Shown: positions 1 through 64,000 of the stretch, piece by piece
Layout of the letters: every line of letters begins with the position of its first letter
Numbering within the stretch: position 1 is the first letter of the stretch
From: Thioclava sediminum
GTDB taxonomy: Bacteria; Pseudomonadota; Alphaproteobacteria; Rhodobacterales; Rhodobacteraceae
DNA length: 64,000 nt
Direction: 5' to 3'
Assembly (NCBI RefSeq): GCF_002020355.1
Contig: NZ_MPZV01000001.1
Location: 186,001 to 250,000, forward strand
Notes under the pieces: model-generated
Told to the model about the DNA's origin: nothing
Seen by the model: the letters and a program-made list of their open reading frames with translations, nothing else
The model's database searches: none
Position numbers and translations under genes: made by a program

Positions 1-538
1 CCAGCAGGAAGGGCACCGCGTCTGCAAGACCCACGCCGCGCTCTTCGCTATCGGTGAAGGCCGAAACCTTGCGGCCTTTCACGATGGAGTCGCCGTTCTT
101 GTCCTTCACCTTGTCGAAGGCTGCGGGGCCGTGGCAGACCGAGGCGACGATCTTGCCGCCGTCCCAAGCCGTGCTGATCGCCTTCGCGGAGATGTCGCTC
201 TCGGCGAGGTCATACATCGCGCCGTGGCCGCCGGGGATGTAGAGCGCATCATAGGAAGTGATGTCCTCGTCCTCGATCCGCGACGGGTTCTCCAGAACCG
301 CTTTGGCGTCGGCGTCATCCCGGAAGCGCGTCACCGAGGCCGGCGCGTCATCGCCGGTCACGTCGGAATTCGGGTCGATCGGGATCGCGCGACCGCCGAT
401 GGTCGCCACTTTCACCTCGTGGCCTGCGTCGAGGAAGGCGTAATAGGGCGTCGCCAGTTCCTCATACCAAACGCCGGTCTTTTTGCCGGTGTCGCCCAGA
501 GCGTCGGCTGCGGTCGAAAGAATAAGAATACGTGCCAT
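1..538 (-). CDS. DJ-1/PfpI family protein (Hsp31/glyoxalase III-like), 3' end cut by window edge
   Basis: The first 179 codons are visible and begin MARILILSTAADALG. The frame continues through a GGHGAMYDL loop and the nucleophile elbow SVCHGPAAF, whose Cys is the catalytic residue of the DJ-1/PfpI superfamily. The longer insert before the elbow fits the Hsp31/glyoxalase III-like branch, which acts on methylglyoxal or glycated proteins, rather than short PfpI proteases. The start is the only good ATG and faces the divergent LysR gene across about 140 bp, so the LysR protein may control it. The family call is firm; the exact substrate is inference. Confidence 0.85.
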   Translation of the reverse strand, partial: MARILILSTAADALGDTGKKTGVWYEELATPYYAFLDAGHEVKVATIGGRAIPIDPNSDVTGDDAPASVTRFRDDADAKAVLENPSRIEDEDITSYDALYIPGGHGAMYDLAESDISAKAISTAWDGGKIVASVCHGPAAFDKVKDKNGDSIVKGRKVSAFTDSEERGVGLADAVPFLL

Positions 539-681
539 GGGTTTGGCCTCCTTCGTCATGAATGTGAGGGCATTTCCGGCCCTGTTCGCTTCGAGCCGTC
601 AACGCGTCCCAACAGAGATAGGTTGCGTTCGCTGATCGAGAAATTGATGCAGACAACGTCAGAAATCGATATTCCGGAGAT

Positions 682-1590
682 ATGACACCCGACGTATCGC
701 TTCTGCGCGTATTCCATGCGGTCATGGAAGAACGCAATGTCACCGCCGCGGCCCAGCGGCTCGGCCAATCCCAGAGCACCGTGAGCGCGGCGCTGTCACG
801 TCTGCGTGCGGCGCTTGGCGACGAGCTGTTCCTGCGCGCCCGCTACGGCGTGGAGCCCACCGAGAAGGCGCTCGAGATCGCGCCCGACATCGCCGCCGGG
901 CTAGAGCGGCTGGAACAGGCTTTCCGCGCCGCAGAGCCCTTCGACCCCGCGCGCACCACGCGCCGCTTCCGGCTGTTGCTGGGGCCCTATGCCGAGATCG
1001 TTCTCGCGCCAGAACTCGCGGCGGCCTTTGCCGACAGGGCCCCGTCGGCTCGTCTCGAAATCTCGCCTATCGGGCCAGATCTGGACCCCCGCGCGCTTGC
1101 CGGGCGGGCCTTCGATCTGGCGGTCGGGCGGTTCGACTCCCCGCCCGAGGATCTCGTGGTCTCCGACCTGTTCGAGGACGGGTTCCGCTGTATCGTGGCC
1201 CCACAGGCTTTACCCGAGGGCGCGTCGCTCGACCGGAACCTCTATGAGACGTTGCCGCATGTCGTCGTCGCCCCGCCCGGCAAGTGGCGCACCGGAGTTC
1301 ACAAACGCACCGAGGCGACAGGTTTGCACCGGAACACGGCTGTCGTGGTCACGCATTTCCTGACCGCCGCACCTGCGGTGGCTCGGCTGGGCGGGATTGC
1401 CACGGTGCCCGCGCGGGTCGCCGCGATGACCGCCGGACCTTATGGCTTGCGCGATGTTCCCGTGCCGGTCGACCTCGGCACCTTTCCCAGCCAGATCGCC
1501 TGGCACCCGCATCTGCGCCGGGATCAGGGTCATGTCTGGCTGCGCGAGCTGATCCGCGAATTGGTCGCCGAGTTTACGACGCCGGGCTGA
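682..1590 (+). CDS. LysR family transcriptional regulator
   Basis: This 302-aa protein has the N-terminal winged helix of LysR regulators (about residues 1-60; AAAQRLGQSQSTVSAALSRLR is the recognition region). A periplasmic-binding-like effector domain fills residues 90-295. Length is typical of the family. It diverges from the DJ-1-type gene, the usual layout for a LysR regulator and its target. The effector cannot be read from the sequence. The NodD/LinR-like spacing of the HTH (LLRVFHAVMEERNVTAAA) is common in Rhodobacterales. Confidence 0.9.
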   Translation: MTPDVSLLRVFHAVMEERNVTAAAQRLGQSQSTVSAALSRLRAALGDELFLRARYGVEPTEKALEIAPDIAAGLERLEQAFRAAEPFDPARTTRRFRLLLGPYAEIVLAPELAAAFADRAPSARLEISPIGPDLDPRALAGRAFDLAVGRFDSPPEDLVVSDLFEDGFRCIVAPQALPEGASLDRNLYETLPHVVVAPPGKWRTGVHKRTEATGLHRNTAVVVTHFLTAAPAVARLGGIATVPARVAAMTAGPYGLRDVPVPVDLGTFPSQIAWHPHLRRDQGHVWLRELIRELVAEFTTPG

Positions 1591-1611
1591 CGGCTGCGCA
1601 AAGACCTACGT

Positions 1612-2802
1612 CTAGGTGACCCGTCCGCGCGCCTTGAACGCAGGGGTATCCCAGGCCCGCTGTGCCATCACTTCGCCGAGGATTTCAGCGGCGCGGGTCA
1701 CATCGGCCTCATCAAGGTAAAGCGGCGTGAAGCCGAAGCGCATCGCATCGGGTGCGCGGAAATCTCCGATCACCCCGCGTGCGATCAAGGCCTGAACGAC
1801 GGCGTAGCTATCCGCGAAACCGAACGACACCTGACTGCCGCGGACCTCCGGGTCGCGCGGGCTGAGCAGCGTGAGGTCTGGGCAGCGCGCCTCGACCTCG
1901 CGGATGAACAGCTCCGACAGCTCGACGGAGCGCGCGCGCACCTCCTCCATCGTCAGCCCGTCCCAGACCTTGAGCGCCTCTTCGAGCGCAGTCATCTGCA
2001 GGACCGGCGGCGTGCCGACGCGCATCCGCTCGACCGCGCGGCCGGGGCGATAGTCGAGATCGAAGGCGAAGGGCGCCTCATGGCCGAGCCAGCCGCTGAG
2101 CGCCGGGCGCACCGTCCCAGCGATGTCGGGCCGGACATAGATGAAGGCCGGGGCGCCGGGCCCACCGTTGAGATATTTATAGGTGCAGCCGACCGCGAAT
2201 TCGGCCCCGTTCGCCGTCATGTCCACCGGCACCGCGCCCGCGCTATGGGCGAGATCCCAGATCATCACAGCGCCGACCGCGTGGGCCTTGCGAGTGATCG
2301 CCTCGAAATCGTGCATCCGTCCGGTGCGGTAATCGACCTGCGTCAGCATCACCACCGCCACCTCTTCGGTGATCGCGTCGGCCACGTCCTCGGGCGCGGG
2401 CGTGCGCAGTTCGTGCCCGCGATCCAGCGAGCGGATCAGCCCGTCCGCCATGTAGAGATCGGTCGGAAAATTGCCGTTGTCCGACAGGATCACCTTGCGG
2501 TCGGGGCGCATCTCCAGCGCCGAGGCCAGCGCCTGATAGAGTTTGATCGAGAGCGTATCGCCCAGCACGACCGAGCCCTCCGGCGCGCCGATCAGCCGAC
2601 CGATCCTATTGCCGACGCGGGCGGGCTGATCCATCCAGTGCGCCTCGTTCCAGCCCCGGATCAGCATCTGCCCCCATTCGTCGCGCGCGCAACTCTCCAG
2701 CCGCTCCGCCACGCCGCGCGGCAGCGGCCCGAGCGAGTTCCCGTCGAGATAGATCACCCCCTCGGGCAGATCGAAAAGATGCTTTCTCGGCAGGTTCGGC
2801 AT
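1612..2802 (-). CDS. kynU: kynureninase
   Basis: A PLP-dependent fold-type I hydrolase of 396 aa that cleaves kynurenine to anthranilate and alanine. The protein begins MPNLPRKHLF, carries YLDGNSLGPLP near its N terminus, a diagnostic kynureninase motif, and has the PLP lysine in TYKYLNGGPGAPAF. I chose the ATG at 2802 because the open frame upstream has no kynureninase similarity and 396 aa is normal for KynU. It diverges from the kynurenine formamidase gene at 2977, so two consecutive steps of tryptophan breakdown share one promoter region. Tryptophan 2,3-dioxygenase (kynA) is not in the window. Confidence 0.93.
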   Translation of the reverse strand: MPNLPRKHLFDLPEGVIYLDGNSLGPLPRGVAERLESCARDEWGQMLIRGWNEAHWMDQPARVGNRIGRLIGAPEGSVVLGDTLSIKLYQALASALEMRPDRKVILSDNGNFPTDLYMADGLIRSLDRGHELRTPAPEDVADAITEEVAVVMLTQVDYRTGRMHDFEAITRKAHAVGAVMIWDLAHSAGAVPVDMTANGAEFAVGCTYKYLNGGPGAPAFIYVRPDIAGTVRPALSGWLGHEAPFAFDLDYRPGRAVERMRVGTPPVLQMTALEEALKVWDGLTMEEVRARSVELSELFIREVEARCPDLTLLSPRDPEVRGSQVSFGFADSYAVVQALIARGVIGDFRAPDAMRFGFTPLYLDEADVTRAAEILGEVMAQRAWDTPAFKARGRVT

Positions 2803-2976
2803 GGTCGTCTTCCTCTTGTTCTCACGGCCCGAAAGCGCGTCTCGAAACCCGGCAATCGGCTGATGGATCACGAAAGTTTCGGCTCCGGCGCACGCTACCC
2901 GCGCAACCATGCCCTCGCAATATCCCGCGCTATATGCTCTGTCTCCGAATGGGACGCAAAATGAGCGGGAGGGAAC

Positions 2977-3789
2977 ATGGAAGACCTGAGCGGGATCGAC
3001 TGGGAAGACGCTTTCGAGAACGGCGGCTATATCGAGAATGGCAGCGCCTACCCCGATCTCTGGGCCAAGCGCGCCGCCGAGTTCCGGTCGCGCCATGCCG
3101 ATCGGATGACCGAGGTCGCCTATGGCGAAGCGTCCCGCGAAAAGATCGACCTCTTCCGCCCCGAAGGCGCGTCCAAGGGGCTCGTGGTCTTCGTGCATGG
3201 CGGCTACTGGCTGAAATTCAGCAAGGACATGTGGTCTCATCTGGCGCAAGGCGCGCTGGCACAGGGCTGGACCGTCGCCCTGCCCGGCTACACGCTCGCC
3301 CCGGAGAACAGCATTCCCGGCATCGCGCAGCAGATCGCACGGGCGATCGATCACGCGGCGGGGCTCGTGGAGGGCCCGATCCATCTCGTCGGCCATTCTG
3401 CGGGCGGGCATCTGGTAACGCGCTCGGTGTCCGAGGGCAGCGCGCTGTCAGACGAAACCGCAGCGCGCATCCGGCGGGTGATCTCGGTGAGCGGCGTGCA
3501 TGATCTGCGTCCGCTGCAGATGCATTCGATGAACGCGCGGCTGGGGATCACGCCCGAGATCGCCGCGAGCGAGAGCCCCGCCCTGCTGAAGCTGCGCCCC
3601 GGCGTGAAAGTCACCGTCTGGGTCGGCGCGGCGGAGCGTCCGGAATTCCTGCGCCAGTCGTCCCTGCTCGCCGAGCACTGGCCGGAAGCAGATCTGGTCG
3701 CGGCCTACGGGCGGCACCATTTCGACGTGATCGAGGAGCTGTCCGATCCGTCCAGCGCGCTGGTCACGGCGCTTCTGAGCACGGATTAA
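2977..3789 (+). CDS. kynB: kynurenine formamidase, alpha/beta hydrolase type
   Basis: A 270-aa alpha/beta hydrolase with the HGGYW oxyanion motif (about residues 74-78) and nucleophile elbow GHSAGGH (about 134-140), both seen in the eukaryote-like arylformamidases that hydrolyse N-formylkynurenine. The C-terminal HHFDVIEEL supplies the catalytic His. The neighbour kynU makes this function likely. It is not the metal-dependent cyclase-type KynB, so the symbol is used for function rather than fold. A GGGAGG ribosome binding site lies just before the ATG. Confidence 0.82.
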   Translation: MEDLSGIDWEDAFENGGYIENGSAYPDLWAKRAAEFRSRHADRMTEVAYGEASREKIDLFRPEGASKGLVVFVHGGYWLKFSKDMWSHLAQGALAQGWTVALPGYTLAPENSIPGIAQQIARAIDHAAGLVEGPIHLVGHSAGGHLVTRSVSEGSALSDETAARIRRVISVSGVHDLRPLQMHSMNARLGITPEIAASESPALLKLRPGVKVTVWVGAAERPEFLRQSSLLAEHWPEADLVAAYGRHHFDVIEELSDPSSALVTALLSTD

Positions 3790-3939
3790 GAAAGCGTCAC
3801 CCGCCGCCAAAACCGCCTCACCGTTCCACACATCAGCTTCACGTTCGCGCGCTCGAGCTTTGCTGCGCTTGCATTCTAACGGGCCTTGGGGTCTCAAAAG
3901 AGTGCATCTGTGCACCAAAGCGTCTTGCGAGTGTCGAAC

Positions 3940-5085
3940 ATGAGCGATGCCAAGAATACCTACGAACACAGCGTTCCCTTCTTCTGGCCGATGGCGGCGG
4001 CGATGGAATGGCAGAAGATCGGGCTCGACGCGGTCGAGAAAGGGCTGACCTATCTCGACGAGGCGGCGAAGATCACGCACCCGCCCGATCCGAAATGGGC
4101 CACCAAGAACGACGTGCTGCTCGATCTCGACACGATGCGGCTGCGCGATTTCGGCGGCACGGGCGGCGGCATTCCGGTGATTGTCGACGCGCCCTATGCC
4201 GGGCACTCCTCGACCATCGCGGATTACGCCAAGGGCCAGAGCCTGATCGAGACGCTGCTGGATGCAGGTCTCGGCCGCGTCCTTTGCACCGATTGGAAAA
4301 GCGCGACGCCCGAGATGCGCGATTTCGACATCGATAAATACCTCGCCGAGATCAATGTCGCAGTCGATGAGCTCGGCGGGCGGGTGATGCTGGTGGGGCT
4401 GTGTCAGGGCGGCTGGATGTCGGCGATGTATGCCGCGCGCTTCCCCGAGAAGGTCGCGGGTCTCGTACTTGCCGGCTCGCCCATCGACACCGATGCCGGG
4501 CACGGCCCGATCCGCAAGCTGGCCCATGAGATGCCGCTCTCGGCCTATCAGGAAATGGTCGAGGCCGGTGAGGGCCGGATGCCGGGGCGGTTCATGCTCA
4601 CCGGCTGGAAGAACATGCATGCCGATCAGCAGTATTTCGGCAAGTTCGTCGATCTCTACGAGCATATCGACGACCGCAATTTCATGAAGCGCACCGAACG
4701 GTTCGAGAGCTGGTATGAAAATCCCATCGACCTGCCGGGGCGCTATTACCTGCAGGCGATCGACCTGCTGTTCAAACAGAACCTGTTCGCCAAGGGCGAG
4801 TTCGTGGGCCTCGGGCGCAAGCTCGATCTGGGCGCGATCACCTGCCCGGCCTTTCTGCTTGCGGGCAAGGCGGACGACATCACCACGCGCGAACAGGTCT
4901 TCGCGGCCGAGACGCTGCTCGGCACGCCGCGCAAGGATATCGTGAGCCGCCTCGTCGAGGGCGGGCATATCGGCCTCTTCATGGGCAGCCATACCCTCTC
5001 GAATGTCTGGCCGGAAATCGGCCAGTGGCTCGGCAAGCTCGGGGCCAAAGCTGGAGACACGAATAATGGACCAGACCGTCGCTGA
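3940..5085 (+). CDS. PhaC-like alpha/beta hydrolase (poly-hydroxyalkanoate synthase/depolymerase-related)
   Basis: A 381-aa protein with a lipase-like box containing Cys rather than Ser (VGLCQGGW, about residues 151-158). This matches the nucleophile of PHA synthases, and the flanking DYAKGQSLIETLLDAG and VLCTDWK resemble the same family. It is shorter than class I PhaC, so it may be a class III-like subunit or a divergent acyl transferase/hydrolase. The ATG at 3940 is preferred over an upstream TTG at 3886 that would add 18 unconserved residues. The gene overlaps the next ATPase gene by 20 bp, so the two are cotranscribed and probably translationally coupled. Confidence 0.7.
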   Translation: MSDAKNTYEHSVPFFWPMAAAMEWQKIGLDAVEKGLTYLDEAAKITHPPDPKWATKNDVLLDLDTMRLRDFGGTGGGIPVIVDAPYAGHSSTIADYAKGQSLIETLLDAGLGRVLCTDWKSATPEMRDFDIDKYLAEINVAVDELGGRVMLVGLCQGGWMSAMYAARFPEKVAGLVLAGSPIDTDAGHGPIRKLAHEMPLSAYQEMVEAGEGRMPGRFMLTGWKNMHADQQYFGKFVDLYEHIDDRNFMKRTERFESWYENPIDLPGRYYLQAIDLLFKQNLFAKGEFVGLGRKLDLGAITCPAFLLAGKADDITTREQVFAAETLLGTPRKDIVSRLVEGGHIGLFMGSHTLSNVWPEIGQWLGKLGAKAGDTNNGPDRR

Positions 5086-7474
5086 ACCGATGACGCAGGA
5101 TGTGCCGGAAACGGACCGCAAGACAGGTCTGAGCGCGGCAGAGGCGGCACAGAGGCTCGAGCGATACGGTCCCAATGCGCTCCAGAGCGACGAGAAAACC
5201 CTGCTGCAGAGGATCGCGGGCTATTTCTGGGGGCCGATCCCGTGGCTGATCGAACTGGCGGCGCTGTTGTCGCTCGTGCTGCGCGACTGGTCCGATTTCT
5301 CGGTGATCTTCGTGATGCTGCTGCTCAACGCCGCCGTGGGATTCAAGGAAGAGAGCAAGGCGAGTTCGGCCATCGCGGCGCTCAAGGCGCAGCTGGCCCC
5401 GAGCGCCCGCGTGAAACGCGACGGGCAATGGCAGGAGATCGCCGCGCGCGATCTTGTGCCGGGCGATATCGTGCGGCTCTCGATCGGCCAGATCGTCCCG
5501 GCGGATCTGACGCTCTTCGAAGGCAAGTATCTCTCCATCGACGAGGCGGCGCTGACGGGCGAGTCCCTGCCCGTCGACAAGGCGGTCGGTGACAGCGCCT
5601 ATTCCGGCTCGGTGGTGAAGCTGGGCGAGATGACCGGCGAGGTCACCGCGACCGGGATGGAAACCTATTTCGGCCACACGGCCTCTCTCGTGCAGACCAC
5701 GAACGGCAAGTCGCATTTCCAGAAGGCCGTGATGCAGATCGGGAATTTCCTGATCGCAGCGGCGCTGGTTCTGGTGGCGATGATCGTGATCGTCTCCTTC
5801 CAGCGGCACAATCCGCCGCTCGAGGTGATCCAGTTCGCGCTGATCCTGACGGTGGCGGCGATCCCGGTCGCGCTGCCCACGGTTCTGTCGGTGACGATGG
5901 CGGTGGGCGCCGAGCGGCTTGCGCGGATGAAGGCGATCGTCTCGCGGCTGGTCTCGATCGAGGAACTGGCGGGCGTCGATGTGCTGTGCTCGGACAAGAC
6001 CGGGACGCTGACGCTGAACGAGCTGACGGTCGAGGACCCGCGCCCGGCAGAGGGCATCGCGGTCGACGATCTGCTGCGCGCATCGGCGCTTGCCTGCGAC
6101 CGCGACGTGCCCGATGCGATCGACAAGGCGGTGCTGGCGGCGGCGGAGGGCATTGCGCTCGACGCCATCGAGACGCTCAGCTTCACGCCCTTCGATCCGG
6201 TCAGCAAACGCAGCGAGGCGGAGGTCAAGCACGAAGCCGATCGCTGGCAGGTCGCGAAAGGTGCGCCGCAGGTGATCGTGGAGCTTGCCGCCCTCACAGA
6301 TGAGGCGCGCAAGGCGGTGGAGGACGAGGTCGAAACCCTTGCGCAGCAGGGCTACCGCGCGCTCGGGGCCGCACAGAAGCGCGCCGGGCAGGCGTGGGAA
6401 TTCCTCGGCCTGCTGCCGATCATCGACCCGCCGCGCCCCGATGCCGCCAGCACCATCGCAGAAGCCCGCAACATGGGGATCGACGTCAAGATCATCACCG
6501 GCGACCACGAGGCGATCGCGCGCCAGATCGCGGGCAAGCTCGATCTCGGGCAGAAAATCTACCCGGCGGGCCAGCTGCTCGATGGCGACCCGGCCACGGT
6601 GGAGGCCAATGTCCGCGCCGCCGACGGCTTCGCGCGCGTCCTGCCCGAGCACAAGTTCCGCATCGTCGAGGTGCTGCAGGCCGGGCATTCCATCGTCGCG
6701 ATGACCGGGGACGGGGTGAACGACGCCCCTGCCCTGCGCAAGGCCGATGCCGGGATCGCGGTGAGCGGGGCGACCGATGCCGCGCGCGCCGCCGCCGATC
6801 TGGTGCTGACCGACAAGGGCCTGTCGATCATCACCACCGCCATCGAGGAAGCCCGCCGGATCTTCGAGCGGATGACGAGCTACGCCACCTTCCGCGTGGC
6901 CGAGACGATCCGTGTGCTCTTGTTCATGACGCTCTCGATCCTGATCTTCGATTTCTACCCCGTCACCGCGATCATGATCGTGCTGCTGGCGGTGCTCAAC
7001 GACTTCCCGATCATGATGATCGCCTATGACAATGTCTCGGTCTCGCAGCGCCCGGTACGCTGGGACATGCGCCGCGTGCTGACGGTGGCGGCGACGCTTG
7101 GCGTGACCGGGGTCATCGAGACCTTCGTGCTGTTCTGGTTCGTCGATGCCTATCTCGGCCTGCCGCGCGACCAGATCCAGACGATCATCTTCCTCAAGCT
7201 TCTCGTCTCGGGGCATATGACGCTGTTCGTCACGCGCCACCAAAGCTGGTTCTGGCGGCGGCCCTTCCCGGCGCTGCGGCTATTCGCGACGACCGAGGCC
7301 ACGCAGCTTCTGGGCACGCTGATCGCGGTTTATGGGCTGTTCGTGACGCCGATCGGCTGGGGGCCTGCGCTGCTGGTCTGGCTTTATTGCCTCGTCTGGC
7401 TGCCCCTCGAAGGGGCGATGGCCTTGCTCATACGCGCGCTTTATGATCGCAGAGCACAGGCGCGCGGGCACTGA
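5066..7474 (+). CDS. plasma-membrane proton-efflux P-type ATPase (type IIIA)
   Basis: An 802-aa P-type ATPase. LTGESLPVDK marks the actuator domain, CSDKTGTLTLNE the phosphorylated Asp, and MTGDGVNDAPALRKAD the hinge of the P domain. Ten predicted membrane segments and the lack of any N-terminal heavy-metal domain place it with the H+-pumping type IIIA enzymes of plants, fungi and some bacteria. I start at ATG 5066, behind CTGGAGAC; a frame extending to 5003 lies inside the previous gene. It likely expels protons under acid or energy stress. The upstream PhaC-like gene and downstream MFS gene form one operon with it. Confidence 0.92.
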   Translation: MDQTVAEPMTQDVPETDRKTGLSAAEAAQRLERYGPNALQSDEKTLLQRIAGYFWGPIPWLIELAALLSLVLRDWSDFSVIFVMLLLNAAVGFKEESKASSAIAALKAQLAPSARVKRDGQWQEIAARDLVPGDIVRLSIGQIVPADLTLFEGKYLSIDEAALTGESLPVDKAVGDSAYSGSVVKLGEMTGEVTATGMETYFGHTASLVQTTNGKSHFQKAVMQIGNFLIAAALVLVAMIVIVSFQRHNPPLEVIQFALILTVAAIPVALPTVLSVTMAVGAERLARMKAIVSRLVSIEELAGVDVLCSDKTGTLTLNELTVEDPRPAEGIAVDDLLRASALACDRDVPDAIDKAVLAAAEGIALDAIETLSFTPFDPVSKRSEAEVKHEADRWQVAKGAPQVIVELAALTDEARKAVEDEVETLAQQGYRALGAAQKRAGQAWEFLGLLPIIDPPRPDAASTIAEARNMGIDVKIITGDHEAIARQIAGKLDLGQKIYPAGQLLDGDPATVEANVRAADGFARVLPEHKFRIVEVLQAGHSIVAMTGDGVNDAPALRKADAGIAVSGATDAARAAADLVLTDKGLSIITTAIEEARRIFERMTSYATFRVAETIRVLLFMTLSILIFDFYPVTAIMIVLLAVLNDFPIMMIAYDNVSVSQRPVRWDMRRVLTVAATLGVTGVIETFVLFWFVDAYLGLPRDQIQTIIFLKLLVSGHMTLFVTRHQSWFWRRPFPALRLFATTEATQLLGTLIAVYGLFVTPIGWGPALLVWLYCLVWLPLEGAMALLIRALYDRRAQARGH

Positions 7475-7501
7475 GCCCCTCACGGCGCGCGCAGGAGGCA
7501 C

Positions 7502-8746
7502 ATGACGGACGACGTGCAAGAGGCACAGGACACGCCAGCGGGCAAGTTTGGACGCGGATTGCCGGTGGGCATCTGGGCGCTGGGGTTCGTGTCGCTCTTC
7601 ATGGACATCTCCTCCGAGATGATCCACGCGCTGCTGCCGGTCTATCTGATGACCGGGCTTGGGGCGACGGCGCTGGCGGTGGGCGTAATCGAAGGGATCG
7701 CCGAGGCCACCGCCGCGATCACCAAGGTCTTCTCGGGCGCGCTGTCGGACCGGATCGGGCGGCGCAAGGAGCTGGCCGCGCTCGGCTACGGGCTGGCGGC
7801 GGTGACGAAGCCGATCTTTCCGCTCGCCCCGACATTCGACTGGCTGGTGGCCGCGCGCTTCATCGACCGGGTGGGCAAAGGCATCCGCGGTGCGCCGCGC
7901 GACGCGCTGATCGCCGACCTCGCGCCAGGCAAAATGCGCGGTGCGGCTTTCGGGTTGCGGCAATCGCTCGACACGGTGGGTGCGTTCCTCGGGCCGCTCG
8001 CCGCGATCGGGCTGATGTGGCTGTTCTCGGACGATTTCCGCTCGGTCTTCTGGGTCGCGGTGATCCCGGCCTTCCTGTCGCTCGGGCTGATCCTGTTCGT
8101 GGTGAAAGAGCCTGTCCATCCCCGCACGCAACGCCGCGTGCGCAATCCCCTCGCCCGTTCGGAACTCAAGCTCCTGGGCCCTATGTTCTGGTGGGTCGTG
8201 GTGGTCGCGACGCTCTTCACCCTCGCCCGGTTCAGCGAGGCCTTCCTGATCCTGCGCGCCAATGACGACGGCATTCCGGTGATGCTGGTACCGCTGGTTC
8301 TGGTGGGCATGAACGCGGTCTATGCGCTGATCGCCTATCCGGTGGGTGCGCTTTCCGACCGGGTCGGGCGCGTGGGGCTGCTGCTGGTCGGGCTGGGGCT
8401 GTTGATCGCGGCGGACCTGACGCTGGCGCTGGTCAGCGGGATCGGCGGGCTTGCGGTCGGCGTGCTGCTCTGGGGGATGCATATGGGCTTCACCCAGGGG
8501 CTGCTGGCCGCGCTGGTAGCCGAAGCGGTCCCGGCAGAGCTGCGCGGCACCGCGTTCGGCATGTTCAACCTCGTGACCGGCGTGGGGCTGTTGATCGCAA
8601 GCGTGCTTGCCGGGGCGCTCTGGGAAATCGGCGGCGCGCAATGGACGTTCTTGGCGGGCGCGGGTTTTGCGACGACAGCGGCGCTGAGCCTGTTGCCGCT
8701 GCGCTCGCGGTTCAATGGCACGCATAAACCCAAGGATGCGGGCTGA
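7502..8746 (+). CDS. MFS transporter
   Basis: A 414-aa protein with about 12 hydrophobic segments. The major-facilitator loop signature GALSDRIGRRKE lies between TM2 and TM3 (about residues 79-90), with a repeat GALSDRVGRVG in the second half. Segment RFIDRVGKGIRGAPRDALIAD is typical of a widespread but poorly studied bacterial MFS subfamily. The ATG has an AGGAGG site 7 bp upstream and starts 27 bp after the proton ATPase, so it is the third gene of that operon. A proton-coupled carrier beside a proton pump is a sensible pairing, but the substrate is unknown. Confidence 0.88.
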   Translation: MTDDVQEAQDTPAGKFGRGLPVGIWALGFVSLFMDISSEMIHALLPVYLMTGLGATALAVGVIEGIAEATAAITKVFSGALSDRIGRRKELAALGYGLAAVTKPIFPLAPTFDWLVAARFIDRVGKGIRGAPRDALIADLAPGKMRGAAFGLRQSLDTVGAFLGPLAAIGLMWLFSDDFRSVFWVAVIPAFLSLGLILFVVKEPVHPRTQRRVRNPLARSELKLLGPMFWWVVVVATLFTLARFSEAFLILRANDDGIPVMLVPLVLVGMNAVYALIAYPVGALSDRVGRVGLLLVGLGLLIAADLTLALVSGIGGLAVGVLLWGMHMGFTQGLLAALVAEAVPAELRGTAFGMFNLVTGVGLLIASVLAGALWEIGGAQWTFLAGAGFATTAALSLLPLRSRFNGTHKPKDAG

Positions 8747-8791
8747 CTCAGAGAGCGCCGCGCGGAGACCCCGCGCAACGCTTGAGACAGC

Positions 8792-10525
8792 TCAGGCGGT
8801 CGCCTCGACCTCCAGTTCCAGCTCCTCGATCATCGCATCGCGCATGACGAATTTCTGCGGCTTGCCCGAGACCGTCAGCGGCAGGCTGTCCTTGAACCGG
8901 ATCACCGCCGGAACCTTGAAATGCGCGATCTCATCGCGGCAGAACGCGCGGATAGCATCTTCGGTCAACTCGGCGCCGTTGCGCGGCACGATCCATGCCG
9001 CGACGATCTCGCCGAACTTGTGATCCGGGATGCCGAAGACCTGCGCCTGACTGATATCGGGATGGGTGTAGAGGAACTCCTCGACCTCGCGCGGATAGAC
9101 GTTCTCGCCACCGCGCACGATCATGTCCTTCACCCGGCCGGTGATGTTGCAATAGCCCTCGCTGTCGATCCGGGCGAGATCGCCCGTATGCATCCAGCCG
9201 TCCGCATCGAGCGCCTCATCCGTGCGCTCGGGCTCGCCCCAATAGCCGCACATGACCGAGTAGCCGCGCGTCAGCAGCTCGCCCTGCTCGCCCACATTGG
9301 CAAGCGAGCCATCCTCGCGCACGATCTTCACCTCGAGATGCGGCTGCACCAGCCCGACCGAGGAGACGCGTTTCTCCAAAGGCGTATCGGTGGCCGACTG
9401 GAACGAGACCGGCGCCGTCTCGGTCATCCCGTAGGCAATGGTCACTTCCGACATGTGCATCTTCGACTGCACCTGCTTCATCACCTCGATCGGACAGGGC
9501 GCGCCCGCCATGATGCCGGTGCGCAGCGAGGACAGATCGTGGTTCGCGAAATCGGGATGTTCCAGGATCGCGACGAACATGGTCGGCACGCCGTAAAGCG
9601 CGGTGCAGCGCTCGGCGGCGACACATTCCAGCACACTCTGGGGATCGAAGCCCTCACTGGGGACGACGATGGTCGCGCCCTTGGTGACGCAGCCCAGCGT
9701 GCCCATCACCATGCCGAAGCAGTGATAGAACGGCACCGGGATGCAGACGCGGTCCTGCTCGGTCGCCAACATCGCGTGGGTCACGAAATGCGCGTTGTTG
9801 ACGATGTTGCGATGGGTCAGCGTCGCGCCTTTCGGCGACCCGGTCGTACCGGAGGTGAACTGGATGTTGATCGGCTCGTTCGGGTCGAGATGTTCGGTGA
9901 TCGGATCGAGCGCGCTGCGGTCCTGCGCCTCGCCCAGCGCCTCGACATCCGAGAAGCGATGGCATCCGGGATGCTGGGTCTCTCCCAGAGTGATGATGTC
10001 GCGCAGGTCGGGCAGTTTCATGGTTTCCAGCTGTCCGGGCTCACTCTTCTCAAGCTCCGGCAGCAGGCGCTGGATCATCGACAGGTAATCCGAGCTCTTG
10101 AAGGTCTCCGCCAGCACCAGCCCCCGGCAACCGGTCTTGCGTAGCGCGAATTCCAGCTCGTGCAGACGATAGGCCGGGTTGATGTTCACGAGGATCACCC
10201 CGATCCGCGCCGTCGCGAATTGCGTCAGCAGCCATTCCGAACGGTTGGGCGACCAGATGCCGAGCCGGTCGCCATGCCGCAGACCGAGCGCGAGCAGACC
10301 GGAGGCGAGCCGGTCGACCCGTTCCGCGAATTCCGCCCAGCTCCAGCGGATCCCTTCCGAGGTGAAGATGGCAGCCTCGCGATCGGGCCAGCGCGCGGCG
10401 GTGCGCTTCAACACGGCCGGGATCGTATCCTCGATCAGCGGGGTATCGGTCGGTCCGGCGACATGGGCCAGACCGCGTTTCGGGGCCACACCGAGTTCAG
10501 GGTGCGGGTTCGTCTCGCTATGCAT
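8792..10525 (-). CDS. AMP-dependent acyl-CoA synthetase (medium/long-chain fatty acid or aromatic acid CoA ligase)
   Basis: A 577-aa ANL-superfamily ligase. It carries FTSGTTGSPKGATLTHRN (adenylation P-loop, about residues 204-221), YGMTETAPVSF (A5) and the C-terminal GRVKDMIVRGGENVYPREVEEF hinge with a late catalytic Lys near SGKPQKF. It resembles FadD-type enzymes that activate fatty acids as CoA thioesters. The start at 10525 is fixed by CCTCCTC (complement) a few bases upstream. A 26-bp palindrome 66 bp upstream looks like a TetR-type operator, suggesting induction by an acyl ligand. Confidence 0.9.
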   Translation of the reverse strand: MHSETNPHPELGVAPKRGLAHVAGPTDTPLIEDTIPAVLKRTAARWPDREAAIFTSEGIRWSWAEFAERVDRLASGLLALGLRHGDRLGIWSPNRSEWLLTQFATARIGVILVNINPAYRLHELEFALRKTGCRGLVLAETFKSSDYLSMIQRLLPELEKSEPGQLETMKLPDLRDIITLGETQHPGCHRFSDVEALGEAQDRSALDPITEHLDPNEPINIQFTSGTTGSPKGATLTHRNIVNNAHFVTHAMLATEQDRVCIPVPFYHCFGMVMGTLGCVTKGATIVVPSEGFDPQSVLECVAAERCTALYGVPTMFVAILEHPDFANHDLSSLRTGIMAGAPCPIEVMKQVQSKMHMSEVTIAYGMTETAPVSFQSATDTPLEKRVSSVGLVQPHLEVKIVREDGSLANVGEQGELLTRGYSVMCGYWGEPERTDEALDADGWMHTGDLARIDSEGYCNITGRVKDMIVRGGENVYPREVEEFLYTHPDISQAQVFGIPDHKFGEIVAAWIVPRNGAELTEDAIRAFCRDEIAHFKVPAVIRFKDSLPLTVSGKPQKFVMRDAMIEELELEVEATA

Positions 10526-10590
10526 GATTTCCTCCTCTGACACCCCATCGCCGGCAAATTGGGCCAACGATCCTCCATGGGGGCGCTCAT

Positions 10591-10616
10591 ATTAAATGAA
10601 CGATGGTTCATTTAAT
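10591..10616. promoter_or_regulatory. TetR-type operator palindrome upstream of acyl-CoA synthetase
   Basis: Perfect inverted repeat with 11-bp arms ATTAAATGAAC and GTTCATTTAAT around a GATG spacer. It lies in the promoter region of the acyl-CoA synthetase at 10525 and about 150 bp upstream of the small gene at 10767. Its core TGAAC-N4-GTTCA matches the palindrome at 18755-18770, beside a TetR gene. Confidence 0.75.
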
Positions 10617-10766
10617 GCAACCCTAAAGCGTCGAGACAAGGAAATCCTGCGCTGCTCGCGAAACCGTGTTCGAGACGGTGATCGCCGCGGAGCCCAGCAA
10701 AACCTGACGACTCGCCGCGTTTCTGCTATAATTGATGAATGTCGAATCTTCTGGGGAGGAGAGAGA

Positions 10767-11072
10767 ATGCGACCGGAACTCACGACGCGCCGCCGCGCCT
10801 TGCGTCTTGCGTTCGAGCGGTACATCGAGGCGGACAGAGCGTGGCGAGACGCGCTTGTGGCCTTGAACGACTGGTTTCCGCCGAGTGCGAACCGTCGTCC
10901 GGGAATGATCGGAAATCCGGGTTCACCGATACGGCGGCTCTATGACGCGCGCAGCCGGGCGCTGGTGCGCCTCGAGGTCACGCAGGTCAAGCTGGCCACC
11001 GCGAAACGACGGCTGGCAGAGCGCCGCGCGCGCGAGCTGCCGCCCGTGTTTCTGATCGGGCCTCCCTGCTGA
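10767..11072 (+). CDS. small basic hypothetical protein
   Basis: A 101-aa protein starting MRPELTTRRRALRL behind a very strong GGGGAGGAGAG ribosome binding site. It is rich in Arg and Ala, predicted mostly helical, with a second half (YDARSRALVRLEVTQVKLATAKRRL) that could form a coiled coil. No domain is recognised. It stands alone between the acyl-CoA synthetase promoter and the amidohydrolase gene. The good ribosome site and codon use favour a real gene. The function is unknown. Confidence 0.6.
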   Translation: MRPELTTRRRALRLAFERYIEADRAWRDALVALNDWFPPSANRRPGMIGNPGSPIRRLYDARSRALVRLEVTQVKLATAKRRLAERRARELPPVFLIGPPC

Positions 11073-11260
11073 CAGCAATGCGCCGCGTTTAGGCGACGTC
11101 CCTTCAAAGTCACGGCGGAAGCGCGTTTCCGTCCTTGGGGGTGCTTGTCATTTCCCCAAGGCTGACGCAGCTTCGCAACGGGCAGCACCGGACGAGTAAC
11201 GGTGCGGCGGGGTCCGACTCGCGCCTATAGCCCCGATACGCCCCTTCTCTGGAGAGCTTC

Positions 11261-12184
11261 ATGAGCAGTTTCGTCACGATCACCCACGAGGATTGCCTCG
11301 GCCACGACACCGGGCCTCATCATCGCGAGCGTCCGTGGCGGCTGGAGACGGTGCGCGGACTGATCGACGAGATGGAGCTGCCCGTCATCGAGGCGCGCGA
11401 GGCCAATGACGAGGACCTCCTGCTGGGCCATGATCCGGCCTATCTCGAAGCGCTCGAAGAGGTCTTCGCGCGGCAAGAGCATGCCGATCTCGACTCGGAC
11501 ACCCATGTCTCGCCCGGGTCGCGCCGTGCGAGCCGTCTGGGCGCGGGCGGTGCCTTGCAGGCGGTCGATCTTGTCCTCTCGGGCGAGGCCAAGCGCGTCT
11601 TCGTGGCGACCCGCCCTCCGGGGCACCATGCGACGCGGACGCGGGCGATGGGGTTCTGCATCTATGGCAATACCGGGCTTGCGGCGCTGCATGCGCTCGA
11701 ACGGCATGGCCTTTCGCGCGTCGCGGTGCTCGATTTCGACGTGCATCACGGCAATGGCACGCAGGATATCCTCTGGGACGAGCCGCGCAGCCTGTTCATC
11801 TCGTCGCATCAGGAACCCAAATCGCTCTGGCCGGGCACCGGGGCGCGCTCGGAGACGGGCGCGCATGACAACGTGCTCAACCTGCCGCTGGCCAGCGGAA
11901 GCGGCGCCTCCGAGATGAAGGTGGCCTGGGAGGACGGGCTCGCGCGGCTCGAGGCGTTCAAGCCCGAGCTGATCATCGTCTCCGCCGGGTTCGACGCGCA
12001 TCGCGAGGACGATATCTCCGGGCTGCTCTGGACCGCGGGCGATTACTGGTGGCTGACCAATGCGATCCGGAGCGTCGCGCGCCGCTGTTGCGAGGGTCGC
12101 ATCGTCTCCTGTCTGGAGGGCGGCTATAACCCGACCGCGCTCGCGGAAGGCGCTGCGGCTCATCTCGAGGCCTTGGCGCGCTGA
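11261..12184 (+). CDS. class II histone deacetylase-like / acetylpolyamine amidohydrolase family protein
   Basis: A 307-aa arginase/deacetylase-fold enzyme. Motifs include RPPGHHATRTRAMGFC (active-site His pair, about residues 123-138), AVLDFDVHHGNGTQDI (zinc-binding Asp and His) and SAGFDAHRED (second metal Asp). Bacterial members remove acetyl groups from polyamines or other small amines rather than histones. A GGAGAG site precedes the ATG. The following gene is on the same strand 63 bp away and may be cotranscribed. Confidence 0.9.
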   Translation: MSSFVTITHEDCLGHDTGPHHRERPWRLETVRGLIDEMELPVIEAREANDEDLLLGHDPAYLEALEEVFARQEHADLDSDTHVSPGSRRASRLGAGGALQAVDLVLSGEAKRVFVATRPPGHHATRTRAMGFCIYGNTGLAALHALERHGLSRVAVLDFDVHHGNGTQDILWDEPRSLFISSHQEPKSLWPGTGARSETGAHDNVLNLPLASGSGASEMKVAWEDGLARLEAFKPELIIVSAGFDAHREDDISGLLWTAGDYWWLTNAIRSVARRCCEGRIVSCLEGGYNPTALAEGAAAHLEALAR

Positions 12185-12247
12185 TATCCCGGGACGCGAC
12201 AGGCCGGGTCCGGTCCGCTCCCCCCGAAAGACAAAGGCAGGCACGAG

Positions 12248-13237
12248 ATGGCACGTAACCGCTACTATTCCGGCCCGGTCACGGACCATTTCGACGGCGA
12301 GCGGTTTCACCCGCATGGCCAGCCCTCTACCGACCGCTCCTTTCGCGACATTCTCAAATGGCACCGCGAGGGTCAGCGGGCGCGCTGGCCCAAGCATGTC
12401 CCGGTCGAGCCGAACATCCCGCCCGCGCGTAGCGACGCGGCGCGGGTGACCATGGTCGGGCATGCCTCAGTTCTCATTCAGGTCGCGGGGCTCAACCTGC
12501 TGACCGATCCGGTCTGGTCGGAGCGCGCGAGCCCGCTGCGCTTTGCCGGGCCCCGACGGGTGACCGCGCCCGGTATCGCCTTCGACAACCTCCCGCCCAT
12601 CGACGCGGTTCTGATCAGCCATAACCATTACGACCATCTCGACACCTTCACTTTGCGCAAACTGCATAAGCGTCACCGCCCGAAGATGGTGATGCCGCTG
12701 GGCACGGATGCGACGGTGCGAAAAGCGGTCCGCGGGGCACAGATCGAGACCGGGGATTGGCATGACCGGATCGCGCTGACTTCCGAGGTCTCGGTCACGC
12801 TGACGCCTGCGAACCATTGGTCGGCGCGCGGGCTCGGCGACCGGCGCATGGCGCTCTGGAGCGGGTTCTGGATCGACACGCCGCAGAGCCGGATCTGGTT
12901 CGCGGGCGATACCGGCTATGGCGACGGGGCGCTCTTTCGCGATATCCGCGCCCGGCACGGCGCGCCCGACATCGCGGTGATCCCGATCGGGGCCTATGAG
13001 CCGCGCTGGTTCATGCATCCCCAGCATGTCGCGCCCGAAGAAGCCGTGCGCATCTTCACCGATATCGGCCCCAAACAGGCGCTTGGCTGTCATTGGGGGA
13101 CGTTTCAGCTGACCGACGAGCCGCGCGAGGAGCCGCCCGCGCTGCTGGGTCAAAGCCTCGCAGCCTCGGGGATCGCGGCGGAGCGCTTCCTCCCCTTCGC
13201 CCCGGGCGAGGTCTATCTGGCACCCTCCACGACCTGA
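12248..13237 (+). CDS. metallo-beta-lactamase-fold hydrolase, NAPE-PLD-like
   Basis: A 329-aa enzyme with the metal motif SHNHYDHLD (about residues 121-129), a GDTGYG metal Asp and a late CHWGTFQL His. The combination with PARSDAARVTMVGHASVLIQ and the internal LTDPVWSERASP is typical of the N-acyl-phosphatidylethanolamine phospholipase D-like branch. Bacterial members act on phospholipid or N-acyl substrates, or are of unknown role. The call to fold and branch is strong; the substrate is inferred only from similarity of motifs. Confidence 0.88.
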   Translation: MARNRYYSGPVTDHFDGERFHPHGQPSTDRSFRDILKWHREGQRARWPKHVPVEPNIPPARSDAARVTMVGHASVLIQVAGLNLLTDPVWSERASPLRFAGPRRVTAPGIAFDNLPPIDAVLISHNHYDHLDTFTLRKLHKRHRPKMVMPLGTDATVRKAVRGAQIETGDWHDRIALTSEVSVTLTPANHWSARGLGDRRMALWSGFWIDTPQSRIWFAGDTGYGDGALFRDIRARHGAPDIAVIPIGAYEPRWFMHPQHVAPEEAVRIFTDIGPKQALGCHWGTFQLTDEPREEPPALLGQSLAASGIAAERFLPFAPGEVYLAPSTT

Positions 13238-13301
13238 GCGCATTGCCCTGACGCGACGCAGAGCCACGTCAGCGTTGACGGGTTGGTCTTCCCTAAATAT
13301 A

Positions 13302-13317
13302 AAACTGACGTCAGTTT
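13302..13317. promoter_or_regulatory. perfect palindromic operator before TetR gene
   Basis: The 16-bp sequence AAACTGACGTCAGTTT is its own reverse complement and lies 20 bp upstream of the GTG start of the TetR gene at 13338. That placement suggests autoregulation of the TetR/CoA ligase/enoyl-CoA hydratase operon. Confidence 0.75.
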
Positions 13318-13337
13318 CATTTTTTGGGAGCCGGAAC

Positions 13338-14015
13338 GTGTCCCCCACTCTCGCAAATGCGTCGCAGGACGCCGCCGTGTTCTCTTTTCCGGAGCATCTT
13401 GCCACGACCAGCGCCGGACGCCCGAAGGGAGAGCGCACCCGCGCCCAGCTGCAGATTGCCGCCTGCAAGGTTTTGCAGGACAGCGGGCCGCAGGGCCTGA
13501 CCGTCGCGGAAATCTGCAAGGAAGCCGGCGTCTCGAACGGCACGTTTTACCTTTACTTCAAGGATCGTAACGCCCTGCTCGACAGCCTGTTGCGCGACTT
13601 CGTGGCCTTCCTCCAACTGGCGATGAGAGCGGCGAGCGAGCGCGAGGGCCATGATGCGCCGCGCGCGGCGACCCGCGCCTATCTCCGCCTGTTCGAACAA
13701 AATAGCGGTTTGATGCGCAGCTTGATCCACCCGACCGACGGCTTCCCCGAGGCGCAGGCGGCGTTTCAGACGCTGAACCGGGAATGGATCGAGGCGGTGG
13801 TCGCCTCCGTGGAACGCAGGCAGCGGCAGGAGGGCAAGACGGCACCCCCGCACGACGAATTGCTGCGCCGCGCCTATGCGCTGGGGGGCATGGTCGACCA
13901 ATACCTCTCCAACCTTCTGCTGGCGAAGGACCCGGCCGTGATAGAGATATCGCAGGATCGCGATGCGGTGCTGGAGACGCTCTCGCTGCTCTGGGACCGG
14001 GGGATGACGGCATGA
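13338..14015 (+). CDS. TetR family transcriptional regulator
   Basis: A 225-aa regulator with a canonical TetR helix-turn-helix (LTVAEICKEAGVSNGTFYLYF, about residues 58-78) and a helical ligand domain. I prefer the GTG at 13338, with GGGAG upstream, over the ATG at 13275, because the latter would place a perfect 16-bp operator inside the coding region. The stop overlaps the ATG of the CoA ligase gene (ATGA), so the regulator is the first gene of the operon it probably controls. The ligand is likely an acyl-CoA or aromatic acid. Confidence 0.88.
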   Translation: MSPTLANASQDAAVFSFPEHLATTSAGRPKGERTRAQLQIAACKVLQDSGPQGLTVAEICKEAGVSNGTFYLYFKDRNALLDSLLRDFVAFLQLAMRAASEREGHDAPRAATRAYLRLFEQNSGLMRSLIHPTDGFPEAQAAFQTLNREWIEAVVASVERRQRQEGKTAPPHDELLRRAYALGGMVDQYLSNLLLAKDPAVIEISQDRDAVLETLSLLWDRGMTA

Positions 14016-15316
14016 GCACCATTCCTCGCGCCGAAAAACTCTCCCGCGCGGAGCTGCAGCCCGAGATCGAACGCCGCTGGCAGGCTCAGCGCGCCCATGT
14101 CGCCGCGCATTCTGCCTTCTACCAAAGGCTCTGGCAGGGACGCGGGCCGCCCGAAGATCTGCGAGACCTGCCCGAATTGCCTCTCTCGGACAAATCGCAA
14201 CTGCGGATCTCGCAGGCCGAGCATCCGCCCTTCGGCGACTACCTCGCCGCCACGCGCAGCACCGCCAACCGCCTGCATCGGACGTCTGGCACCACCGGTC
14301 AGGCGATGAACCTCGCCCTGTCGGCCCGCGACGCGTTGGTGACGCAGGAGGTCGGCGGGCGCTGTCACCGCTCTGCGGGGCTGACGCCCGAGCATACGGT
14401 GGTGCATTGCCTGAATTACCAGATGTGGATGGGCGGGCTGACCGATCACATGACGCTGGAGGCGACGGGCGCACTGGTCGTGCCGTTCGGCGTCGGCTCG
14501 ACCGAGCTGCTGATCCAGACGATCCGCGAGGTCGGCATCACCGCGATTTCCTGCACGCCCTCCTATCCGTCCGTGCTCGAACGGGTCATCGCCGAGAAAC
14601 ATCCCGGACTGACGCCGCGCGATCTGGGCCTCAAGCTGGGTCTGTTCGGGGGCGAGCCGGGGCTCGACGACCCCGCCTTCCGCGCCCGCCTGCGCGAGAC
14701 CTGGGGGATGGAGCCGCGCAACGCGAATTACGGCGTCTCGGACGTCTTCTCGAACTTCGCGGCGGAATGCCCGCATGACACGAAGCTGCATTTCATGGCC
14801 GCCGACGTGCTGCATCCCGAGCTGATCGACCCCGATACCGACGCGCCGATCCCGCTGGAGGCCGGGGCGCGCGGCGAATTGGTTCTGACCCACCTCGTGC
14901 GCGACTGCCAGCCGCTGGTGCGGTTCCGCACGGGCGACATCATCACCATCGGCGAGACCGAGCCCTGCGCCTGCGGCTGCACCGGGTTTCGTTTCTCGGT
15001 CGTCGGGCGCTCCGATGACATGGTGGTCGTGCGGGGCCTCAACATGTTCCCCTCGATGGTCGCCGCCGTGCTCAACGAGATCCCCGAGCTTTCGGGCGAC
15101 TACCGCATCACGCTCGACACGCCCCCGCCCTATGACACGCTGCCGGTCAGCGCCGAACTGGCGGAAGGCGTGCACGCGACGCCCGATCTGGCGCGCAAGG
15201 TAGAGCAACGGATCAAGTCGAAACTGGGTGCAACGGCGAGCGTCACCCTGCTCCCGGCCCACAGCTTCCCGCGCACCGAGGGCAAGACCAAACGCGTCAT
15301 CCGGAGTTTCCAATGA
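14012..15316 (+). CDS. phenylacetate-CoA ligase family (PaaK-like) AMP-binding enzyme
   Basis: A 434-aa ligase of the shorter PaaK branch. It has the adenylation loop HRTSGTTGQAMNLALS (about residues 90-105), an FGGEPG segment, and a cysteine-rich CACGCTGFRF insert, as in many PaaK-like enzymes that bind zinc. The C-terminal domain carries GRSDDMVVVRGLNMFPS. It converts an aromatic or other carboxylic acid to its CoA ester. It overlaps both neighbours by 4 bp, so it is tightly coupled to the TetR gene and the enoyl-CoA hydratase, which may act on its product. Confidence 0.87.
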   Translation: MSTIPRAEKLSRAELQPEIERRWQAQRAHVAAHSAFYQRLWQGRGPPEDLRDLPELPLSDKSQLRISQAEHPPFGDYLAATRSTANRLHRTSGTTGQAMNLALSARDALVTQEVGGRCHRSAGLTPEHTVVHCLNYQMWMGGLTDHMTLEATGALVVPFGVGSTELLIQTIREVGITAISCTPSYPSVLERVIAEKHPGLTPRDLGLKLGLFGGEPGLDDPAFRARLRETWGMEPRNANYGVSDVFSNFAAECPHDTKLHFMAADVLHPELIDPDTDAPIPLEAGARGELVLTHLVRDCQPLVRFRTGDIITIGETEPCACGCTGFRFSVVGRSDDMVVVRGLNMFPSMVAAVLNEIPELSGDYRITLDTPPPYDTLPVSAELAEGVHATPDLARKVEQRIKSKLGATASVTLLPAHSFPRTEGKTKRVIRSFQ

Positions 15317-16074
15317 GCCATTTCAGCTACGACACCGTCCTGAGCCAGCTTGGCGCCAAGGGCGTGCGCACCATCACCCTCAACCGCCCTGAGCGTCTCA
15401 ACGCGATGAACCGTCAGCTGGTCGCCGATGTCGCGCGCGCCTTTGAGGACGCCAATGCCGACCCGGCCACCAAGGTGATCATCTTCACCGGGGCGGGCAA
15501 AGCGTTTTGCGCGGGCGACGACCGCAAGGCCCATACCCATCCCGAGACCGAGGAAGAGGCGCGCGAGATCGTGCACGCGATCCAGCGCGCGACCCACGCG
15601 ATTACGCTGGGCGCGAAGCCGGTGGTCGGCGCGATCAACGGCTGGGCCGTCGGCGGCGGCTTGGAATGGGCAATCAATTGCGACTTCCCGATCTGGGCCG
15701 AAAGCGCCAAGGGCTTCTTCCCCGAGGTCTCGCTGAACCTCTTCGTCACCGGGGCCGTCACCTCGCTCCTGCCCGCGCTGGTCGGGCTGAACAAGGCGCG
15801 CGAGATGCTGATCTTCGGCGACCGGTATTCGGCGCAGGACATGGGCGAGATCGGATTGGCCTGGAATGTGGTCGACGATGCCGCGCTGATCGCGGTGGCC
15901 GTCCAGACCGCCGAACGCCTCGCCGATCTTCCCGTCCTGTCGGTGCGCGCGATGAAACGCGTTCTCAATCACGCCGCGGTGCCGGACCTGCACCGGGCGC
16001 TGGAGCTCGAGACCGATGCCACGGTCGCGGGTTTCCTCGACCCGGAGACGACGCGGCGCGTGACCGAGTTCTGA
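15313..16074 (+). CDS. enoyl-CoA hydratase/isomerase (crotonase) family protein
   Basis: A 253-aa crotonase-fold protein. The oxyanion-hole segments are FTGAGKAFCAGDDRK (about residues 58-72) and INGWAVGGGLEWAI (about 102-115). Substitution of the usual catalytic Glu pair region by FFPEVSLNLFVTG leaves hydratase versus other crotonase chemistry open. It starts within the stop of the CoA ligase gene (ATGA). The ligase-hydratase pair suggests degradation of an unsaturated or aromatic acid side chain. No dehydrogenase or thiolase follows, so the pathway must be completed elsewhere. Confidence 0.9.
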   Translation: MSHFSYDTVLSQLGAKGVRTITLNRPERLNAMNRQLVADVARAFEDANADPATKVIIFTGAGKAFCAGDDRKAHTHPETEEEAREIVHAIQRATHAITLGAKPVVGAINGWAVGGGLEWAINCDFPIWAESAKGFFPEVSLNLFVTGAVTSLLPALVGLNKAREMLIFGDRYSAQDMGEIGLAWNVVDDAALIAVAVQTAERLADLPVLSVRAMKRVLNHAAVPDLHRALELETDATVAGFLDPETTRRVTEF

Positions 16075-16225
16075 TCTGCGCGAGCAGAAGCTTTTTCAAA
16101 CCCCGTCACTTATTGGGATTGCTTGCTTGTGGTGACCGGAGCGAAGGGTCAGATTGAGGGCGGCGGACATCCGTGTGTCGCGCCCCGCTTTCGGGGCAAC
16201 CGCACGGCGGAAAGAGAGGGATGAC

Positions 16226-17302
16226 ATGAGCTGGTCCTATTCAATCGGCAAGATCGGCGGCACGGTTCTCAAGGTGCATGTCACCTTCGTCCTGCTGATC
16301 ATCTGGATCACCGCCTCGGCCTGGGCGGCGGACGGGCCGCAGGCGGCGCTGATCAACATGCTCTTCATCCTGTCGGTCTTCGCCTGTGTCGTGCTGCACG
16401 AATTCGGCCATGCGACGATGGCGGCCCGGTTCGGCGTGCGCACCCCCGACATCACCCTTCTGCCGATCGGCGGGCTGGCGCGGCTGGAGCGGATCCCGGA
16501 AAACCCCAAGCAGGAAATCCTGATCGCGGTGGCAGGTCCTGCGGTCAATGTGGTGATCTTCCTGATCCTGACGATCTTCCTTGGCGGCAGCGGCTGGCTG
16601 AGCGACCTGCAATCGCTCGACAATCCAGGCCAAAGCTTCTGGGGGCGGCTCGCGCTAGTGAACGCGCTTCTCGTAGCGTTCAACCTGATCCCCGCCTTCC
16701 CGATGGATGGCGGACGGGTGTTTCGCGCGGCACTTGCGATGTTCATGGACCGGGTGAAAGCCACGCAGGTCGCGGCGCGCACCGGGCAGGTCATCGCCGT
16801 GCTCTTTGCCTATTGGGGGCTGACGAGCGGCAACCCGATCCTCGTACTGATCGCGGCGTTCATCTTCTTCGCGGCCGGGGCGGAAAGCTCGGATGCGGCG
16901 ATGCGTGGTCTGGCCCATCGTTCGGCCGCGCGGGACGCGGTCATCACCTCCTTCGTGTCGCTGACGCCGGACGATACGCTCGACACCGCCGCACAGGCGA
17001 TCCTGCACAGCTCGCAATCGGAGTTCCCCGTGCTCACACCGGCGGGACAGTTCGTCGGCTTCGTCACCCGCGAGAGCGTGTTGGCCCGGCCCGACCCTGA
17101 ATTCCGCCAGCGCCCCGTTTCCGAGATCATGTTCGACAATGTGCCCGTCGTGTCACTGAAGACGGGGATGGACGAAGTGCTCGACGCGTTCGCGAAAGGG
17201 CGTATTCCGGCCGTGGCGGTGATCGGCAAGACCGGCAATTTCGTGGGCTTCATCAATCGCGAGAATATCGGCGAGTGGTTCATCCTCGCCCGCGGCAGCT
17301 AA
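16226..17302 (+). CDS. site-2 protease (M50) with CBS domains
   Basis: A 358-aa integral membrane metalloprotease. The zinc site is VLHEFGHATMAARFG (about residues 58-72), and NLIPAFPMDGGRVFRA supplies the third ligand Asp. Six hydrophobic segments are followed by two CBS domains (about residues 235-350) that may sense adenine nucleotides. This layout is the M50 subgroup distinct from RseP, which has PDZ domains. The ATG at 16226 follows GAGAGGG; an upstream in-frame ATG at 16154 lacks conserved sequence. No sigma/anti-sigma pair lies nearby, so the substrate is unknown. Confidence 0.9.
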   Translation: MSWSYSIGKIGGTVLKVHVTFVLLIIWITASAWAADGPQAALINMLFILSVFACVVLHEFGHATMAARFGVRTPDITLLPIGGLARLERIPENPKQEILIAVAGPAVNVVIFLILTIFLGGSGWLSDLQSLDNPGQSFWGRLALVNALLVAFNLIPAFPMDGGRVFRAALAMFMDRVKATQVAARTGQVIAVLFAYWGLTSGNPILVLIAAFIFFAAGAESSDAAMRGLAHRSAARDAVITSFVSLTPDDTLDTAAQAILHSSQSEFPVLTPAGQFVGFVTRESVLARPDPEFRQRPVSEIMFDNVPVVSLKTGMDEVLDAFAKGRIPAVAVIGKTGNFVGFINRENIGEWFILARGS

Positions 17303-17323
17303 GACGGGCGCTCGCTCTCGGCC

Positions 17324-18064
17324 CTAGAGATAGACCGACAGCCCCCGCCAGCCTGCCAGCACCGCCGAAATCGCCATGACCACGATGGCGATCGTCCGGT
17401 ACTGCGTGTTGTCGAGCCGCGCGAAGGCAGCCGTGCCCGCCCATGTCCCCAGAGCCAGCGCGGGCACCGAGACCAGCGTCAGCCAGAGCGCATCGCCATT
17501 CACCGCGCCCGCCCAGATCAGTCCCGGCGTGGCCAGCAGCGAGGCCACGAAGAAGAACAGAAGCAAAGAGGCCCGCGTCTGCACCGCCGTGGTGCCCGCG
17601 CCCAGATAATAGGCCACCGCAGGCGGCCCCGGCATCGCGGCCAGTCCGGAAAACGCTCCCGAGGCCACGCCCGCCAACAGCGCGAGCCCACCATGGGGAT
17701 GCGGGCGCGCAGGCTTGTAGCGCAACAGCAGCGCCAGCCCCGCCAGCACGGCGAGCGCGATCATCACCCGCGCGGCATCGGCGCTGACGGCGGTGAGCGC
17801 GAAAATCCCGACCGGAGTGCCCACAATCGCGCCCAGCGACAGCCGCGCGAGCGAGGGTTTGTGCACATGCCCGTGCAGGGTGAAAAGATCGCGGCACCCG
17901 ACCACGACCTGCAGCAGCACCGCCAGCGTCACCGCCTCGATCGGCGGCACCATCAGCGAGACGATCGGGACCGCGGCCAGCGCGAAGCCGAACCCCGCGA
18001 TGCCGCGCAAGAAAGCCGAGAAGAACACGGCGGTGATGACCAGCAGGGTCGTTGTGCTCAGCAT
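17324..18064 (-). CDS. TauE/SafE family permease (putative sulfite/organoanion exporter)
   Basis: A 246-aa membrane protein with about eight hydrophobic segments and the TauE/SafE pattern AFLRGIAGFGFALAAVPI near its N terminus and GVASGAFSGLAAMPGPPAV in the middle. Members export sulfite, sulfonates or other small anions. Its ATG lies only 4 bp after the stop of the upstream TetR gene, so the two are probably one transcript with the TetR gene first. The transporter may therefore serve the pathway of the divergent flavin monooxygenase operon. Confidence 0.85.
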   Translation of the reverse strand: MLSTTTLLVITAVFFSAFLRGIAGFGFALAAVPIVSLMVPPIEAVTLAVLLQVVVGCRDLFTLHGHVHKPSLARLSLGAIVGTPVGIFALTAVSADAARVMIALAVLAGLALLLRYKPARPHPHGGLALLAGVASGAFSGLAAMPGPPAVAYYLGAGTTAVQTRASLLLFFFVASLLATPGLIWAGAVNGDALWLTLVSVPALALGTWAGTAAFARLDNTQYRTIAIVVMAISAVLAGWRGLSVYL

Positions 18065-18068
18065 CCGG

Positions 18069-18734
18069 TCACGTCTCGGCCTGCGCGATGCGCGCCGCAC
18101 AGCCTGCCGCGCAGAAGGCGACCAGCCCCTCGACGGAGGCTTGCGCATCTGACTGCGAGGCCAGCGCCGCGATCCGCCATTCCGAGGTCAGGAAGGCCAG
18201 AAGGGCTGCGACCGAATAGACGAAACCTTCGGCGACGACCGCCCGGCTGACCTTGGGATGCAGCGCGCAGATCTCGTCCATGAAGCGCTGCGCGGTCGGG
18301 TCGAACAGATCGGTCGAGATATCCGCCCAGGCCGGATCGGCAGAGACCATCGCCACGAGCCGCGCATAGGCCAGCCATTGCGGATCGCTGCCCGCCGCCT
18401 TCGCCAGATAGGGTCGGAAGAAACAGCCGAGGATCGCCGTCAAGTCAAGCGCCCCCTGCCCCTTCGCCTGCGCCAGAGCTTCCAGACGCAGACGCGCCAG
18501 CTCTTCGGCGCGCCGCTCCACAACTTCGCGAAACAGCGCCTCTTTCGAGCCTCCGTGATGGTTCACCAGACCCAGCGGCACCTCGGCCAGCGCGGCGATG
18601 TCGCGCACCTTCGCGCCCTCGAATCCATCCCGCGCGAACACCGTTTCCGCCGCATCGAGAATCCGTGAACGACTCGCGATGGAGCGCTTCGAGGGCGCTC
18701 TAAGTCGTTGTTTCTCGGTCGTCTTTTTCGTCAT
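18069..18734 (-). CDS. TetR/AcrR family transcriptional regulator
   Basis: A 221-aa regulator with an N-terminal TetR helix-turn-helix (FEGAKVRDIAALAEVPLGLV, about residues 38-57) and a helical C-terminal domain. A long divergent promoter separates it from the flavin monooxygenase operon and holds the palindrome TTGAAC-AATG-GTTCAA at 18755-18770, the likely operator. A related palindrome at 10591-10616 suggests this regulator also controls the acyl-CoA synthetase about 8 kb away. The N terminus is basic (KKTTEKQRLRAPSKRSIASR). Confidence 0.88.
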   Translation of the reverse strand: MTKKTTEKQRLRAPSKRSIASRSRILDAAETVFARDGFEGAKVRDIAALAEVPLGLVNHHGGSKEALFREVVERRAEELARLRLEALAQAKGQGALDLTAILGCFFRPYLAKAAGSDPQWLAYARLVAMVSADPAWADISTDLFDPTAQRFMDEICALHPKVSRAVVAEGFVYSVAALLAFLTSEWRIAALASQSDAQASVEGLVAFCAAGCAARIAQAET

Positions 18735-18754
18735 CAGATCGGGGCTTGCTTATT

Positions 18755-18770
18755 TTGAACAATGGTTCAA
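18755..18770. promoter_or_regulatory. TetR-type operator between TetR and flavin monooxygenase genes
   Basis: Inverted repeat TTGAAC-AATG-GTTCAA in the 64-bp divergent promoter. The same 6-4-6 design with core TGAAC/GTTCA occurs upstream of the acyl-CoA synthetase. Binding would block both divergent promoters. Confidence 0.75.
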
Positions 18771-18798
18771 TTTAAGAATGTCTGGGAGGAGACGCAAC

Positions 18799-20118
18799 AT
18801 GACAAATACGAGGGGCACGTTCGCCCTGATCGGCGCGGGCCCGATGGGTCTGGCCGCGGCCAAGGTGCTGGGCGAACAGGGAGTGGACTATCAGGGCTTC
18901 GAGCTGCACAGCGATGTGGGCGGGCTCTGGGATATCGAGGGTGCGCATTCGACGATGTATGAAAGCGCGCATCTGATTTCCTCGAAACGGATGACGGAAT
19001 TCACCGATTTTCCGATGCGCGAGGAGGTGGCCGAATATCCCAGTCACCGCGAGATGGCGCAGTATTTCCGCGATTTCGCCGATCATTTCGACATTCGCCG
19101 CCATTACCGTTTCGGCGCCGAGGTGACGAAACTTGAACCGCTGGGCGGCGATGGCGAAGGCTGGCGGGTCAGCTGGCGCGATGGCGAGGGCGAGCATTCG
19201 GAGGTCTATGCGGGCGTCTTGATTGCCAATGGCACGCTTTCCGAGCCGAACATGCCGGACTTCCCCGGCCAGTTCGACGGCGAGCTGATCCATTCTTCGG
19301 CCTATCGCGACCCCTCGCAATTCAAAGGCAAGCGCGTGCTCGTCGTGGGCGCGGGCAATTCTGGCTGCGACATCGCGGTGGACGCGATCCACCACGGCAA
19401 GAGCTGCGATCTTTCGATGCGGCGCGGCTATTACTTCGTGCCGAAATACGTCTTCGGCAAACCCGCCGATACGCTGGGCGGGGCGATCAAGCTGCCGATG
19501 TGGCTCAAGCGCAAGATCGACGGCGCGCTGCTGAAATGGTTCGTCGGCGATCCGCAGAAATACGGGTTCCCCAAGCCCGACTACAAACTCTACGAGAGCC
19601 ATCCGATCGTGAACTCGCTGGTTCTGTTCCACGCAGGCCACGGCGATCTGAAAGTGCGCCCCGATATCGAGCGGCTCGACGGTCACACGGTGCATTTCAA
19701 GGATGGCACGCAGGCCGAGTATGACATGATCCTCGCGGCCACCGGCTACAAGCTGCATTACCCGTTCATCGCGCCGGAGCTGCTGAACTGGCAAGGCGAT
19801 GCGCCGCATCTGTACCTGAACGCGATGCACCCGAAGCGCGACGATCTCTTCGTGCTGGGCATGCTGGAGGCGAGCGGGCTTGGCTGGCAGGGTCGCCACG
19901 AACAGGCCGAGATGGTGGCGCGCTACATTCGCGGGCTGCACGATGGCTCGGAGGCCGCGAAGCGCCTGCAGGCGAAGAAGGCCGAAGGGTTCGAGCGCGC
20001 GACCGGCGGCATGGCCTATCTCAAGCTCGCGCGGATGGCCTATTACGTGGACAAGGCGACCTATCGCAAGGCGGTCACCGGCTGGATCAAGGCGCTCGGC
20101 GGGAAGGCGGCGGCATGA
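18799..20118 (+). CDS. flavin-containing monooxygenase (FMO/BVMO-like)
   Basis: A 439-aa flavoprotein with an N-terminal FAD fold (ALIGAGPMGLAAAKVLG, about residues 8-24), a second Rossmann motif VVGAGNSGCDIA for NADPH (about 184-195), and the late ATGYKLHYPF motif shared by FMOs. It would insert oxygen into a nucleophilic heteroatom or a ketone. Start ATG 18799 follows GGGAGGAG. It is the first gene of a four-gene operon with 4-bp overlaps throughout (BASS transporter, epimerase, SDR) and is probably repressed by the divergent TetR protein. Confidence 0.9.
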   Translation: MTNTRGTFALIGAGPMGLAAAKVLGEQGVDYQGFELHSDVGGLWDIEGAHSTMYESAHLISSKRMTEFTDFPMREEVAEYPSHREMAQYFRDFADHFDIRRHYRFGAEVTKLEPLGGDGEGWRVSWRDGEGEHSEVYAGVLIANGTLSEPNMPDFPGQFDGELIHSSAYRDPSQFKGKRVLVVGAGNSGCDIAVDAIHHGKSCDLSMRRGYYFVPKYVFGKPADTLGGAIKLPMWLKRKIDGALLKWFVGDPQKYGFPKPDYKLYESHPIVNSLVLFHAGHGDLKVRPDIERLDGHTVHFKDGTQAEYDMILAATGYKLHYPFIAPELLNWQGDAPHLYLNAMHPKRDDLFVLGMLEASGLGWQGRHEQAEMVARYIRGLHDGSEAAKRLQAKKAEGFERATGGMAYLKLARMAYYVDKATYRKAVTGWIKALGGKAAA

Positions 20119-21017
20119 CGGGGCTCGACGCGGTTCGGCTGAATTTCAGCCCCGGCGCCCTGCATCTGCTCAACGCGATCCTCGGCATCGTCATGTTCTC
20201 GGTCGCGATCGACCTCTCCCCACGCGATTTCCGCCCGCTGGTGCGCAGGCCCTGGGCGCTGATCGTCGGGTTCACGTCGCAATTTCTGGTGCTGCCCGCG
20301 CTCACCTTCGGGCTGGTGCTGGCGCTGCAGCCCAGCCCGTCGATCGCACTGGGGCTGATCCTCGTGGCGGCCTGCCCGGGCGGGAATGTCTCGAACTTCT
20401 TCACCCATCGGGCGGGTGGGAACACGGCGCTCTCGGTCTCGCTGACCGCCTTCGCCACGGTGGCGGCAATCGTGCTGACGCCGCTCAATATCGCCTTCTG
20501 GGGAAGCCTGTACGCCCCGACGCGGGCGCTGCTGCACGAGACCCATATCGACCCGGTAAGCGTGGCGATCACCGTCGGTGTCATGCTGCTCTTACCGCTG
20601 ATCGCCGGGATCGCGCTGAACCACTACCGCTACGATCTGACGACGCGCCTTCGCGATCCGCTGAAATGGATTTCGATGGCGATTTTCGTGGCCTTCGTCG
20701 CGCTCTCGCTCAGCGCCAATTGGCAGTATTTCGTGCAATTCGTCGGGCTGATCGCGGGGATGGTCGTGATGCACAACGCGCTGGCCTTCGCGGGCGGCTA
20801 TGGCACCGCGACGCTAGCGCGGCTGTCGCCCTTCGACCGGCGCGCGATCACCATCGAGACCGGCATCCAGAATTCCGGCCTCGGCCTCGTGCTGATCTTC
20901 GCCTTCTTCGGGGGCCTGGGCGGCATGGCGATCGTCGCGGCCTTCTGGGGCATCTGGCACATCATCGCGGGCTTCGCGATCTCAACCATCATGAGACGAA
21001 AGGAGGCCGCGCGATGA
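20115..21017 (+). CDS. bile acid:sodium symporter (BASS) family transporter
   Basis: A 300-aa protein with about nine to ten hydrophobic segments. It contains VLVAACPGGNVSNFFTHRAGGN (about residues 92-113) and a later IETGIQNSGLGLVL, the two crossed discontinuous-helix motifs of BASS carriers. Such proteins import organic anions with sodium. Its position between a flavin monooxygenase and an epimerase suggests it takes up that pathway's substrate. The start overlaps the monooxygenase stop (ATGA). The exact solute is unknown. Confidence 0.9.
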   Translation: MTGLDAVRLNFSPGALHLLNAILGIVMFSVAIDLSPRDFRPLVRRPWALIVGFTSQFLVLPALTFGLVLALQPSPSIALGLILVAACPGGNVSNFFTHRAGGNTALSVSLTAFATVAAIVLTPLNIAFWGSLYAPTRALLHETHIDPVSVAITVGVMLLLPLIAGIALNHYRYDLTTRLRDPLKWISMAIFVAFVALSLSANWQYFVQFVGLIAGMVVMHNALAFAGGYGTATLARLSPFDRRAITIETGIQNSGLGLVLIFAFFGGLGGMAIVAAFWGIWHIIAGFAISTIMRRKEAAR

Positions 21018-21952
21018 CCCGGATCCTGATTACCGGTGCGGGCGGCATGATCGGCCGCGTGCTGACCGCAGAGCTGTCTGAGAGCGGCCATGAGGTCATC
21101 GCGACCGATCTGGCGGCCCCCGACACCCTGCCCGAAGCCGTGCGCTTCGTGGCGATGGATGTGACCACCGACGCCCCCGCCAAGGTGATCGCGCGCGAAC
21201 GGCCCGAGGTGATCGTGCATCTCGCTTCCATTGTGACGCCGGGCCCCGGCATGGGGCGCGAGCTGGCCTACCGGGTCGATGTGGAGGGCACGCGCAAGGT
21301 GCTGGAGGCGGCGCTTTCGGTCGGGGTTCGGCGGCTCGTCGTGACCTCCTCGGGCGCGGCCTATGGCTATCACGCCGACAATCCTGTGCCGCTGCGCGAG
21401 AGCGATCCGGTGCGCGGCAATCCCGAGTTCGCCTATGCCGATCACAAGCGGCTGGTCGAGGAGATGCTGGCCGAGGCGCGCACCGCCCACCCGGCCCTCG
21501 AACAGGTCGTGCTGCGGGTCGGCACCGTTCTGGGCAAGGGCACGGACAACCAGATCACAGCGCTTTTTCGCAAGCCGCGCCTGCTCGCGCTGAGGGGGTG
21601 CGAGAGCCCCTTCGTCTTCATCTGGACCCGCGATCTCGCGCGCATCCTGATCCGCGCTGCGACCGATGGGCCGCCCGGAATCTTCAACGTCGCGGGCGAC
21701 GGCGCGCTCGGCGTCAGCGATCTCGCGCGGCGTCTTGGCAAACCTGTGCGCCGCTTGCCCGCGCTTGGCATCAAGGCGGCGCTAGCCATCGCCCATCCGC
21801 TTGGGCTGAGCCGCTACGGACCCGAGCAGGTGCGCTTCCTGCAATACCGCCCCGTGCTGGCCAATGACGCGCTGAAGGAGGTCTTCGGCTACACGCCCGA
21901 GCTGACCAGCGCGGAAGTCTTCGATCTCTGGGCGCGCGAGGCCGGGCTATGA
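21014..21952 (+). CDS. NAD-dependent epimerase/dehydratase (extended SDR)
   Basis: A 312-aa extended short-chain dehydrogenase with the NAD motif ITGAGGMIGRVL (about residues 6-17) and catalytic Tyr-Lys in AYADHKRLVEE (about 142-152). The substrate could be a sugar acid or a hydroxy/keto compound. DenD-like D-erythronate dehydrogenases share this size and N terminus, but I would not name it further. Its ATG overlaps the transporter stop, and its own stop overlaps the next SDR gene, so all four products should be made together. Confidence 0.85.
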   Translation: MTRILITGAGGMIGRVLTAELSESGHEVIATDLAAPDTLPEAVRFVAMDVTTDAPAKVIARERPEVIVHLASIVTPGPGMGRELAYRVDVEGTRKVLEAALSVGVRRLVVTSSGAAYGYHADNPVPLRESDPVRGNPEFAYADHKRLVEEMLAEARTAHPALEQVVLRVGTVLGKGTDNQITALFRKPRLLALRGCESPFVFIWTRDLARILIRAATDGPPGIFNVAGDGALGVSDLARRLGKPVRRLPALGIKAALAIAHPLGLSRYGPEQVRFLQYRPVLANDALKEVFGYTPELTSAEVFDLWAREAGL

Positions 21953-22719
21953 GCACGCGGGTTGCGGTAATCTCGGGCGGCGCCGGGGGGCTTGGGCAGG
22001 CGCTCTCGGCGGGGCTGCGCGCCGAGGGCTGGCAGGTCGTGCTGCTCGACCGGGATATTTCGGGCCTTACCGCCGCGCCGAACGAAGAGGCGATCGCCTG
22101 CGATCTGACCGACGCGGATCAGCTTGCCAGCGCCTGCGCCGATATCCGCGCGCGCTATCCCCGCATCGATCTGGTGATCTATAATGCGGGCGTCACCCAA
22201 ATCGGGCCGTTCTCCGAGCTGACCGAGGCCGCGCATCGCAAGGTCTTCGAGATCAACTATTTCGCGGCGACCGCGATGGCGCGGCAGTTCCTCGAACCGC
22301 TCCGCGAAAGCCACGGCACGCATCTGGCGATTTCCTCGGTCGCGGGGTTTTCGCCGCTCTACCACCGCATGGCCTATGCAGCGTCGAAACATGCACTGGA
22401 AGGGTTCTTCAAGTCGCTTCGTTCGGAGGAAGCGCCGCATGGCGTGCGCGTGCAGATCGCGGCGCCGTCCTTCGTGGCGACCAATATCGACCGGGCCGAG
22501 CGGCAATCGGACGGCATCACGCGCCCCGGTGCGGCTGCGGACGGAGTGGATTACATGACGCCCGAGGCTGCCGCACAGGTGATCCTTACTGGGCTGAAGC
22601 GCGGCCGCCCGATGATCCCGGTGGGCCGCGTCGCGCGGCTCGCGTGGTGGATCAACCGCGCCTCGCCCCGGCTGTTCCAGCGGCTGATGGAGCGTAACAT
22701 CGCGAAGGGCCAATCCTGA
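21949..22719 (+). CDS. SDR family oxidoreductase
   Basis: A 256-aa classical short-chain dehydrogenase. It has ISGGAGGLGQALSAGL as the cofactor loop (about residues 6-21), YNAGVTQIGPF (NAG motif) and catalytic AYAASKHALEGFF (Tyr-Lys, about 141-153). The C-terminal extension VARLAWWINRASPRLFQRLME is amphipathic and may touch the membrane. It is the last gene of the flavin monooxygenase operon. A likely role is oxidation or reduction of an alcohol/ketone in the same pathway, for example after ester or lactone formation by a Baeyer-Villiger reaction; that is inference. Confidence 0.9.
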   Translation: MSTRVAVISGGAGGLGQALSAGLRAEGWQVVLLDRDISGLTAAPNEEAIACDLTDADQLASACADIRARYPRIDLVIYNAGVTQIGPFSELTEAAHRKVFEINYFAATAMARQFLEPLRESHGTHLAISSVAGFSPLYHRMAYAASKHALEGFFKSLRSEEAPHGVRVQIAAPSFVATNIDRAERQSDGITRPGAAADGVDYMTPEAAAQVILTGLKRGRPMIPVGRVARLAWWINRASPRLFQRLMERNIAKGQS

Positions 22720-22921
22720 CGACCGGCACGATGGCCTTTCGCTAAAGACCGCGAAAAATCGCACCCGACTTGATCGAGCGCATTGAAGCGACTCGTCCCC
22801 TCAGCGCTAATCTGGCCCCGATCCCGTGAAGGTCGGAGGCCCGTGATGCGCTCACTCTCTTCGATAGATTTCCGCCCCCCCCCGGAGGACGGGTGCGACC
22901 GAATGCTCCACCTCGGGCGCG

Positions 22922-22956
22922 TTGACTCCATTTGCGCGAATGCGCATATGCGAATG
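22922..22956 (+). promoter_or_regulatory. ArsR operon promoter with overlapping operator
   Basis: TTGACT at 22922 and CATATG at 22945 are spaced by 17 bp, as in a sigma-70 promoter. The perfect palindrome CGCATATGCG (22943-22952) and two direct copies of GCGAATG (22936 and 22950) cover the -10 region, as expected for an ArsR operator. Confidence 0.65.
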
Positions 22957-22973
22957 TAGAAATGGAGGCACCG

Positions 22974-23264
22974 ATGATCGTGACTGTTCTTTCCGCGCTT
23001 GCCGAACCCACCCGGCTGGGGGCGATGCAGCTTTTGCATGACGGGGGCGAGCATTGCGCCTGCGAGTTGATGGCGCGTCTCGATGCCACCCAGTCGCGCA
23101 TGTCGCGCCATATGAGCGTGCTGAAAGCCGCCGGGCTGGTGGTCGACCGGCGCGATGCGCAATGGGTCCGGTATCGGGTGAACCCCGACCTCTCCCCGGA
23201 AATCCAGCAGATTCTGAGCGCGGTCATGAAAGCCAGCGCCAACACGGAAAGGACCGCGGCATGA
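22974..23264 (+). CDS. ArsR/SmtB family metalloregulator
   Basis: A 96-aa winged-helix repressor. Cys28-Ala-Cys30 in EHCACELM lies in the position of the arsenite-binding ELCVCDL motif of ArsR, and the HTH is TQSRMSRHMSVLKAAGLV. It therefore probably senses As(III), Sb(III) or another soft metal. I start at ATG 22974, behind GGAGG; an upstream ATG at 22932 lies inside the putative operator. The stop overlaps the start of the permease gene (ATGA). Confidence 0.88.
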   Translation: MIVTVLSALAEPTRLGAMQLLHDGGEHCACELMARLDATQSRMSRHMSVLKAAGLVVDRRDAQWVRYRVNPDLSPEIQQILSAVMKASANTERTAA

Positions 23265-24322
23265 GTGTGACACAGCATGAAACCCCGCATGGCGGGATGC
23301 CCGGCTGGGCGTGGAGTGCAGTCGTCGCGGCAGGTCTCGTCGCTTGGTGGGTGGTCTACCACCAGCTCCCGGCACTCTCCGAATGGATCGTTTCGCTGCT
23401 GCCAGTCGCCCGCGACACCCATACCGGCGAAGCGCTGGCCTTCTTCTTCTACGACGTGCCGAAAGTGATGATGCTGCTCACCCTGATCGTCTTCGCGATG
23501 GGGGTCGTGCGCAGCTTCTTCAGCCCCGAAAAGACCCGCGCGCTTCTGTCGGGCAAGCGCGAGGGCGTCGGCAACGTGATGGCGGCGGGCTTGGGCGTCT
23601 TGACCCCGTTCTGCTCCTGCTCGGCGGTGCCGCTGTTCATCGGCTTCGTCTCCGCGGGCATCCCGCTGGGCGTCACCTTCTCCTTCCTGATCGCCGCCCC
23701 GATGGTCAACGAAGTGGCGCTGATCCTGCTGGTCGGCCTCGTCGGCTGGCCCGTGGCGCTGGTCTATCTCGGCTTCGGCCTCGCCATCGCGATCGTCGCG
23801 GGCTGGGTGATCGGCAGACTCCATGTCGAGGGCTGGCTGCAGGACTGGGTGCGCGACATCCATTCCGGCGCGACGACGCCGGGCGCGGCCGAGAGCGACG
23901 ATCTGAGTATGACCGACCGCTATCGCCTGGGCCTCGAGGCCGTACGCGAGATCTTCGCCAAGGTCTGGATCTGGATCATCGTCGGGATCGCCATGGGCGC
24001 GCTGATCCACGGCTATGTGCCGCAAGATCTGATGGTGCGCATCATGGGCTCGGGCACGTGGTGGTCGGTGCCGGCCGCCGTACTGATGGGCGTGCCGATG
24101 TACACCAACGCCGCCGGCGTCATCCCGATCGTCGAGGCGCTTCTGGGCAAGGGCGCGGCGCTCGGCACGGTTCTCGCCTTCATGATGTCGGTGATCGCGC
24201 TCTCCATGCCCGAGATGATCATCCTCCGTCAGGTTCTCAAACTGCGCCTGATCGCTGTGTTCATCGGGGTCGTCGCCAGCGGCATCCTCGCCGTCGGCTT
24301 CCTGTTCAACGCATTGTTCTAA
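23261..24322 (+). CDS. DUF318/ArsP-like permease (SO_0444 family)
   Basis: A 353-aa membrane protein with eight or more hydrophobic segments. TPFCSCSAVPLF (Cys118 and Cys120) is the hallmark of the ArsP/DUF318 permeases, which export trivalent methylarsenicals or, in related clades, other soft metals. GVPMYTNAAGVIPIVEALL is the repeat-half equivalent. It is coupled to an ArsR gene upstream and a small redox protein downstream, a frequent trio. No arsenate reductase, ArsM or ArsI is seen, so organoarsenical export is a possibility rather than a conclusion. Confidence 0.88.
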   Translation: MSVTQHETPHGGMPGWAWSAVVAAGLVAWWVVYHQLPALSEWIVSLLPVARDTHTGEALAFFFYDVPKVMMLLTLIVFAMGVVRSFFSPEKTRALLSGKREGVGNVMAAGLGVLTPFCSCSAVPLFIGFVSAGIPLGVTFSFLIAAPMVNEVALILLVGLVGWPVALVYLGFGLAIAIVAGWVIGRLHVEGWLQDWVRDIHSGATTPGAAESDDLSMTDRYRLGLEAVREIFAKVWIWIIVGIAMGALIHGYVPQDLMVRIMGSGTWWSVPAAVLMGVPMYTNAAGVIPIVEALLGKGAALGTVLAFMMSVIALSMPEMIILRQVLKLRLIAVFIGVVASGILAVGFLFNALF

Positions 24323-24333
24323 GGAGAAAAGAG

Positions 24334-24570
24334 ATGAAGGACGTCAAGGTTTACGGCCCCGGCTGCAAGCGCTGCGAAAAGACCGAGGAGATGGTCAAGG
24401 AAGCGGCCGCCAAGCTCGGCATCGAGGTCTCGGTCGAGAAGGTGACCGACCCCCGCGCAATCGCCATGGCGGGCGTGATGTCGACCCCCGGTGTCTCGGT
24501 CGACGGGAAGCTCGTCCATACGGGCGGCCTGCCGGATAGCGGAAAGCTCGAGGGTTGGCTGTCGGCCTGA
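24334..24570 (+). CDS. small thioredoxin-fold protein (TM0996/MTH895 family)
   Basis: A 78-aa redox protein beginning MKDVKVYGPGC, with a CKRC active site (Cys11, Cys14) and the cis-Pro segment VMSTPGVSVDG. This family is commonly adjacent to DUF318 permeases and ArsR regulators. It may reduce or hand over a thiol-bound metal to the permease. An AAGGAG site lies 7 bp before the ATG, and the gene is 11 bp after the permease. Confidence 0.88.
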   Translation: MKDVKVYGPGCKRCEKTEEMVKEAAAKLGIEVSVEKVTDPRAIAMAGVMSTPGVSVDGKLVHTGGLPDSGKLEGWLSA

Positions 24571-24600
24571 GGGGTCACTTAACCCTCCCGAAAAAGAAGA

Positions 24601-24622
24601 CCCCGCGCCGGGTGGCGCGGGG
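24601..24622. terminator. bidirectional terminator hairpin
   Basis: Perfect 9-bp stem CCCCGCGCC/GGCGCGGGG with a GGGT loop lies between convergent genes. An A-rich tract (GAAAAAGAAGA) precedes it, giving a T-rich tail for minus-strand transcripts; TAAATTA follows for the plus strand. Confidence 0.8.
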
Positions 24623-24643
24623 TAAATTAGAGCATTGCGTCCA

Positions 24644-25534
24644 TCATGGGACCGGCTGACCGAGCCCGGCCTCGTAGAGGCGGAACCACGTCTCCCTGTC
24701 GATCTGAACCTTCAAAGCATCGGAAAGCTTCGCGATCCGCTCGAGATTGTTGGTGCCCATCACCGGGATGATCCGCGCGGGATGCGCCAGCAGGAAAGCC
24801 GTCGCGACGGCGGCACGGTCCACGCCCTGCGCCTCGGCGATCTCGTCGAGAACGCTTTGCACCGGCCCCTCGCCCGTCATCAACGCGCCGCCGCACAGTG
24901 GCGACCACGCCATCACCGGCTGCGCCTGCCGCTGATGGAAGGCCAGATCGCCATTGGTGAAGGGCTGCAGGCAGCCAAGGCTGATCTCGATCTGGTTCGT
25001 CACCAGCGGCGTCTTCATCCCCGATTGCAGCAGCTCCCAATCCCACGGGCGGAAGTTTGACACGCCGACCGCGCGCACCTTGCCGGACGCCACGAGATCG
25101 TCGAGCACCGCTCCCGTCTCGTGATGGTCCATCAGCGGATCGGGGCGGTGGATCAGCAGCAGGTCGATCCGGTCGGTGGCCAATTCCCGCAGCGAAGCCT
25201 CGACCGAGGCTTCGATATGCGCGCGCGAGGTGTCGTAATGCTTCACCTTGCGATGCGAATGACGGCCTGCCGAGACGATGATGTCGCATTTCGTGACGAT
25301 CTCCATCTGATCGCGCAGCGACGGGTCCTCGCGCATCGCCGCGCCGAAGACCCCCTCCGCCGTATAGCCACCGTAGATGTCGGCATGGTCGAAGGTGGTG
25401 ATCCCCTGCTCCAGACAGGCGTCGATCTTGGCGCGCACATGGGCGGGCGAGGTGTCGGCATCATCGGCGAGCCGCCACATGCCATAGACGATCCGGCTGA
25501 GCGCGACATCCGAGGTAAGGTCGATCTTTTCCAT
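24644..25534 (-). CDS. aldo/keto reductase
   Basis: A 296-aa TIM-barrel oxidoreductase resembling E. coli YdhF. DHADIYGG carries the catalytic Asp-Tyr (about residues 50-57), and the C-terminal IPVMGTNNLERI with the preceding AQGVDRAAVATAFLLAHP is the NADPH-binding end. I start at ATG 25534 (MEKIDLTSDV). The same frame is open upstream for 28 codons because it reads into remnants of a decayed monooxygenase gene. The gene ends 21 bp from a bidirectional hairpin. Confidence 0.88.
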   Translation of the reverse strand: MEKIDLTSDVALSRIVYGMWRLADDADTSPAHVRAKIDACLEQGITTFDHADIYGGYTAEGVFGAAMREDPSLRDQMEIVTKCDIIVSAGRHSHRKVKHYDTSRAHIEASVEASLRELATDRIDLLLIHRPDPLMDHHETGAVLDDLVASGKVRAVGVSNFRPWDWELLQSGMKTPLVTNQIEISLGCLQPFTNGDLAFHQRQAQPVMAWSPLCGGALMTGEGPVQSVLDEIAEAQGVDRAAVATAFLLAHPARIIPVMGTNNLERIAKLSDALKVQIDRETWFRLYEAGLGQPVP

Positions 25535-25812
25535 TAGCGGCGTTTCCCTTCTGCGAGCGGTGTTGCGGGCGGTCCCATAGATTTCGGGCAGCGAGACCGT
25601 GTCGAGATGCGGCATCACAAGACGGCCGAACTGGCGTGCCTCGTCGATATGCGGATAGCCCTACAAGATGAAGGCGCGAATGCCCATCTCGCGGTATTCT
25701 TTGAGCTTCGAGAGCACTTGATCGGGAGAGTCCACCAGCGCCGCACCGCAGCCGGAGCGCGCGCCCCACCCCGGTCCAAAGGTTCGGCGCGACATAGCCG
25801 TTCTCATCCGCA
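25535..25812 (-). pseudogene. decayed LLM flavin monooxygenase fragment (SsuD-like C terminus)
   Basis: Pieces of an alkanesulfonate-monooxygenase-type C terminus can be read in different frames. YVAPNLWTGVG lies in one frame and CGAALVDSPDQVLSKLKEY plus MGIRAFIL in another, the shift falling near the C-tract at 25763-25773. An in-frame TAG (25661-25663, plus strand cta) follows, and then GYPHIDEARQFGRLVMPHLD. In SsuD relatives Ser stands at the stop position (FxxSGYPH), so TCG to TAG is the likely mutation. The N-terminal three quarters are absent. The remnant runs in frame into the aldo/keto reductase start. Confidence 0.75.
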
Positions 25813-26159
25813 CTGCAGTCATGCGTCTCTCCCTCGCGGTTCCTTTTCGACTCAACTGAAGTAAGCAACCTGCTTGATAGCGCACCGGCCTGCCGACCGA
25901 TCATCAGGTTTCCGAGTTGCTGTGTCGAGATATCGCAGCGGAACCCGAAAGACCCGGTGCAGCGCTCGATCGAGACCGGGGAGGCCGTGCACTTCCCCGC
26001 GCAGCCTTGGCGGCGCGGGGCCTGAGGGCACAGGGTCAGGCCGGGCCATGGCCTGGCCTCCTGCGCTCTGGGCGCGCGACACTGCGACGCTGAGTCACCC
26101 CTCAAGCGTTTGACGCGGATCAATTCTCGGCTCACCCTCATGTGATACGAGCTTGAGTG
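25813..26159. other. stretch without recognisable gene
   Basis: About 350 bp between the monooxygenase relic and the next plus-strand gene. Open frames here are short, proline/arginine-rich and match no family I know. It may hold further eroded sequence from the relic and the promoter of the NosL operon. Confidence 0.5.
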
Positions 26160-26675
26160 ATGACCCGACCCCAACGCGCCTCCAGAGCCTTTGACGGCAA
26201 GATCGACCGCGGCCCGCGCCTGCACGCGCCGCGCTTCGCTGGATTGCGCCGCGCGCAATCGGCGCTGCTGACCGCGCTCGTCGCGATCCTGCTGCAGGTC
26301 GTCCTGCTGACCGATCATCTGGGCGCTGCCGCCATCGCCGCTACCGGCCGGGCCGCGCCCGGCGCGCAGATGGGGCTGCTGCAGATCTGTACCGGCGAGG
26401 GCATCGTCTACATGACCCCGCAGGGCGAAACGGTCGCCGCGCCGGATGGGGCCGCGCCCCTGCCCGGCCAGACCGCGCCCACCGGTCAGGTCCACAGCCA
26501 ATGCGCGGTCTGCGGCTCGGCCTCGGTCTGCGCGTTTGAAGCCCCCGACACGATCGTCACTCCGGCCCGTCTCGACCGCGAGATCGCCCCGCTCCACGCG
26601 TCCCTTGAGCGGCTCTCTCTCCCGGTGCAGACCGCGCCCCGTTTCCGGCACGCCCGCGCCCCTCCTGTCGTCTGA
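26160..26675 (+). CDS. DUF2946-like membrane-anchored protein
   Basis: A 171-aa protein with one hydrophobic segment (LLTALVAILLQVVLLTDHL, about residues 39-57) and a Cys-rich motif QCAVCGSASVC near residues 117-127, reminiscent of DUF2946 proteins linked to copper. An extra Cys sits in LLQICTGEG. The start could be GTG 26157 or ATG 26160; neither has a good ribosome site. It is placed first before two NosL-type genes. The function is inferred to be metal binding in the periplasm. Confidence 0.6.
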   Translation: MTRPQRASRAFDGKIDRGPRLHAPRFAGLRRAQSALLTALVAILLQVVLLTDHLGAAAIAATGRAAPGAQMGLLQICTGEGIVYMTPQGETVAAPDGAAPLPGQTAPTGQVHSQCAVCGSASVCAFEAPDTIVTPARLDREIAPLHASLERLSLPVQTAPRFRHARAPPVV

Positions 26676-26785
26676 GTGCGTCCCTGCACGTCGATCCGGA
26701 CGTGCCTTTTCCAAACCAGACACATGGCTCGCGACTGCGCCCGTCTCTCGATGGCGGTGCGTTGCGATATGACAGGATGATCCCA

Positions 26786-27400
26786 ATGAAACGACGCGAC
26801 TTTCTTCTGACCTCTTCGACCGGCCTCGCGCTGGTGGCCTCCGGCGCAGCTGCCGAGGATATGAAACCGATGGACGGCATGCCGATGTCGCCGATGGACT
26901 GGACCGACCAGAACGGGCTGACCCGCTTTCTCAAGACCGACACCGCGCCGCTCGAGAACGAGTTCGAGAAATATCCCCGCTGCCCCTATTGCGGCATGAT
27001 GCGGCAGATGTTCAGCCAGACGCGCCACCTGATCGTCTATGACAACGACACGGTCGACGGCACCTGCTCGCTGCATTGCGCGGCGATCAGCCTCGCGCTG
27101 AACGTGGATGCGGGACCGAAGACGATCTACGCGGGCGATGCGGGGGCCACGGCCAAGGTCAAGCCGCTCGCGGTGGTCGATGACATGACCTACGTGATCG
27201 ACACGAAAAAGCCCGGCACGATGACCGGCACGTCGAAATACGCCTATGCCGACCCGGCCAAGGCGGATGCGGCGGCCAAGGACGGGGGCAAGCTGGCGAG
27301 CTTCGACGAGGCGCTGGTCATGGCCTATGCCGACATGGCGCGCGACACGATCAACATTCGCAAACGCCGCGCCGAGCGCCGCGCCCGCGCCGGTCAGTGA
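26786..27400 (+). CDS. NosL family copper chaperone-like lipoprotein/Tat protein (first copy)
   Basis: A 204-aa exported protein. A Tat signal (KRRDFLLTSSTGLALVAS) is followed by a Met-rich segment MKPMDGMPMSPMDW, then RCPYCGMMRQMF (Cys66, Cys69, Met residues) and CSLHC (Cys94, Cys98). NosL proteins deliver Cu(I) to nitrous oxide reductase, but no nosZ or nosDFY is nearby. The Met/Cys pattern points to copper binding in the periplasm. The ATG at 26786 is chosen because the signal peptide starts there. A second NosL gene follows 66 bp downstream. Confidence 0.83.
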   Translation: MKRRDFLLTSSTGLALVASGAAAEDMKPMDGMPMSPMDWTDQNGLTRFLKTDTAPLENEFEKYPRCPYCGMMRQMFSQTRHLIVYDNDTVDGTCSLHCAAISLALNVDAGPKTIYAGDAGATAKVKPLAVVDDMTYVIDTKKPGTMTGTSKYAYADPAKADAAAKDGGKLASFDEALVMAYADMARDTINIRKRRAERRARAGQ

Positions 27401-27466
27401 TCGCCTCAAGGCGGGGCCCGCGCGGCCCCGCCACTTTCCGAATACGTTTCAAGGAGTTGCAAGACG

Positions 27467-28039
27467 ATGTGCAACCATTCCTGCCATCACGGGGGCACGC
27501 CCGCACGCCCCCTGTCGCGCCCGACACGCCGCCAGATGCTCAAACGCGCCGCGGGCCTCGCCGCCACCCTCTCGCTCGGTCCGGGGCTGAGTGTTGCGCG
27601 CGCCGATGCGCCCACGCTCGACCTGCCCCCGCCCGGCCCCGGCGACACCTGCCCGGTCTGCGGCATGTTCGTTTACAAATACCCCGAATGGGTCACCACC
27701 GTGCTCTACGCGGATGGCTATGCCGATCATTTCGACGGCGCCAAGGACTACTTCAAATACATGTTCGACATGGAGAAATACGCCCTCGGCCGCAAAGCCG
27801 ACCAGATCACCGGCATGGGCGTGACCGAGTATTACGGGCTCAAGCTGATCGACGCGCGTGAAGCGCTTTATGTCGTGGGCTCGGACGTTCTGGGGCCGAT
27901 GGGCCATGAGCTGGTGCCGCTGATGAACGCGGTCGATGCGCAGGATTTCATGCGCGACCACAAGGGCCAGAAACTGTTACGCCATGACGAGGTCTCGCCG
28001 GAGTTGCTCGACGCGCTCGATCAGGGCGGCCCGTTCTGA
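27467..28039 (+). CDS. NosL family protein (second copy) with Tat signal
   Basis: A 190-aa protein whose N terminus has a Cys/His cluster (CNHSCHHGG) ahead of a twin-Arg signal RRQMLKRAAG. The mature part has DTCPVCGMFVYKYPEW (Cys62, Cys65, Met67), the NosL metal site, then a NosL fold to the end. It differs clearly from the first copy, so it is not a recent duplication. An AAGGAG site precedes the ATG. Its stop overlaps the next gene (TGATG), tying it to the membrane genes downstream. Confidence 0.85.
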   Translation: MCNHSCHHGGTPARPLSRPTRRQMLKRAAGLAATLSLGPGLSVARADAPTLDLPPPGPGDTCPVCGMFVYKYPEWVTTVLYADGYADHFDGAKDYFKYMFDMEKYALGRKADQITGMGVTEYYGLKLIDAREALYVVGSDVLGPMGHELVPLMNAVDAQDFMRDHKGQKLLRHDEVSPELLDALDQGGPF

Positions 28040-28362
28040 TGCGCCGCTCTAGCTATGTTTTCGCGGCGCTCGGTTGCCTGACGCTGCTGCTGGCGGTGGA
28101 GCTATATTACCCCGTCTTCGCGCGCCCCCATCGCGACGGCCGCCTGCTCGAAGAACGCACATTGGTCGCACGGCTGGGGCTGACCGACCCGGCGCTGTTT
28201 ACCGAGGCGCGCTATACCCGGAACCCCAGCCTCGCCGATCTGAACACGCCGTTTCAGGATCATCCGGGCAGCTTCGACCACTTCCCCTCCGGCACCTTCG
28301 TGCCGTCCCCCGCCACGCCCGGACAGGGCTGGCTCCTCTTCCAACCCGAGGCCGCGAAATGA
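28039..28362 (+). CDS. small signal-anchored protein of the NosL/ABC operon
   Basis: A 107-aa protein with one N-terminal hydrophobic helix (VFAALGCLTLLLAVELYYP) and a periplasmic tail ending PSPATPGQGWLLFQPEAAK. No family is recognised. It overlaps the NosL gene before it and the FtsX gene after it, so it is likely a structural partner of that complex. The segment DHPGSFDHFPSGTFVPSP carries several His residues that might bind metal; this is speculative. Confidence 0.65.
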   Translation: MRRSSYVFAALGCLTLLLAVELYYPVFARPHRDGRLLEERTLVARLGLTDPALFTEARYTRNPSLADLNTPFQDHPGSFDHFPSGTFVPSPATPGQGWLLFQPEAAK

Positions 28363-29501
28363 CCCCATTCCTGCGCCGCCAGCGCGCGCTGGCCGATTTC
28401 ACCCTCGCCGCTCTCGCCCGCCGCAAAGGCAAGAATATCGCCTTGATTGCAGTCTATTCCGTGGTGGTCTTCGTGCTCGCCTCGGCGATGTTCTTCGCCG
28501 CCAGCCTGCGGTTCGAGACCACGACCGTGCTCGAGGGCGCGCCCGAGATTACCGTGCAGAAGATCACGCTGGGCCGTCAGGACCTGATCGACGGTTCGGT
28601 CGCGGACGAGATCGCCGCAATCCGCGGTGTGACCGAGGCCCATCCCCGGCTCTGGGGCTATTATTACGACCGGATCAATGGCGCGAATTACACCGTCATG
28701 GTGCCCGACGACCCCGAGATGATGCCCGACCCCGGTCAGATCGCGATTGGCGAGGGCATCCCCCGCGCACGCGGCCTCGAATGGGCAGGCGCGCCGGTTT
28801 TCCTGTCGCGCTACGAGGGCGATCTGAAGAAATTCGACGTCGCCAAGACCTTCAGCCGCGATTCCGCGCTGATGACCTCGGATCTGATGCTGATGAACGA
28901 GGCTGATTTCCGCGACTTCTTCGACATACCCAAAGGCCGCTACACCGATGTCGTGGCCCGCGTGCGCAACCCCAACGAGGTCGCCACGATCGTCCAGAAA
29001 GGCTCGAACGCGCTGCCGCAGATGCGCTTCGTGACCCGCGCCGATATCGCGCGCACCTATCAGAAACTCTTCGACTGGCGCGAGGGGCTGCTGACGGCGC
29101 TGGCGTTCGCGGGCATCCTCGCCTTCGTCATTTTCGCCGCCGAAAAAGCCAGCGGGCTCTCGGCCGAAGAAGCGCGCGAGATCGGCATCCTCAAGGCTGT
29201 GGGCTGGAATACGCGCGACGTGATCGCGATGAAGATGTGGGAAGGCGGGCTGATCTCGCTCGCAGCCTTTCTGATCGGCACCGTTGCGGGCTTCGCCCAT
29301 GTGTTCTTCTTCGGCGCCCCACTCTTCGCGCCGATCCTGAAGGGCTGGGCGGTGATCTATCCCGATTTCCCGCTGAGCCCGCATGTGGACGGGCTGCAAC
29401 TGCTGACGCTCGCGCTGCTGACCACCCTGCCCTATATCGCCGCGACCGTGGTGCCGATCTGGCGCACGGCGTCGGCCGATCCCGATGCCGTAATGCGCTG
29501 A
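28359..29501 (+). CDS. FtsX/MacB-type ABC transporter permease
   Basis: A 380-aa permease. A first membrane helix (IALIAVYSVVVFVLASAMFF, about residues 28-47) is followed by a large extracytoplasmic domain and then an FtsX domain with three helices. ARSEEAREIGILKAVGW-like sequence (AEEAREIGILKAVGWNTRDV) is the coupling region. MacB-type permeases do not pump through a pore but move periplasmic cargo mechanically. The next gene is its ATPase. Overlap with the upstream gene (ATGA) indicates coupled synthesis. Confidence 0.88.
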   Translation: MTPFLRRQRALADFTLAALARRKGKNIALIAVYSVVVFVLASAMFFAASLRFETTTVLEGAPEITVQKITLGRQDLIDGSVADEIAAIRGVTEAHPRLWGYYYDRINGANYTVMVPDDPEMMPDPGQIAIGEGIPRARGLEWAGAPVFLSRYEGDLKKFDVAKTFSRDSALMTSDLMLMNEADFRDFFDIPKGRYTDVVARVRNPNEVATIVQKGSNALPQMRFVTRADIARTYQKLFDWREGLLTALAFAGILAFVIFAAEKASGLSAEEAREIGILKAVGWNTRDVIAMKMWEGGLISLAAFLIGTVAGFAHVFFFGAPLFAPILKGWAVIYPDFPLSPHVDGLQLLTLALLTTLPYIAATVVPIWRTASADPDAVMR

Positions 29502-29511
29502 GGAGGCCCCC

Positions 29512-30210
29512 ATGATCACTCTGCAATCCGTGACCAAGACCTATAATGCGGGCCGCCCGAATGCCGTGACCGCGCTGGACGGGATCGACCTGAGCATCGA
29601 GGGCCGGGCCGTCACCGTGCTCAAGGGGCCGTCGGGCTCGGGAAAATCCTCGCTCCTGTCGGTCGTGGCCTGCATGGCGCGCCCCTCCACGGGCCGCGTC
29701 AGCCTCGACGGCGAGGTCGTCTCGGGCCTGCCCGAGCACTTCCAGACCGAACTGCGGCGCGAGCGGTTCGGCTTCATCTTCCAGCGGTTCAACCTCGTGC
29801 GCGGTCTGACCGTGCTGGAAAACGTGATGCTGCCAGCCGCGCCGCTGGGTCAGCCCTTCGGAGAGCTCCGCGCGCGGGCGATGGACCGGATCGAGGCGCT
29901 GGGTCTGGGGCCGCGCGCCCAGACCCGGATCGAGTTGCTCTCGGGCGGCGAGGCGCAGCGCGCAGCGATTGCGCGGGCGCTCATCAACGATCCGCCGATC
30001 CTGATCGCGGATGAGCCCACGGCCAATCTCGACAGCGCGCTCTCCGAGACCTTCCTGCAGATCGTCGCCGAGGAGAAAGCGCGCGGGCGCACCGTCATCA
30101 TGTCGAGCCACGACCCCCGCGTCTGGGGCGCGGACTGCGTCGACCGGGTGGTTTCGATGCGCGACGGGCGGATCGAGGATGCCCCTGCCCAGCAGGAGCC
30201 GCAGCCATGA
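29512..30210 (+). CDS. ABC transporter ATP-binding protein (MacB/LolD type)
   Basis: A 232-aa ATPase with Walker A GPSGSGKSSLLS (about residues 42-53), signature LSGGEAQRAAIARAL, Walker B ILIADEPTAN and the H-loop SSHDPRVW. Similarity is to the LolD/MacB ATPases that partner FtsX-type permeases. It starts 10 bp after the permease with an AGGAGG site, and overlaps the following membrane gene by 4 bp. Confidence 0.92.
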   Translation: MITLQSVTKTYNAGRPNAVTALDGIDLSIEGRAVTVLKGPSGSGKSSLLSVVACMARPSTGRVSLDGEVVSGLPEHFQTELRRERFGFIFQRFNLVRGLTVLENVMLPAAPLGQPFGELRARAMDRIEALGLGPRAQTRIELLSGGEAQRAAIARALINDPPILIADEPTANLDSALSETFLQIVAEEKARGRTVIMSSHDPRVWGADCVDRVVSMRDGRIEDAPAQQEPQP

Positions 30211-31205
30211 TCTTTCAAACGCCGATCATGGCGCTGTTGCTGGTGGCGGGTCTGGCCGCGCTGACGGCCCTCTGGGCGGGCGGCTTCGCCGTCACCGTTC
30301 TGCGCCGCTGGGATCTGACGGATATGGGCGCGCGCCAGCTGCGCATGGAGCGGATGACCGAGTTGGTCTCGACCCTCTTCGCCGCCGTCATGCTGGCCGA
30401 GCTCGCGGCGCTTTTGCTCTTCGTCTTCAATGCCGACCGGATGTCGTCGCTCTTCGTCGGCGCAATGTGTGCGGTCGGCACGCTCAACGTGAACGATTAC
30501 GGCTTCCCCGCGCTCTATCTCAAGATCGGCGTGTTTTTCGCCGCCGTGATCTGGCTGATCCTCGACCGGGCCGACAGGCTGGGCCGGGACTACCCGCTGA
30601 CCCGCGTGAAATACGCAGCCCTTCTCGCGATCACGCCGCTGATCCTTGCCGATGGCGCGGTCGAGCTGGGCTATTTCCTCGACATGCAGACCGATGTGAT
30701 CACCTCGTGCTGCTCGAAGCTGTTCACGCCGAACAATCCCAATCTCGCGAACCAGATGGCGGGCGTCGGCGAGGCGCAGGCGCTCTGGCTGCTTGGCCTC
30801 ACCGCACTGATCGGCTTGGCTGCGGGGATTGCGGCGCTGATCCGCAAGCGCGGCTACGGGCTTTACGCGCTGGCCTCGGCGCTGATGTTCGGGATGGGAC
30901 TGACCGCGATCGTCGCCACGATCTCGCTCTATATCTATGAAAACCCCAACCATCATTGCCCGTTCTGCATCCTCAAGCCCGAATACGGCTATGTCGGCTA
31001 CGCGCTCTATGTCCCGCTGTTTCTGGCCACCGCAGCCGGGCTTGGGGCGGGCGCGCTCAGCCCGTTTCAAAAGCGCGCCTCGCTGGCGGGGCCGTTGCCG
31101 GGTCTGATGCGGCGGCTGCTGATCTGGTCGATGGCCGGGTTCGCCACCTTCGGGATCGTCTGCCTGATCGTGATCTGGCGCTCGCATCTGATCCTCTTCG
31201 GCTAA
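30207..31205 (+). CDS. polytopic membrane protein with Cys/His motifs, NosL/ABC operon
   Basis: A 332-aa membrane protein with about eight hydrophobic segments. Two conserved-looking metal or redox motifs stand out, VITSCCSKLFTPNN (Cys168, Cys169) and ENPNHHCPFCILK (His249, His250, Cys251, Cys254), both next to helix ends. I do not recognise a named family. As the last gene of an operon with two NosL proteins and an FtsX/ABC pair, it may pass copper or electrons across the membrane. That role is inferred from motifs and context only. Confidence 0.7.
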   Translation: MIFQTPIMALLLVAGLAALTALWAGGFAVTVLRRWDLTDMGARQLRMERMTELVSTLFAAVMLAELAALLLFVFNADRMSSLFVGAMCAVGTLNVNDYGFPALYLKIGVFFAAVIWLILDRADRLGRDYPLTRVKYAALLAITPLILADGAVELGYFLDMQTDVITSCCSKLFTPNNPNLANQMAGVGEAQALWLLGLTALIGLAAGIAALIRKRGYGLYALASALMFGMGLTAIVATISLYIYENPNHHCPFCILKPEYGYVGYALYVPLFLATAAGLGAGALSPFQKRASLAGPLPGLMRRLLIWSMAGFATFGIVCLIVIWRSHLILFG

Positions 31206-31310
31206 GCTGTCCGCGATGCGGGCGACCCCGATTTGGGCCAGTGTCGCGCCGGGCTATGTCGTAAGGCAACCGCGCCAAGCGCGGGAACGCGAACTGGAGG
31301 AGGACTGACC

Positions 31311-32006
31311 ATGAGCAAAGCACAGGCGGTGATTATCGGAGTGGGCGACGGGCTTTCAGCCGCCGTGGCGCGGGAGCTTGCGCCCGATTATGACCTCACG
31401 CTGGCCGCCCGCAGCGCCGAGAAGATGCAGGCACTGGCCGAGGAGACCGGCGCGCGCATGGTGCAGCTGGACGCGACCGACGAAGCCGCGATTACCGATC
31501 TGTTCGACGCCCTGCCCGCGCCGCCGCGCGTCGTCGTCTACAACCCGTCCGGCCGGGTGCGCGGCCCGGTGGCGGAACTCGATGCCGACGAGGTTCGCGC
31601 CGCCGTCGAGATCACCGCAATCGGAGCGTTTCTGACCGGCAAACACGCCGCGCGGCGGATGCTCGAAGCCGAGCCCGCCGAAGGTGTTCGCGGCACGATC
31701 CTGTTCACCGGGGCTTCTGCCGGGGTGAAAGGGTTCGCGCGCTCCGCCCCCTTCGCGATGGGCAAATTCGCGCAGCGCGGGCTGGCCGAGAGCATGGCGC
31801 GCGAATTGCATCCCCAAGGCATCCATGTCGCGTGGGTGAATATCGACGGCATGATCCTCAATCCGGGCCGCAGCGAGGCGCCCTACAAACCCGGCTCGAT
31901 GCTGCGCCCCGCAGCAATCGCGAAGACCTATCGCCAGCTGATCGAGCAGGATCGCAGCGCCTGGACCAACGAGATCACGCTGCGCCCATGGGTCGAGACG
32001 TTCTGA
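31311..32006 (+). CDS. SDR-fold protein lacking the catalytic Tyr
   Basis: A 231-aa Rossmann protein of SDR shape. The cofactor loop is IIGVGDGLSAAVAREL instead of the usual TGxxxGxG. Where YxxxK is expected, it reads SAPFAMGKFAQRGL, so Phe replaces the catalytic Tyr while the Lys is kept. Either it is a weak or altered dehydrogenase or it has another role. The ATG follows CTGGAGGAG. It lies between the NosL operon and a convergent ThDP enzyme gene, and appears to be its own transcript. Confidence 0.8.
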   Translation: MSKAQAVIIGVGDGLSAAVARELAPDYDLTLAARSAEKMQALAEETGARMVQLDATDEAAITDLFDALPAPPRVVVYNPSGRVRGPVAELDADEVRAAVEITAIGAFLTGKHAARRMLEAEPAEGVRGTILFTGASAGVKGFARSAPFAMGKFAQRGLAESMARELHPQGIHVAWVNIDGMILNPGRSEAPYKPGSMLRPAAIAKTYRQLIEQDRSAWTNEITLRPWVETF

Positions 32007-32018
32007 GGCGGCGGGCGC

Positions 32019-33695
32019 TCAGCGCCCCTTGCCCGCCTCCAGCGCCGCCGCGCGCATGGCCGAGAGCGACTGGCGCGGGGTCAGCGCCTCGGGCGAGATC
32101 ACGAGATCCAGCACCGCGCCGGTCTCGGACGCCCGCGCACGTTCGAACGCGGCGGCGAAATCCTCCGTCCGCTCGACCCGCTCGCCGTGGAAGCCATAGG
32201 CCTTCGCCAGCGCCGCGAAATCCGGGTTCACCGCCATCGAAGTACCCGACACGCGGGTCGGATAATTACGCTCCTGATGAGCGCGGATCGTGCCGTAAAT
32301 CCCGTTGTTGAGGATCAGGATGATCGGTTGCGCGCCCGCCTGCGCGGCGGTGGCAAGCTCCTGCGAGGTCATCTGGAAATCGCCATCGCCCGCGAAGCAG
32401 ACCACCGTCTTCTCGGGCTGCGCCACCTTGGCCGCGATGGCCGCCGGCACCCCGTAGCCCATCGCGCCCGATTGCGGCGCAAGCAGCGTGGCTTGCGGTC
32501 CGAAGCGGAAGAATCGCCCCGGCCAGACCGCGAAATTGCCCGCCCCGTTGGTCAGGATCATGTCCTCGGGGAGTTCCTCGCGCAGATAGGCGCAGACCTT
32601 GCCCATATCGACCGGCGAGGGCAGATCGGGCAGATCGAAGCCTGCCTCATAGGCCGCGCGGCCCTCGGCCCGCCAGTCGGCCCAATCGCCTTTCACCGGC
32701 TCCAGCGCGCCAAGGGCTGCGGCGAAGGCGTTCGGTCCGGCATGGATGCCCAGTTCGGGACGGTAGATCTTGCCGATCTCCAGATCCGAGCCGTGGACAT
32801 GGATCAGCCGCTGCGCGGGCTGCGGCACGTCCAGAAGCGTGTAGCCATCGGTCGAATTCTCGCCAAAGCGCGCATTGATCGCGAGGATCACGTCGGCCTC
32901 GCGCATCAGGCGCTTCACATGCGGCGCCATCCCGACACCCGCATCGCCGCAGAAGACGGGCGAGTTATTGTCGAACTGGTCCTGATAACGAAAGACCGAA
33001 AGAACAGGGATATCAGAGACTTCCGCGAATGACTTAATGTGCGCAGTGCTACCCCCGCGCCAGTTGCACCCGCCATAGAGGATCAGCGGACGCTTGGCCC
33101 CGGCCAGCATCTCGCGCAGCTCGCCCATCGCCGCCGGATCGGGCTGCGGTTCGGTGATCCGAACGGGCGCAGCAAGCGGCGTGGCCTCGGTCATCGCGGT
33201 CAGCATGTCCTCGGGCAGAGCGACCACGACCGGGCCGGGCCGCCCGCTCACGGCCATCGTCCAGGCGCGGGAGAGAATTTCGGGGATGCGCTCGACACGG
33301 TCGATCTCGACGGCCCATTTCGCCATCGTGCCGAAGACCGCCTTGTAATCGAGCTCCTGAAACGCCTCGCGGCCCTTCATATCGGTGCCGACCTGCCCCA
33401 CGAAGAGGATCATCGGCGCAGAATCCTGCATCGCCGTATGCACCCCGATCGAGGCATTGGTGGCCCCGGGGCCGCGCGTGACCATGCAGATGCCGGGCTC
33501 CCCGGTCAGCTTGCCGTAAGCGGCGGCCATGAAGCTCGCCCCGCCTTCCTGACGGCACAGCACGAAATCCAGCGTGCCCTGCGTGTCGTGCAGCGCATCG
33601 AGCACCGCGAGATAGCTCTCGCCCGGCACCCCGAATGCCTTGCGCGCACCAAGCCCCACGAGGCTTTCGACCAGAACCTGACCACCGTTTCTCAT
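32019..33695 (-). CDS. thiamine-diphosphate-binding enzyme (acetolactate synthase-like)
   Basis: A 558-aa ThDP-dependent enzyme with the N-terminal cofactor-activating Glu in AFGVPGESYLAVLDAL (about residues 19-34) and the ThDP/Mg motif CFAGDGDFQMTSQELATA with a downstream NNG (about 437-475). It resembles catabolic decarboxylase/carboligases rather than IlvB, which has a small-subunit gene next to it; none is here. The substrate is not readable. A dienelactone hydrolase gene lies upstream on the same strand about 110 bp away. Confidence 0.87.
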   Translation of the reverse strand: MRNGGQVLVESLVGLGARKAFGVPGESYLAVLDALHDTQGTLDFVLCRQEGGASFMAAAYGKLTGEPGICMVTRGPGATNASIGVHTAMQDSAPMILFVGQVGTDMKGREAFQELDYKAVFGTMAKWAVEIDRVERIPEILSRAWTMAVSGRPGPVVVALPEDMLTAMTEATPLAAPVRITEPQPDPAAMGELREMLAGAKRPLILYGGCNWRGGSTAHIKSFAEVSDIPVLSVFRYQDQFDNNSPVFCGDAGVGMAPHVKRLMREADVILAINARFGENSTDGYTLLDVPQPAQRLIHVHGSDLEIGKIYRPELGIHAGPNAFAAALGALEPVKGDWADWRAEGRAAYEAGFDLPDLPSPVDMGKVCAYLREELPEDMILTNGAGNFAVWPGRFFRFGPQATLLAPQSGAMGYGVPAAIAAKVAQPEKTVVCFAGDGDFQMTSQELATAAQAGAQPIILILNNGIYGTIRAHQERNYPTRVSGTSMAVNPDFAALAKAYGFHGERVERTEDFAAAFERARASETGAVLDLVISPEALTPRQSLSAMRAAALEAGKGR

Positions 33696-33804
33696 GCGCG
33701 CGTCTCTCTCCCGTTTGCGGCTCCGCGCAATGACGCGGATCTTGCGAGAGGCGTAGCACGCGCCAAATCGGAGCGCACCCCCGGCAGGTCGCGAGCGCGC
33801 CAGA

Positions 33805-34719
33805 TCACCCGGCGAGGTAGGTCCGGAACCACGCGATCATGCGTTCCTCGGCCAGCTTGGCGGCGGCCTCGTCGTAGCGCGGCGTCGTGTCGTTGTGGAA
33901 CCCGTGGTTCACGCCCGGATAGATATAGGCCTCGTAGCGCTTGTCGTTTTCCTCGAGCGCCTTTTGATACTCCGGCCACATCGCGTTGATCCGCTGGTCG
34001 AGCGCTGCGAGCTGGATCATCAGTGGCGCCTCGATCATCGCGACTTGCGCAGAGTCGGGCGCAGCCCCGTAGAACGGCACGCCCGCGCCCATCTCGGGAT
34101 AGGCGACGGCTAGCTTGTTCACCACGCCCCCGCCATAGCAGAAGCCGGTCGCACCGACCTTGCCATTGGTGCCGTCGAGCATCTGGAGATACTCGAACCC
34201 GGCGAAGAAATCATTGAGCAGCGCGCCCTGATCGAGGCTGCGCTGCATCGTGCGTCCCTCGTCGTCATTGCCCGGATAGCCGCCGAGCGAGGACAGCCCA
34301 TCGGGCCCCATCGCCACGAAGCCCGCCTTGGCCAGCCTGCGCACGACATCGCGGATATAAGGGTTAAGGCCACGGTTCTCATGCACGACGAGGATCGCCG
34401 CGGGTGGATTGTCCGGGTCGATCTGCGTCGGGCGGACGAGATAGGCGGCAATCTCGCCGGTGCCGTTCGGGCTGGGATAGGTGATGTCTTCGCCCTGAAT
34501 CTCGGGATCGTCCTCGGCCACCTGTTGGGCGAGCGCGTAATCGGGCGCGAGCGCGCCGAGGATCGCCAGCGCGGTCACGCCGCCCACCGCCCATTTCCCC
34601 GCCCGATCGAGAAATTCCCGTTTCGAGATCTTGCCATGGACATAGTAATCGTAGAGATCGAGAAGTTCCTGGTCGAAATCGGCCGCCGTCAAGCGACGCG
34701 CATTGGCTGGATCGGTCAT
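33805..34719 (-). CDS. dienelactone hydrolase family protein, exported
   Basis: A 304-aa alpha/beta hydrolase with a helical N-terminal segment and a signal-like KREFLDRAGKWAVGGVTALAILG (about residues 38-60). The catalytic site is GATGFCYGGGVVN (Cys nucleophile), with the His in YPGVNHGFHND. It resembles YghX-type hydrolases, which have the same N-terminal extension. The gene may act on a periplasmic ester or lactone. The start at 34719 follows GAGGAGGATT. Confidence 0.87.
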   Translation of the reverse strand: MTDPANARRLTAADFDQELLDLYDYYVHGKISKREFLDRAGKWAVGGVTALAILGALAPDYALAQQVAEDDPEIQGEDITYPSPNGTGEIAAYLVRPTQIDPDNPPAAILVVHENRGLNPYIRDVVRRLAKAGFVAMGPDGLSSLGGYPGNDDEGRTMQRSLDQGALLNDFFAGFEYLQMLDGTNGKVGATGFCYGGGVVNKLAVAYPEMGAGVPFYGAAPDSAQVAMIEAPLMIQLAALDQRINAMWPEYQKALEENDKRYEAYIYPGVNHGFHNDTTPRYDEAAAKLAEERMIAWFRTYLAG

Positions 34720-34902
34720 GGTGAATCCTCCTCCTGAGACCGGGAAGCATATCACGAACGAGTGATTTTCCGTCGCATTATCGACGCGCATTTCATGCGA
34801 GGCGCCCTCCTCACGCCGCGGCTGATCTAGCGTGCCGCGTCGCATCACAAACCAAATATTCTCAATAGACCCTGGGTTGCATCTTGCAATTACGTTACGT
34901 TT

Positions 34903-34920
34903 ATAGGTTGTTAAACCTAT
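34903..34920. promoter_or_regulatory. inverted repeat in the promoter region of the polysaccharide operon
   Basis: Arms ATAGGTT and AACCTAT around GTTA lie in an AT-rich patch (about 34840-34925) 44 bp before the TTG start at 34964. It could be an operator or part of the 5' leader. No regulator is adjacent. Confidence 0.5.
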
Positions 34921-34963
34921 TGGCCCCGCCCCGCTGTAACGTGTCATCTCGAGGAGCCCCGAA

Positions 34964-36103
34964 TTGAAAACTTTTCGCCCTGTCATCGGTATCGTTTTAG
35001 TCGCGGGCGCGCTTTGGGTGATCGTCGGAGAGCAGATGTCGGGCGTGAGCGCCGATGCCGTCGTCAATGCGCCCGTGGTCACGGTGCGCAGCAGTACCGC
35101 CGGCAAGCTGTCGATGCCGAAACGACCGCTCGGCGCCCATGTCGACAAGGGCGAGCGGCTGGCCACCGTCGATGATATCCTCTCGGACACGACGCAGCTC
35201 GAAGATTTGCGAATGGAGCTGGCGAATGCCGAGGCGAATGTCGCGCGGATCAAAAGCGACCTCGCCGCCAAGCACACGCAACGCGACGCCTATGCCGCGC
35301 GCAGCAAGCTCTATCGCACGCATCGCATCGCCGAGATCGAGACGAAGCTGAAATTCGCCCGCGCGCGGCTCGACCGGCTGCAGCCCGATGCGCAGAGCAC
35401 GGAGACGAGTGCCACGAAAGTCGCGCAGACCGCCCCTGCCGCCCCGGCGGAGAATGGCCCCGTGACGCAAGCGCGCGAGGACGTGGCGCTGCTCGAAAAC
35501 GCGCTCGATGCCGCCAAGTCCGGCGTCTATCTGGGCGACGGCTATAACGACGCCCCAAGCTCCGAACAGCGCGGTGCGCTTCTCGATGAGGAGATCGCCG
35601 CGCTCGAGGCGGACCTCACCGAGGCCGAGGCCCGCGTCAAGACGCTCGACGCGCGCCGGTCGAAGGAACAGACGCGGGTGAACACCCTGTCCTCGAGCCA
35701 GGTGACATCGCCCGCGAACGGGATCTACTGGGAGACCCTGCAGGCGGATGGCGTGACGGTGCAGCGGGGCGACCCCATCATGTCGCTCGTCGATTGCGAT
35801 GTCTCGCTGGTGACCGCTTCGGTGAGCGAAGGCGTCTACAACACCCTCAAGGTGGGCGATTCCGCGACCTTCAAGCTGGCCTCGCGCGACAAGATCTACG
35901 ACGCGACGATCGCGCGGCTCGCCGGCAGCGGCGCGGCGCGCGTCTACCAGACCCTTGCCATCGCGCCGAGCCAGAAACATCTCGAGCGCTACGACGTGAC
36001 CCTTCTCGTTCCGGACCTGAAATCCGATCCCGACCTCGACTGTCCCGTGGGGCGCACCGGGCGGGTGTTCTTCGAGCACCGCCCCCTCGACTTCCTGCGC
36101 TGA
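34964..36103 (+). CDS. HlyD-like membrane fusion protein, BgsB-like
   Basis: A 379-aa protein with one N-terminal membrane helix (FRPVIGIVLVAGALWVIVG), a split biotinyl-lipoyl-like barrel (TAGKLSMPKRPLGAHVDKGERLA and ANGIYWETLQADGVTVQRGD), and a long helical hairpin with coiled coil between (about residues 80-230). The start is TTG with GAGGAG upstream. In Sinorhizobium meliloti, bgsB encodes such a protein directly before bgsA, the mixed-linkage beta-glucan synthase. Here the glycosyltransferase follows after 12 bp, so the pair probably spans the envelope for glucan export. Confidence 0.78.
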   Translation: MKTFRPVIGIVLVAGALWVIVGEQMSGVSADAVVNAPVVTVRSSTAGKLSMPKRPLGAHVDKGERLATVDDILSDTTQLEDLRMELANAEANVARIKSDLAAKHTQRDAYAARSKLYRTHRIAEIETKLKFARARLDRLQPDAQSTETSATKVAQTAPAAPAENGPVTQAREDVALLENALDAAKSGVYLGDGYNDAPSSEQRGALLDEEIAALEADLTEAEARVKTLDARRSKEQTRVNTLSSSQVTSPANGIYWETLQADGVTVQRGDPIMSLVDCDVSLVTASVSEGVYNTLKVGDSATFKLASRDKIYDATIARLAGSGAARVYQTLAIAPSQKHLERYDVTLLVPDLKSDPDLDCPVGRTGRVFFEHRPLDFLR

Positions 36104-36115
36104 GGGCGGGGCGGC

Positions 36116-38104
36116 ATGTTCTTCTATCCGCAACTGGGAGAGCTTGGCTCGGCGGCGATGCAGCTCATCCTCGTCGTGGGTATCACAGCCATTCTGCCGA
36201 GCTTCGTCAAACCGCGGCGCAACTGGCACCGTGCGGTGCTGCTGGGGATCAGTGCGGTGCTGGCGCTGCGCTATATCTGGTGGCGCGGAACCGAGACCCT
36301 CGCCCCGCCCGGCCTGACGCTGGATGCCCTGGCGAGCTGGTCGCTCTTCGGCCTCGAAGCCTTCACCATGATCGGCTCGCTCAGCGCCTTTCTCGTCCTG
36401 TCCCGGATCAAGCTGCGCAGCGAGGAAGCGGATCAATACGCCAATCTCCCGACGGAGAAGGAGCCGCTCGTCGCGATCCTTATCGCCACCTATAACGAGG
36501 ATCGCGACGTTCTCGAACGCACCATCGTGGGCGCGAAATTCCTGCGCCATCGCAACAAGATGATCATGGTCTGCGACGACAGCCGCCGCGACTGGCTGCG
36601 CGATTTCTGCGAGACCAAGGGCGTGCGCTACATGCGCCGGGCCGACAATGAGGGGCAGAAGGCGGGCAATATCAACCACGCGCTGGACCGGCTGGCCGAG
36701 GAAGAGGTGCAGCCCGATTTCGTGGCGATCCTCGATGCGGATTTCGTGCCCCATCGCGGCTTCATCTCGCGCACGCTGGCGCTGTTTCACGACCCCGAAG
36801 TGGGCCTCGTGCAGACGCCGCAACACTTCTTCAACTCCGACCCGATCCAGCACAATTTCCGGCTCGACAGCTCCTATCCCGACGAGCAGCGCTTCTTCTT
36901 CGACCAGATGCAGCCCGCGCGCGACGGCTGGGGGATCGCCTTTTGCTGCGGCACCTCCTCGGTCTGCCGTTGGAGCGCGCTGCGCGAGATCGGCGGCTTC
37001 AACACCGAGAGCGTGACCGAGGATTTCATGCTGACGCTGGCGTTGCAGAACGCAGGCTGGCGCACCGTCTATCTGGCCGAGCCGCTGACCGAAGGCCTCG
37101 CCCCCGAAGGGCTCAAGGAATACATCACCCAGCGCGCCCGCTGGTGCCTCGGCTTGATGCAGATCGCGCGGTCCTCACTCGGCCCGTTCTCGAAAAGCAA
37201 TCTGCGGCTGCGCGACCGCTGGAGCGTCATCGACTCGATCTTCTATTGGACCACGACCTTTCCCTTCCGGATCGCGGCGATCTGCTACCCCCTGCTCTAC
37301 TGGTATTTCAACATCACGGTGGTGAATGCGGGCCTCGCGGATGTGCTGAGCTATTTCGGGGTCTATTACCTGTGGAGCCTGATGATACTGAACATGCTCA
37401 GCCGAGGCATGGTCGTGCCGCTCCTGAACGACGTGAGCCAGCTGATCGGCGCGATCCCGATCGCCCGCGCCGCCTTCACCGGGTTGCTGCGGCCCCATGG
37501 CCACCCGTTTTCGGTGACGGCGAAAGGCGGGGACCGGTCGAAAGTAGTCGTGCAATGGCGGATCATGATGCCGTTCCTGATCCTGTTCTTCCTGACGCTG
37601 GGCGGCCTTCTGATCGGGATCGTCTGGGATCGCTTCGCCTATTACGACGCGGGCGACGGCAAATGGGTGATCCTGTTCTGGACGGTCTATAACCTGTTCC
37701 TGCTGGCGGCGACCTGCCGTGCCTGCGTCGAGCTACCCCGGCGCGAAATCCATGTGGCCGACAAGCCCGAGCGGATTTCCTTCGTCTCCGACGGCACGGA
37801 ATACTGGGTCTGGATGACCTCGTTCACGATGGACACGGTGCGCCTGCGCGGCCTGACCCTGCCGGAACAGACCCGCGGGATGTTGACGATCGACCAGATC
37901 ACCGACCCGATCAAATGCTACGTCATCGCGAAGACCCGTGACGGCGCGCGGCTCCAGCTTCTGCCGACCGAGGAGCAGCGCGAAGAACTGTTCGTGCGTT
38001 TCTATGCCGAAGGGAACGAGCCGGGCGTCAGCCATGTTCGCCCGAGCGCGCTTCTGCACGACATCTACCGCCGTTTCTTGCCGAAATTCTCCTCGGACGA
38101 GTGA
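36116..38104 (+). CDS. family 2 glycosyltransferase, BgsA-like beta-glucan synthase
   Basis: A 662-aa processive glycosyltransferase. The catalytic pattern is D (VCDDSRRDW), DAD (ILDADFVPH), TED (SVTEDFML) and QRARW (ITQRARWCLG), as in cellulose synthase. Hydrophobic segments flank it at the N terminus and from residue 380 onward. The C-terminal region (about 535-662) lacks a clear PilZ RxxxR, although SFTMDTVRLRG is loosely like its second motif. S. meliloti BgsA also has a non-PilZ C-terminal c-di-GMP-binding domain. The upstream HlyD-like gene supports a bgsBA-type identity, while curdlan or cellulose synthase remains possible. Confidence 0.82.
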   Translation: MFFYPQLGELGSAAMQLILVVGITAILPSFVKPRRNWHRAVLLGISAVLALRYIWWRGTETLAPPGLTLDALASWSLFGLEAFTMIGSLSAFLVLSRIKLRSEEADQYANLPTEKEPLVAILIATYNEDRDVLERTIVGAKFLRHRNKMIMVCDDSRRDWLRDFCETKGVRYMRRADNEGQKAGNINHALDRLAEEEVQPDFVAILDADFVPHRGFISRTLALFHDPEVGLVQTPQHFFNSDPIQHNFRLDSSYPDEQRFFFDQMQPARDGWGIAFCCGTSSVCRWSALREIGGFNTESVTEDFMLTLALQNAGWRTVYLAEPLTEGLAPEGLKEYITQRARWCLGLMQIARSSLGPFSKSNLRLRDRWSVIDSIFYWTTTFPFRIAAICYPLLYWYFNITVVNAGLADVLSYFGVYYLWSLMILNMLSRGMVVPLLNDVSQLIGAIPIARAAFTGLLRPHGHPFSVTAKGGDRSKVVVQWRIMMPFLILFFLTLGGLLIGIVWDRFAYYDAGDGKWVILFWTVYNLFLLAATCRACVELPRREIHVADKPERISFVSDGTEYWVWMTSFTMDTVRLRGLTLPEQTRGMLTIDQITDPIKCYVIAKTRDGARLQLLPTEEQREELFVRFYAEGNEPGVSHVRPSALLHDIYRRFLPKFSSDE

Positions 38105-38122
38105 GCCTGCGGGCGCCGCGAA

Positions 38123-38701
38123 TTAATAGGTGTTAATGGAAAGGCCGACGAAGGCCTCCTTGGCAAGGGCGCGCCACCCCGCCCGGATCGAGACCGGCCC
38201 GCCGTCGATTTTCTGGGTCACCGCGATGGTGCGCTCGGAATAGGTGTCGCTCCCGCCAGCGGAGAGTTCTAGCCCCAGCCCGGAGCGGTTCCCGGCCTGA
38301 AACAGCGCGAACCAGTCCTGATCGATCGTGTTGTATTGCCCCAGCATGAAGACACGCCCGAAGCTGGTCGGCCTGTAATGTTCCAGCCCCACCCGTGCGC
38401 CGAGTCGCCAGTTATCATCGTCCAGCGTGCGCCCGATGCTGGGGCCGAGTTTCAGCGTGCCGATTCCCTCGAGCGCGAAGTCCCGCGTCACGGCCGCGCC
38501 GGTCGACCATCCGCCATCGTAATCCGAGAAATTCGCGCTGAAGCTCACTTTCCCGCGCGACATCGAAAAGACCGTGTCGGAGGTATTCTGCGCCGCGTCG
38601 AACTGCAGAAACGTGCCGTCCGCGCGGGCCTGCGAAACCGGCCCCAGCGTCAGTGCCAGACAGGTCGCGATCGCAACGCTTACCCCGTAATTCTTGTGCA
38701 T
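38123..38701 (-). CDS. BcsS-like outer-membrane beta-barrel protein
   Basis: A 192-aa exported protein. A signal peptide (about residues 1-26, ending SQARA) precedes alternating amphipathic strands such as GKVSFSANFSDYDGGWSTG, ending in an aromatic NTY. This resembles BcsS, a small barrel found in alphaproteobacterial cellulose loci. It is convergent with the glycosyltransferase gene, 18 bp apart, and likely serves the same polysaccharide. A frame extending upstream has no signal peptide, so I start at 38701. Confidence 0.72.
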   Translation of the reverse strand: MHKNYGVSVAIATCLALTLGPVSQARADGTFLQFDAAQNTSDTVFSMSRGKVSFSANFSDYDGGWSTGAAVTRDFALEGIGTLKLGPSIGRTLDDDNWRLGARVGLEHYRPTSFGRVFMLGQYNTIDQDWFALFQAGNRSGLGLELSAGGSDTYSERTIAVTQKIDGGPVSIRAGWRALAKEAFVGLSINTY

Positions 38702-38981
38702 TTCTCGATTCCTGTGCCTGTGCCCGGGACCTTTACGCCCCCCTCGATTTACTTTTATCCCCCCGGAAAGGCGCAACTTTTCGTTGCTGCCAGGCACCGG
38801 GACGCGGAGCCTCTTTCTCCCGCGAGTGTTCGGCATCGACGTGCAGTTTGCAAGCGACCCGGCCCGAGAGCTCAACAATTTTAAAGAGAGGTGCTCCCCA
38901 CCATTTTCTCGCCTCAATTAGACATTAACCATGACTAATCAGGCGATCCTTTCTCCACCGCAACTGAGGATTGAAGCGAAG

Positions 38982-40115
38982 ATGACCATTCGTCGACATC
39001 ATAATCTCGGGGGCATTTTCCTACGCACCGCTCTGGCGATGGTGCTCGTCGTGGCAGCGACCGCCGTCTTCGTCGCCAAGGTCGTGTCGGATCAGGCCCA
39101 TGAATTTCAGACAGCCATTGAACACAAACTGGTCCTGAGAGGCTCGGATGCGATCGCGCTAAGCTTCAACACGGCCCTGATGCGCGAATGGGACAGTATG
39201 CATGCCGTTGCGCGCATTGTCAGCAATGCGTCGAAAGACGACATCAACAAGTTAATGGACGCCGTCTCCCGCACCGGGGGTCAGGTCGCCTGGGCAGGCT
39301 TCGCCGCGCCCGATGGCACGATCATCTCCGGCTCGAACGGCTATGATGTCGGCAAGAATGTCAGCTCCAAGCGGTGGTTCCGCGATGGTATCCGCGTGCC
39401 GTCGGTCGACTCGATCACCGAGACGGCCACCAATGCGTTGACCGGCAAGATGGAGCAATTCCTGAACCTCTCGACCCCCGTGAAGGGCGCGAACGGCCAG
39501 AAGATCGGCGTCCTGGTCTACCGCGTGCGGATCGCATGGGTGCGTAGCTTCCTGTTCGAGGCGAGCAAGGAGCTTGGCATCGACGTGGTCGTGCAGGACA
39601 TCAACGGCGATCCCGTCATCGACACCCGTCACGAAAGCACGCCCTTGCCCAAAAGCCTGACCTCGAGCGCGAGCCTGCGCAGCAAGTCTTCCGGCGTCTT
39701 CCACCTTGTCGACGGCAAGGACGGCGGGACCTATGCCTTTGCGCCGGATTTCGTCTGGAACAAACTGCCCAACTTCGGCTGGCGCGTCTTCGCGGTTCTG
39801 CGCCGCGACAACATCTCGAACGATCTGCCGGTTTTGACGCAGGTGACGCTGGCGACGGTCGCAGCCGCGGCGCTGTGCCTGCTGGGCGTGACGCTGGTGT
39901 TCCTCAAGCTGCTGCTGCGCCCGGTCGAGCGGCTGGCAGAGGATGCCAAGAGCATCGCGAACGGCAAATACGTCTTCCCCGAAGAAGCGACGAGCTCTCA
40001 GGAAGCCGCCTCGCTGTCGAGCGCACTCGCGATCATCCAGAGCAAGCTCACCCCGCAGCGTGGCGAACGGCCGCCTCGGTCGACACCTGAGGCGACACCT
40101 GAACCGCATTCGTGA
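38982..40115 (+). CDS. membrane sensor with Cache-like domain and HAMP, no output domain
   Basis: A 377-aa protein. An N-terminal helix (IFLRTALAMVLVVAATAVFVA), a large extracytoplasmic domain of dCache shape (about residues 35-290; NVSSKRWFRDGIRV is a typical Cache loop), a second helix (LATVAAAALCLLGVTLVFLKL) and a HAMP segment LLRPVERLAEDAKSIANGKY. It ends after the HAMP with no kinase, GGDEF or methyl-accepting domain. ATG 38982 is preferred; an in-frame ATG at 38931 lacks a ribosome site. It is divergent from the BcsS-like gene and may regulate it or the glucan synthase. Confidence 0.75.
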   Translation: MTIRRHHNLGGIFLRTALAMVLVVAATAVFVAKVVSDQAHEFQTAIEHKLVLRGSDAIALSFNTALMREWDSMHAVARIVSNASKDDINKLMDAVSRTGGQVAWAGFAAPDGTIISGSNGYDVGKNVSSKRWFRDGIRVPSVDSITETATNALTGKMEQFLNLSTPVKGANGQKIGVLVYRVRIAWVRSFLFEASKELGIDVVVQDINGDPVIDTRHESTPLPKSLTSSASLRSKSSGVFHLVDGKDGGTYAFAPDFVWNKLPNFGWRVFAVLRRDNISNDLPVLTQVTLATVAAAALCLLGVTLVFLKLLLRPVERLAEDAKSIANGKYVFPEEATSSQEAASLSSALAIIQSKLTPQRGERPPRSTPEATPEPHS

Positions 40116-40131
40116 CTTGGATTTGGGACAG

Positions 40132-40157
40132 AAAGGGGCGCAGCGGCGCCCCTTTTT
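40132..40157. terminator. rho-independent terminator
   Basis: Perfect 10-bp stem AAAGGGGCGC/GCGCCCCTTT with an AGCG loop and a T run (TTTTT) lies 17 bp after the sensor gene and 17 bp before the convergent LuxR gene. It can serve both strands. Confidence 0.85.
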
Positions 40158-40173
40158 CCTTGGGACGCCGCGG

Positions 40174-40740
40174 CTAGAGCGGCAGCCCCGTCAGCCGCGC
40201 AACCAGTTCGGCGGTGTTGCGCGCGCCGAGTTTCGCCTGCAGCCGCGCGCGATGGGCCTCTGCCGTGCGCGGTGACAGCTCCAGCACCCGCGCGATTTCC
40301 TTGTTGGTCTGCCCCTCGGCCAGAAGGGCCGCCACCTGCCGCTCGCGCGCGGTCAGATCGACGACGGGCCGCAATTCCGACAGATCGGCAAAGCTCCAAA
40401 CAGCACGCGCGAAGGGATCGTCGGGCGTCAGCGATTGCCCCCGCACCCGGCACCAGAAGAGCGACCCGTCGCGGCGCTGCATGATCCGCTCATCGGCATA
40501 GCGCCCGGTCTCGCGCATTCGCCGCAACCCGATCTCCCCGATGCGCAGAAACTCCTCCTGCGACGGGTAGAGCACCGCGAGCGAGCGCTGCGGCAGCTCG
40601 TCTTCGCGATAGCCGAAACTCTCGCAAAACCGCGCGTTGCACCGCTCGATCACCCGGTCGCGGGTGACCGCCAGCCCGACCGGCGCATGCTCGAACGCCA
40701 GCAGCGCCATCTCATCGCTGTCCAGCAGATCCTGCTCCAT
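40174..40740 (-). CDS. PAS-LuxR family transcriptional regulator
   Basis: A 188-aa regulator. A PAS domain fills about residues 8-115 (FEHAPVGLAVTRDRVIERCNARF; RRDGSLFWCRVRG), and a LuxR/NarL-type HTH is at the C terminus (LTARERQVAALLAEGQTNKEIARVLELSPRTAEAHRARL). Without a receiver domain it probably binds a small ligand in the PAS. It diverges from the thiolase operon, and a palindrome CGTAG-TT-CTACG lies in the gap, so it likely activates that operon. Confidence 0.88.
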   Translation of the reverse strand: MEQDLLDSDEMALLAFEHAPVGLAVTRDRVIERCNARFCESFGYREDELPQRSLAVLYPSQEEFLRIGEIGLRRMRETGRYADERIMQRRDGSLFWCRVRGQSLTPDDPFARAVWSFADLSELRPVVDLTARERQVAALLAEGQTNKEIARVLELSPRTAEAHRARLQAKLGARNTAELVARLTGLPL

Positions 40741-40756
40741 CCTCTTCTCCCGATAG

Positions 40757-40768
40757 CGTAGTTCTACG
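40757..40768. promoter_or_regulatory. palindrome between PAS-LuxR gene and thiolase operon
   Basis: CGTAGTTCTACG has 5-bp arms around TT, the size and shape of LuxR/NarL-type sites. It lies about 65 bp before the thiolase ATG and 17 bp before the regulator ATG. Confidence 0.6.
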
Positions 40769-40834
40769 AATAGAGGTCGTGCCGCCCCTGCGCTAGTCTC
40801 CCCCGCAACGGAGGATCATTGGGAGGAGAGCCGC

Positions 40835-42001
40835 ATGGACGCGAAGATCGTCGGCTGGGGCCATACGAAATTCGGCAAGCTGGAGGGGCGCACGCTCGAG
40901 GATCTGGTTCTCGAAGCGGGCGGCGGCGCGCTGGAGCACGCAGGGATCGACCCGGCAGAGATCGACGGCATCTGGCTGGGGCATTTCAACTCCGGGCTGG
41001 TGCCGGATGGGTTCGCAAGCTCGCTGGCGCTGGGGATCGACGACAGGCTGCGCTTCACGCCTGCGACCCGTGTGGAGAATGCCTGCGCGTCGGGCTCGGC
41101 TGCGATCTATGCCGCGCGCGATGCGATCCGTTCGGGCCGGGTGAAGGCCGCGCTGGTGATCGGGGCGGAGAAGATGACCGCGAAGGACACCGCAGGCGTC
41201 ACCGAGGCGCTGGCCGGGGCGTCCTACCAGATGGAGGAAGCGGGTGTCTCCTTCCCGCAGATTTTCGCGCGTTTCGCGCAGGCCTATTATCAAGCGCATG
41301 GCGACCGTTCCGCCGCACTCGCCCGGATCGCGGCGAAGAACCACCACAACGCGCTCGCCAATCCGCTCGCGCAGATGCGCAAGGATTTGGGGTTCGAGTT
41401 CTGCAACACGGTGAGCGACAAGAACCCAATGATCGCCCCGCCCCTGCGGATGACCGATTGCTCGCTGATTTCCGACGGGGCGGCCGCGCTGGTCATGGTC
41501 GCCGACGACCGCGCGGGCAATTTCGCCAATTCCATCGGTTTCCGCGCCGCCGAGCAAGTCAATGACTACCTGCCGATGTCGCGCCGCGATCTGCTGGCTT
41601 TCGAGGGCCCGGCAGAGGCCTTTCGCCGCGCCTATGCTTCGGCGGGCGTGCGGGTCGACGATCTCTCCTTCGCGGAGGTCCATGACTGTTTCACCATCGC
41701 GGAATTGCTCGTCTACGAGGCGATGGGGCTGGTGCCGCAAGGCTCCGGTGCGCGGGCCATCGACGACGGGTTGGTACTGCGCGACGGTAAGCTGCCGGTG
41801 AACCTCTCGGGCGGGCTGAAGGCGAAGGGCCATCCCGTAGGCGCGACCGGCGTGTCGATGCATGTGCTGGCTGCGATGCAGCTCACCGGTCAGGCGGGCG
41901 AGATGCAACTGCCCGGCGCGGAGCTGGGCTGCGTCTTCAACATGGGCGGCTCGGGCGTCGCGAATTACTGCTCGATCCTCGAAGCGGAGCGCGCGGCATG
42001 A
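40835..42001 (+). CDS. thiolase (acetyl-CoA acetyltransferase / SCP2 type)
   Basis: A 388-aa thiolase. It has the acyl-binding Cys in RVENACASGSAAIYAAR (about residues 83-99), then the HDCF motif, and KAKGHPVGATG (His), with a late GCVFNMGGSG in place of the usual CxG. This is the SCP2/PhbA-like, non-classical branch. It would cleave a 3-ketoacyl-CoA. It starts behind GAGGAGAGC and overlaps the next acyl-CoA ligase gene by 4 bp. The operon also has an SDR, giving activation, oxidation and thiolysis. Confidence 0.9.
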   Translation: MDAKIVGWGHTKFGKLEGRTLEDLVLEAGGGALEHAGIDPAEIDGIWLGHFNSGLVPDGFASSLALGIDDRLRFTPATRVENACASGSAAIYAARDAIRSGRVKAALVIGAEKMTAKDTAGVTEALAGASYQMEEAGVSFPQIFARFAQAYYQAHGDRSAALARIAAKNHHNALANPLAQMRKDLGFEFCNTVSDKNPMIAPPLRMTDCSLISDGAAALVMVADDRAGNFANSIGFRAAEQVNDYLPMSRRDLLAFEGPAEAFRRAYASAGVRVDDLSFAEVHDCFTIAELLVYEAMGLVPQGSGARAIDDGLVLRDGKLPVNLSGGLKAKGHPVGATGVSMHVLAAMQLTGQAGEMQLPGAELGCVFNMGGSGVANYCSILEAERAA

Positions 42002-43500
42002 ACCCGGCGGAGTGGCTGATCCGCAGTGCGGTCCGCACCCCCGACGCCCCCGCGCTGCTGCAGGGCGAGGAGCTGCGCGCCACCTATGCGGAATTCGCCG
42101 ACCGTGCCGCCCGCATCGGGGCTGGGCTGGTGGCGTGTGGGATCGCTCCGGGCGACCGCGTGGCGCTGTTTGCCAAGAACTGCCCCGAATATCTCGAGGC
42201 GATCTATGGCATATGGTTCGCAGGCGCGGTGGCGGTGCCGATCAACGGCAAGCTGCACCCGCGCGAGGCCGCATGGATCATTGAGGCCTCCGAGGCGAAG
42301 CTCGCCTTCACCGGCGATCCGGGGACTGATCTGGGCGTCGAGACGGTGGACCTCAAAGGCCCGGCCTATGCCGATCTTCTGCGCTATGACCCGATGCCCG
42401 CCCCGGTCGAGATCGCGGAAAGCGAGACGGTCTGGCTGTTCTACACTTCCGGCACGACCGGGCGGCCCAAGGGCGTGTGCATCACTTCGGCCAACGTGCA
42501 GGCGATGTGTCTGGGCTATTTCTCGGATGTCGACAGCGTCGAACCGCAGGATGCGATCCTCTACGCCGCACCGATGTCGCATGGCGCGGGGCTTTACAAC
42601 TTCGTCCATGTGATGCGCGGCGCGCGCCATGTGGTGCCGCGCTCGGGCGGGTTCGAGGCTGACGAGATCCTCGAGCTTGCGCCGAAGCTGCAACATGTCT
42701 CGATGTTCGCAGCCCCCACGATGATCCGCCGTCTGGTGGACCGCGCCCGCGCGACGGGCCAGACCGGCGAGGGCATCAAGACGATCGTCTATGGCGGCGG
42801 GCCGATGTATGTCGCCGATATCATCGACGCGGTCGAGGTGATGGGGCCGCGCTTCGTTCAGATTTACGGCCAGGGCGAGAGCCCGATGACGATCACAGCC
42901 CTGTCGCGCGAGCTGGTCGCCGACCGAACCCATCCGCGCTGGCGCGAGCGGCTGGCCTCGGTCGGTCAAGCACATAGCCCGGTTTCGGTGCGCATCGCCG
43001 ATGCCGAAGGCCGCCCCCTGCCCGCGGGCGAGACCGGCGAGATCCTCGTGCGCGGGGCCGCGGTGATGGCGGGCTACTGGCAGAACCCCGAGGCGAGTGC
43101 GAAGGCGCTTCGCGACGGCTGGCTCTGGACCGGTGATCTGGGCACGATGGATGAAGACGGCTTCGTCACGCTGCAGGACCGCTCGAAGGACGTGATCATC
43201 TCGGGCGGCACGAATATCTACCCCCGCGAGGTCGAGGAGGCGCTGCTTCTGCACCCTTCGGTCCACGAGGTCGCAGTGGTCGGAAAGCCCGATCCGGAAT
43301 GGGGCGAGAGCGTCGTGGCCTTCGTCACGCCCGCGCCGGGGGCCGAGATCGACCCCGCCACCCTCGATCAGCATTGCTGCGACCAGATCGCGCGGTTCAA
43401 GCGCCCCAAGGCGTATCGTGTGGTGACGCAGCTTCCCAAGAACAATTATGGCAAGGTCCTCAAGACCGAGCTGCGCAAGAAAGTGACGGAGGAGGACTAA
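41998..43500 (+). CDS. AMP-dependent acyl-CoA ligase
   Basis: A 500-aa ANL ligase with FYTSGTTGRPKGVCITSAN (about residues 148-166), YGQGESPMTI and DRSKDVIISGGTNIYPREVEEAL. The C-terminal Lys lies in LPKNNYGKVLKTELR. It activates a carboxylic acid to a CoA ester. The thiolase gene before it and the SDR after it overlap its ends, so all three act in one pathway. Compared with the ligase at 8792 it is shorter and of a different subgroup, so this is a distinct substrate. Confidence 0.9.
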   Translation: MNPAEWLIRSAVRTPDAPALLQGEELRATYAEFADRAARIGAGLVACGIAPGDRVALFAKNCPEYLEAIYGIWFAGAVAVPINGKLHPREAAWIIEASEAKLAFTGDPGTDLGVETVDLKGPAYADLLRYDPMPAPVEIAESETVWLFYTSGTTGRPKGVCITSANVQAMCLGYFSDVDSVEPQDAILYAAPMSHGAGLYNFVHVMRGARHVVPRSGGFEADEILELAPKLQHVSMFAAPTMIRRLVDRARATGQTGEGIKTIVYGGGPMYVADIIDAVEVMGPRFVQIYGQGESPMTITALSRELVADRTHPRWRERLASVGQAHSPVSVRIADAEGRPLPAGETGEILVRGAAVMAGYWQNPEASAKALRDGWLWTGDLGTMDEDGFVTLQDRSKDVIISGGTNIYPREVEEALLLHPSVHEVAVVGKPDPEWGESVVAFVTPAPGAEIDPATLDQHCCDQIARFKRPKAYRVVTQLPKNNYGKVLKTELRKKVTEED

Positions 43501-44303
43501 TGTCGCGACTGGATGGAAAGACGGCTCTGGTAACGGGTTCGGTGCAGGGCATCGGGCTGGCTATCGCGAAATCGCTGGCCGAGGCGGGCGCGCGCATTGC
43601 GCTGCACGGTCTCGCCGATGCGGCGCAGGTCGCCGAGGCGACAGCGGTGCTGGAGGCAGCGGGCGCGCCGGAGGTGAAGTTCTTCGACGCCGACATGGCC
43701 GATCCGGCGCAAATCGACGCGATGATGGATGCGGTCGCGGATTGGGGCGGCGCGGATATCCTCGTGAACAACGCAGGCATCCAGCGCACGGCGAGCCTTG
43801 CCGAGGCCACGCCCGAAATCTGGAACGCCATTCTCGCGGTGAACCTGTCGGGCGCGTTCCACACGATGCGGCGCGCGATGCCGGGCATGGCCGAGCGCGG
43901 TTATGGCCGTGTCGTGAACATCGCCTCGGTGCATGGGCTCGTGGCCTCGGCCAACAAGGCGCCCTATGTCGCCTCGAAATTCGGTCTCGTCGGCATGAGC
44001 CGGGTCGCGGCGCTGGAATATGCTCAGGCGGGCACGCGCGAGGCGGGCGGCGTGACGGTGAACTGCATCTGCCCGGGCTGGACCGAAACCGACATTCTCG
44101 GACCGCAGATCGCGGAACGCGCGGCGGCGCATGGCGGTGACCGGGCGGCGGGGATCGCGGATCTTCTGGCGGAGAAACAGCCCACCCGGCGCCTCTCCGA
44201 CCCGTCCGAAATCGGGGCGCTCGCGCTGTGGCTCTGTGCGCCGATCGCGCATAACGTCACCGGCACCTCGATCCCGGTCGATGGGGGTTGGACCACGCAA
44301 TAA
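43500..44303 (+). CDS. SDR family oxidoreductase (3-hydroxyacyl/3-hydroxybutyrate dehydrogenase-like)
   Basis: A 267-aa classical SDR with TGSVQGIGLAIAKSL (cofactor loop, about residues 12-26), NNAGIQRTA and YVASKFGLVGMSR (Tyr-Lys). Sequence around LHGLADAAQVAEATAVLE fits 3-hydroxybutyrate dehydrogenase-type enzymes. It shares one base with the stop of the ligase gene (TAATG). In the operon it would oxidise the 3-hydroxyacyl intermediate before thiolysis. Confidence 0.9.
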   Translation: MSRLDGKTALVTGSVQGIGLAIAKSLAEAGARIALHGLADAAQVAEATAVLEAAGAPEVKFFDADMADPAQIDAMMDAVADWGGADILVNNAGIQRTASLAEATPEIWNAILAVNLSGAFHTMRRAMPGMAERGYGRVVNIASVHGLVASANKAPYVASKFGLVGMSRVAALEYAQAGTREAGGVTVNCICPGWTETDILGPQIAERAAAHGGDRAAGIADLLAEKQPTRRLSDPSEIGALALWLCAPIAHNVTGTSIPVDGGWTTQ

Positions 44304-44318
44304 GGCTCGGAGGTGAGA

Positions 44319-44350
44319 AAGGGGCGGCGGGTTGACCACCGCCGCCCCTT
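44319..44350. terminator. bidirectional terminator
   Basis: Perfect 12-bp stem AAGGGGCGGCGG/CCGCCGCCCCTT with an 8-base loop, between the convergent SDR and tctA genes. Confidence 0.85.
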
Positions 44351-44410
44351 CCTTCGAACCGGCGCAGGCACCTCGGGGGAGGTGTGATGCCTGCGCTAGG
44401 GGGTGCGGTC

Positions 44411-45952
44411 TCAGTCCGAGATCGCACCCTCGTCATCGCGGCGCTCATGCATCCGCGCTTTCACGAAGCGGCTCAGGAACAGCGGCAGGATGAAGCCCAC
44501 GATCGCCACGGTCCACAGACCGATCGCCAGCGGGCTGCCGACCAGCGTCCAGTAATCGCCGTTCGAGATCGTGACGGCCCGGCGCAGGTTGTTCTCCATC
44601 GTGTTGCCCAGAAGCGTCCCGAGGATGATCGGCACCAGCGGCACGTCGAGCTTGCGCAGCAGCCAGCCCATTACACCGAACCCGATCATCACCAGCAGAT
44701 CGAAGCTGGAGCCGGAAATCCCGTAGATCCCCACGAAGGACACCATCGCGACGATCGGCATCAGGATGCGCGGCGGGATCATCAGCACGCGGGTGAAGAT
44801 GCCCACCATCGGGATGTTCATCGCGAGCAGCATGAAGTTGGCGATAAACAGCGCCGCGATCAGGCCCCAGACCACGTCGGGGTTGTTCTGGAACAGCAAG
44901 GGGCCGGGCGTGATGTTGAGCGACAAAAGCACCGCCAGCAGCACCGCCGTGGTGCCCGAGCCCGGCACGCCAAGCGCCAGCATCGGCACCAACGCACCGC
45001 CTGCGGCCGCGTTGTTGCCTGCCTCAGGAGCGGCCACACCACGCGGATCGCCCGTGCCGAAGGTGTTCTTGCGATCGACCAGCTTCTTCTCCATCGAATA
45101 GGAGATGAAAGAGCCAAGCGACGCCCCTGCCCCCGGCAGCACGCCCGCGACGAAGCCCAGCAGCGACGAACGCAGCATGGTCGGCGTCGTCTCTTTCACC
45201 ATCTTCCACGGCGGCGTGATGCGCCCGACCGAGACCTTGTGGCCCGCGCCAGTGGCCGAACCGTGGCGGTGCTCGAGGAAGATGAACACTTCCGACAGCG
45301 CGAAGAGGCCGACGATGGCGACGAGGAAATCGAGCCCGTCATAGAGGTGCACCTCGCCAAAGGTCAGACGCGGCACGCCAGTCTGGGTGTCCACCCCGAT
45401 CACCGACAGGCCGAGACCCAACATCGCGGCGAAAGCCGATTTCGCCTGATTGGTCGAGGAGACACCGCCCAGCGTGGCGAAGGCGAGCGCGAAGAGCGCG
45501 AAATATTCCGCCGGTCCGAACAGCAGCGCGAATTTCACCAGCTGCGGTGCCAGCAGGATCAGCCCCCAGGTCGCGATGAAAGCGCCGACGAAGCTCGCGA
45601 TGCCCGAGAGCGACAGCGCCTCGCCCGCAAGGCCCTTCTTGGCCATCGGATAGCCGTCGAGACAGGTCATCATCGCGGGTTCGTCGCCCGGAATATTGAG
45701 CAGGATCGAACTGATCCGCCCGCCATACATCGCCCCGTAATAGACCGAGGTCAGCAGGATCAGCGAGGGCGTGGCCCCCAGCCCCAGCGTGAAGGCCAGC
45801 GGGATCAGGATCGCGACGCCGTTGGACGGGCCAAGCCCGGGCAGCGCGCCCATCATGGTGCCGAGGAACGTGCCCAGCAGGGCGAGCAGCAGGTTCTCGA
45901 AGGTCAGAGCGGTGTGAAAACCGTCTGCGAGTGACATTAGGGTGTCCATCAT
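44411..45952 (-). CDS. tctA: tripartite tricarboxylate transporter large permease TctA
   Basis: A 513-aa membrane protein with about 12 hydrophobic segments. GTMMGALPGLGPSNG (about residues 31-45) and GVLPGAGASLGSF (about 261-273) are the two TctA signatures. It forms the channel of a sodium-driven carboxylate uptake system with TctB and the binding protein TctC. The first of two adjacent ATGs is used here; the second (45949) has better spacing to GAGGTGA. It starts 6 bp after tctB. Confidence 0.93.
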   Translation of the reverse strand: MMDTLMSLADGFHTALTFENLLLALLGTFLGTMMGALPGLGPSNGVAILIPLAFTLGLGATPSLILLTSVYYGAMYGGRISSILLNIPGDEPAMMTCLDGYPMAKKGLAGEALSLSGIASFVGAFIATWGLILLAPQLVKFALLFGPAEYFALFALAFATLGGVSSTNQAKSAFAAMLGLGLSVIGVDTQTGVPRLTFGEVHLYDGLDFLVAIVGLFALSEVFIFLEHRHGSATGAGHKVSVGRITPPWKMVKETTPTMLRSSLLGFVAGVLPGAGASLGSFISYSMEKKLVDRKNTFGTGDPRGVAAPEAGNNAAAGGALVPMLALGVPGSGTTAVLLAVLLSLNITPGPLLFQNNPDVVWGLIAALFIANFMLLAMNIPMVGIFTRVLMIPPRILMPIVAMVSFVGIYGISGSSFDLLVMIGFGVMGWLLRKLDVPLVPIILGTLLGNTMENNLRRAVTISNGDYWTLVGSPLAIGLWTVAIVGFILPLFLSRFVKARMHERRDDEGAISD

Positions 45953-45958
45953 ATCACC

Positions 45959-46390
45959 TCAGAAGCCGAAGGGGCCGCTGGCGAGCGAGAGGCCCAGAAC
46001 CAGCTTGAAAATTACGTAGATACCGATCGAGGTGGCGACGCCCACGACGACGGATTGCAACGGTCCCGTGCCCAACCGCCAAGTCAGGTAGGCGCTGGCA
46101 AAAGCGGTTGCGATCAGGAAGCCCACGATGGGCAGAAACTCGGCATAGAGGATCATCACCACAACGGCGGCGAGGATTTCGGCGAGCCGCGCGAGGCTCG
46201 GCCAGACCGGGTCGGGATCGGGGCGCAGCAAGATCACGAGCGAGGCCAGCCCGAGGATCACCGCGATCACCAGCGGGAAGGTTTTCGGCCCCACCGCATC
46301 CGACAGGAAACTTTCTTGGATTTGCAGCGTCGCCCAGCCGTAGAACAGCGCAAGGCACAGGCCGACGGCGCCGAAGATGCGATCACTCAT
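45959..46390 (-). CDS. tctB: tripartite tricarboxylate transporter small permease TctB
   Basis: A 143-aa protein with four hydrophobic segments, beginning MSDRIFGAVGLCLALFYGW, with DAVGPKTFPLVIAVILG typical of TctB. It is the small membrane subunit next to tctA. The ribosome site GGAGGGGATC lies directly upstream of ATG 46390. Confidence 0.9.
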   Translation of the reverse strand: MSDRIFGAVGLCLALFYGWATLQIQESFLSDAVGPKTFPLVIAVILGLASLVILLRPDPDPVWPSLARLAEILAAVVVMILYAEFLPIVGFLIATAFASAYLTWRLGTGPLQSVVVGVATSIGIYVIFKLVLGLSLASGPFGF

Positions 46391-46412
46391 GATCCCCTCC
46401 CTTGGTATGAAG

Positions 46413-46441
46413 GCGCGGCGGCGCTCGAAAGCCCGCCGCGC
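46413..46441 (-). promoter_or_regulatory. intercistronic hairpin between tctC and tctB
   Basis: Nine-bp stem GCGCGGCGG/CCGCCGCGC with an 11-base loop lies 16 bp after the tctC stop. Such hairpins stabilise the upstream mRNA and let binding proteins be made in excess over permeases. No T run follows. Confidence 0.6.
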
Positions 46442-46457
46442 GCATGGGTTGTCTCGC

Positions 46458-47423
46458 TTACTTGATGATGCCGATCTGGCGCGAGATGTCCTGAATCTGC
46501 TGGACCGAGTTCTGCACGAAGCTCTCGAATTCAGCGCCCTGCAGGTCGAGCGGGGCCAGACCGTTGGCCGCCATCACCTGCTTCCACTCGTCGGAGGCGT
46601 AGAGCTGGCCGACCTTGTCGACCCACATCTGGTAAGCCTCGTCGGACATGCCGCCCGGCGCGTAGAAGCCGCGCCAGTTCGCGCCGATCGCGTCAACGCC
46701 CTGCTCTTTCGCGGTCGGGAATTCCGAGAATTCGCCGTCCAGACGCTCGGGCGCCAGCACCGCGATCACGCGGATATCGCCGGAGTCGACGAAGCCCTTG
46801 GCTTCCGACAGATCGCCGGTGAAGGCCTGAACCGAACCCGCCAGAAGCTGGGTGACCGCTTCGCCGCCGCCGTCGAAGGCGATGTATTTGACCTTGCGCA
46901 CATCGTCGATGCCATAGGCGTCGGCTGCGATCAGCACCTTGAGGTGATCCCAGCCACCCACTGCCGAGCCGCCCGCGACGGAGACCGAATTCGGATCGGC
47001 TTTGATCTTGTCGAGCAGTTCCGGAAGCGTTTGGATGTCGCTGTCGGCTGCCACGGCGATCACGCCGTAATCCGCGCCGATCGAGCCGACCCAGCGGACC
47101 TGATCCATCGAGTTGCCCGGATAGGCGCCTTGCGCCAGACGGGTCGCGGTGGCCGAGGAAGCCGCGACGATCAGGTTGTCGTCGTCATTGCGCTTGTTGA
47201 CCACTTCGGCAAACGCCACGCCACCGCCGCCACCGGCGAGGTTCACGACCTGCATGGTCGAGTCGATGAGGCCCAGATCCTGCATGGTTTTGCCGACCTG
47301 ACGGCAGGTGAAGTCCCAGCCGCCGCCGGGGTTCGCGGGCGCGATGCATTCTTGCGCCGAGGCGCCGGTCGCAACGGTGAGTGCCGCCACGGCAATCGCC
47401 GCGCGCATGAGTTTAAAAGCCAT
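46458..47423 (-). CDS. tctC: tripartite tricarboxylate transporter substrate-binding protein TctC
   Basis: A 321-aa periplasmic protein with a signal peptide (AIAVAALTVATGASA, cleavage near residue 24). The mature start ECIAPANPGGGWDFTCRQ is the TctC/Bug motif, and VAGGSAVGGWDHLK binds the ligand carboxylate. It delivers a carboxylate, perhaps citrate or an aromatic acid, to TctAB. I start at ATG 47423, behind GGAGGATATACC. Confidence 0.93.
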   Translation of the reverse strand: MAFKLMRAAIAVAALTVATGASAQECIAPANPGGGWDFTCRQVGKTMQDLGLIDSTMQVVNLAGGGGGVAFAEVVNKRNDDDNLIVAASSATATRLAQGAYPGNSMDQVRWVGSIGADYGVIAVAADSDIQTLPELLDKIKADPNSVSVAGGSAVGGWDHLKVLIAADAYGIDDVRKVKYIAFDGGGEAVTQLLAGSVQAFTGDLSEAKGFVDSGDIRVIAVLAPERLDGEFSEFPTAKEQGVDAIGANWRGFYAPGGMSDEAYQMWVDKVGQLYASDEWKQVMAANGLAPLDLQGAEFESFVQNSVQQIQDISRQIGIIK

Positions 47424-47487
47424 GGTATATCCTCCACTGTCCGCCCGTTGCCTCCCGCAGCGGGCTATGGACCGGGTTTTACCGCTT

Positions 47488-47515
47488 GAACCTGTCACGA
47501 ACCTGTCACAGGTTC
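47488..47515. promoter_or_regulatory. tandem repeat and palindrome, probable response-regulator binding site
   Basis: GAACCTGTCAC occurs twice head to tail (47488 and 47499; 11-bp period), and the second copy extends into the perfect palindrome GAACCTGT-C-ACAGGTTC (47499-47515). It sits between tctC and the divergent regulator gene, as expected for OmpR-type dimers on one face of the helix. Confidence 0.7.
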
Positions 47516-47537
47516 AGAGGCGCATGAGGGAGGAAGA

Positions 47538-48218
47538 ATGCGGCTCTTGCTAGTGGAGGATGCCGAGGAGCTGGCCGAGGCCACGCAACGTCGGCTTGCG
47601 CGCTCAGGCATGGCCTGCGATCTCGCCGCCACCGTCGAGGAAGCGCGCGACTTTCTGGCGGTGCAGGCCTATGACGCGGTAATCCTCGACATCAACCTGC
47701 CCGATGGCAGCGGCACGGACCTTCTGCGCGAGATGCGCGCGCAGGCCGCCACGATGCCTGTGCTGATGCTGACCGCGCAATTCTCGGTGGATGACAAGAT
47801 CTCCGCCTTCGAGCTCGGCGCGGACGACTACCTCGTAAAACCTTTTGATCACCGTGAGTTGGAAGCAAGACTTCATGCGATTGGGCGACGGCAGGCAACC
47901 GATCGCTCCGCCGATCTGGAGCTTGGCCATCTGCGCTATAACGCGACAGCAGGCAGCGCCACGGTCGGGGATCAGGCGCTGAAGCTGACGGGCCGCGAAT
48001 TCGCGCTGCTGGGCATTCTGATGCGCAATGCGGGGCAAGTGATGTCGAAGGATCGGCTGCACGAGGGGCTCTACGCCTTCGACGATGCGGTGCCGGGCGA
48101 CAATGCGATCGAGCTTTATATCGCGCGGCTGCGCAAGAAGCTGACCGGCAGCGGGGTCGAGATCGAAACCCTGCGCGGACGCGGCTATCGTCTGGCGGCA
48201 CGGGATGGCGATGTCTGA
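47538..48218 (+). CDS. tctD: OmpR-type response regulator, TctD-like
   Basis: A 226-aa regulator with receiver Asp51 in VILDINLPDGSG, a conserved Lys in DYLVKPF and a C-terminal winged helix (LTGREFALLGILMRNAG; DNAIELYIARLRKKL). It diverges from the tctCBA transporter, and its candidate binding sites lie in the gap. Its product should turn the transporter on when the kinase senses the carboxylate. A GGGAGGAAG site precedes the ATG. Confidence 0.92.
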   Translation: MRLLLVEDAEELAEATQRRLARSGMACDLAATVEEARDFLAVQAYDAVILDINLPDGSGTDLLREMRAQAATMPVLMLTAQFSVDDKISAFELGADDYLVKPFDHRELEARLHAIGRRQATDRSADLELGHLRYNATAGSATVGDQALKLTGREFALLGILMRNAGQVMSKDRLHEGLYAFDDAVPGDNAIELYIARLRKKLTGSGVEIETLRGRGYRLAARDGDV

Positions 48219-49623
48219 CGGCGCTCTCCCCCGCGAAACCGGCCTTTCCGCCACGCGCTCGCTGACCGCGCGGCTCGTGACCGGGCTGTCGGGGCTGATG
48301 ATCGTCGGCGGGTTGATCCTCGCATTGGCGGCCTTCGCCTATGGGCGCGCGGCGGCCCGCGACGCTTTTGACCGGCTGCTGGTGGGCGCGGCCAATGACA
48401 TCGCCGCCTCGATCTCGATCCGCGACGGCGCGCCGGTGGTCGATCTGCCGGTCTCGGCCTTCGAACTACTCGCCCTCGCGCCCGATGACCGCATCGCCTA
48501 TCAGGTGAGCGGCCCGAAAGGCGCGGTGCTCACGGGCTATGAAGACCTGCCCCGCCCCGACACGACTGCACAGGATTCCGAGCTTTACGACGCGCGCTTC
48601 AAGGGAGAGCCCGCGCGCTACATCCGGGTCACGCGCCGTTTCGCGGAGCGCCAGTTCTCCGGCACGGTGGAGGTGATCGTGGGCCAGACCCTGCGGGCGC
48701 GCACCCAGCTTGCGCTCAGCATCACCCGCAACGCGCTTGGCGGACTGGCGGTCGGCGGCATCGCCATGCTCGCCTTCGCGATCATCATCGTGCATAGCGC
48801 GCTGCGCCCGCTGGAGCGGCTGGCCCATCGCATCTCGGAACGCGACCCGCAGGACCTCACCCCGATCCGCGCCGCCGTGCCGCGCGAGGTCGATGTGATG
48901 GTGCAGGCGACGAACGGGTTCATGGGGCGGCTGGACCGGCAATTCGCCACGATGAAAAGCCTGATCTCGGACACCGCGCATCAGCTGCGCACCCCCGTTG
49001 CCGCCCTGCGCGCGCAATCCGACCTCGCCGCCGAGGAAGACGATCCCGCCCGGCGCGACCAGATCGTCGCGAAGATGCATTCCGGCACGGTGCGGCTGAG
49101 CCGCCTGCTCGATCAGATGCTGTCGCGGGCGCTTGTGATCCACCGCGCCGACAGTGCGCGGCGCGAGCGGGTCGATCTGCGCAACATCGCCTTGGATATC
49201 TTCGAGGAAGGCGATCACGCCACCCTCGCGCCGGGCAGCGAAATCCGGCTGGAGATCGCCGAGACGGAGGTGCCCGTGCTGGCCGATGAGCTTTCGCTGT
49301 CGGAGGCCGCGAAGAACCTTCTGGGCAATGCGCTGTCGCATGGCGAGGCCCCGGTCACCATCGGCGCGAACTTGCGCGACGGGCGCGCCCGGCTCTGGGT
49401 GCGCGACGCAGGCCCCGGCCCCACGCCCGAGCTGCGCGCGCGTCTGGGCGAGCGTTTCGCGCCGGGACACTCGGACACGCGGCGGCGCGGGGCGTCGAGC
49501 GGGCTGGGCCTCGCCATCGCGCAATCGGTGGCGGAAACCTATGGCGGCACGCTGGAAATGGAGAGCGATGCGGCAGGCTTCACCATCGCGATCACCCTGC
49601 CCCAGGCGGAGGAAATCACATGA
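48205..49623 (+). CDS. tctE: sensor histidine kinase, TctE-like
   Basis: A 472-aa kinase with two membrane helices (about residues 28-48 and 178-198), a periplasmic domain between, a HAMP, and the phosphorylated His at about residue 259 in SDTAHQLRTPVAALR. The ATPase part has LLGNALSHGEAPV (N box) and GASSGLGLAIAQSV (G2). It overlaps the regulator gene. ATG 48205 or 48211 are both possible. It probably senses the transported carboxylate, perhaps through the next gene's product. Confidence 0.92.
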   Translation: MAMSDGALPRETGLSATRSLTARLVTGLSGLMIVGGLILALAAFAYGRAAARDAFDRLLVGAANDIAASISIRDGAPVVDLPVSAFELLALAPDDRIAYQVSGPKGAVLTGYEDLPRPDTTAQDSELYDARFKGEPARYIRVTRRFAERQFSGTVEVIVGQTLRARTQLALSITRNALGGLAVGGIAMLAFAIIIVHSALRPLERLAHRISERDPQDLTPIRAAVPREVDVMVQATNGFMGRLDRQFATMKSLISDTAHQLRTPVAALRAQSDLAAEEDDPARRDQIVAKMHSGTVRLSRLLDQMLSRALVIHRADSARRERVDLRNIALDIFEEGDHATLAPGSEIRLEIAETEVPVLADELSLSEAAKNLLGNALSHGEAPVTIGANLRDGRARLWVRDAGPGPTPELRARLGERFAPGHSDTRRRGASSGLGLAIAQSVAETYGGTLEMESDAAGFTIAITLPQAEEIT

Positions 49624-50672
49624 TCCGCGCGCTCTTCTCCCTGACGCTCTGGCTGGGCCTGAGCTCCGCCGTCGCGGCGGCCGAGCCCGAGGCCGTCCGC
49701 ACCTTCGGCCCCGATCAGCCCGCGCGGCAAATCACCCTGCGCACCACGACCGACGTCAACATCCTCGCCCCCGCGATCGAGGCGTTTCTCGACACCCAGC
49801 CCGGCCTCGCGATCCGGTTCGAGCAATGGGGCTCGAACGACCTCTACGATATTTCCGAGGCCGACTGCGCGTCCGGCAAACCCGGCGCCGATCTGGTGAT
49901 CAGCTCGGGCGTGCAGCATGTCGTGAAGCTGGTGAACGACAATTGCGCCGCCACATGGGTCTCGCCCGAGACCACGGCGCTGCCCAAAGACCTGCGCTGG
50001 CGCGATCAGGTCTGGGGCATTTCGCGCGAGCCTGCGGTGATGATCTACAACCGCGCGCTGGTCCCGCCCGAGGACGTGCCGCGCACGCGCTTCGATCTGG
50101 TGGACCTGCTGCGACCTGCGCAATCGCCCTACACCGGCAAGGTCGCGACCTATGACATCGCGGATTCAGGGCTGGGGTTCCTCTTCGCTTTCCTCGACAG
50201 TCAGGAGGCCAGCACCTTCGGCGCGCTGATGGAGGCCTTCGCGCGCTCCGGCGCGGTCGCCACCTGCTGCTCGGCCGAGATCATCGACGGCGTCGCGGGC
50301 GGGCGCTACCTGATCGCCTATAATATCCTCGGCTCCTACGCGGCGCAGGCGGCGCGCGACAATCCCGATCTGGGCATCATCGCGCCTGCCGATTACACGC
50401 TGGTTCTGTCGCGCGCAGCCTATCTGCCGGGGCGCGAGCCCAATCCGACCGCCGCGAAGCTGCTGGATTTCCTGCTCTCGCCAGCGGGTCAGAGGGCGCT
50501 AGCGAAGACCAAGCTGATCGACCCGATCACGCGCGACGGTGGCGGCAGCGACAGCGACGAGACGCTGGCCCTGCAACGCCTGATCGCCCTCGGCCCGCCG
50601 CTATTGGTTGCCACCGACACGATGAAAACCGCGCGTTTCCTCGAACGCTGGCGGGATATCTTCGCGCAATAG
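49620..50672 (+). CDS. periplasmic substrate-binding protein, third component of the two-component system (PgtC-like)
   Basis: A 350-aa exported protein with a signal peptide (LFSLTLWLGLSSAVAAAEP) and the fold of iron/phosphoglycerate-type binding proteins (TTDVNILAPAIEAFLDTQPGLAIRFEQ; PRTRFDLVDLLR). The ATGA overlap with the kinase gene suggests it works with the kinase rather than an ABC transporter; no permease is near. PgtC, which acts beside the PgtB kinase in Salmonella, is the nearest precedent. It may detect ligand and touch the kinase periplasmic domain. Confidence 0.82.
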   Translation: MIRALFSLTLWLGLSSAVAAAEPEAVRTFGPDQPARQITLRTTTDVNILAPAIEAFLDTQPGLAIRFEQWGSNDLYDISEADCASGKPGADLVISSGVQHVVKLVNDNCAATWVSPETTALPKDLRWRDQVWGISREPAVMIYNRALVPPEDVPRTRFDLVDLLRPAQSPYTGKVATYDIADSGLGFLFAFLDSQEASTFGALMEAFARSGAVATCCSAEIIDGVAGGRYLIAYNILGSYAAQAARDNPDLGIIAPADYTLVLSRAAYLPGREPNPTAAKLLDFLLSPAGQRALAKTKLIDPITRDGGGSDSDETLALQRLIALGPPLLVATDTMKTARFLERWRDIFAQ

Positions 50673-50679
50673 CGTTGGC

Positions 50680-51153
50680 CTAGCTCGCCAGCGCGCCGAA
50701 CTTGCCACCACAGAACAGAAGCGGCCGGGCCTCCAGATCGCGCTCGATCTCGACGACCTTGCCGATGAAGAGCGTGTGATCGCCCGCCTCCACCTCCTGC
50801 GCGACCTCGGTCACGAAGACGCAGGCCGCGCCGGGCACGACGGGCATCCCGGCGCGCTCAATGAAGGGGTCGTTATGCGCCGGATCGTGGCGGCCCGCGA
50901 AATGCATCGCCAGCCCTTCCATCTCGTGATTGAGCACCGAGACCGCGTAGCGCCCCGAGGCGCGCACCTTCTCGCGCAGCTTGCAATTGTGATCGAGCGA
51001 AATGGTGATCAGCGGCGGGTCGAGAGAGACCGACATGAAGGCGTTGGCCGTCATCCCGTGATCGCCATCCTCGGTGCGCGTCGAGATCACCGTCACGCCG
51101 GTTGCGAAACTGCCGCAAGCGTCGCGCAGATCGCGCGGATCAATTCCGGACAT
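50680..51153 (-). CDS. flavin reductase of two-component monooxygenase (HpaC/PheA2-like)
   Basis: A 157-aa protein with the flavin reductase domain. FATGVTVISTR (about residues 16-26), MTANAFMSVSLDPPLI and CKLREKVRASGRYAVSVL are typical HpaC-family segments. It makes FADH2 for the HpaB-type oxygenase encoded just upstream. ATG 51153 with GGGGAGG ahead was chosen over a further upstream ATG. Its start overlaps the end of the FAD synthetase gene by 14 bp, so both are coupled. Confidence 0.9.
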   Translation of the reverse strand: MSGIDPRDLRDACGSFATGVTVISTRTEDGDHGMTANAFMSVSLDPPLITISLDHNCKLREKVRASGRYAVSVLNHEMEGLAMHFAGRHDPAHNDPFIERAGMPVVPGAACVFVTEVAQEVEAGDHTLFIGKVVEIERDLEARPLLFCGGKFGALAS

Positions 51154-51769
51154 CGAATTCCTCCCCAAATCTCATATCCTGTGTCAGAAGCGCGCCCGAC
51201 ATCAGCGCGGCGGCATCGGTCGAGCCCTGAAGCGCCACGGCCTCGCGCGCGCGGCCTTCGGCGCGCAGGCCCCGGATGCGCGTGGACGAGATCACCTCGC
51301 CCCCTTCGCACAGCACCGCAGGCGCCAGCGTCACGTCGAAACGCTCGGCCAATGTGGTCACGCAGCCCGCCTGTTTCGCGCCGAAACGGAAATCCGCGCC
51401 GACATGGATGCGGGCCGGGTTGATCCGCGCCAGATCGTCCAGAAACGCCTGCGGGCTGCGCGCCGCGTAGCTTTTGCAAAACGACGCCAGCACGATGTAA
51501 TCCGGCCCGAGCCGCGCGATCCGCGCGAGTTTCTCCGAGACGGGCGACAGTTGCTTGGCGCGGCCGAAAAACACTTTCGGCGGCGGATCGAAGGTCCAGA
51601 CGACCGACGCCACGCCTGCCGCCCGTGCCTCGGCCACGGCGCGCGAGATCAGCGCCTGATGGCCGCGATGGACGCCGTCGAACGCGCCGATGGTCAGGAC
51701 GCTCGCGGGCAGCGCGATCTGATCGTCGCGCAGCACCTGCGTCTTCATCCCTGTGAAATCCAAACTCAT
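51140..51769 (-). CDS. FAD synthetase domain protein without riboflavin kinase domain
   Basis: A 209-aa protein matching only the N-terminal adenylyltransferase half of RibF. Nucleotide motifs are TIGAFDGVHRGHQAL (about residues 27-41) and VISSTRIRGL. The C-terminal flavokinase domain found in normal RibF (about 100 more residues) is missing. It sits between the flavin-dependent oxygenase and its reductase, so it probably makes FAD from FMN for that system. A household bifunctional RibF is expected elsewhere in the genome. Confidence 0.88.
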   Translation of the reverse strand: MSLDFTGMKTQVLRDDQIALPASVLTIGAFDGVHRGHQALISRAVAEARAAGVASVVWTFDPPPKVFFGRAKQLSPVSEKLARIARLGPDYIVLASFCKSYAARSPQAFLDDLARINPARIHVGADFRFGAKQAGCVTTLAERFDVTLAPAVLCEGGEVISSTRIRGLRAEGRAREAVALQGSTDAAALMSGALLTQDMRFGEEFDVRN

Positions 51770-51829
51770 GGGGCTCCTCCTTCCCCGGGGTCGTGGGCCG
51801 CGCGAGGATCCCGCGCAGCCCCTTCAGTC

Positions 51830-53395
51830 TCAGGCCTGGAACCCGCCCTTGAGGCGGTTCACGTCCCAGGGGTTCACGAGGTCTTTCGACACCCAGCCGT
51901 CGAGGTCGTATTCGCTCATGAAATTGTCGACGAGGCCGCGCATCATATCCAACTCGCCCGTGGCCTGAGCGGTGAACATGGTCTCCATGCGGATCGCTTC
52001 GTAGTTGCCCGCATAGTTGCTCTCGTAGAGCTCGTGACGGCCGCCGAATTCCGAGCCGATCGCGTCCCAGAGCAGCTTCAGCAGCTTCACCCGGTCGACC
52101 GCGACCATCCCGTTCGAGCCGCGCACGAAGCGGTCGAGATAGGGGCGCACGTCTTCCGATTGGAAATCGAGCGTCGAGGACGGCAGGTAGATCAGACCCG
52201 AGGCGACGTGGCGCTCGATCAGCTCCTTGATCCGGCTATAGGCCATCGGCGCGAAGACGCGATACGCCATCGCCGAGGACGATTTCGGCGCGAGATAGCC
52301 ATCGGTGCCGACCCAGTCGTCGGGGTTCATGACCATCGCGTCCGAGAGGCCCCAGAACAGGTTGCGCCAGCCGATCACCTCGCCCACCGCGGTTTGCGGG
52401 CCGCGGAAGCCGCCTGCCCCGGTCGCATCGAGCGCCTTCGAGAACAGACCCGCGATGAAGTCGAGCTTCACCGCAAGACGGGTGCAGCCATGCAGCGTGA
52501 AGCGCGGCGCGAAGCCGGACGCCGGGAAGAAGCCGTTCACCTTCTCAATATCGCCATAGAGGAACAGGTTCTCCCACGGCACGAGCACCTTGTCGAAAAC
52601 GAGGATCGCGTCGTTCTCATCGAGGCGCGAGGACAGCGGGTAGTCGAAGGGCGTGCCCATGACGGCGGCGTTGAGCTCGTAGGACGCGCGCGAGATCAGC
52701 TTCACGCCGGGGCTGTCCATCGGCGCGGTGAAGGTCAGCGCGAACTTCTTGTCTTTGATCGGCACGCCGTAATAGCCGATGAAGTTGTAATGTGTCAGCG
52801 CCGAGCCGGTTGCGACCACTTTCGCGCCAGACACCACGATGCCCGCATCGGTCTCCTTCTCGACCTGCATGAACACGTCGCCGGTCTCCTCAGCCGGCAG
52901 GTGACGGTCGATCGGCGGATTGATGATCGCGTGATTCCAGTAGTCGAGACGCTCCTGCGACTTGGCATACCAGTTTTTCGCGTTCTGCTCGTATTCTCCA
53001 TAATAGCCGGAATTCGCGCCCAGCGTGCCAAGGAAGGCCGCCTTGTAATCCGGGGCGCGCCCCATCCAGCCATTGGCGACGCGCTGCGTCTCGGCGATGG
53101 CGTCGCGGCCCGCGATCAGGTCTTCCTTCGTCTTCGCGCCCTTGAAGAACGGGTGCGTCCAGCCGCCCGAGCCGGTATCGGTGGGACGCCCGATCGTGTC
53201 CTTCTCGGCATGCAGCTTGTCATACCAGCGCGCCACCATGCGCGACGAGTTACGAAACGCGGGGTGCTTGGTCACATCCTTGACGCGCTCGCCATGGACA
53301 TAGACCTCACGGGCGTCCTGCAGGCTCGCGAGATATTCGTCACCGGTATAGGGGGTCGTGACGCCGCTTTGGGCGTCTTTCACTTGGTCTTTCAT
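51830..53395 (-). CDS. FADH2-dependent phenolic monooxygenase (HpaB/PheA family)
   Basis: A 521-aa enzyme of the 4-hydroxyphenylacetate 3-hydroxylase family, as judged from [27 protein letters not shown] and [17 protein letters not shown], and from length. Such oxygenases add an ortho OH to a phenol. The neighbours suggest the product is a catechol or hydroxyquinol. It heads the minus-strand operon with FAD synthetase and flavin reductase. The start at 53395 follows GAGGAGGAACC. The exact phenol is not readable. Confidence 0.87.
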
Positions 53396-53469
53396 GGTTC
53401 CTCCTCCATCAGGTCGGATGAACGAAAGACATGTCCGACCTGTCTCCTTCACGGTGCCGGAGCCGGGCT

Positions 53470-53485
53470 GATACCGAAAGGTATC
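53470..53485. promoter_or_regulatory. candidate IclR operator in the divergent promoter
   Basis: Inverted repeat GATACC-GAAA-GGTATC, with further ATACCG copies at 53491 and 53513, sits between the monooxygenase operon and the IclR gene. The same half-sites recur downstream at 54310-54325. Confidence 0.7.
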
Positions 53486-53554
53486 GACAAATACCGCGAC
53501 TTTTTCCGGCAATACCGGAATTCTGAGACCCGAAATCACCGCGGGAGGGTCCAG

Positions 53555-54301
53555 ATGAAGACATTACGCAAGGTGGGGGAGCTTTTGCGCCAGTTCACCG
53601 CCGCTCAGCCGGAGCATTCGGTCACGGATCTGTCGCGCGCGATCGGCAATTCCGTGAGCGGCACGCATGACCTTGTGAACGGGCTGGCGCGAATCGGATT
53701 GCTGCGAAAGGTCGAACGCGGGCGCTATCGGCTGGGCCCGCTGGTCGCGACGCTGAACCGCGCGCTGGAGGATAGCTCGGCGCTGACGGAGGCCGCGCGG
53801 CCCGTGCTGGCGGCGCTCTGGCGCGACTATGGCGAGACGCTGCACCTGACCTTGCACGATCACGGGCGGCTTCTGGTGCTCGACGCGCTGGAGGGCACGC
53901 AGGCACTGCGGGTCTCGCGCGAGGCGCTGGGGTCTTGGATCGCGCTGCATGACAGCCCGCCGGGGATGCTGCATCTGGCGCAGTTCTCCCCGGCCCAGCT
54001 CGACGAATATCTCGACCGGCACACAAGGCCCGGTTCGCGGCTGGAGGATCGCGCGCGCCTGCGCGCGGAGCTGGACGCGCTCGCACGCGACGGGTTCAAC
54101 GCGGGCGCGCCGAAGGACGAGGCGGATGTGATCTGCGTCTCGGCGCTGATCCGCGACCACATCGCCCAGCCCGTCGCGGTGCTGGTCATCTCGGTCCCCC
54201 GCTCGCGCCACGAGGTCCAGCCGCGCGCCTTCCGCAATATCGCCCTGGGCGCCGCGCGGACGATTTCCGAACGCCTGGGGTATGAACTTCGGCCAAACTG
54301 A
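53555..54301 (+). CDS. IclR family transcriptional regulator
   Basis: A 248-aa regulator with an N-terminal winged helix ([44 protein letters not shown]) and an IclR effector domain (about residues 75-245; [19 protein letters not shown]). It diverges from the monooxygenase operon and precedes the intradiol dioxygenase gene by 128 bp. IclR proteins such as PcaU and CatR-like regulators often govern aromatic catabolism. The start ATG 53555 follows GGGAGGGTCC. Confidence 0.88.
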
Positions 54302-54309
54302 ACCTTTGA

Positions 54310-54325
54310 GGTATTACAGGATACC
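54310..54325. promoter_or_regulatory. candidate operator before intradiol dioxygenase gene
   Basis: Half-sites GGTAT and ATACC flank TACAGG, just after the IclR stop. This shares the ATACC/GGTAT half-site of the divergent promoter, so the same regulator may bind. Confidence 0.55.
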
Positions 54326-54429
54326 GCGCACCCGTCTGGCCCAAGCCGCGTGCGCCATGCAAATCTCCCTTATCGAATTGAAGGCGCCGCCCGGAGGAGG
54401 GCCGCCCGCCGCATCCGAGGAGGAGACTT

Positions 54430-55299
54430 ATGCGCAACGTAACCGTGGATAATGTGACCGATGTGGTCATCGACTCGCTGGGCCAGCACGCCACGCTCGA
54501 GCCGCGCCAGCGCGAGATCATGGAAAGCCTGATCAAGCATCTGCACGGGTTCTGCAAAGACGTGAACCTGACCCATGACGAATTTCTCTATGCCTGCGAC
54601 TATCTGGGCCGCGCCGGTGCGCTGTGCTCGGACAAGCGTCAGGAATTCATCCTGCTGGGCGACATTCTCGGCGTCGAAGTTCTGGTCGACATGCTCTCGA
54701 ACCCGATCTCGGGCGACGAGACGGTCTCGACCGTGCTCGGGCCGTTCTTCCGCGAGAACGCTCCGGTGATGCCGAAAGGCGCCTCGACCGTTCAGAAGAA
54801 CTTCGAGGGTCAGGAAACCGTCTATGTCGAGGGCTATATCCGCGACAACAAGGGCAACCCGATCCCCGGCGCGATCATCGACGTCTGGGAAGACGCGCCG
54901 AACGGTCTTTACGAGAACCACGATCCCGATCAGCCCGAATACAACCTGCGCGGCCGCTTCGAGAGCGACGAGAACGGGCATTACGCCTTCGTCGCGATCC
55001 GCCCCGTGCCCTACCCGATCCCCGGCGACGAGACCGCGGGCGAGCTGATCCGTTACATGGGCCACCACTGCATGCGCCCGGGCCATATCCACATGATGGT
55101 CACGCGCGAGGGCTACCGCCCGCTGATCTCGCAGATCTACGACGCCGATAGCGACTATCTCGACAGCGACTCGGTCTTCGCCGTGAAAGAGGACCTGATC
55201 GGCAAGTTCGAGAAGGCGCCCGAAGGTTCGGACACCGATCTGGTTCTGCGCTTCGACTTCACGCTGGGCAATCAGGCTCAGGCGATGGCCGCGGAATGA
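54430..55299 (+). CDS. intradiol ring-cleavage dioxygenase (catechol/hydroxyquinol 1,2-dioxygenase family)
   Basis: A 289-aa nonheme Fe(III) dioxygenase. Ligands are visible as Tyr161 (NGLYENHD), Tyr195 (PVPYPIPGD), His219 and His221 (RPGHIHMMV). PVPYPIPGD and the RPGHIH context resemble hydroxyquinol 1,2-dioxygenases, but the next gene is a muconate cycloisomerase, which argues for catechol or a substituted catechol. I leave the substrate open. The start has GAGGAGGAG upstream. Confidence 0.9.
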   Translation: MRNVTVDNVTDVVIDSLGQHATLEPRQREIMESLIKHLHGFCKDVNLTHDEFLYACDYLGRAGALCSDKRQEFILLGDILGVEVLVDMLSNPISGDETVSTVLGPFFRENAPVMPKGASTVQKNFEGQETVYVEGYIRDNKGNPIPGAIIDVWEDAPNGLYENHDPDQPEYNLRGRFESDENGHYAFVAIRPVPYPIPGDETAGELIRYMGHHCMRPGHIHMMVTREGYRPLISQIYDADSDYLDSDSVFAVKEDLIGKFEKAPEGSDTDLVLRFDFTLGNQAQAMAAE

Positions 55300-55320
55300 T
55301 CCGAGTGGCGTAAAGAGTTC

Positions 55321-55344
55321 CCGGCGCCGCACGCGTGGCGCCGG
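55321..55344 (+). promoter_or_regulatory. intercistronic hairpin between dioxygenase and cycloisomerase genes
   Basis: Perfect 8-bp stem CCGGCGCC/GGCGCCGG with an 8-base loop, 21 bp after the dioxygenase stop. It lacks a T run, so partial termination or mRNA processing is more likely than a full stop. Confidence 0.55.
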
Positions 55345-55387
55345 ATTTACCTTGAAGACCAATGACATATTTCGAAGGACAGAGCCG

Positions 55388-56569
55388 ATGACTACGCCCG
55401 GCGTTGCGAAACTCGCAGATCATTTTCAGGGCGCGGACGCCCATGCGGGTCGCCAGATCGCGAAGATCGAGACTATGATCGTCGATTGCCCGACGACCCG
55501 GCGTCACAAGCTGTCCAACACGGAAATCAACTTCCAGTCCTATGTGATCGTGCGCGCCGAGCTGGCCGATGGATCGGTCGGCTGGGGCGAGGCATCGACG
55601 CTGGGCGGGCCCCGCTGGGCCGAGGAAAGCGTCGAGGCGATGAAGGCCAATATCGACACCTATCTCGCGCCCGCGCTGGCGGGTGCGAATGCGCTCGAGT
55701 TCGAGCTGAACGCCGCCAAGATGGCCAAGGCCGCGAGCCGCAACAACGCCGCGCGCGCCGCGGTGGATGCCGCGATTTACGATGCCGCCGGGCACTCGCT
55801 AGATCTGCCGGTCGCGGTCCTGATGGGGGGCGCGGTGCGCGACAAGATCGAGGTGATCTGGGCGCTGGCCTCGGGCGATGCCGATCAGGAGATCGAGGAA
55901 GCCAACCGCAAATTCGAGGCGCGCGAGCATCGCCGCTTCAAGATCAAGCTGGGCTTCAACACACCCGATCAGGACATGATCCGCCTGCGCAAGATCGTCT
56001 CGGCGCTGGAGGGCAAAGCCACCGAGATCATCGTCGACGTCAATCAGGGCTGGACCGAAGCGGTCGCGATCCGCTACCTGCCGCAGCTGGCCGAAATGGG
56101 TGTCTCGCTGATCGAACAGCCGCTGCGCCCCGGCCTGATTGCGGCCACCGCGCGCGTGGCCGCGCGCGCCGCGATCCCGATCATGGTAGACGAGGCCGCC
56201 TTCACCGGCCCCGATATTATCGCCAACGGCATCGCTGCAGCCGGTTCCGTCTATTCGCTGAAACTGGTGAAATCGGGCGGGCTGAATGAAATCAAGCGCG
56301 CCGCCGGGATCGCGCAGGCCTGCGGGATGGAGCTGTATGGCGGCTGCCTGATCGAAAGCGGCATCGGCGCCGCGGCGCATCTTGCCGTGTTCTCCACCCT
56401 GCCCCGACTCGAATGGGGCTGCGAGCATTTCGGCCCGAAAATCCTGAAAACGGACCTCACCGGCGGCGAGATCCGCTTTGCCGATTTCCACGTCCATTGC
56501 CCGACCGGCCCCGGCCTCGGAATCACGGTGAACGAGGACGTGCTGGCCTCCGTCGCGCGGAAAGGCTGA
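55388..56569 (+). CDS. muconate cycloisomerase (enolase superfamily)
   Basis: A 393-aa enzyme of the muconate-lactonising subgroup. It has the catalytic RFKIKLGF pair of Lys, metal ligands in IIVDVNQGW, LIEQPL and VDEAAF, and a second Lys in YSLKLVKSGG. It would cyclise cis,cis-muconate from intradiol cleavage to a muconolactone. No muconolactone isomerase or enol-lactonase is in the window. An AAGGACAGAG site precedes ATG 55388. Confidence 0.9.
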   Translation: MTTPGVAKLADHFQGADAHAGRQIAKIETMIVDCPTTRRHKLSNTEINFQSYVIVRAELADGSVGWGEASTLGGPRWAEESVEAMKANIDTYLAPALAGANALEFELNAAKMAKAASRNNAARAAVDAAIYDAAGHSLDLPVAVLMGGAVRDKIEVIWALASGDADQEIEEANRKFEAREHRRFKIKLGFNTPDQDMIRLRKIVSALEGKATEIIVDVNQGWTEAVAIRYLPQLAEMGVSLIEQPLRPGLIAATARVAARAAIPIMVDEAAFTGPDIIANGIAAAGSVYSLKLVKSGGLNEIKRAAGIAQACGMELYGGCLIESGIGAAAHLAVFSTLPRLEWGCEHFGPKILKTDLTGGEIRFADFHVHCPTGPGLGITVNEDVLASVARKG

Positions 56570-56573
56570 GCCG

Positions 56574-57209
56574 ATGCCGATCCTGCACTGGTCCCCGCGC
56601 TCGCCCTACGTCCGCAAAGCGATGGTCGCGCTGCATGAGAAAGGTCTGGCCGATAAGGTCGAGACCGTGCGCACCCATGCCGATCCGATGATCCCGCATG
56701 AGGGGCTGATGGCGATCAACCCGTTATCGAAGATCCCGACGCTGGAGCTGGAAGACGGCCGCGTGCTGTTCGACAGCCATGTGGTCTGCGAATGGGCAGA
56801 TCTGGAAAGCGCGGACGGCCCGCAGCTTTTCCCCGCCGATCCCGCCGCGCGGCTCGAGGCCGAGCGCGACGAGGCGCTGGGAACGGGTCTTCTGGACGTG
56901 GCGCTGCCGTGGCTGGTGGAGCTGAAGATGCGGCCCGAGGAACAGCGGTCCGAGCAGATGCTCGCCGTCTACCGGACCAAGATGAACCGGGTTGCGGATT
57001 GGCTGGAAGGTCATGCCGCGCGACTGACCCAGCGGCCCTTCGACATTGGCCATCTCAGCATCGGCGTCGCGCTGTGCTATCTCGATTTCCGCTTCGAGGG
57101 AGAGGGCTGGCGCGAGGGCCGTCCGGCGCTGGCGGAATGGCACGCGGGCTTTGCCGAACGCCCCTCCGTGCAGGCCACGACCTTCCGCGACGACCCGCGC
57201 CCAACTTAA
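56574..57209 (+). CDS. glutathione S-transferase family protein
   Basis: A 211-aa GST. The N-terminal thioredoxin fold starts MPILHWSPRSPYVRKAM, with Ser/Pro in the active site, and contains NPLSKIPTLELEDGR and the DSHVVCEW glutathione-binding segment. The C-terminal helical domain follows. It lies 4 bp after the cycloisomerase, so it belongs to the same operon, where it may handle reactive ring-cleavage products or isomerise maleyl-type intermediates. Confidence 0.88.
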   Translation: MPILHWSPRSPYVRKAMVALHEKGLADKVETVRTHADPMIPHEGLMAINPLSKIPTLELEDGRVLFDSHVVCEWADLESADGPQLFPADPAARLEAERDEALGTGLLDVALPWLVELKMRPEEQRSEQMLAVYRTKMNRVADWLEGHAARLTQRPFDIGHLSIGVALCYLDFRFEGEGWREGRPALAEWHAGFAERPSVQATTFRDDPRPT

Positions 57210-57236
57210 CGCATCACTTGAACTTCGCGCCACAAC

Positions 57237-58124
57237 CTACTGTTTACGCGCGAATTTACGCGTCACCTCAAGGAAGTGCATCACCTGCGGCGCGCGATTG
57301 TCGAGCCGCGCATGCACGGTCAGGCCGGTCCCCGGATTATAGCCCTTATAGGGCCGGAAGATCACGCCGGGGCGCTGCGTGCGCGACACCGATTGCGGCA
57401 CCACGGCGATCCCCACGCCCACGGACACAAGGCTGATCGCAGATTGAAAATCCTGCGCAAGATCGACCGCCTTCGGCTTGAACCCTTCGCGCGCGCAGAT
57501 ATCGAGCACGACATCGGCATAGCTGGGCCGGGGCTTGCGCGGATAGAGCACGAAGGTCTTATCGGCGAGATCGGCGAAATGGATCTCGGCGCGGGCGCCG
57601 AGGTCGGAATTGTCGGGCAGCGCGAGGATCAGCGGCTCGGTGCAGAGCGGCTCGCGGCGGAACTCCTCGTCGTCGAGGATCGGGCGCGCCACCGCGATGT
57701 CGATCTCGCGGCTGACCAGCGCGGTGTGCAGCTCGGCATTGTTCATCGCCGAGAGCTGCAGCTCGACCTCCGGGTAGAAGGAGCGGTAGGACTTGATCAG
57801 CGTCGGCAGCACCCCATGCGAGGCTGATCCGACAAAGGCGATCCGCAGCCGCCCGCCCGCACCGGAGCCCACCATCTTCGTCTCGCGATAGGCCGCATCC
57901 AGCCGCTCGAGCAATTGCCGCGCGTGATCCTGCAGCACCTCGCCCGCCTGAGTCAGCCGGATCTGGCTGCGCGAACGGTCGAAAAGCTGCACCTCCAGCT
58001 CGGCCTCCAACGCCGCAATCTGGCGCGACAGCGGCGGCTGCGCGATATCGAGCCGGTTCGCCGCGCGTCCGAAATGCAATTCCTCGGCCACCGCGAGGAA
58101 ATATTTGAGCCGCTTGAAGTCCAT
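57237..58124 (-). CDS. LysR family regulator (CatR/BenM-like)
   Basis: A 295-aa regulator. The HTH is MDFKRLKYFLAVAEELHFGRAANRLDIAQPPLSRQIAALE and the effector domain follows residue 90. This N-terminal sequence is typical of the CatR/CatM/BenM/CbnR group, which senses muconates. The start at 58124 has GGGAGGAGG upstream. It is convergent with the GST gene and lies downstream of a porin gene on the same strand. It is a candidate activator for the ortho-pathway genes. Confidence 0.9.
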   Translation of the reverse strand: MDFKRLKYFLAVAEELHFGRAANRLDIAQPPLSRQIAALEAELEVQLFDRSRSQIRLTQAGEVLQDHARQLLERLDAAYRETKMVGSGAGGRLRIAFVGSASHGVLPTLIKSYRSFYPEVELQLSAMNNAELHTALVSREIDIAVARPILDDEEFRREPLCTEPLILALPDNSDLGARAEIHFADLADKTFVLYPRKPRPSYADVVLDICAREGFKPKAVDLAQDFQSAISLVSVGVGIAVVPQSVSRTQRPGVIFRPYKGYNPGTGLTVHARLDNRAPQVMHFLEVTRKFARKQ

Positions 58125-58143
58125 TCCCACGCCTCCTCCCGTT

Positions 58144-58160
58144 GATACCATATAGGTCAT
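58144..58160. promoter_or_regulatory. imperfect palindrome upstream of the LysR gene
   Basis: GATACC and GGTCAT flank ATATA, an imperfect inverted repeat just upstream of the LysR gene. The GATACC half matches the half-sites near the IclR gene. Confidence 0.45.
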
Positions 58161-58239
58161 AACGGAACCCTCCTCACTATCGCAAAAGGTATTGGATAAT
58201 GCCGGGCACGAATGAGGGCTCGCGCCCGGCCGGGGAGGA

Positions 58240-59109
58240 TCAGAAGACCTTCAGGAAACGCAGCTCCGCGACCACGTCGTTACGGAACCCGCCATCGCTG
58301 TTCACGTCCTTCGCCAGCATCCCCTGCACCTGGACGGTCGGGGTGACGAAAGTATTGGCATAAAGGCGGAGCTGATCGCGCTCGGTGCGCTGGCCGGTAT
58401 CGGCGCCGCCCACCTTGATCTTGCCGCCACGCTGCGAGGACAGGCCGAAGGAGACGGAGGTTTTCTGGCCGAATTGCTTGCGCAGATAGGCCTGAACCTG
58501 CGTGGCGGGGCTGCGCTCGATCTTCTGGCCGCTCTCCGTGTGGTCCATCGTGACCGCCACATCGGCCATCGCGTCGAAATAGAGCCCCTGCCCGAGCCCC
58601 TGAATGAACCCGATCTGCGGCGTCAGAGTCCACGTCCCAGAGCCCGCGCTGACCTTCGCCGCGTCATACCGCCCCGTGGGCGCGGTCACGAAGGCGGTCA
58701 CGCCCAGCGTGGTTCCGGTCTCGGGGTTCGCCGGCTGTACCGGCCAGACCGAGAAGCCCAGCGTCAGATCGCCCACGCCCGATTTGGTCGGCATATCCCC
58801 ACCGCCGATGCGCGCGGTGTCGAAATTCACGAGCGGCAGCACGGCCTGATAGAGCGCGGGCATCCCGAAGGCTTCGGAATAATGCAGCCCGCGCAGGACC
58901 ATCACATTCACCTTGGCCTTGCTGTCGGGCACCTTGGTCCCGCCGAGCTCGAACGTATCGGCGCTTTGATGCTGCAGATAAAGCAGCCCGATATTCGTGC
59001 CGGGCGGCAGGATGTTGTAATCCCCCGGAGCCACGTCGATGGCATGGGCCGGCAATGCGGCAAGCGACATCAGCGCGCTCAAAGCGAGCGCGGCGCGTTT
59101 CAGTTTCAT
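58240..59109 (-). CDS. outer-membrane transporter, phenol MetA-pathway family
   Basis: A 289-aa exported beta-barrel protein of the family found in phenol meta-pathway operons. The signal peptide ends at PAHA (about residue 23), then IDVAPGDYNILPPGTNIGLLYLQHQSA begins the mature protein. Alternating strands continue to a C-terminal Phe (RFLKVF), as for outer-membrane insertion. It probably lets aromatic substrates cross the outer membrane. It lies between the LysR and aldolase genes on the same strand. Confidence 0.87.
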   Translation of the reverse strand: MKLKRAALALSALMSLAALPAHAIDVAPGDYNILPPGTNIGLLYLQHQSADTFELGGTKVPDSKAKVNVMVLRGLHYSEAFGMPALYQAVLPLVNFDTARIGGGDMPTKSGVGDLTLGFSVWPVQPANPETGTTLGVTAFVTAPTGRYDAAKVSAGSGTWTLTPQIGFIQGLGQGLYFDAMADVAVTMDHTESGQKIERSPATQVQAYLRKQFGQKTSVSFGLSSQRGGKIKVGGADTGQRTERDQLRLYANTFVTPTVQVQGMLAKDVNSDGGFRNDVVAELRFLKVF

Positions 59110-59183
59110 GGATTTCCTCCCTTCGCGTTTCTCTGGTCCGGTCGCTCCGGGCGTCAGGGCTCCTCTTCCCCTACCCGGTCCGG

Positions 59184-59218
59184 CTTTCCGCGCGCCGTTG
59201 GGACCGACGCGCGGAAAG
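59184..59218 (-). terminator. hairpin after the meta-pathway operon
   Basis: Perfect 11-bp stem CTTTCCGCGCG/CGCGCGGAAAG with a 13-base loop, 7 bp after the aldolase stop. It lacks a clear T run, so termination may be partial and the porin gene may be read through. Confidence 0.65.
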
Positions 59219-59225
59219 GGTCTCG

Positions 59226-60302
59226 TCAGGCGCTCTCCTTCAGCAGGCCGCGCTGGCGGGCCATGGTCATCGCCGTGTCCTGGATCATGTCTTCCTGACC
59301 GCCGATCATCTTCTTGCGGCCCAGTTCGACAAGGATGTCGCGCGCCGGGATGCCGAAGCGCTCGCCTGCGCGTTTCGCGGGCAGCAGGAAGGTCGAATAG
59401 ACCCCGGCAAAGCCCAGCGTCAGCGCCTCGCGGTCGGCGCGCACGACGTGATCCGTGAACGGGACCACAACATCCTCGGCCAGATCCATCAGCGCGAAGG
59501 TATCCGAGCCCGTCTCGATCTCCATCCGGTCGCAGACGGCGGCCAGCACCTCGATCGGCGCATTGCCTGCGCCTGCGCCAAGCCCCGCCAGCGAGGCATC
59601 GATCCGCGTCGCGCCCGCGCCGATAGCGGCGATGGAGTTCGCGATGCCGAGGCCGAGATTGTGGTGGCCGTGGAAGCCGATCTCGGTCTCCGGTTTCAGC
59701 GCATCGCGCATCATCGAGATCGCATGGGTGACCTCATGCGTCAGCATCGCGCCCGCGGAGTCCGTGACATAGACGGTGTTGGCGCCATAGCTCTCCATCA
59801 GGAGCGCCTGTTCGGTCAGCCCTTCGGCCGAGTTCAGATGCGACATCATCAGGAAACCGCTCGCATCCATCCCGAGCTTGCGCGCGAAGGCGATATGCTG
59901 CGGCGAGGTGTCGGCCTCGGTGCAATGGGTCGCCACATGGACCGAGCGCGCACCGCACTGATAGGCCTCTTCGAGCTCTTTCATGGTGCCCAGACCGGGG
60001 ATCAGCAGCACCGAAATTACCGCCTGCTTCACCACCTCGGCCACCGCCGAGATATATTCCGCGTTGGACGCCAGCGCGCGGCCATGCTGGATCGAGTTGC
60101 CACCCAGACCCGCGCCATGGGTGACCTGCATGTAAGGCACGCCCGCCGCGTCCAGCCCCTTGGCGATCTTCACCATCATCTCGACCGGAATCTGCTCGCG
60201 CTTGGCATGCATCCCGTCGCGCAGGGACATGTCGTGCAGCTTGACCTTGCGGCCCTCGAGGCCGGATTTCACTTTCTGTTGGATCACGCTCTCTGAGGTC
60301 AT
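59226..60302 (-). CDS. dmpG: 4-hydroxy-2-oxovalerate aldolase
   Basis: A 358-aa DmpG/MhpE-type aldolase. [16 protein letters not shown] (about residues 22-37) holds the metal Asp and catalytic residues, and [15 protein letters not shown] has the metal His pair. It splits 4-hydroxy-2-oxovalerate into pyruvate and acetaldehyde, and forms a channelling complex with the acylating acetaldehyde dehydrogenase encoded directly upstream (4-bp overlap). This is the final carbon-cleavage step of catechol meta-cleavage. Confidence 0.94.
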
Positions 60303-61216
60303 TGTGCCGGCTCCAGTTTTTTGAGTTCCATCGACCCGTCGAGGATCCGTTCGGCGAACATCTCGGCGGTGCGTGCCGCCGCCGCCGTCATGATGTCGAG
60401 ATTGCCCGCATAGGTCGGCAGGTAGTCGCCTAGCCCTGCGACCTCCATGAAGACCGCGACGCGATTGCCGTCGAAATCGGGGCCGTTCACCAGCTTGTAG
60501 CCGGGGACGTATTTCTGGACCTGCGCGATCATATCCTTCACCGATCTGGTGATCGCCTCCCGGTCCGGCTCGCCCTCGACCTCGCAATAGATCGTGTTGC
60601 GCATGATCATCGGCGGATCGGCGGGGTTGATGATGGCGAGCGCCTTGCCCTTCTTCGCCCCGCCCACCTTCTCGATCGCGTTCGAGGTGGTGAAGGTGAA
60701 TTCATCAAGGTTCGCCCGCGTGCCCGGCCCGATGGATTTCGAGGAAAGCGAGGCGATGATCTCGGCATATTCGACCGATTGCACCGCGCCCACGGCCGAG
60801 ACGATCGGGATCGTCGCCTGACCCGCGCAGGAGATCATGTTGACGTTCATCGGCGTCGCTTTCGCCAGATCGCCGAGGTTCACCGGCGGCACGCATAAGG
60901 GGCCGATCGCGGCAGGCGTCAGGTCGACCATGAACACGCCCAACTCGTTGAGCTTGCGCGAGTTTTCCGCATGGACATAGGCCGAGGTCGCGTCGAAGGC
61001 GATCTGGATACCGTCTGCCTCGACATGGGGCAGCAGCCCGTCGACGCCCTCATGGGTGACCTTCAGCCCTTTGTCCCTGGCGCGCTTGAGGCCGTCGGAA
61101 TTGGGGTCGATGCCGACCATCCAGACCGGCTCGAGCACGTCCGAGCGCAGCAGCTTGAACATCAGGTCGGTGCCGATATTGCCCGACCCGATCAGGGCAC
61201 ATTTGATCTTGTTCAT
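60299..61216 (-). CDS. dmpF: acetaldehyde dehydrogenase (acylating)
   Basis: A 305-aa enzyme with an N-terminal NAD fold ([19 protein letters not shown]) and catalytic Cys130 in [13 protein letters not shown]. It converts acetaldehyde and CoA to acetyl-CoA using NAD. It overlaps the aldolase gene by 4 bp, as in the dmpFG pair, so the reactive aldehyde can be passed through the complex. Confidence 0.94.
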
Positions 61217-61238
61217 CTTGAACCTCCTTGGCTCGGGG

Positions 61239-62045
61239 TCACTCGGTGAAAGTGACCGTGATCGAGCCCATCTCGTAAAATCTCGCGGTGATGGAATCGC
61301 CGGGTTTGACGGCCACGGCGGCGGTGATCGCGCCGGCCATCACGAAGCTGCCCGCGGGCAGCACCTCGCCCATGTCATCGAGAACGCCGACCAGCATCGC
61401 GATCGCCTCGGCGGGGTGTCCCAGCACCTCGGCGCCCGCGCCGATCTGGGCGATCTCGCCGTTATGTTCGAGCACCACACCCACGGTCCGCAGATCGAGC
61501 GCATCGGGCCGGATCATCCGCCCGCCCGGCACATAGCGGGCCGAGCTGGAATTATCGGCGAGCACCGATTCCAGATCGAACTTGAACCCGGTGAAGCGAC
61601 TGTCGATCACCTCCAGCGCGGGCTGGACGTAATCGGTGGCGGCCAGCACGTCTTCTCGGGTGACCTTGCCCGACAGCTCCTTGTTGGTGACAAAAGCGAT
61701 CTCGGCCTCGACGCGCGGGTGGATCATGTCACTGACGGTGATCTTCGAGTTCGCCGGACGCTCCATCGCATCGGTCAGGAAGCCCACGCCGGGGGTCGAG
61801 ACGCCCATCTGCGCCATTTTCGGCTTGGAGGTCAGCCCAGCTTTCCAGCCGATCACCCGCTCGCCTTTCTTCTCCAGATTGCGCCGCAGCGCGGTCTGGA
61901 CGCGATAGGCGTCGGCGATGGTCAGATCGGGGTAATCCTCGGTCAGCTTACGGATCGGCACCGCGTAGCGCTGCGCGGTCTCGACGCGCTCAGCCATGCG
62001 GATAATCGCTTCCTCATCGACGGTCTTCGGTTGATCGAGGCTCAT
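61239..62045 (-). CDS. dmpH: 2-oxo-3-hexenedioate (4-oxalocrotonate) decarboxylase
   Basis: A 268-aa member of the hydratase/decarboxylase family. [24 protein letters not shown] is the conserved family centre, EAEIAF and the following segment supply metal ligands, and [28 protein letters not shown] is near the C terminus. The metal-dependent reaction gives 2-oxopent-4-enoate, used by the hydratase encoded directly before it (4-bp overlap). The two proteins are homologous and in other species form a complex. Confidence 0.9.
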
Positions 62046-62842
62046 ACCATCGCCCTCCCGGCAAAACGCATCTCGCACGCGCCGATGCCCGCGATCTCGC
62101 AAGTGAAATGATCGCCATCCGTGACAGCCAGCAGCGGCGCCTGCGCGCCCGACAGGATGATCTCCCCGGCTTTCAGCGGGATCCCCAGACGCCCGAGCGT
62201 ATTGGCGAGCCATGCGACCGCCATCACCGGCGAGCCTTGCACGGCCGCCCCGGCCCCTGTCGCAACCACTTCGCCGTTCTTCTCGATCACCATGCCTGCG
62301 AGGCTCAGGTCCAGATCGCGCGGATCGGCCTTGGCCTCGCCCAGCACGAACACGCCGCAGGAGGCATTGTCCGCCACGGTGTCCTGGATCTTGATCTGCC
62401 AATCTTGATACCGGGTATCGACGATCTCGAAGCACGGCGTCACATAGTCGGTCGCGCGGATCACATCCGTCACCGTCACGCCCGGCCCGATCAGGTCTTC
62501 CTTCAGGCGGAAGGCCAGCTCGCCCTCCAAACGCGGCTGCATCAGCTTGCTGAGGTCGATCGTCGCGCCATCCTCGAACAGCATCCGCTTCGTCACCTGC
62601 CCGAAATCGGGCTGATAGACGCCAAGCGCGTCCTGAATGGCGCGGCTGGTCAGGCCGATCTTCTTGCCGACGACCTCGTCGCCCGCCTCGAGACGCCGCT
62701 CGAGCATCCGCAACTGGATACGATAGGCGTCCTCGATGTCGCTCTCGGGTTCGAGCGCGCTGATTTTCTGGGTCGGTCGACCCGAGCGCAGCGCGTCATA
62801 AAGCGCATCGCCCAAGCTCTCGATCTTGGTGCTGTCCAGCAT
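62042..62842 (-). CDS. dmpE: 2-oxopent-4-enoate hydratase
   Basis: A 266-aa homologue of the decarboxylase, with VVGKKIGLTSRAIQDALGVYQPDFG, the EGELAF metal site and a TPCFEIVDTRYQDW segment. It adds water to 2-oxopent-4-enoate to give 4-hydroxy-2-oxovalerate for the aldolase. It is the first gene of the minus-strand meta-pathway operon, with GGAGGACAT before its ATG and a complex set of inverted repeats upstream. Confidence 0.9.
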   Translation of the reverse strand: MLDSTKIESLGDALYDALRSGRPTQKISALEPESDIEDAYRIQLRMLERRLEAGDEVVGKKIGLTSRAIQDALGVYQPDFGQVTKRMLFEDGATIDLSKLMQPRLEGELAFRLKEDLIGPGVTVTDVIRATDYVTPCFEIVDTRYQDWQIKIQDTVADNASCGVFVLGEAKADPRDLDLSLAGMVIEKNGEVVATGAGAAVQGSPVMAVAWLANTLGRLGIPLKAGEIILSGAQAPLLAVTDGDHFTCEIAGIGACEMRFAGRAMV

Positions 62843-62925
62843 ATGTCCTCCGTCGCGGCCCTCATCTGCGTCGGTCTGGTGAAACCGATACGGGCTGCCT
62901 CCGGATCAAGGCTAAGACGGCGGCG

Positions 62926-63042
62926 CGATACGCTCCAATACTTTGACGGGCCGGGCTTGATACGGGTTTTGCATCGCTCCCCGATGCGGCATCATGCAAA
63001 AACGGTATCGCGTGCGGGATGCAAAAGCATTGGAGCGTATCG
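62926..63042. promoter_or_regulatory. nested inverted repeats in the divergent meta-pathway promoter
   Basis: An outer perfect 14-bp repeat (CGATACGCTCCAAT at 62926; its reverse complement at 63029) encloses a 16-bp near-perfect pair (62959-62974 and 62994-63009; 14 of 16 match) and an inner hairpin GCATCG/CGATGC (62971-62987). ATGCAAAA/TTTTGCAT occurs three times and GATAC/GTATC four times. It lies between the hydratase and dehydrogenase genes and likely controls both. Confidence 0.75.
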
Positions 63043-63091
63043 ACCAGGTTGCCTAGCTTATCGCCCAAGAGGTGGCTCACGGGAGGACGAT

Positions 63092-64000
63092 ATGACCACG
63101 CATAAGCTCTTCATCGACGGCGAATACCGCGCCGCGCAATCGGGCAAGACCTTCGACAAGATTTCCCCGTCCACCGGCGAAAAGATCGCCGATGTGCATG
63201 AGGCGCTGGCCGAGGATGTGAATGACGCGGTTGAGGCAGCACAGGCGGCGCTGAAAGGCCCCTGGGGCAAGATGCCGAAGGCGCAACGCTGCGACCTGTT
63301 GATGAAGCTCGCCGACGCCATCGACGCGCGCAAGGCCGATTTCATGGAAGCGGAAGTACAGGACACCGGCCACACCCGCGGTTTCGCCGAGAAGGTCGAG
63401 ATCCCACGCGGCGCGGCCAACTTCCGGATCTTCGCGGAGATGCTGAAGAACACGGGCGGCGAGTATTTCCACATGGATACGCCCGACGGCACGGGCGCGG
63501 CCAATCTCGAACTGCATCGCCCGAAAGGGGTTATCGGGGTGATCTCGCCCTGGAACGCGCCGTTCCTGCTGATGACGTGGAAGGTTGGCCCCGCGCTGGC
63601 CTGCGGCAATACGGTCGTCGTGAAACCGTCCGAGGAAAGCCCCGCCACCGCGACCCTGCTGGGCGAGGTGATGAACGAGGTGGGCATCCCGAAAGGCGTC
63701 TATAACGTCATCCACGGCTTCGGTCCGGAAAGCGCGGGCGAGTTGCTGACCCAGCATCCGGGCGTCAACGGCATCACCTTCACCGGCGAGACCCGCACCG
63801 GCGAGGCGATCATGAAACAAGCCGCGGTGGGTCTGCGCGATGTGTCGTTCGAGCTGGGCGGCAAGAACCCTGCTATCGTCTTTGCCGATGCAGATATGGA
63901 CAAGGCGATCGAGGTCACGATGCGCTCGTGTTTCGCCAATACCGGGCAGGTCTGTCTGGGAACCGAGCGGATTTACGTCGAACGCCCCGTCTTCGAGGAA
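63092..64000 (+). CDS. aldehyde dehydrogenase, probably 2-hydroxymuconic semialdehyde dehydrogenase, 3' end cut by window edge
   Basis: The first 303 residues of an NAD(P)-dependent aldehyde dehydrogenase are present, starting MTTHKLFIDGEYR behind GGGAGGACG. Motifs include VISPWNAPFLL (about residues 150-160), FELGGKNPAIVFADAD and the catalytic Cys in NTGQVCLGTERIYVE, near the edge. Beside the hydratase/decarboxylase/aldolase operon, the best guess is the oxidation of 2-hydroxymuconic semialdehyde to 4-oxalocrotonate (DmpC-type). A catechol 2,3-dioxygenase gene may follow outside the window. Confidence 0.85.
   Translation, partial: MTTHKLFIDGEYRAAQSGKTFDKISPSTGEKIADVHEALAEDVNDAVEAAQAALKGPWGKMPKAQRCDLLMKLADAIDARKADFMEAEVQDTGHTRGFAEKVEIPRGAANFRIFAEMLKNTGGEYFHMDTPDGTGAANLELHRPKGVIGVISPWNAPFLLMTWKVGPALACGNTVVVKPSEESPATATLLGEVMNEVGIPKGVYNVIHGFGPESAGELLTQHPGVNGITFTGETRTGEAIMKQAAVGLRDVSFELGGKNPAIVFADADMDKAIEVTMRSCFANTGQVCLGTERIYVERPVFEE

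Follow-up and report, generated by a model that had tools for sequence, protein, structure and literature searches.

The window analysed here, a 64,000-nucleotide stretch of the Thioclava sediminum genome, contains seven genes on the forward strand at 26157–31205, and their translations bear out the seven-gene operon that the initial annotation had proposed. From gene 1 to gene 7, the intergenic junctions measure +110, +66, -1, -4, +10 and -4 nt. Five of six junctions had been described as tight from the second NosL gene on, a count that needs correction, as only four junctions lie beyond that gene and all of them are tight. Among the seven proteins, Pfam searches revealed no NosD or ABC-2 type family, and no outer-membrane factor or membrane-fusion protein.

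Gene 1 (26157..26675, GTG start, with an ATG at 26160) matches Pfam DUF2946 with 27.7 bits for a cut-off of 23.7, which confirms the DUF2946-like assignment made initially. Its translation includes a CXXC motif (CAVC, codons at 26502..26513) and, near the end, a RAPP motif of the arrest type (26655..26666), as indicated by motif comparison. CXXC and the C-terminal motif are common to the 12 DUF2946 matches, both CXXC cysteines being present in 12/12 and the C-terminal motif reading RAPP in 10 and RGPP in 2; residues C78, C116, C119, R167, P169 and P170 are kept in all 12. Moreover, the minimum-free-energy fold predicts that an anti-Shine-Dalgarno arm overlapping the last leader codons (26663..26669) pairs with the Shine-Dalgarno arm of the next gene, nosLa (26771..26777), with p = 0.033 in a shuffle test of the window locus. 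Pairing between the Shine-Dalgarno and the RAPP-stop region was found in 6 of 11 leaders tested (p up to 0.053; combined p = 2e-5, shuffle test); it was weak in L046 and L097 and was not found in L045, L047 and L050. According to the accessible part of PMC9426467, the operon of the CruR leader is shut off by copper, and the available text of PMC9973294 reports that the CutF leader of Rhodobacter capsulatus raises multicopper oxidase production when copper is present. Gene 1 shares the features of these leaders, namely a DUF2946 match above cut-off, CXXC, a C-terminal RAPP and the first position in a copper-type operon. Judged by its sequence, it is a CruR/CutF-type, putatively copper-sensing leader that would regulate the genes downstream, a role overlooked by the initial annotation.

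The two following genes encode NosLa (26786..27400), with a Tat-like RR signal and CPYCGM and CSLHC motifs, and NosLb (27467..28039), with an RR motif and CPVCGM. They score 38.1 and 105.6 bits, respectively, for a Pfam NosL cut-off of 24. The predicted model of NosLa matches the NosL structure 7og7 (E 4.4e-5), and NosLb matches the solved NosL chains 7og7, 7osf and 7znq in the PDB, which come from NosDFYL structures. Thus, the earlier description of two unlike NosL proteins with Tat signals holds for the family, while the Tat signal stands at the level of the RR motif, the Tat models scoring below their cut-offs. In NosLa, C66, C69, M71, C94, C98 and M146 are invariant in 46 aligned members; in NosLb, C62, C65 and M67 are present in 60/60 members and M145 in 59/60. 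The part of PMC6530538 available to us lists a CXM copper motif, a second conserved Met and a lipoprotein anchor (lipobox) as features of NosL. Both proteins possess the CXM motif and a second Met (C69-M71 and M146 in NosLa, C65-M67 and M145 in NosLb), and the PDB alignment of NosLb suggests that M145/M146 correspond to the second Met of that description. By reading, the signal regions of NosLa and NosLb show no Cys in a lipobox setting; a lipobox-like motif occurs in 2/17 NosLa and 3/39 NosLb relatives, counted only among members without an RR motif. In a NosL tree, the NosLa and NosLb rows are largely separate, with two Methylococcales rows joining oddly. Since this tree includes only four canonical NosL rows (three long-branched, L038 badly trimmed and one identical to a b-labelled row) and L043 was dropped, it would support the existence of two diverged paralogs and nothing further.

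Gene 4 (28039..28362) encodes p4, a small protein whose sequence, as read, suggests a single membrane anchor and whose tail is conserved. It gave no Pfam (threshold E 0.1) or NCBIfam family match; H81, F82 and P83 are present in 85/85 members. Gene 5 (28359..29501) encodes an FtsX/LolC-type ABC permease (Pfam FtsX, 38.3 for a cut-off of 25.5), the profile of which matches LolC, LolE, LolF and YtrF chains. Of the initial label "FtsX/MacB permease", the FtsX part is therefore retained and the MacB part is not. The ABC ATPase of gene 6 (29512..30210; Pfam ABC_tran, 100.5 for a cut-off of 25) finds its best NCBIfam matches in FtsE, MacB and LolD, all below the equivalog cut-offs: 177.7 against 264.85 for FtsE, 170 against 307.75 for LolD and 171.6 against 966 for MacB, ATPase and permease being here two separate genes. 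The permease likewise scores 31.4 against 362.45 for the LolC/E equivalog.

The last gene (30207..31205) encodes M8, whose predicted model consists of eight long helices (pLDDT 93.7) and whose translation contains CC and HHCPFC motifs, in agreement with the eight-helix protein with CC and HHCxxC motifs first noted. M87, C88, C168, C169, H249, H250 and C251 occur in 75/75 members and C254 in 74/75. These nearly invariant residues, one Met, five Cys and two His, are predicted by the model to face the periplasm, forming a putative MC/CC/HHCPFC site. At E 0.1, the window protein matches nothing in Pfam or NCBIfam, and for 69 members the Pfam matches were only weak and scattered, the best reaching E 4.2e-4. 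Neither the sequence nor the fold (Foldseek, E 0.001) has a match in the PDB. M8 is thus a membrane protein without a match to a known family or fold.

The gene set (two NosL, p4, permease, ATPase and M8) was found again, in some cases incomplete, in 88 loci spread over several phyla, which indicates that the operon is more than a chance assembly. These loci hold p4 (86), permease (88), ATPase (86), M8 (83) and NosL (61), the full score of the permease reflecting that nearly all loci were fetched with it. In the 56 loci flanked by 6 kb or more on each side, p4, ATPase and M8 are each found in 55 and NosL in 46, suggesting that the core can occur without a nearby NosL. The order of p4, permease and M8 is collinear in 79 of the 81 loci having all three. 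Same-strand neighbours of the 56 well-flanked loci include TlpA-like proteins (29), DsbD_2 (20), P-type ATPases (16), SCO (10) and CusA (6), and in 3 of them the cluster lies near a relative of the L103 multicopper oxidase. In many relatives, a TlpA-like thioredoxin gene directly follows M8, and others adjoin copper-type P-type ATPases, SCO or CusBA. Two P-type ATPase neighbours tested score 560 and 576 bits with the copper model TIGR01511 (cut-off 397), and a TonB receptor in L122 has the copper-receptor model as its best match. The congener G088 possesses homologs of all seven genes, open there as in the window genome. Nothing was found on plasmids searched with M8 and the permease or in viral contigs searched with the permease.

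As NosL has been linked to the nitrous oxide reductase NosZ, we monitored NosZ with TIGR04244, PF18764 being a poor probe (its control was silent); the probe works, as NosZ scored above cut-off in 4/10 genomes. The absence of NosZ, initially noted for the window, extends to the whole genome, in which TIGR04244 yields matches of only 18.9 bits (profile 556–620, which we take to be the CuA part of NosZ) and 8.7 bits; this genome has no NosL beyond the two of the operon. NosZ was detected in 27 of 49 other carrier genomes, and the 22 without a match include the isolates Trichlorobacter thiogenes, Geobacter sp. OR-1 and Rhodobacter sp. TJ_12. In the phylum sample, 5/8 carriers encode NosZ versus 56/390 other genomes (Fisher p 0.003, kinship uncorrected). 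NosZ lies within ~10 kb of the cluster in 3/88 loci (Azoarcus, a Thauera MAG and a Rubrivivax MAG). The cluster of Azoarcus taiwanensis (L094) is preceded by nosZ, by what appear to be nosR (in part), nosD, nosF and nosY, and by a further NosL gene; it is therefore additional to NosDFY-NosL there. Together with the copper-type neighbours and the copper-responsive type of the leader, this agrees with the earlier proposal of a copper machine separate from nosDFY. A cluster always following nosZ, which would have spoken against that proposal, was not observed, yet the arrangement does occur. NosZ is thus a frequent but not obligatory companion of the gene set, and these three counts indicate that it is probably one client of the machine elsewhere.

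No tested copper enzyme is universal among carriers. The initial suggestion of a machine possibly serving another cuproenzyme remains a hypothesis. NosZ is ruled out as obligatory client by the 22/49 carriers lacking a match, and haem-copper oxidases by PF00115 (E 1e-10), found in 36 of 43 searched genomes, the 43 including one non-carrier (G100). Multicopper oxidases were rejected in the same role, PF07731 (E 1e-5) being found in 15/26 genomes, the 26 again including G100; it should be noted that these absences are not firm, since the L103 oxidase matches when searched alone (E 9.9e-10) and its genome, G952, gave none at 1e-5. In 14 control genomes, PF00115 and PF07731 were each found in 8 and TIGR04244 above cut-off in none. 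Seven of the 42 carriers searched for both had neither a NosZ nor a haem-copper oxidase match; these are mostly MAGs of unknown completeness, with one isolate, Trichlorobacter thiogenes. Thiocyanate dehydrogenase, a NosZ-like copper enzyme, was weighed as a further candidate client; among the literature matches listed, it had no joint mention with NosL.

Taken as a whole, the operon appears to encode a bacterial machine of patchy distribution that would sense copper and deliver it to enzymes outside the cell membrane. We hold it to be somewhat probable that a copper-regulated FtsX-type ABC machine mediates Cu(I) transfer linking the NosL carriers to extracytoplasmic cuproenzymes, the direction of transfer being unreadable from sequence. 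The nascent leader chain would sense copper through its CXXC; pausing of the ribosome at RAPP would hide the anti-Shine-Dalgarno arm, thereby opening the start site of NosLa. Once exported, NosLa and NosLb may carry Cu(I) on their CXXCGM sites. Mechanotransmission by the permease and ATPase, aided by p4 as a putative fixed adaptor, could drive Cu(I) transfer between these carriers and the membrane; the thiol/histidine/methionine site of M8 may bind Cu(I) or keep relay thiols reduced. Delivery would go to NosZ where present and to other extracytoplasmic cuproenzymes here. The conserved gene set, the NosL fold, the copper and thiol neighbours, the leader motifs and pairing, the enrichment of NosZ among carriers and the precedent of a NosL-NosDFY locus without NosZ in Parageobacillus are consistent with delivery. 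Speaking against it are the loci without a nearby NosL, the lack of a universal client, the leaders with weak or no pairing, and CusBA next to some relatives, which fits detoxification.

In that alternative, which we consider unlikely although it deserves attention, excess periplasmic Cu(I) would move from the inner membrane and the NosL proteins to an RND pump or a multicopper oxidase serving as export route, and the operon would be copper-induced. Same-strand CusA and the L103 oxidase relatives (6/56 and 3/56 well-flanked loci), the copper P-type ATPases, the deltaproteobacterial-type MAGs among the carriers without NosZ and haem-copper oxidase matches, and the response of CutF, which belongs to the same leader type, as given in the consulted part of PMC9973294, would all suit it. 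The window operon, however, supplies neither an outer-membrane factor nor a membrane-fusion protein, its CXXC plus RAPP recalls the copper-repressed CruR (PMC9426467, as far as accessible) and not the CXXXC of CutF, and SCO, TlpA-like and DsbD_2 neighbours would rather point to metal-centre assembly.

An auxiliary module for NosZ maturation, orphaned here because nosZ was lost or because the module arrived alone, appears more doubtful still. It would account for the NosZ frequency among carriers, for the three shared loci and for the congener G100, which has NosZ and no M8 match; against it, 22/49 carriers, three isolates among them, lack a NosZ match, and G088 has all seven homologs without NosZ, the genes being open in both genomes, unlike decay. 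It is very improbable that a thiol compound or an envelope protein is the substrate of the ABC part, with M8 as a thiol-disulfide carrier and an indirect copper link. The M8 cysteines, the TlpA-like and DsbD_2 neighbours and the relationship of the permease to lipoprotein-releasing LolC are compatible with this, but the same operon also encodes a pair of NosL paralogs and a leader of copper type, and NosL proteins without a lipobox are not obvious Lol cargo.

How periplasmic enzymes are loaded with copper without release of toxic Cu(I) is an open problem. If our preferred reading, copper hand-over by the FtsX-type machine, is true, there would be a second widespread copper machine with another permease class, its own copper sensor and a membrane protein new to science, testable in cultured bacteria, and NosL would carry copper in general instead of being a chaperone for NosZ. 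Given that many carriers encode NosZ, the machine may also matter for N2O reduction under copper scarcity. More tentatively, and with some doubt on our part, these loci could represent an unrecognised class of envelope copper machine, in which Cu(I) is handed over between two NosL paralogs and the Cys5/His2/Met protein M8, without fold match in the PDB, at the expense of an FtsX-type (mechanotransmission) ABC transporter, and the RAPP-stop codons of a copper-sensing arrest-peptide leader mask the NosLa start. Such a machine would have spread horizontally across distant phyla and would serve different cuproenzymes in its various hosts.

In the open-access PubMed Central literature, as far as its texts were available, we found no description of NosL with an FtsX-type transporter, nor any experiment on the genes of this operon. 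The leader resembles CruR and CutF in its DUF2946 match, CXXC, C-terminal RAPP and first-gene position (accessible parts of PMC9426467 and PMC9973294), the difference lying in the NosL, FtsX and M8 genes downstream; its predicted pairing is reminiscent of the CutF stem-loop, while its CXXC and RAPP pair is that of CruR. The Parageobacillus NosL-NosDFY locus, as described in the available part of PMC13068155, likewise combines a NosL copper relay and an ABC transporter without NosZ, but encodes NosDFY where the window operon has an FtsX-type permease, p4 and M8. With LolCDE, FtsEX and MacB, the operon shares an FtsX-domain permease and an FtsE/LolD/MacB-like ATPase; it differs in scores far below the equivalog cut-offs, in separate ATPase and permease genes and in its NosL and M8 partners. 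To our knowledge, the established example of an ABC transporter taking part in copper hand-over is NosDFY-NosL, the permease of which, NosY, is of the ABC-2 type. Here too, an ABC transporter is encoded with NosL copper chaperones, both of which match NosL structures, but the permease is of FtsX/LolC type, NosD is missing, two NosL paralogs, p4 and M8 are present, and nosZ is rarely nearby (3/88 loci within ~10 kb) and absent from the window genome. Our best reading of these sequences is that the machine would work like NosDFY-NosL, yet is not a member of that system.

The seven genes reported in the initial annotation, a DUF2946 leader, NosLa, NosLb, the small anchored protein p4, an FtsX-type permease, an ABC ATPase and the eight-helix membrane protein M8, were confirmed at their positions (26157-31205, forward strand). 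They are joined by junctions of +110, +66, -1, -4, +10 and -4 nt; all four junctions from the second NosL gene onward are tight, the longer gaps being the first two. Pfam assigned genes 1, 2, 3, 5 and 6 to DUF2946, NosL, NosL, FtsX and ABC_tran, and the Pfam and NCBIfam scan gave no family match for genes 4 (p4) and 7 (M8, 30207..31205). NosLa and NosLb are the only NosL genes of the 4.1-Mb genome (completeness 99.99). The absence of NosZ noted for the window extends to this whole genome, in which none was found. GC content (0.663 versus 0.654) gave no hint of foreign origin. Upstream, at 23054-24570, an ArsP_1-type permease is followed by a small Thioredoxin_3 protein, both outside the conserved set.

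In the congener G088, homologs of all seven genes likewise occur together, with protein identities of 56-84 percent (for gene 1, across residues 35-136 only). The permease was detected in 8 of 398 phylum genomes, own genome among them (E 1e-10). When its alignment was compared with one genome per species (84,980 species), at least 588 pattern matches were obtained. Among the matches listed, 227 were confirmed relatives; the best 80 of these, together with the window and seven loci (L005 and L014-L019), formed a set of 88 loci, many of them on short contigs. This set contained p4 (86), permease (88), ATPase (86), M8 (83) and NosL (61), and the 56 loci flanked by at least 6 kb in each direction contained p4, ATPase and M8 in 55 cases each and NosL in 46. 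Of the 81 loci with both p4 and M8 nearby, 79 showed p4, permease and M8 in collinear order. NosL lay upstream in 34 of the 88 loci, downstream in 23 and on both sides in 3; no NosL was detected in the other 28, some of which are short contigs. The proposed operon is real and widespread among relatives, which include Rhodobacteraceae, Rhodocyclaceae, Gallionellaceae, magnetospirilla, Sedimenticola, Methylomonas, Geobacteraceae, Desulfobulbaceae, Myxococcota and Nitrospirota.

The ATPase and M8 genes are inverted relative to the permease in L081, and Paramagnetospirillum kuznetsovii (L054) carries two NosLa-type genes that flank the core. In Aliiruegeria lutimaris (L049:8573-9700), the CxxCGM stretch is missing from the NosLa ORF and NosLb is broken into two ORFs, reflecting either decay or an assembly error. 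Two MAGs, titled Desulfocapsaceae and Desulfobulbaceae, encode very long proteins downstream of the cluster (L103:17589-21140 and L106:17470-21102), that of L103 with a multicopper-oxidase domain and FG-GAP repeats.

The distribution is patchy. M8 was found in 6 of 394 family genomes (a count that takes in the own genome and a copy interrupted by an internal stop), in 2 of 196 order genomes, both from the window's genus, and in a single one of 385 class-sample genomes, the own genome; a further class member with M8, G662, came from another sample. The congener G100 gave no M8 match. In G088, the cluster adjoins what read as mur/fts-type genes, and at the position equivalent to the window locus the counterparts of the genes at about 16.2-17.3 kb and at 32.0 kb are direct neighbours; about 14.7 kb (~17310-32015), operon included, is absent there. 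This patchiness and the different site in G088 would fit horizontal gain or relocation. The same stretch also carries a TauE permease, an FMO-like enzyme, an SBF symporter and short-chain dehydrogenases.

Permeases of the FtsX/LolC class work by mechanotransmission. The permease profile matched LolC, LolE, LolF and YtrF chains, and permease and ATPase scored far under equivalog cut-offs. In M8, residues M87, C88, C168, C169, H249, H250 and C251 are invariant among 75 aligned members, and C254 is kept in 74. The three loops bearing these residues average 2.8 Lys/Arg over 79 positions, compared with 8.5 over 59 positions on the opposite face, and are probably periplasmic by the positive-inside rule. 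The M8 model is confident (pLDDT 93.7, pTM 0.92). Its profile had no PDB sequence match at E 1 and Foldseek gave nothing in the PDB at E 0.001; among the 50 best of 420 hits the TM-score never exceeded 0.4, save possibly by rounding. A Pfam scan of 69 members yielded scattered weak matches (best E 4.2e-4, TgpA_N, 3 members), which we take as chance. The predicted site may serve copper binding or disulfide cycling.

NosLb matched solved NosL chains in the PDB sequence search. NosLa had no such match at E 1, and its model (pLDDT 87.7, pTM 0.77) matched NosL 7og7 (E 4.4e-5, TM 0.65 by target length). Both keep CXXCGM, the clade II form being given as CXXCXM in PMC6530538, and NosLa has an extra CSxHC motif (C94 and C98 in 51/51, H97 in 47/51). 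By reading, both window proteins have an RR signal motif and neither has a lipobox. In Methylomonas and Methylovulum (L093:8535-10049 and L116), one NosL-like ORF reaches about 505-530 aa; in the tree these two group with each other and away from the remaining rows.

Same-strand relatives of single representative neighbours, counted in the 56 well-flanked loci, included the thiol proteins TlpA-like (29) and DsbD_2 (20), P-type ATPase (16), a small ATPase-cat_bd protein (16), SCO (10), CusA (6), TonB receptor (5) and multicopper oxidase (3). Both neighbouring P-type ATPases tested passed the copper model TIGR01511, and the TonB receptor of L122 had the copper receptor TIGR01778 as best match, below its cut-off (251.7 versus 472.45).

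Could the cluster serve NosZ? NosZ (TIGR04244) was present in 27 of 49 carriers, drawn from 50 of the 80 loci, and in 5 of 9 in a smaller, separate search, whose carriers overlap those of the phylum sample. In the latter, with the permease and NosZ samples taken as one draw (same size, same handles), NosZ occurred in 5/8 carriers versus 56/390 others (Fisher p 0.003) and, without the own genome, in 5/7 carriers (p 0.001), both values uncorrected for kinship. Of the 27 NosZ carriers, 4 exceeded the cut-off, 4 were partial and 19 were full-length at 366-406 bits, which we read as the second NosZ clade; 53 of 61 phylum-sample matches exceeded the cut-off. NosZ lay within about 10 kb of the cluster in at least 3 of the 88 loci, many of whose contigs are short: in Azoarcus taiwanensis it precedes the cluster, along with apparent nosR (part), nosD, nosF, nosY and an additional NosL; in a Thauera MAG it also precedes the cluster, with no other NosL in the available stretch; and in a Rubrivivax MAG it follows M8 by 0.27 kb. 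Where nosZ stood elsewhere in the genome, partial stretches showed its own NosL match beside it in G586, G601 and G662 and none in G810 and G639. Because 7 of the 42 carriers searched for both had neither a NosZ nor a haem-copper oxidase match, the machine is not bound to any single tested enzyme. The five haem-copper oxidase (PF00115) and two multicopper oxidase (PF07731) matches of the window genome are possible clients.

Gene 1 contains CAVC and ends in RAPPVV; CXXC, and RAPP or RGPP close to the C-terminus, are shared by all 12 DUF2946 matches in the set of 88 loci. This count may underestimate the leader's frequency, since short ORFs upstream of the cluster in L054, L071, L076, L084 and L068 that carry CXXC and a near-terminal R[AG]PP were missed by the DUF2946 profile. 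In the predicted fold, the Shine-Dalgarno strand of NosLa (26771-26777) is base-paired to positions 26663-26669, which lie within the RAPP-stop codons; the whole leader-NosLa region has a z of -1.99. Eleven of the 12 leaders were tested, L049 being left out for its poorly placed NosLa start. In 6 of them the pairing exceeded that of shuffles with p no higher than 0.053 (window 0.033); it was weak in L046 and L097, and absent in L045, L047 and L050; the combined p of 2e-5 is optimistic, as the loci are related. The sequences of the paired strands vary from locus to locus, an argument for conservation of the structure. Ribosome pausing at RAPP would expose the NosLa start site.

No description of a cluster of this kind was found in the literature searched, and the main texts of three leader papers do not mention FtsX, ABC transporter or MacB. 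Earlier work had reported CutF-like genes in the vicinity of NosL and NosZ (PMC8456105 and PMC9973294). Gene 1 shares CXXC and RAPP with the DUF2946 leader CruR of Bordetella pertussis, whose operon is expressed when copper is scarce and shut when it is sensed (PMC9426467). CutF of Rhodobacter capsulatus has CXXXC in place of CXXC and a stem-loop covering the start site that follows, and copper binding favours translation (PMC9973294). For NosL-NosDFY without NosZ in Parageobacillus, a 2026 study suggests another recipient (PMC13068155). On homology, motifs and neighbourhoods, the most likely reading of our operon is a copper-transfer machine under copper control, which works in the manner of NosDFY-NosL but is not a member of that system.
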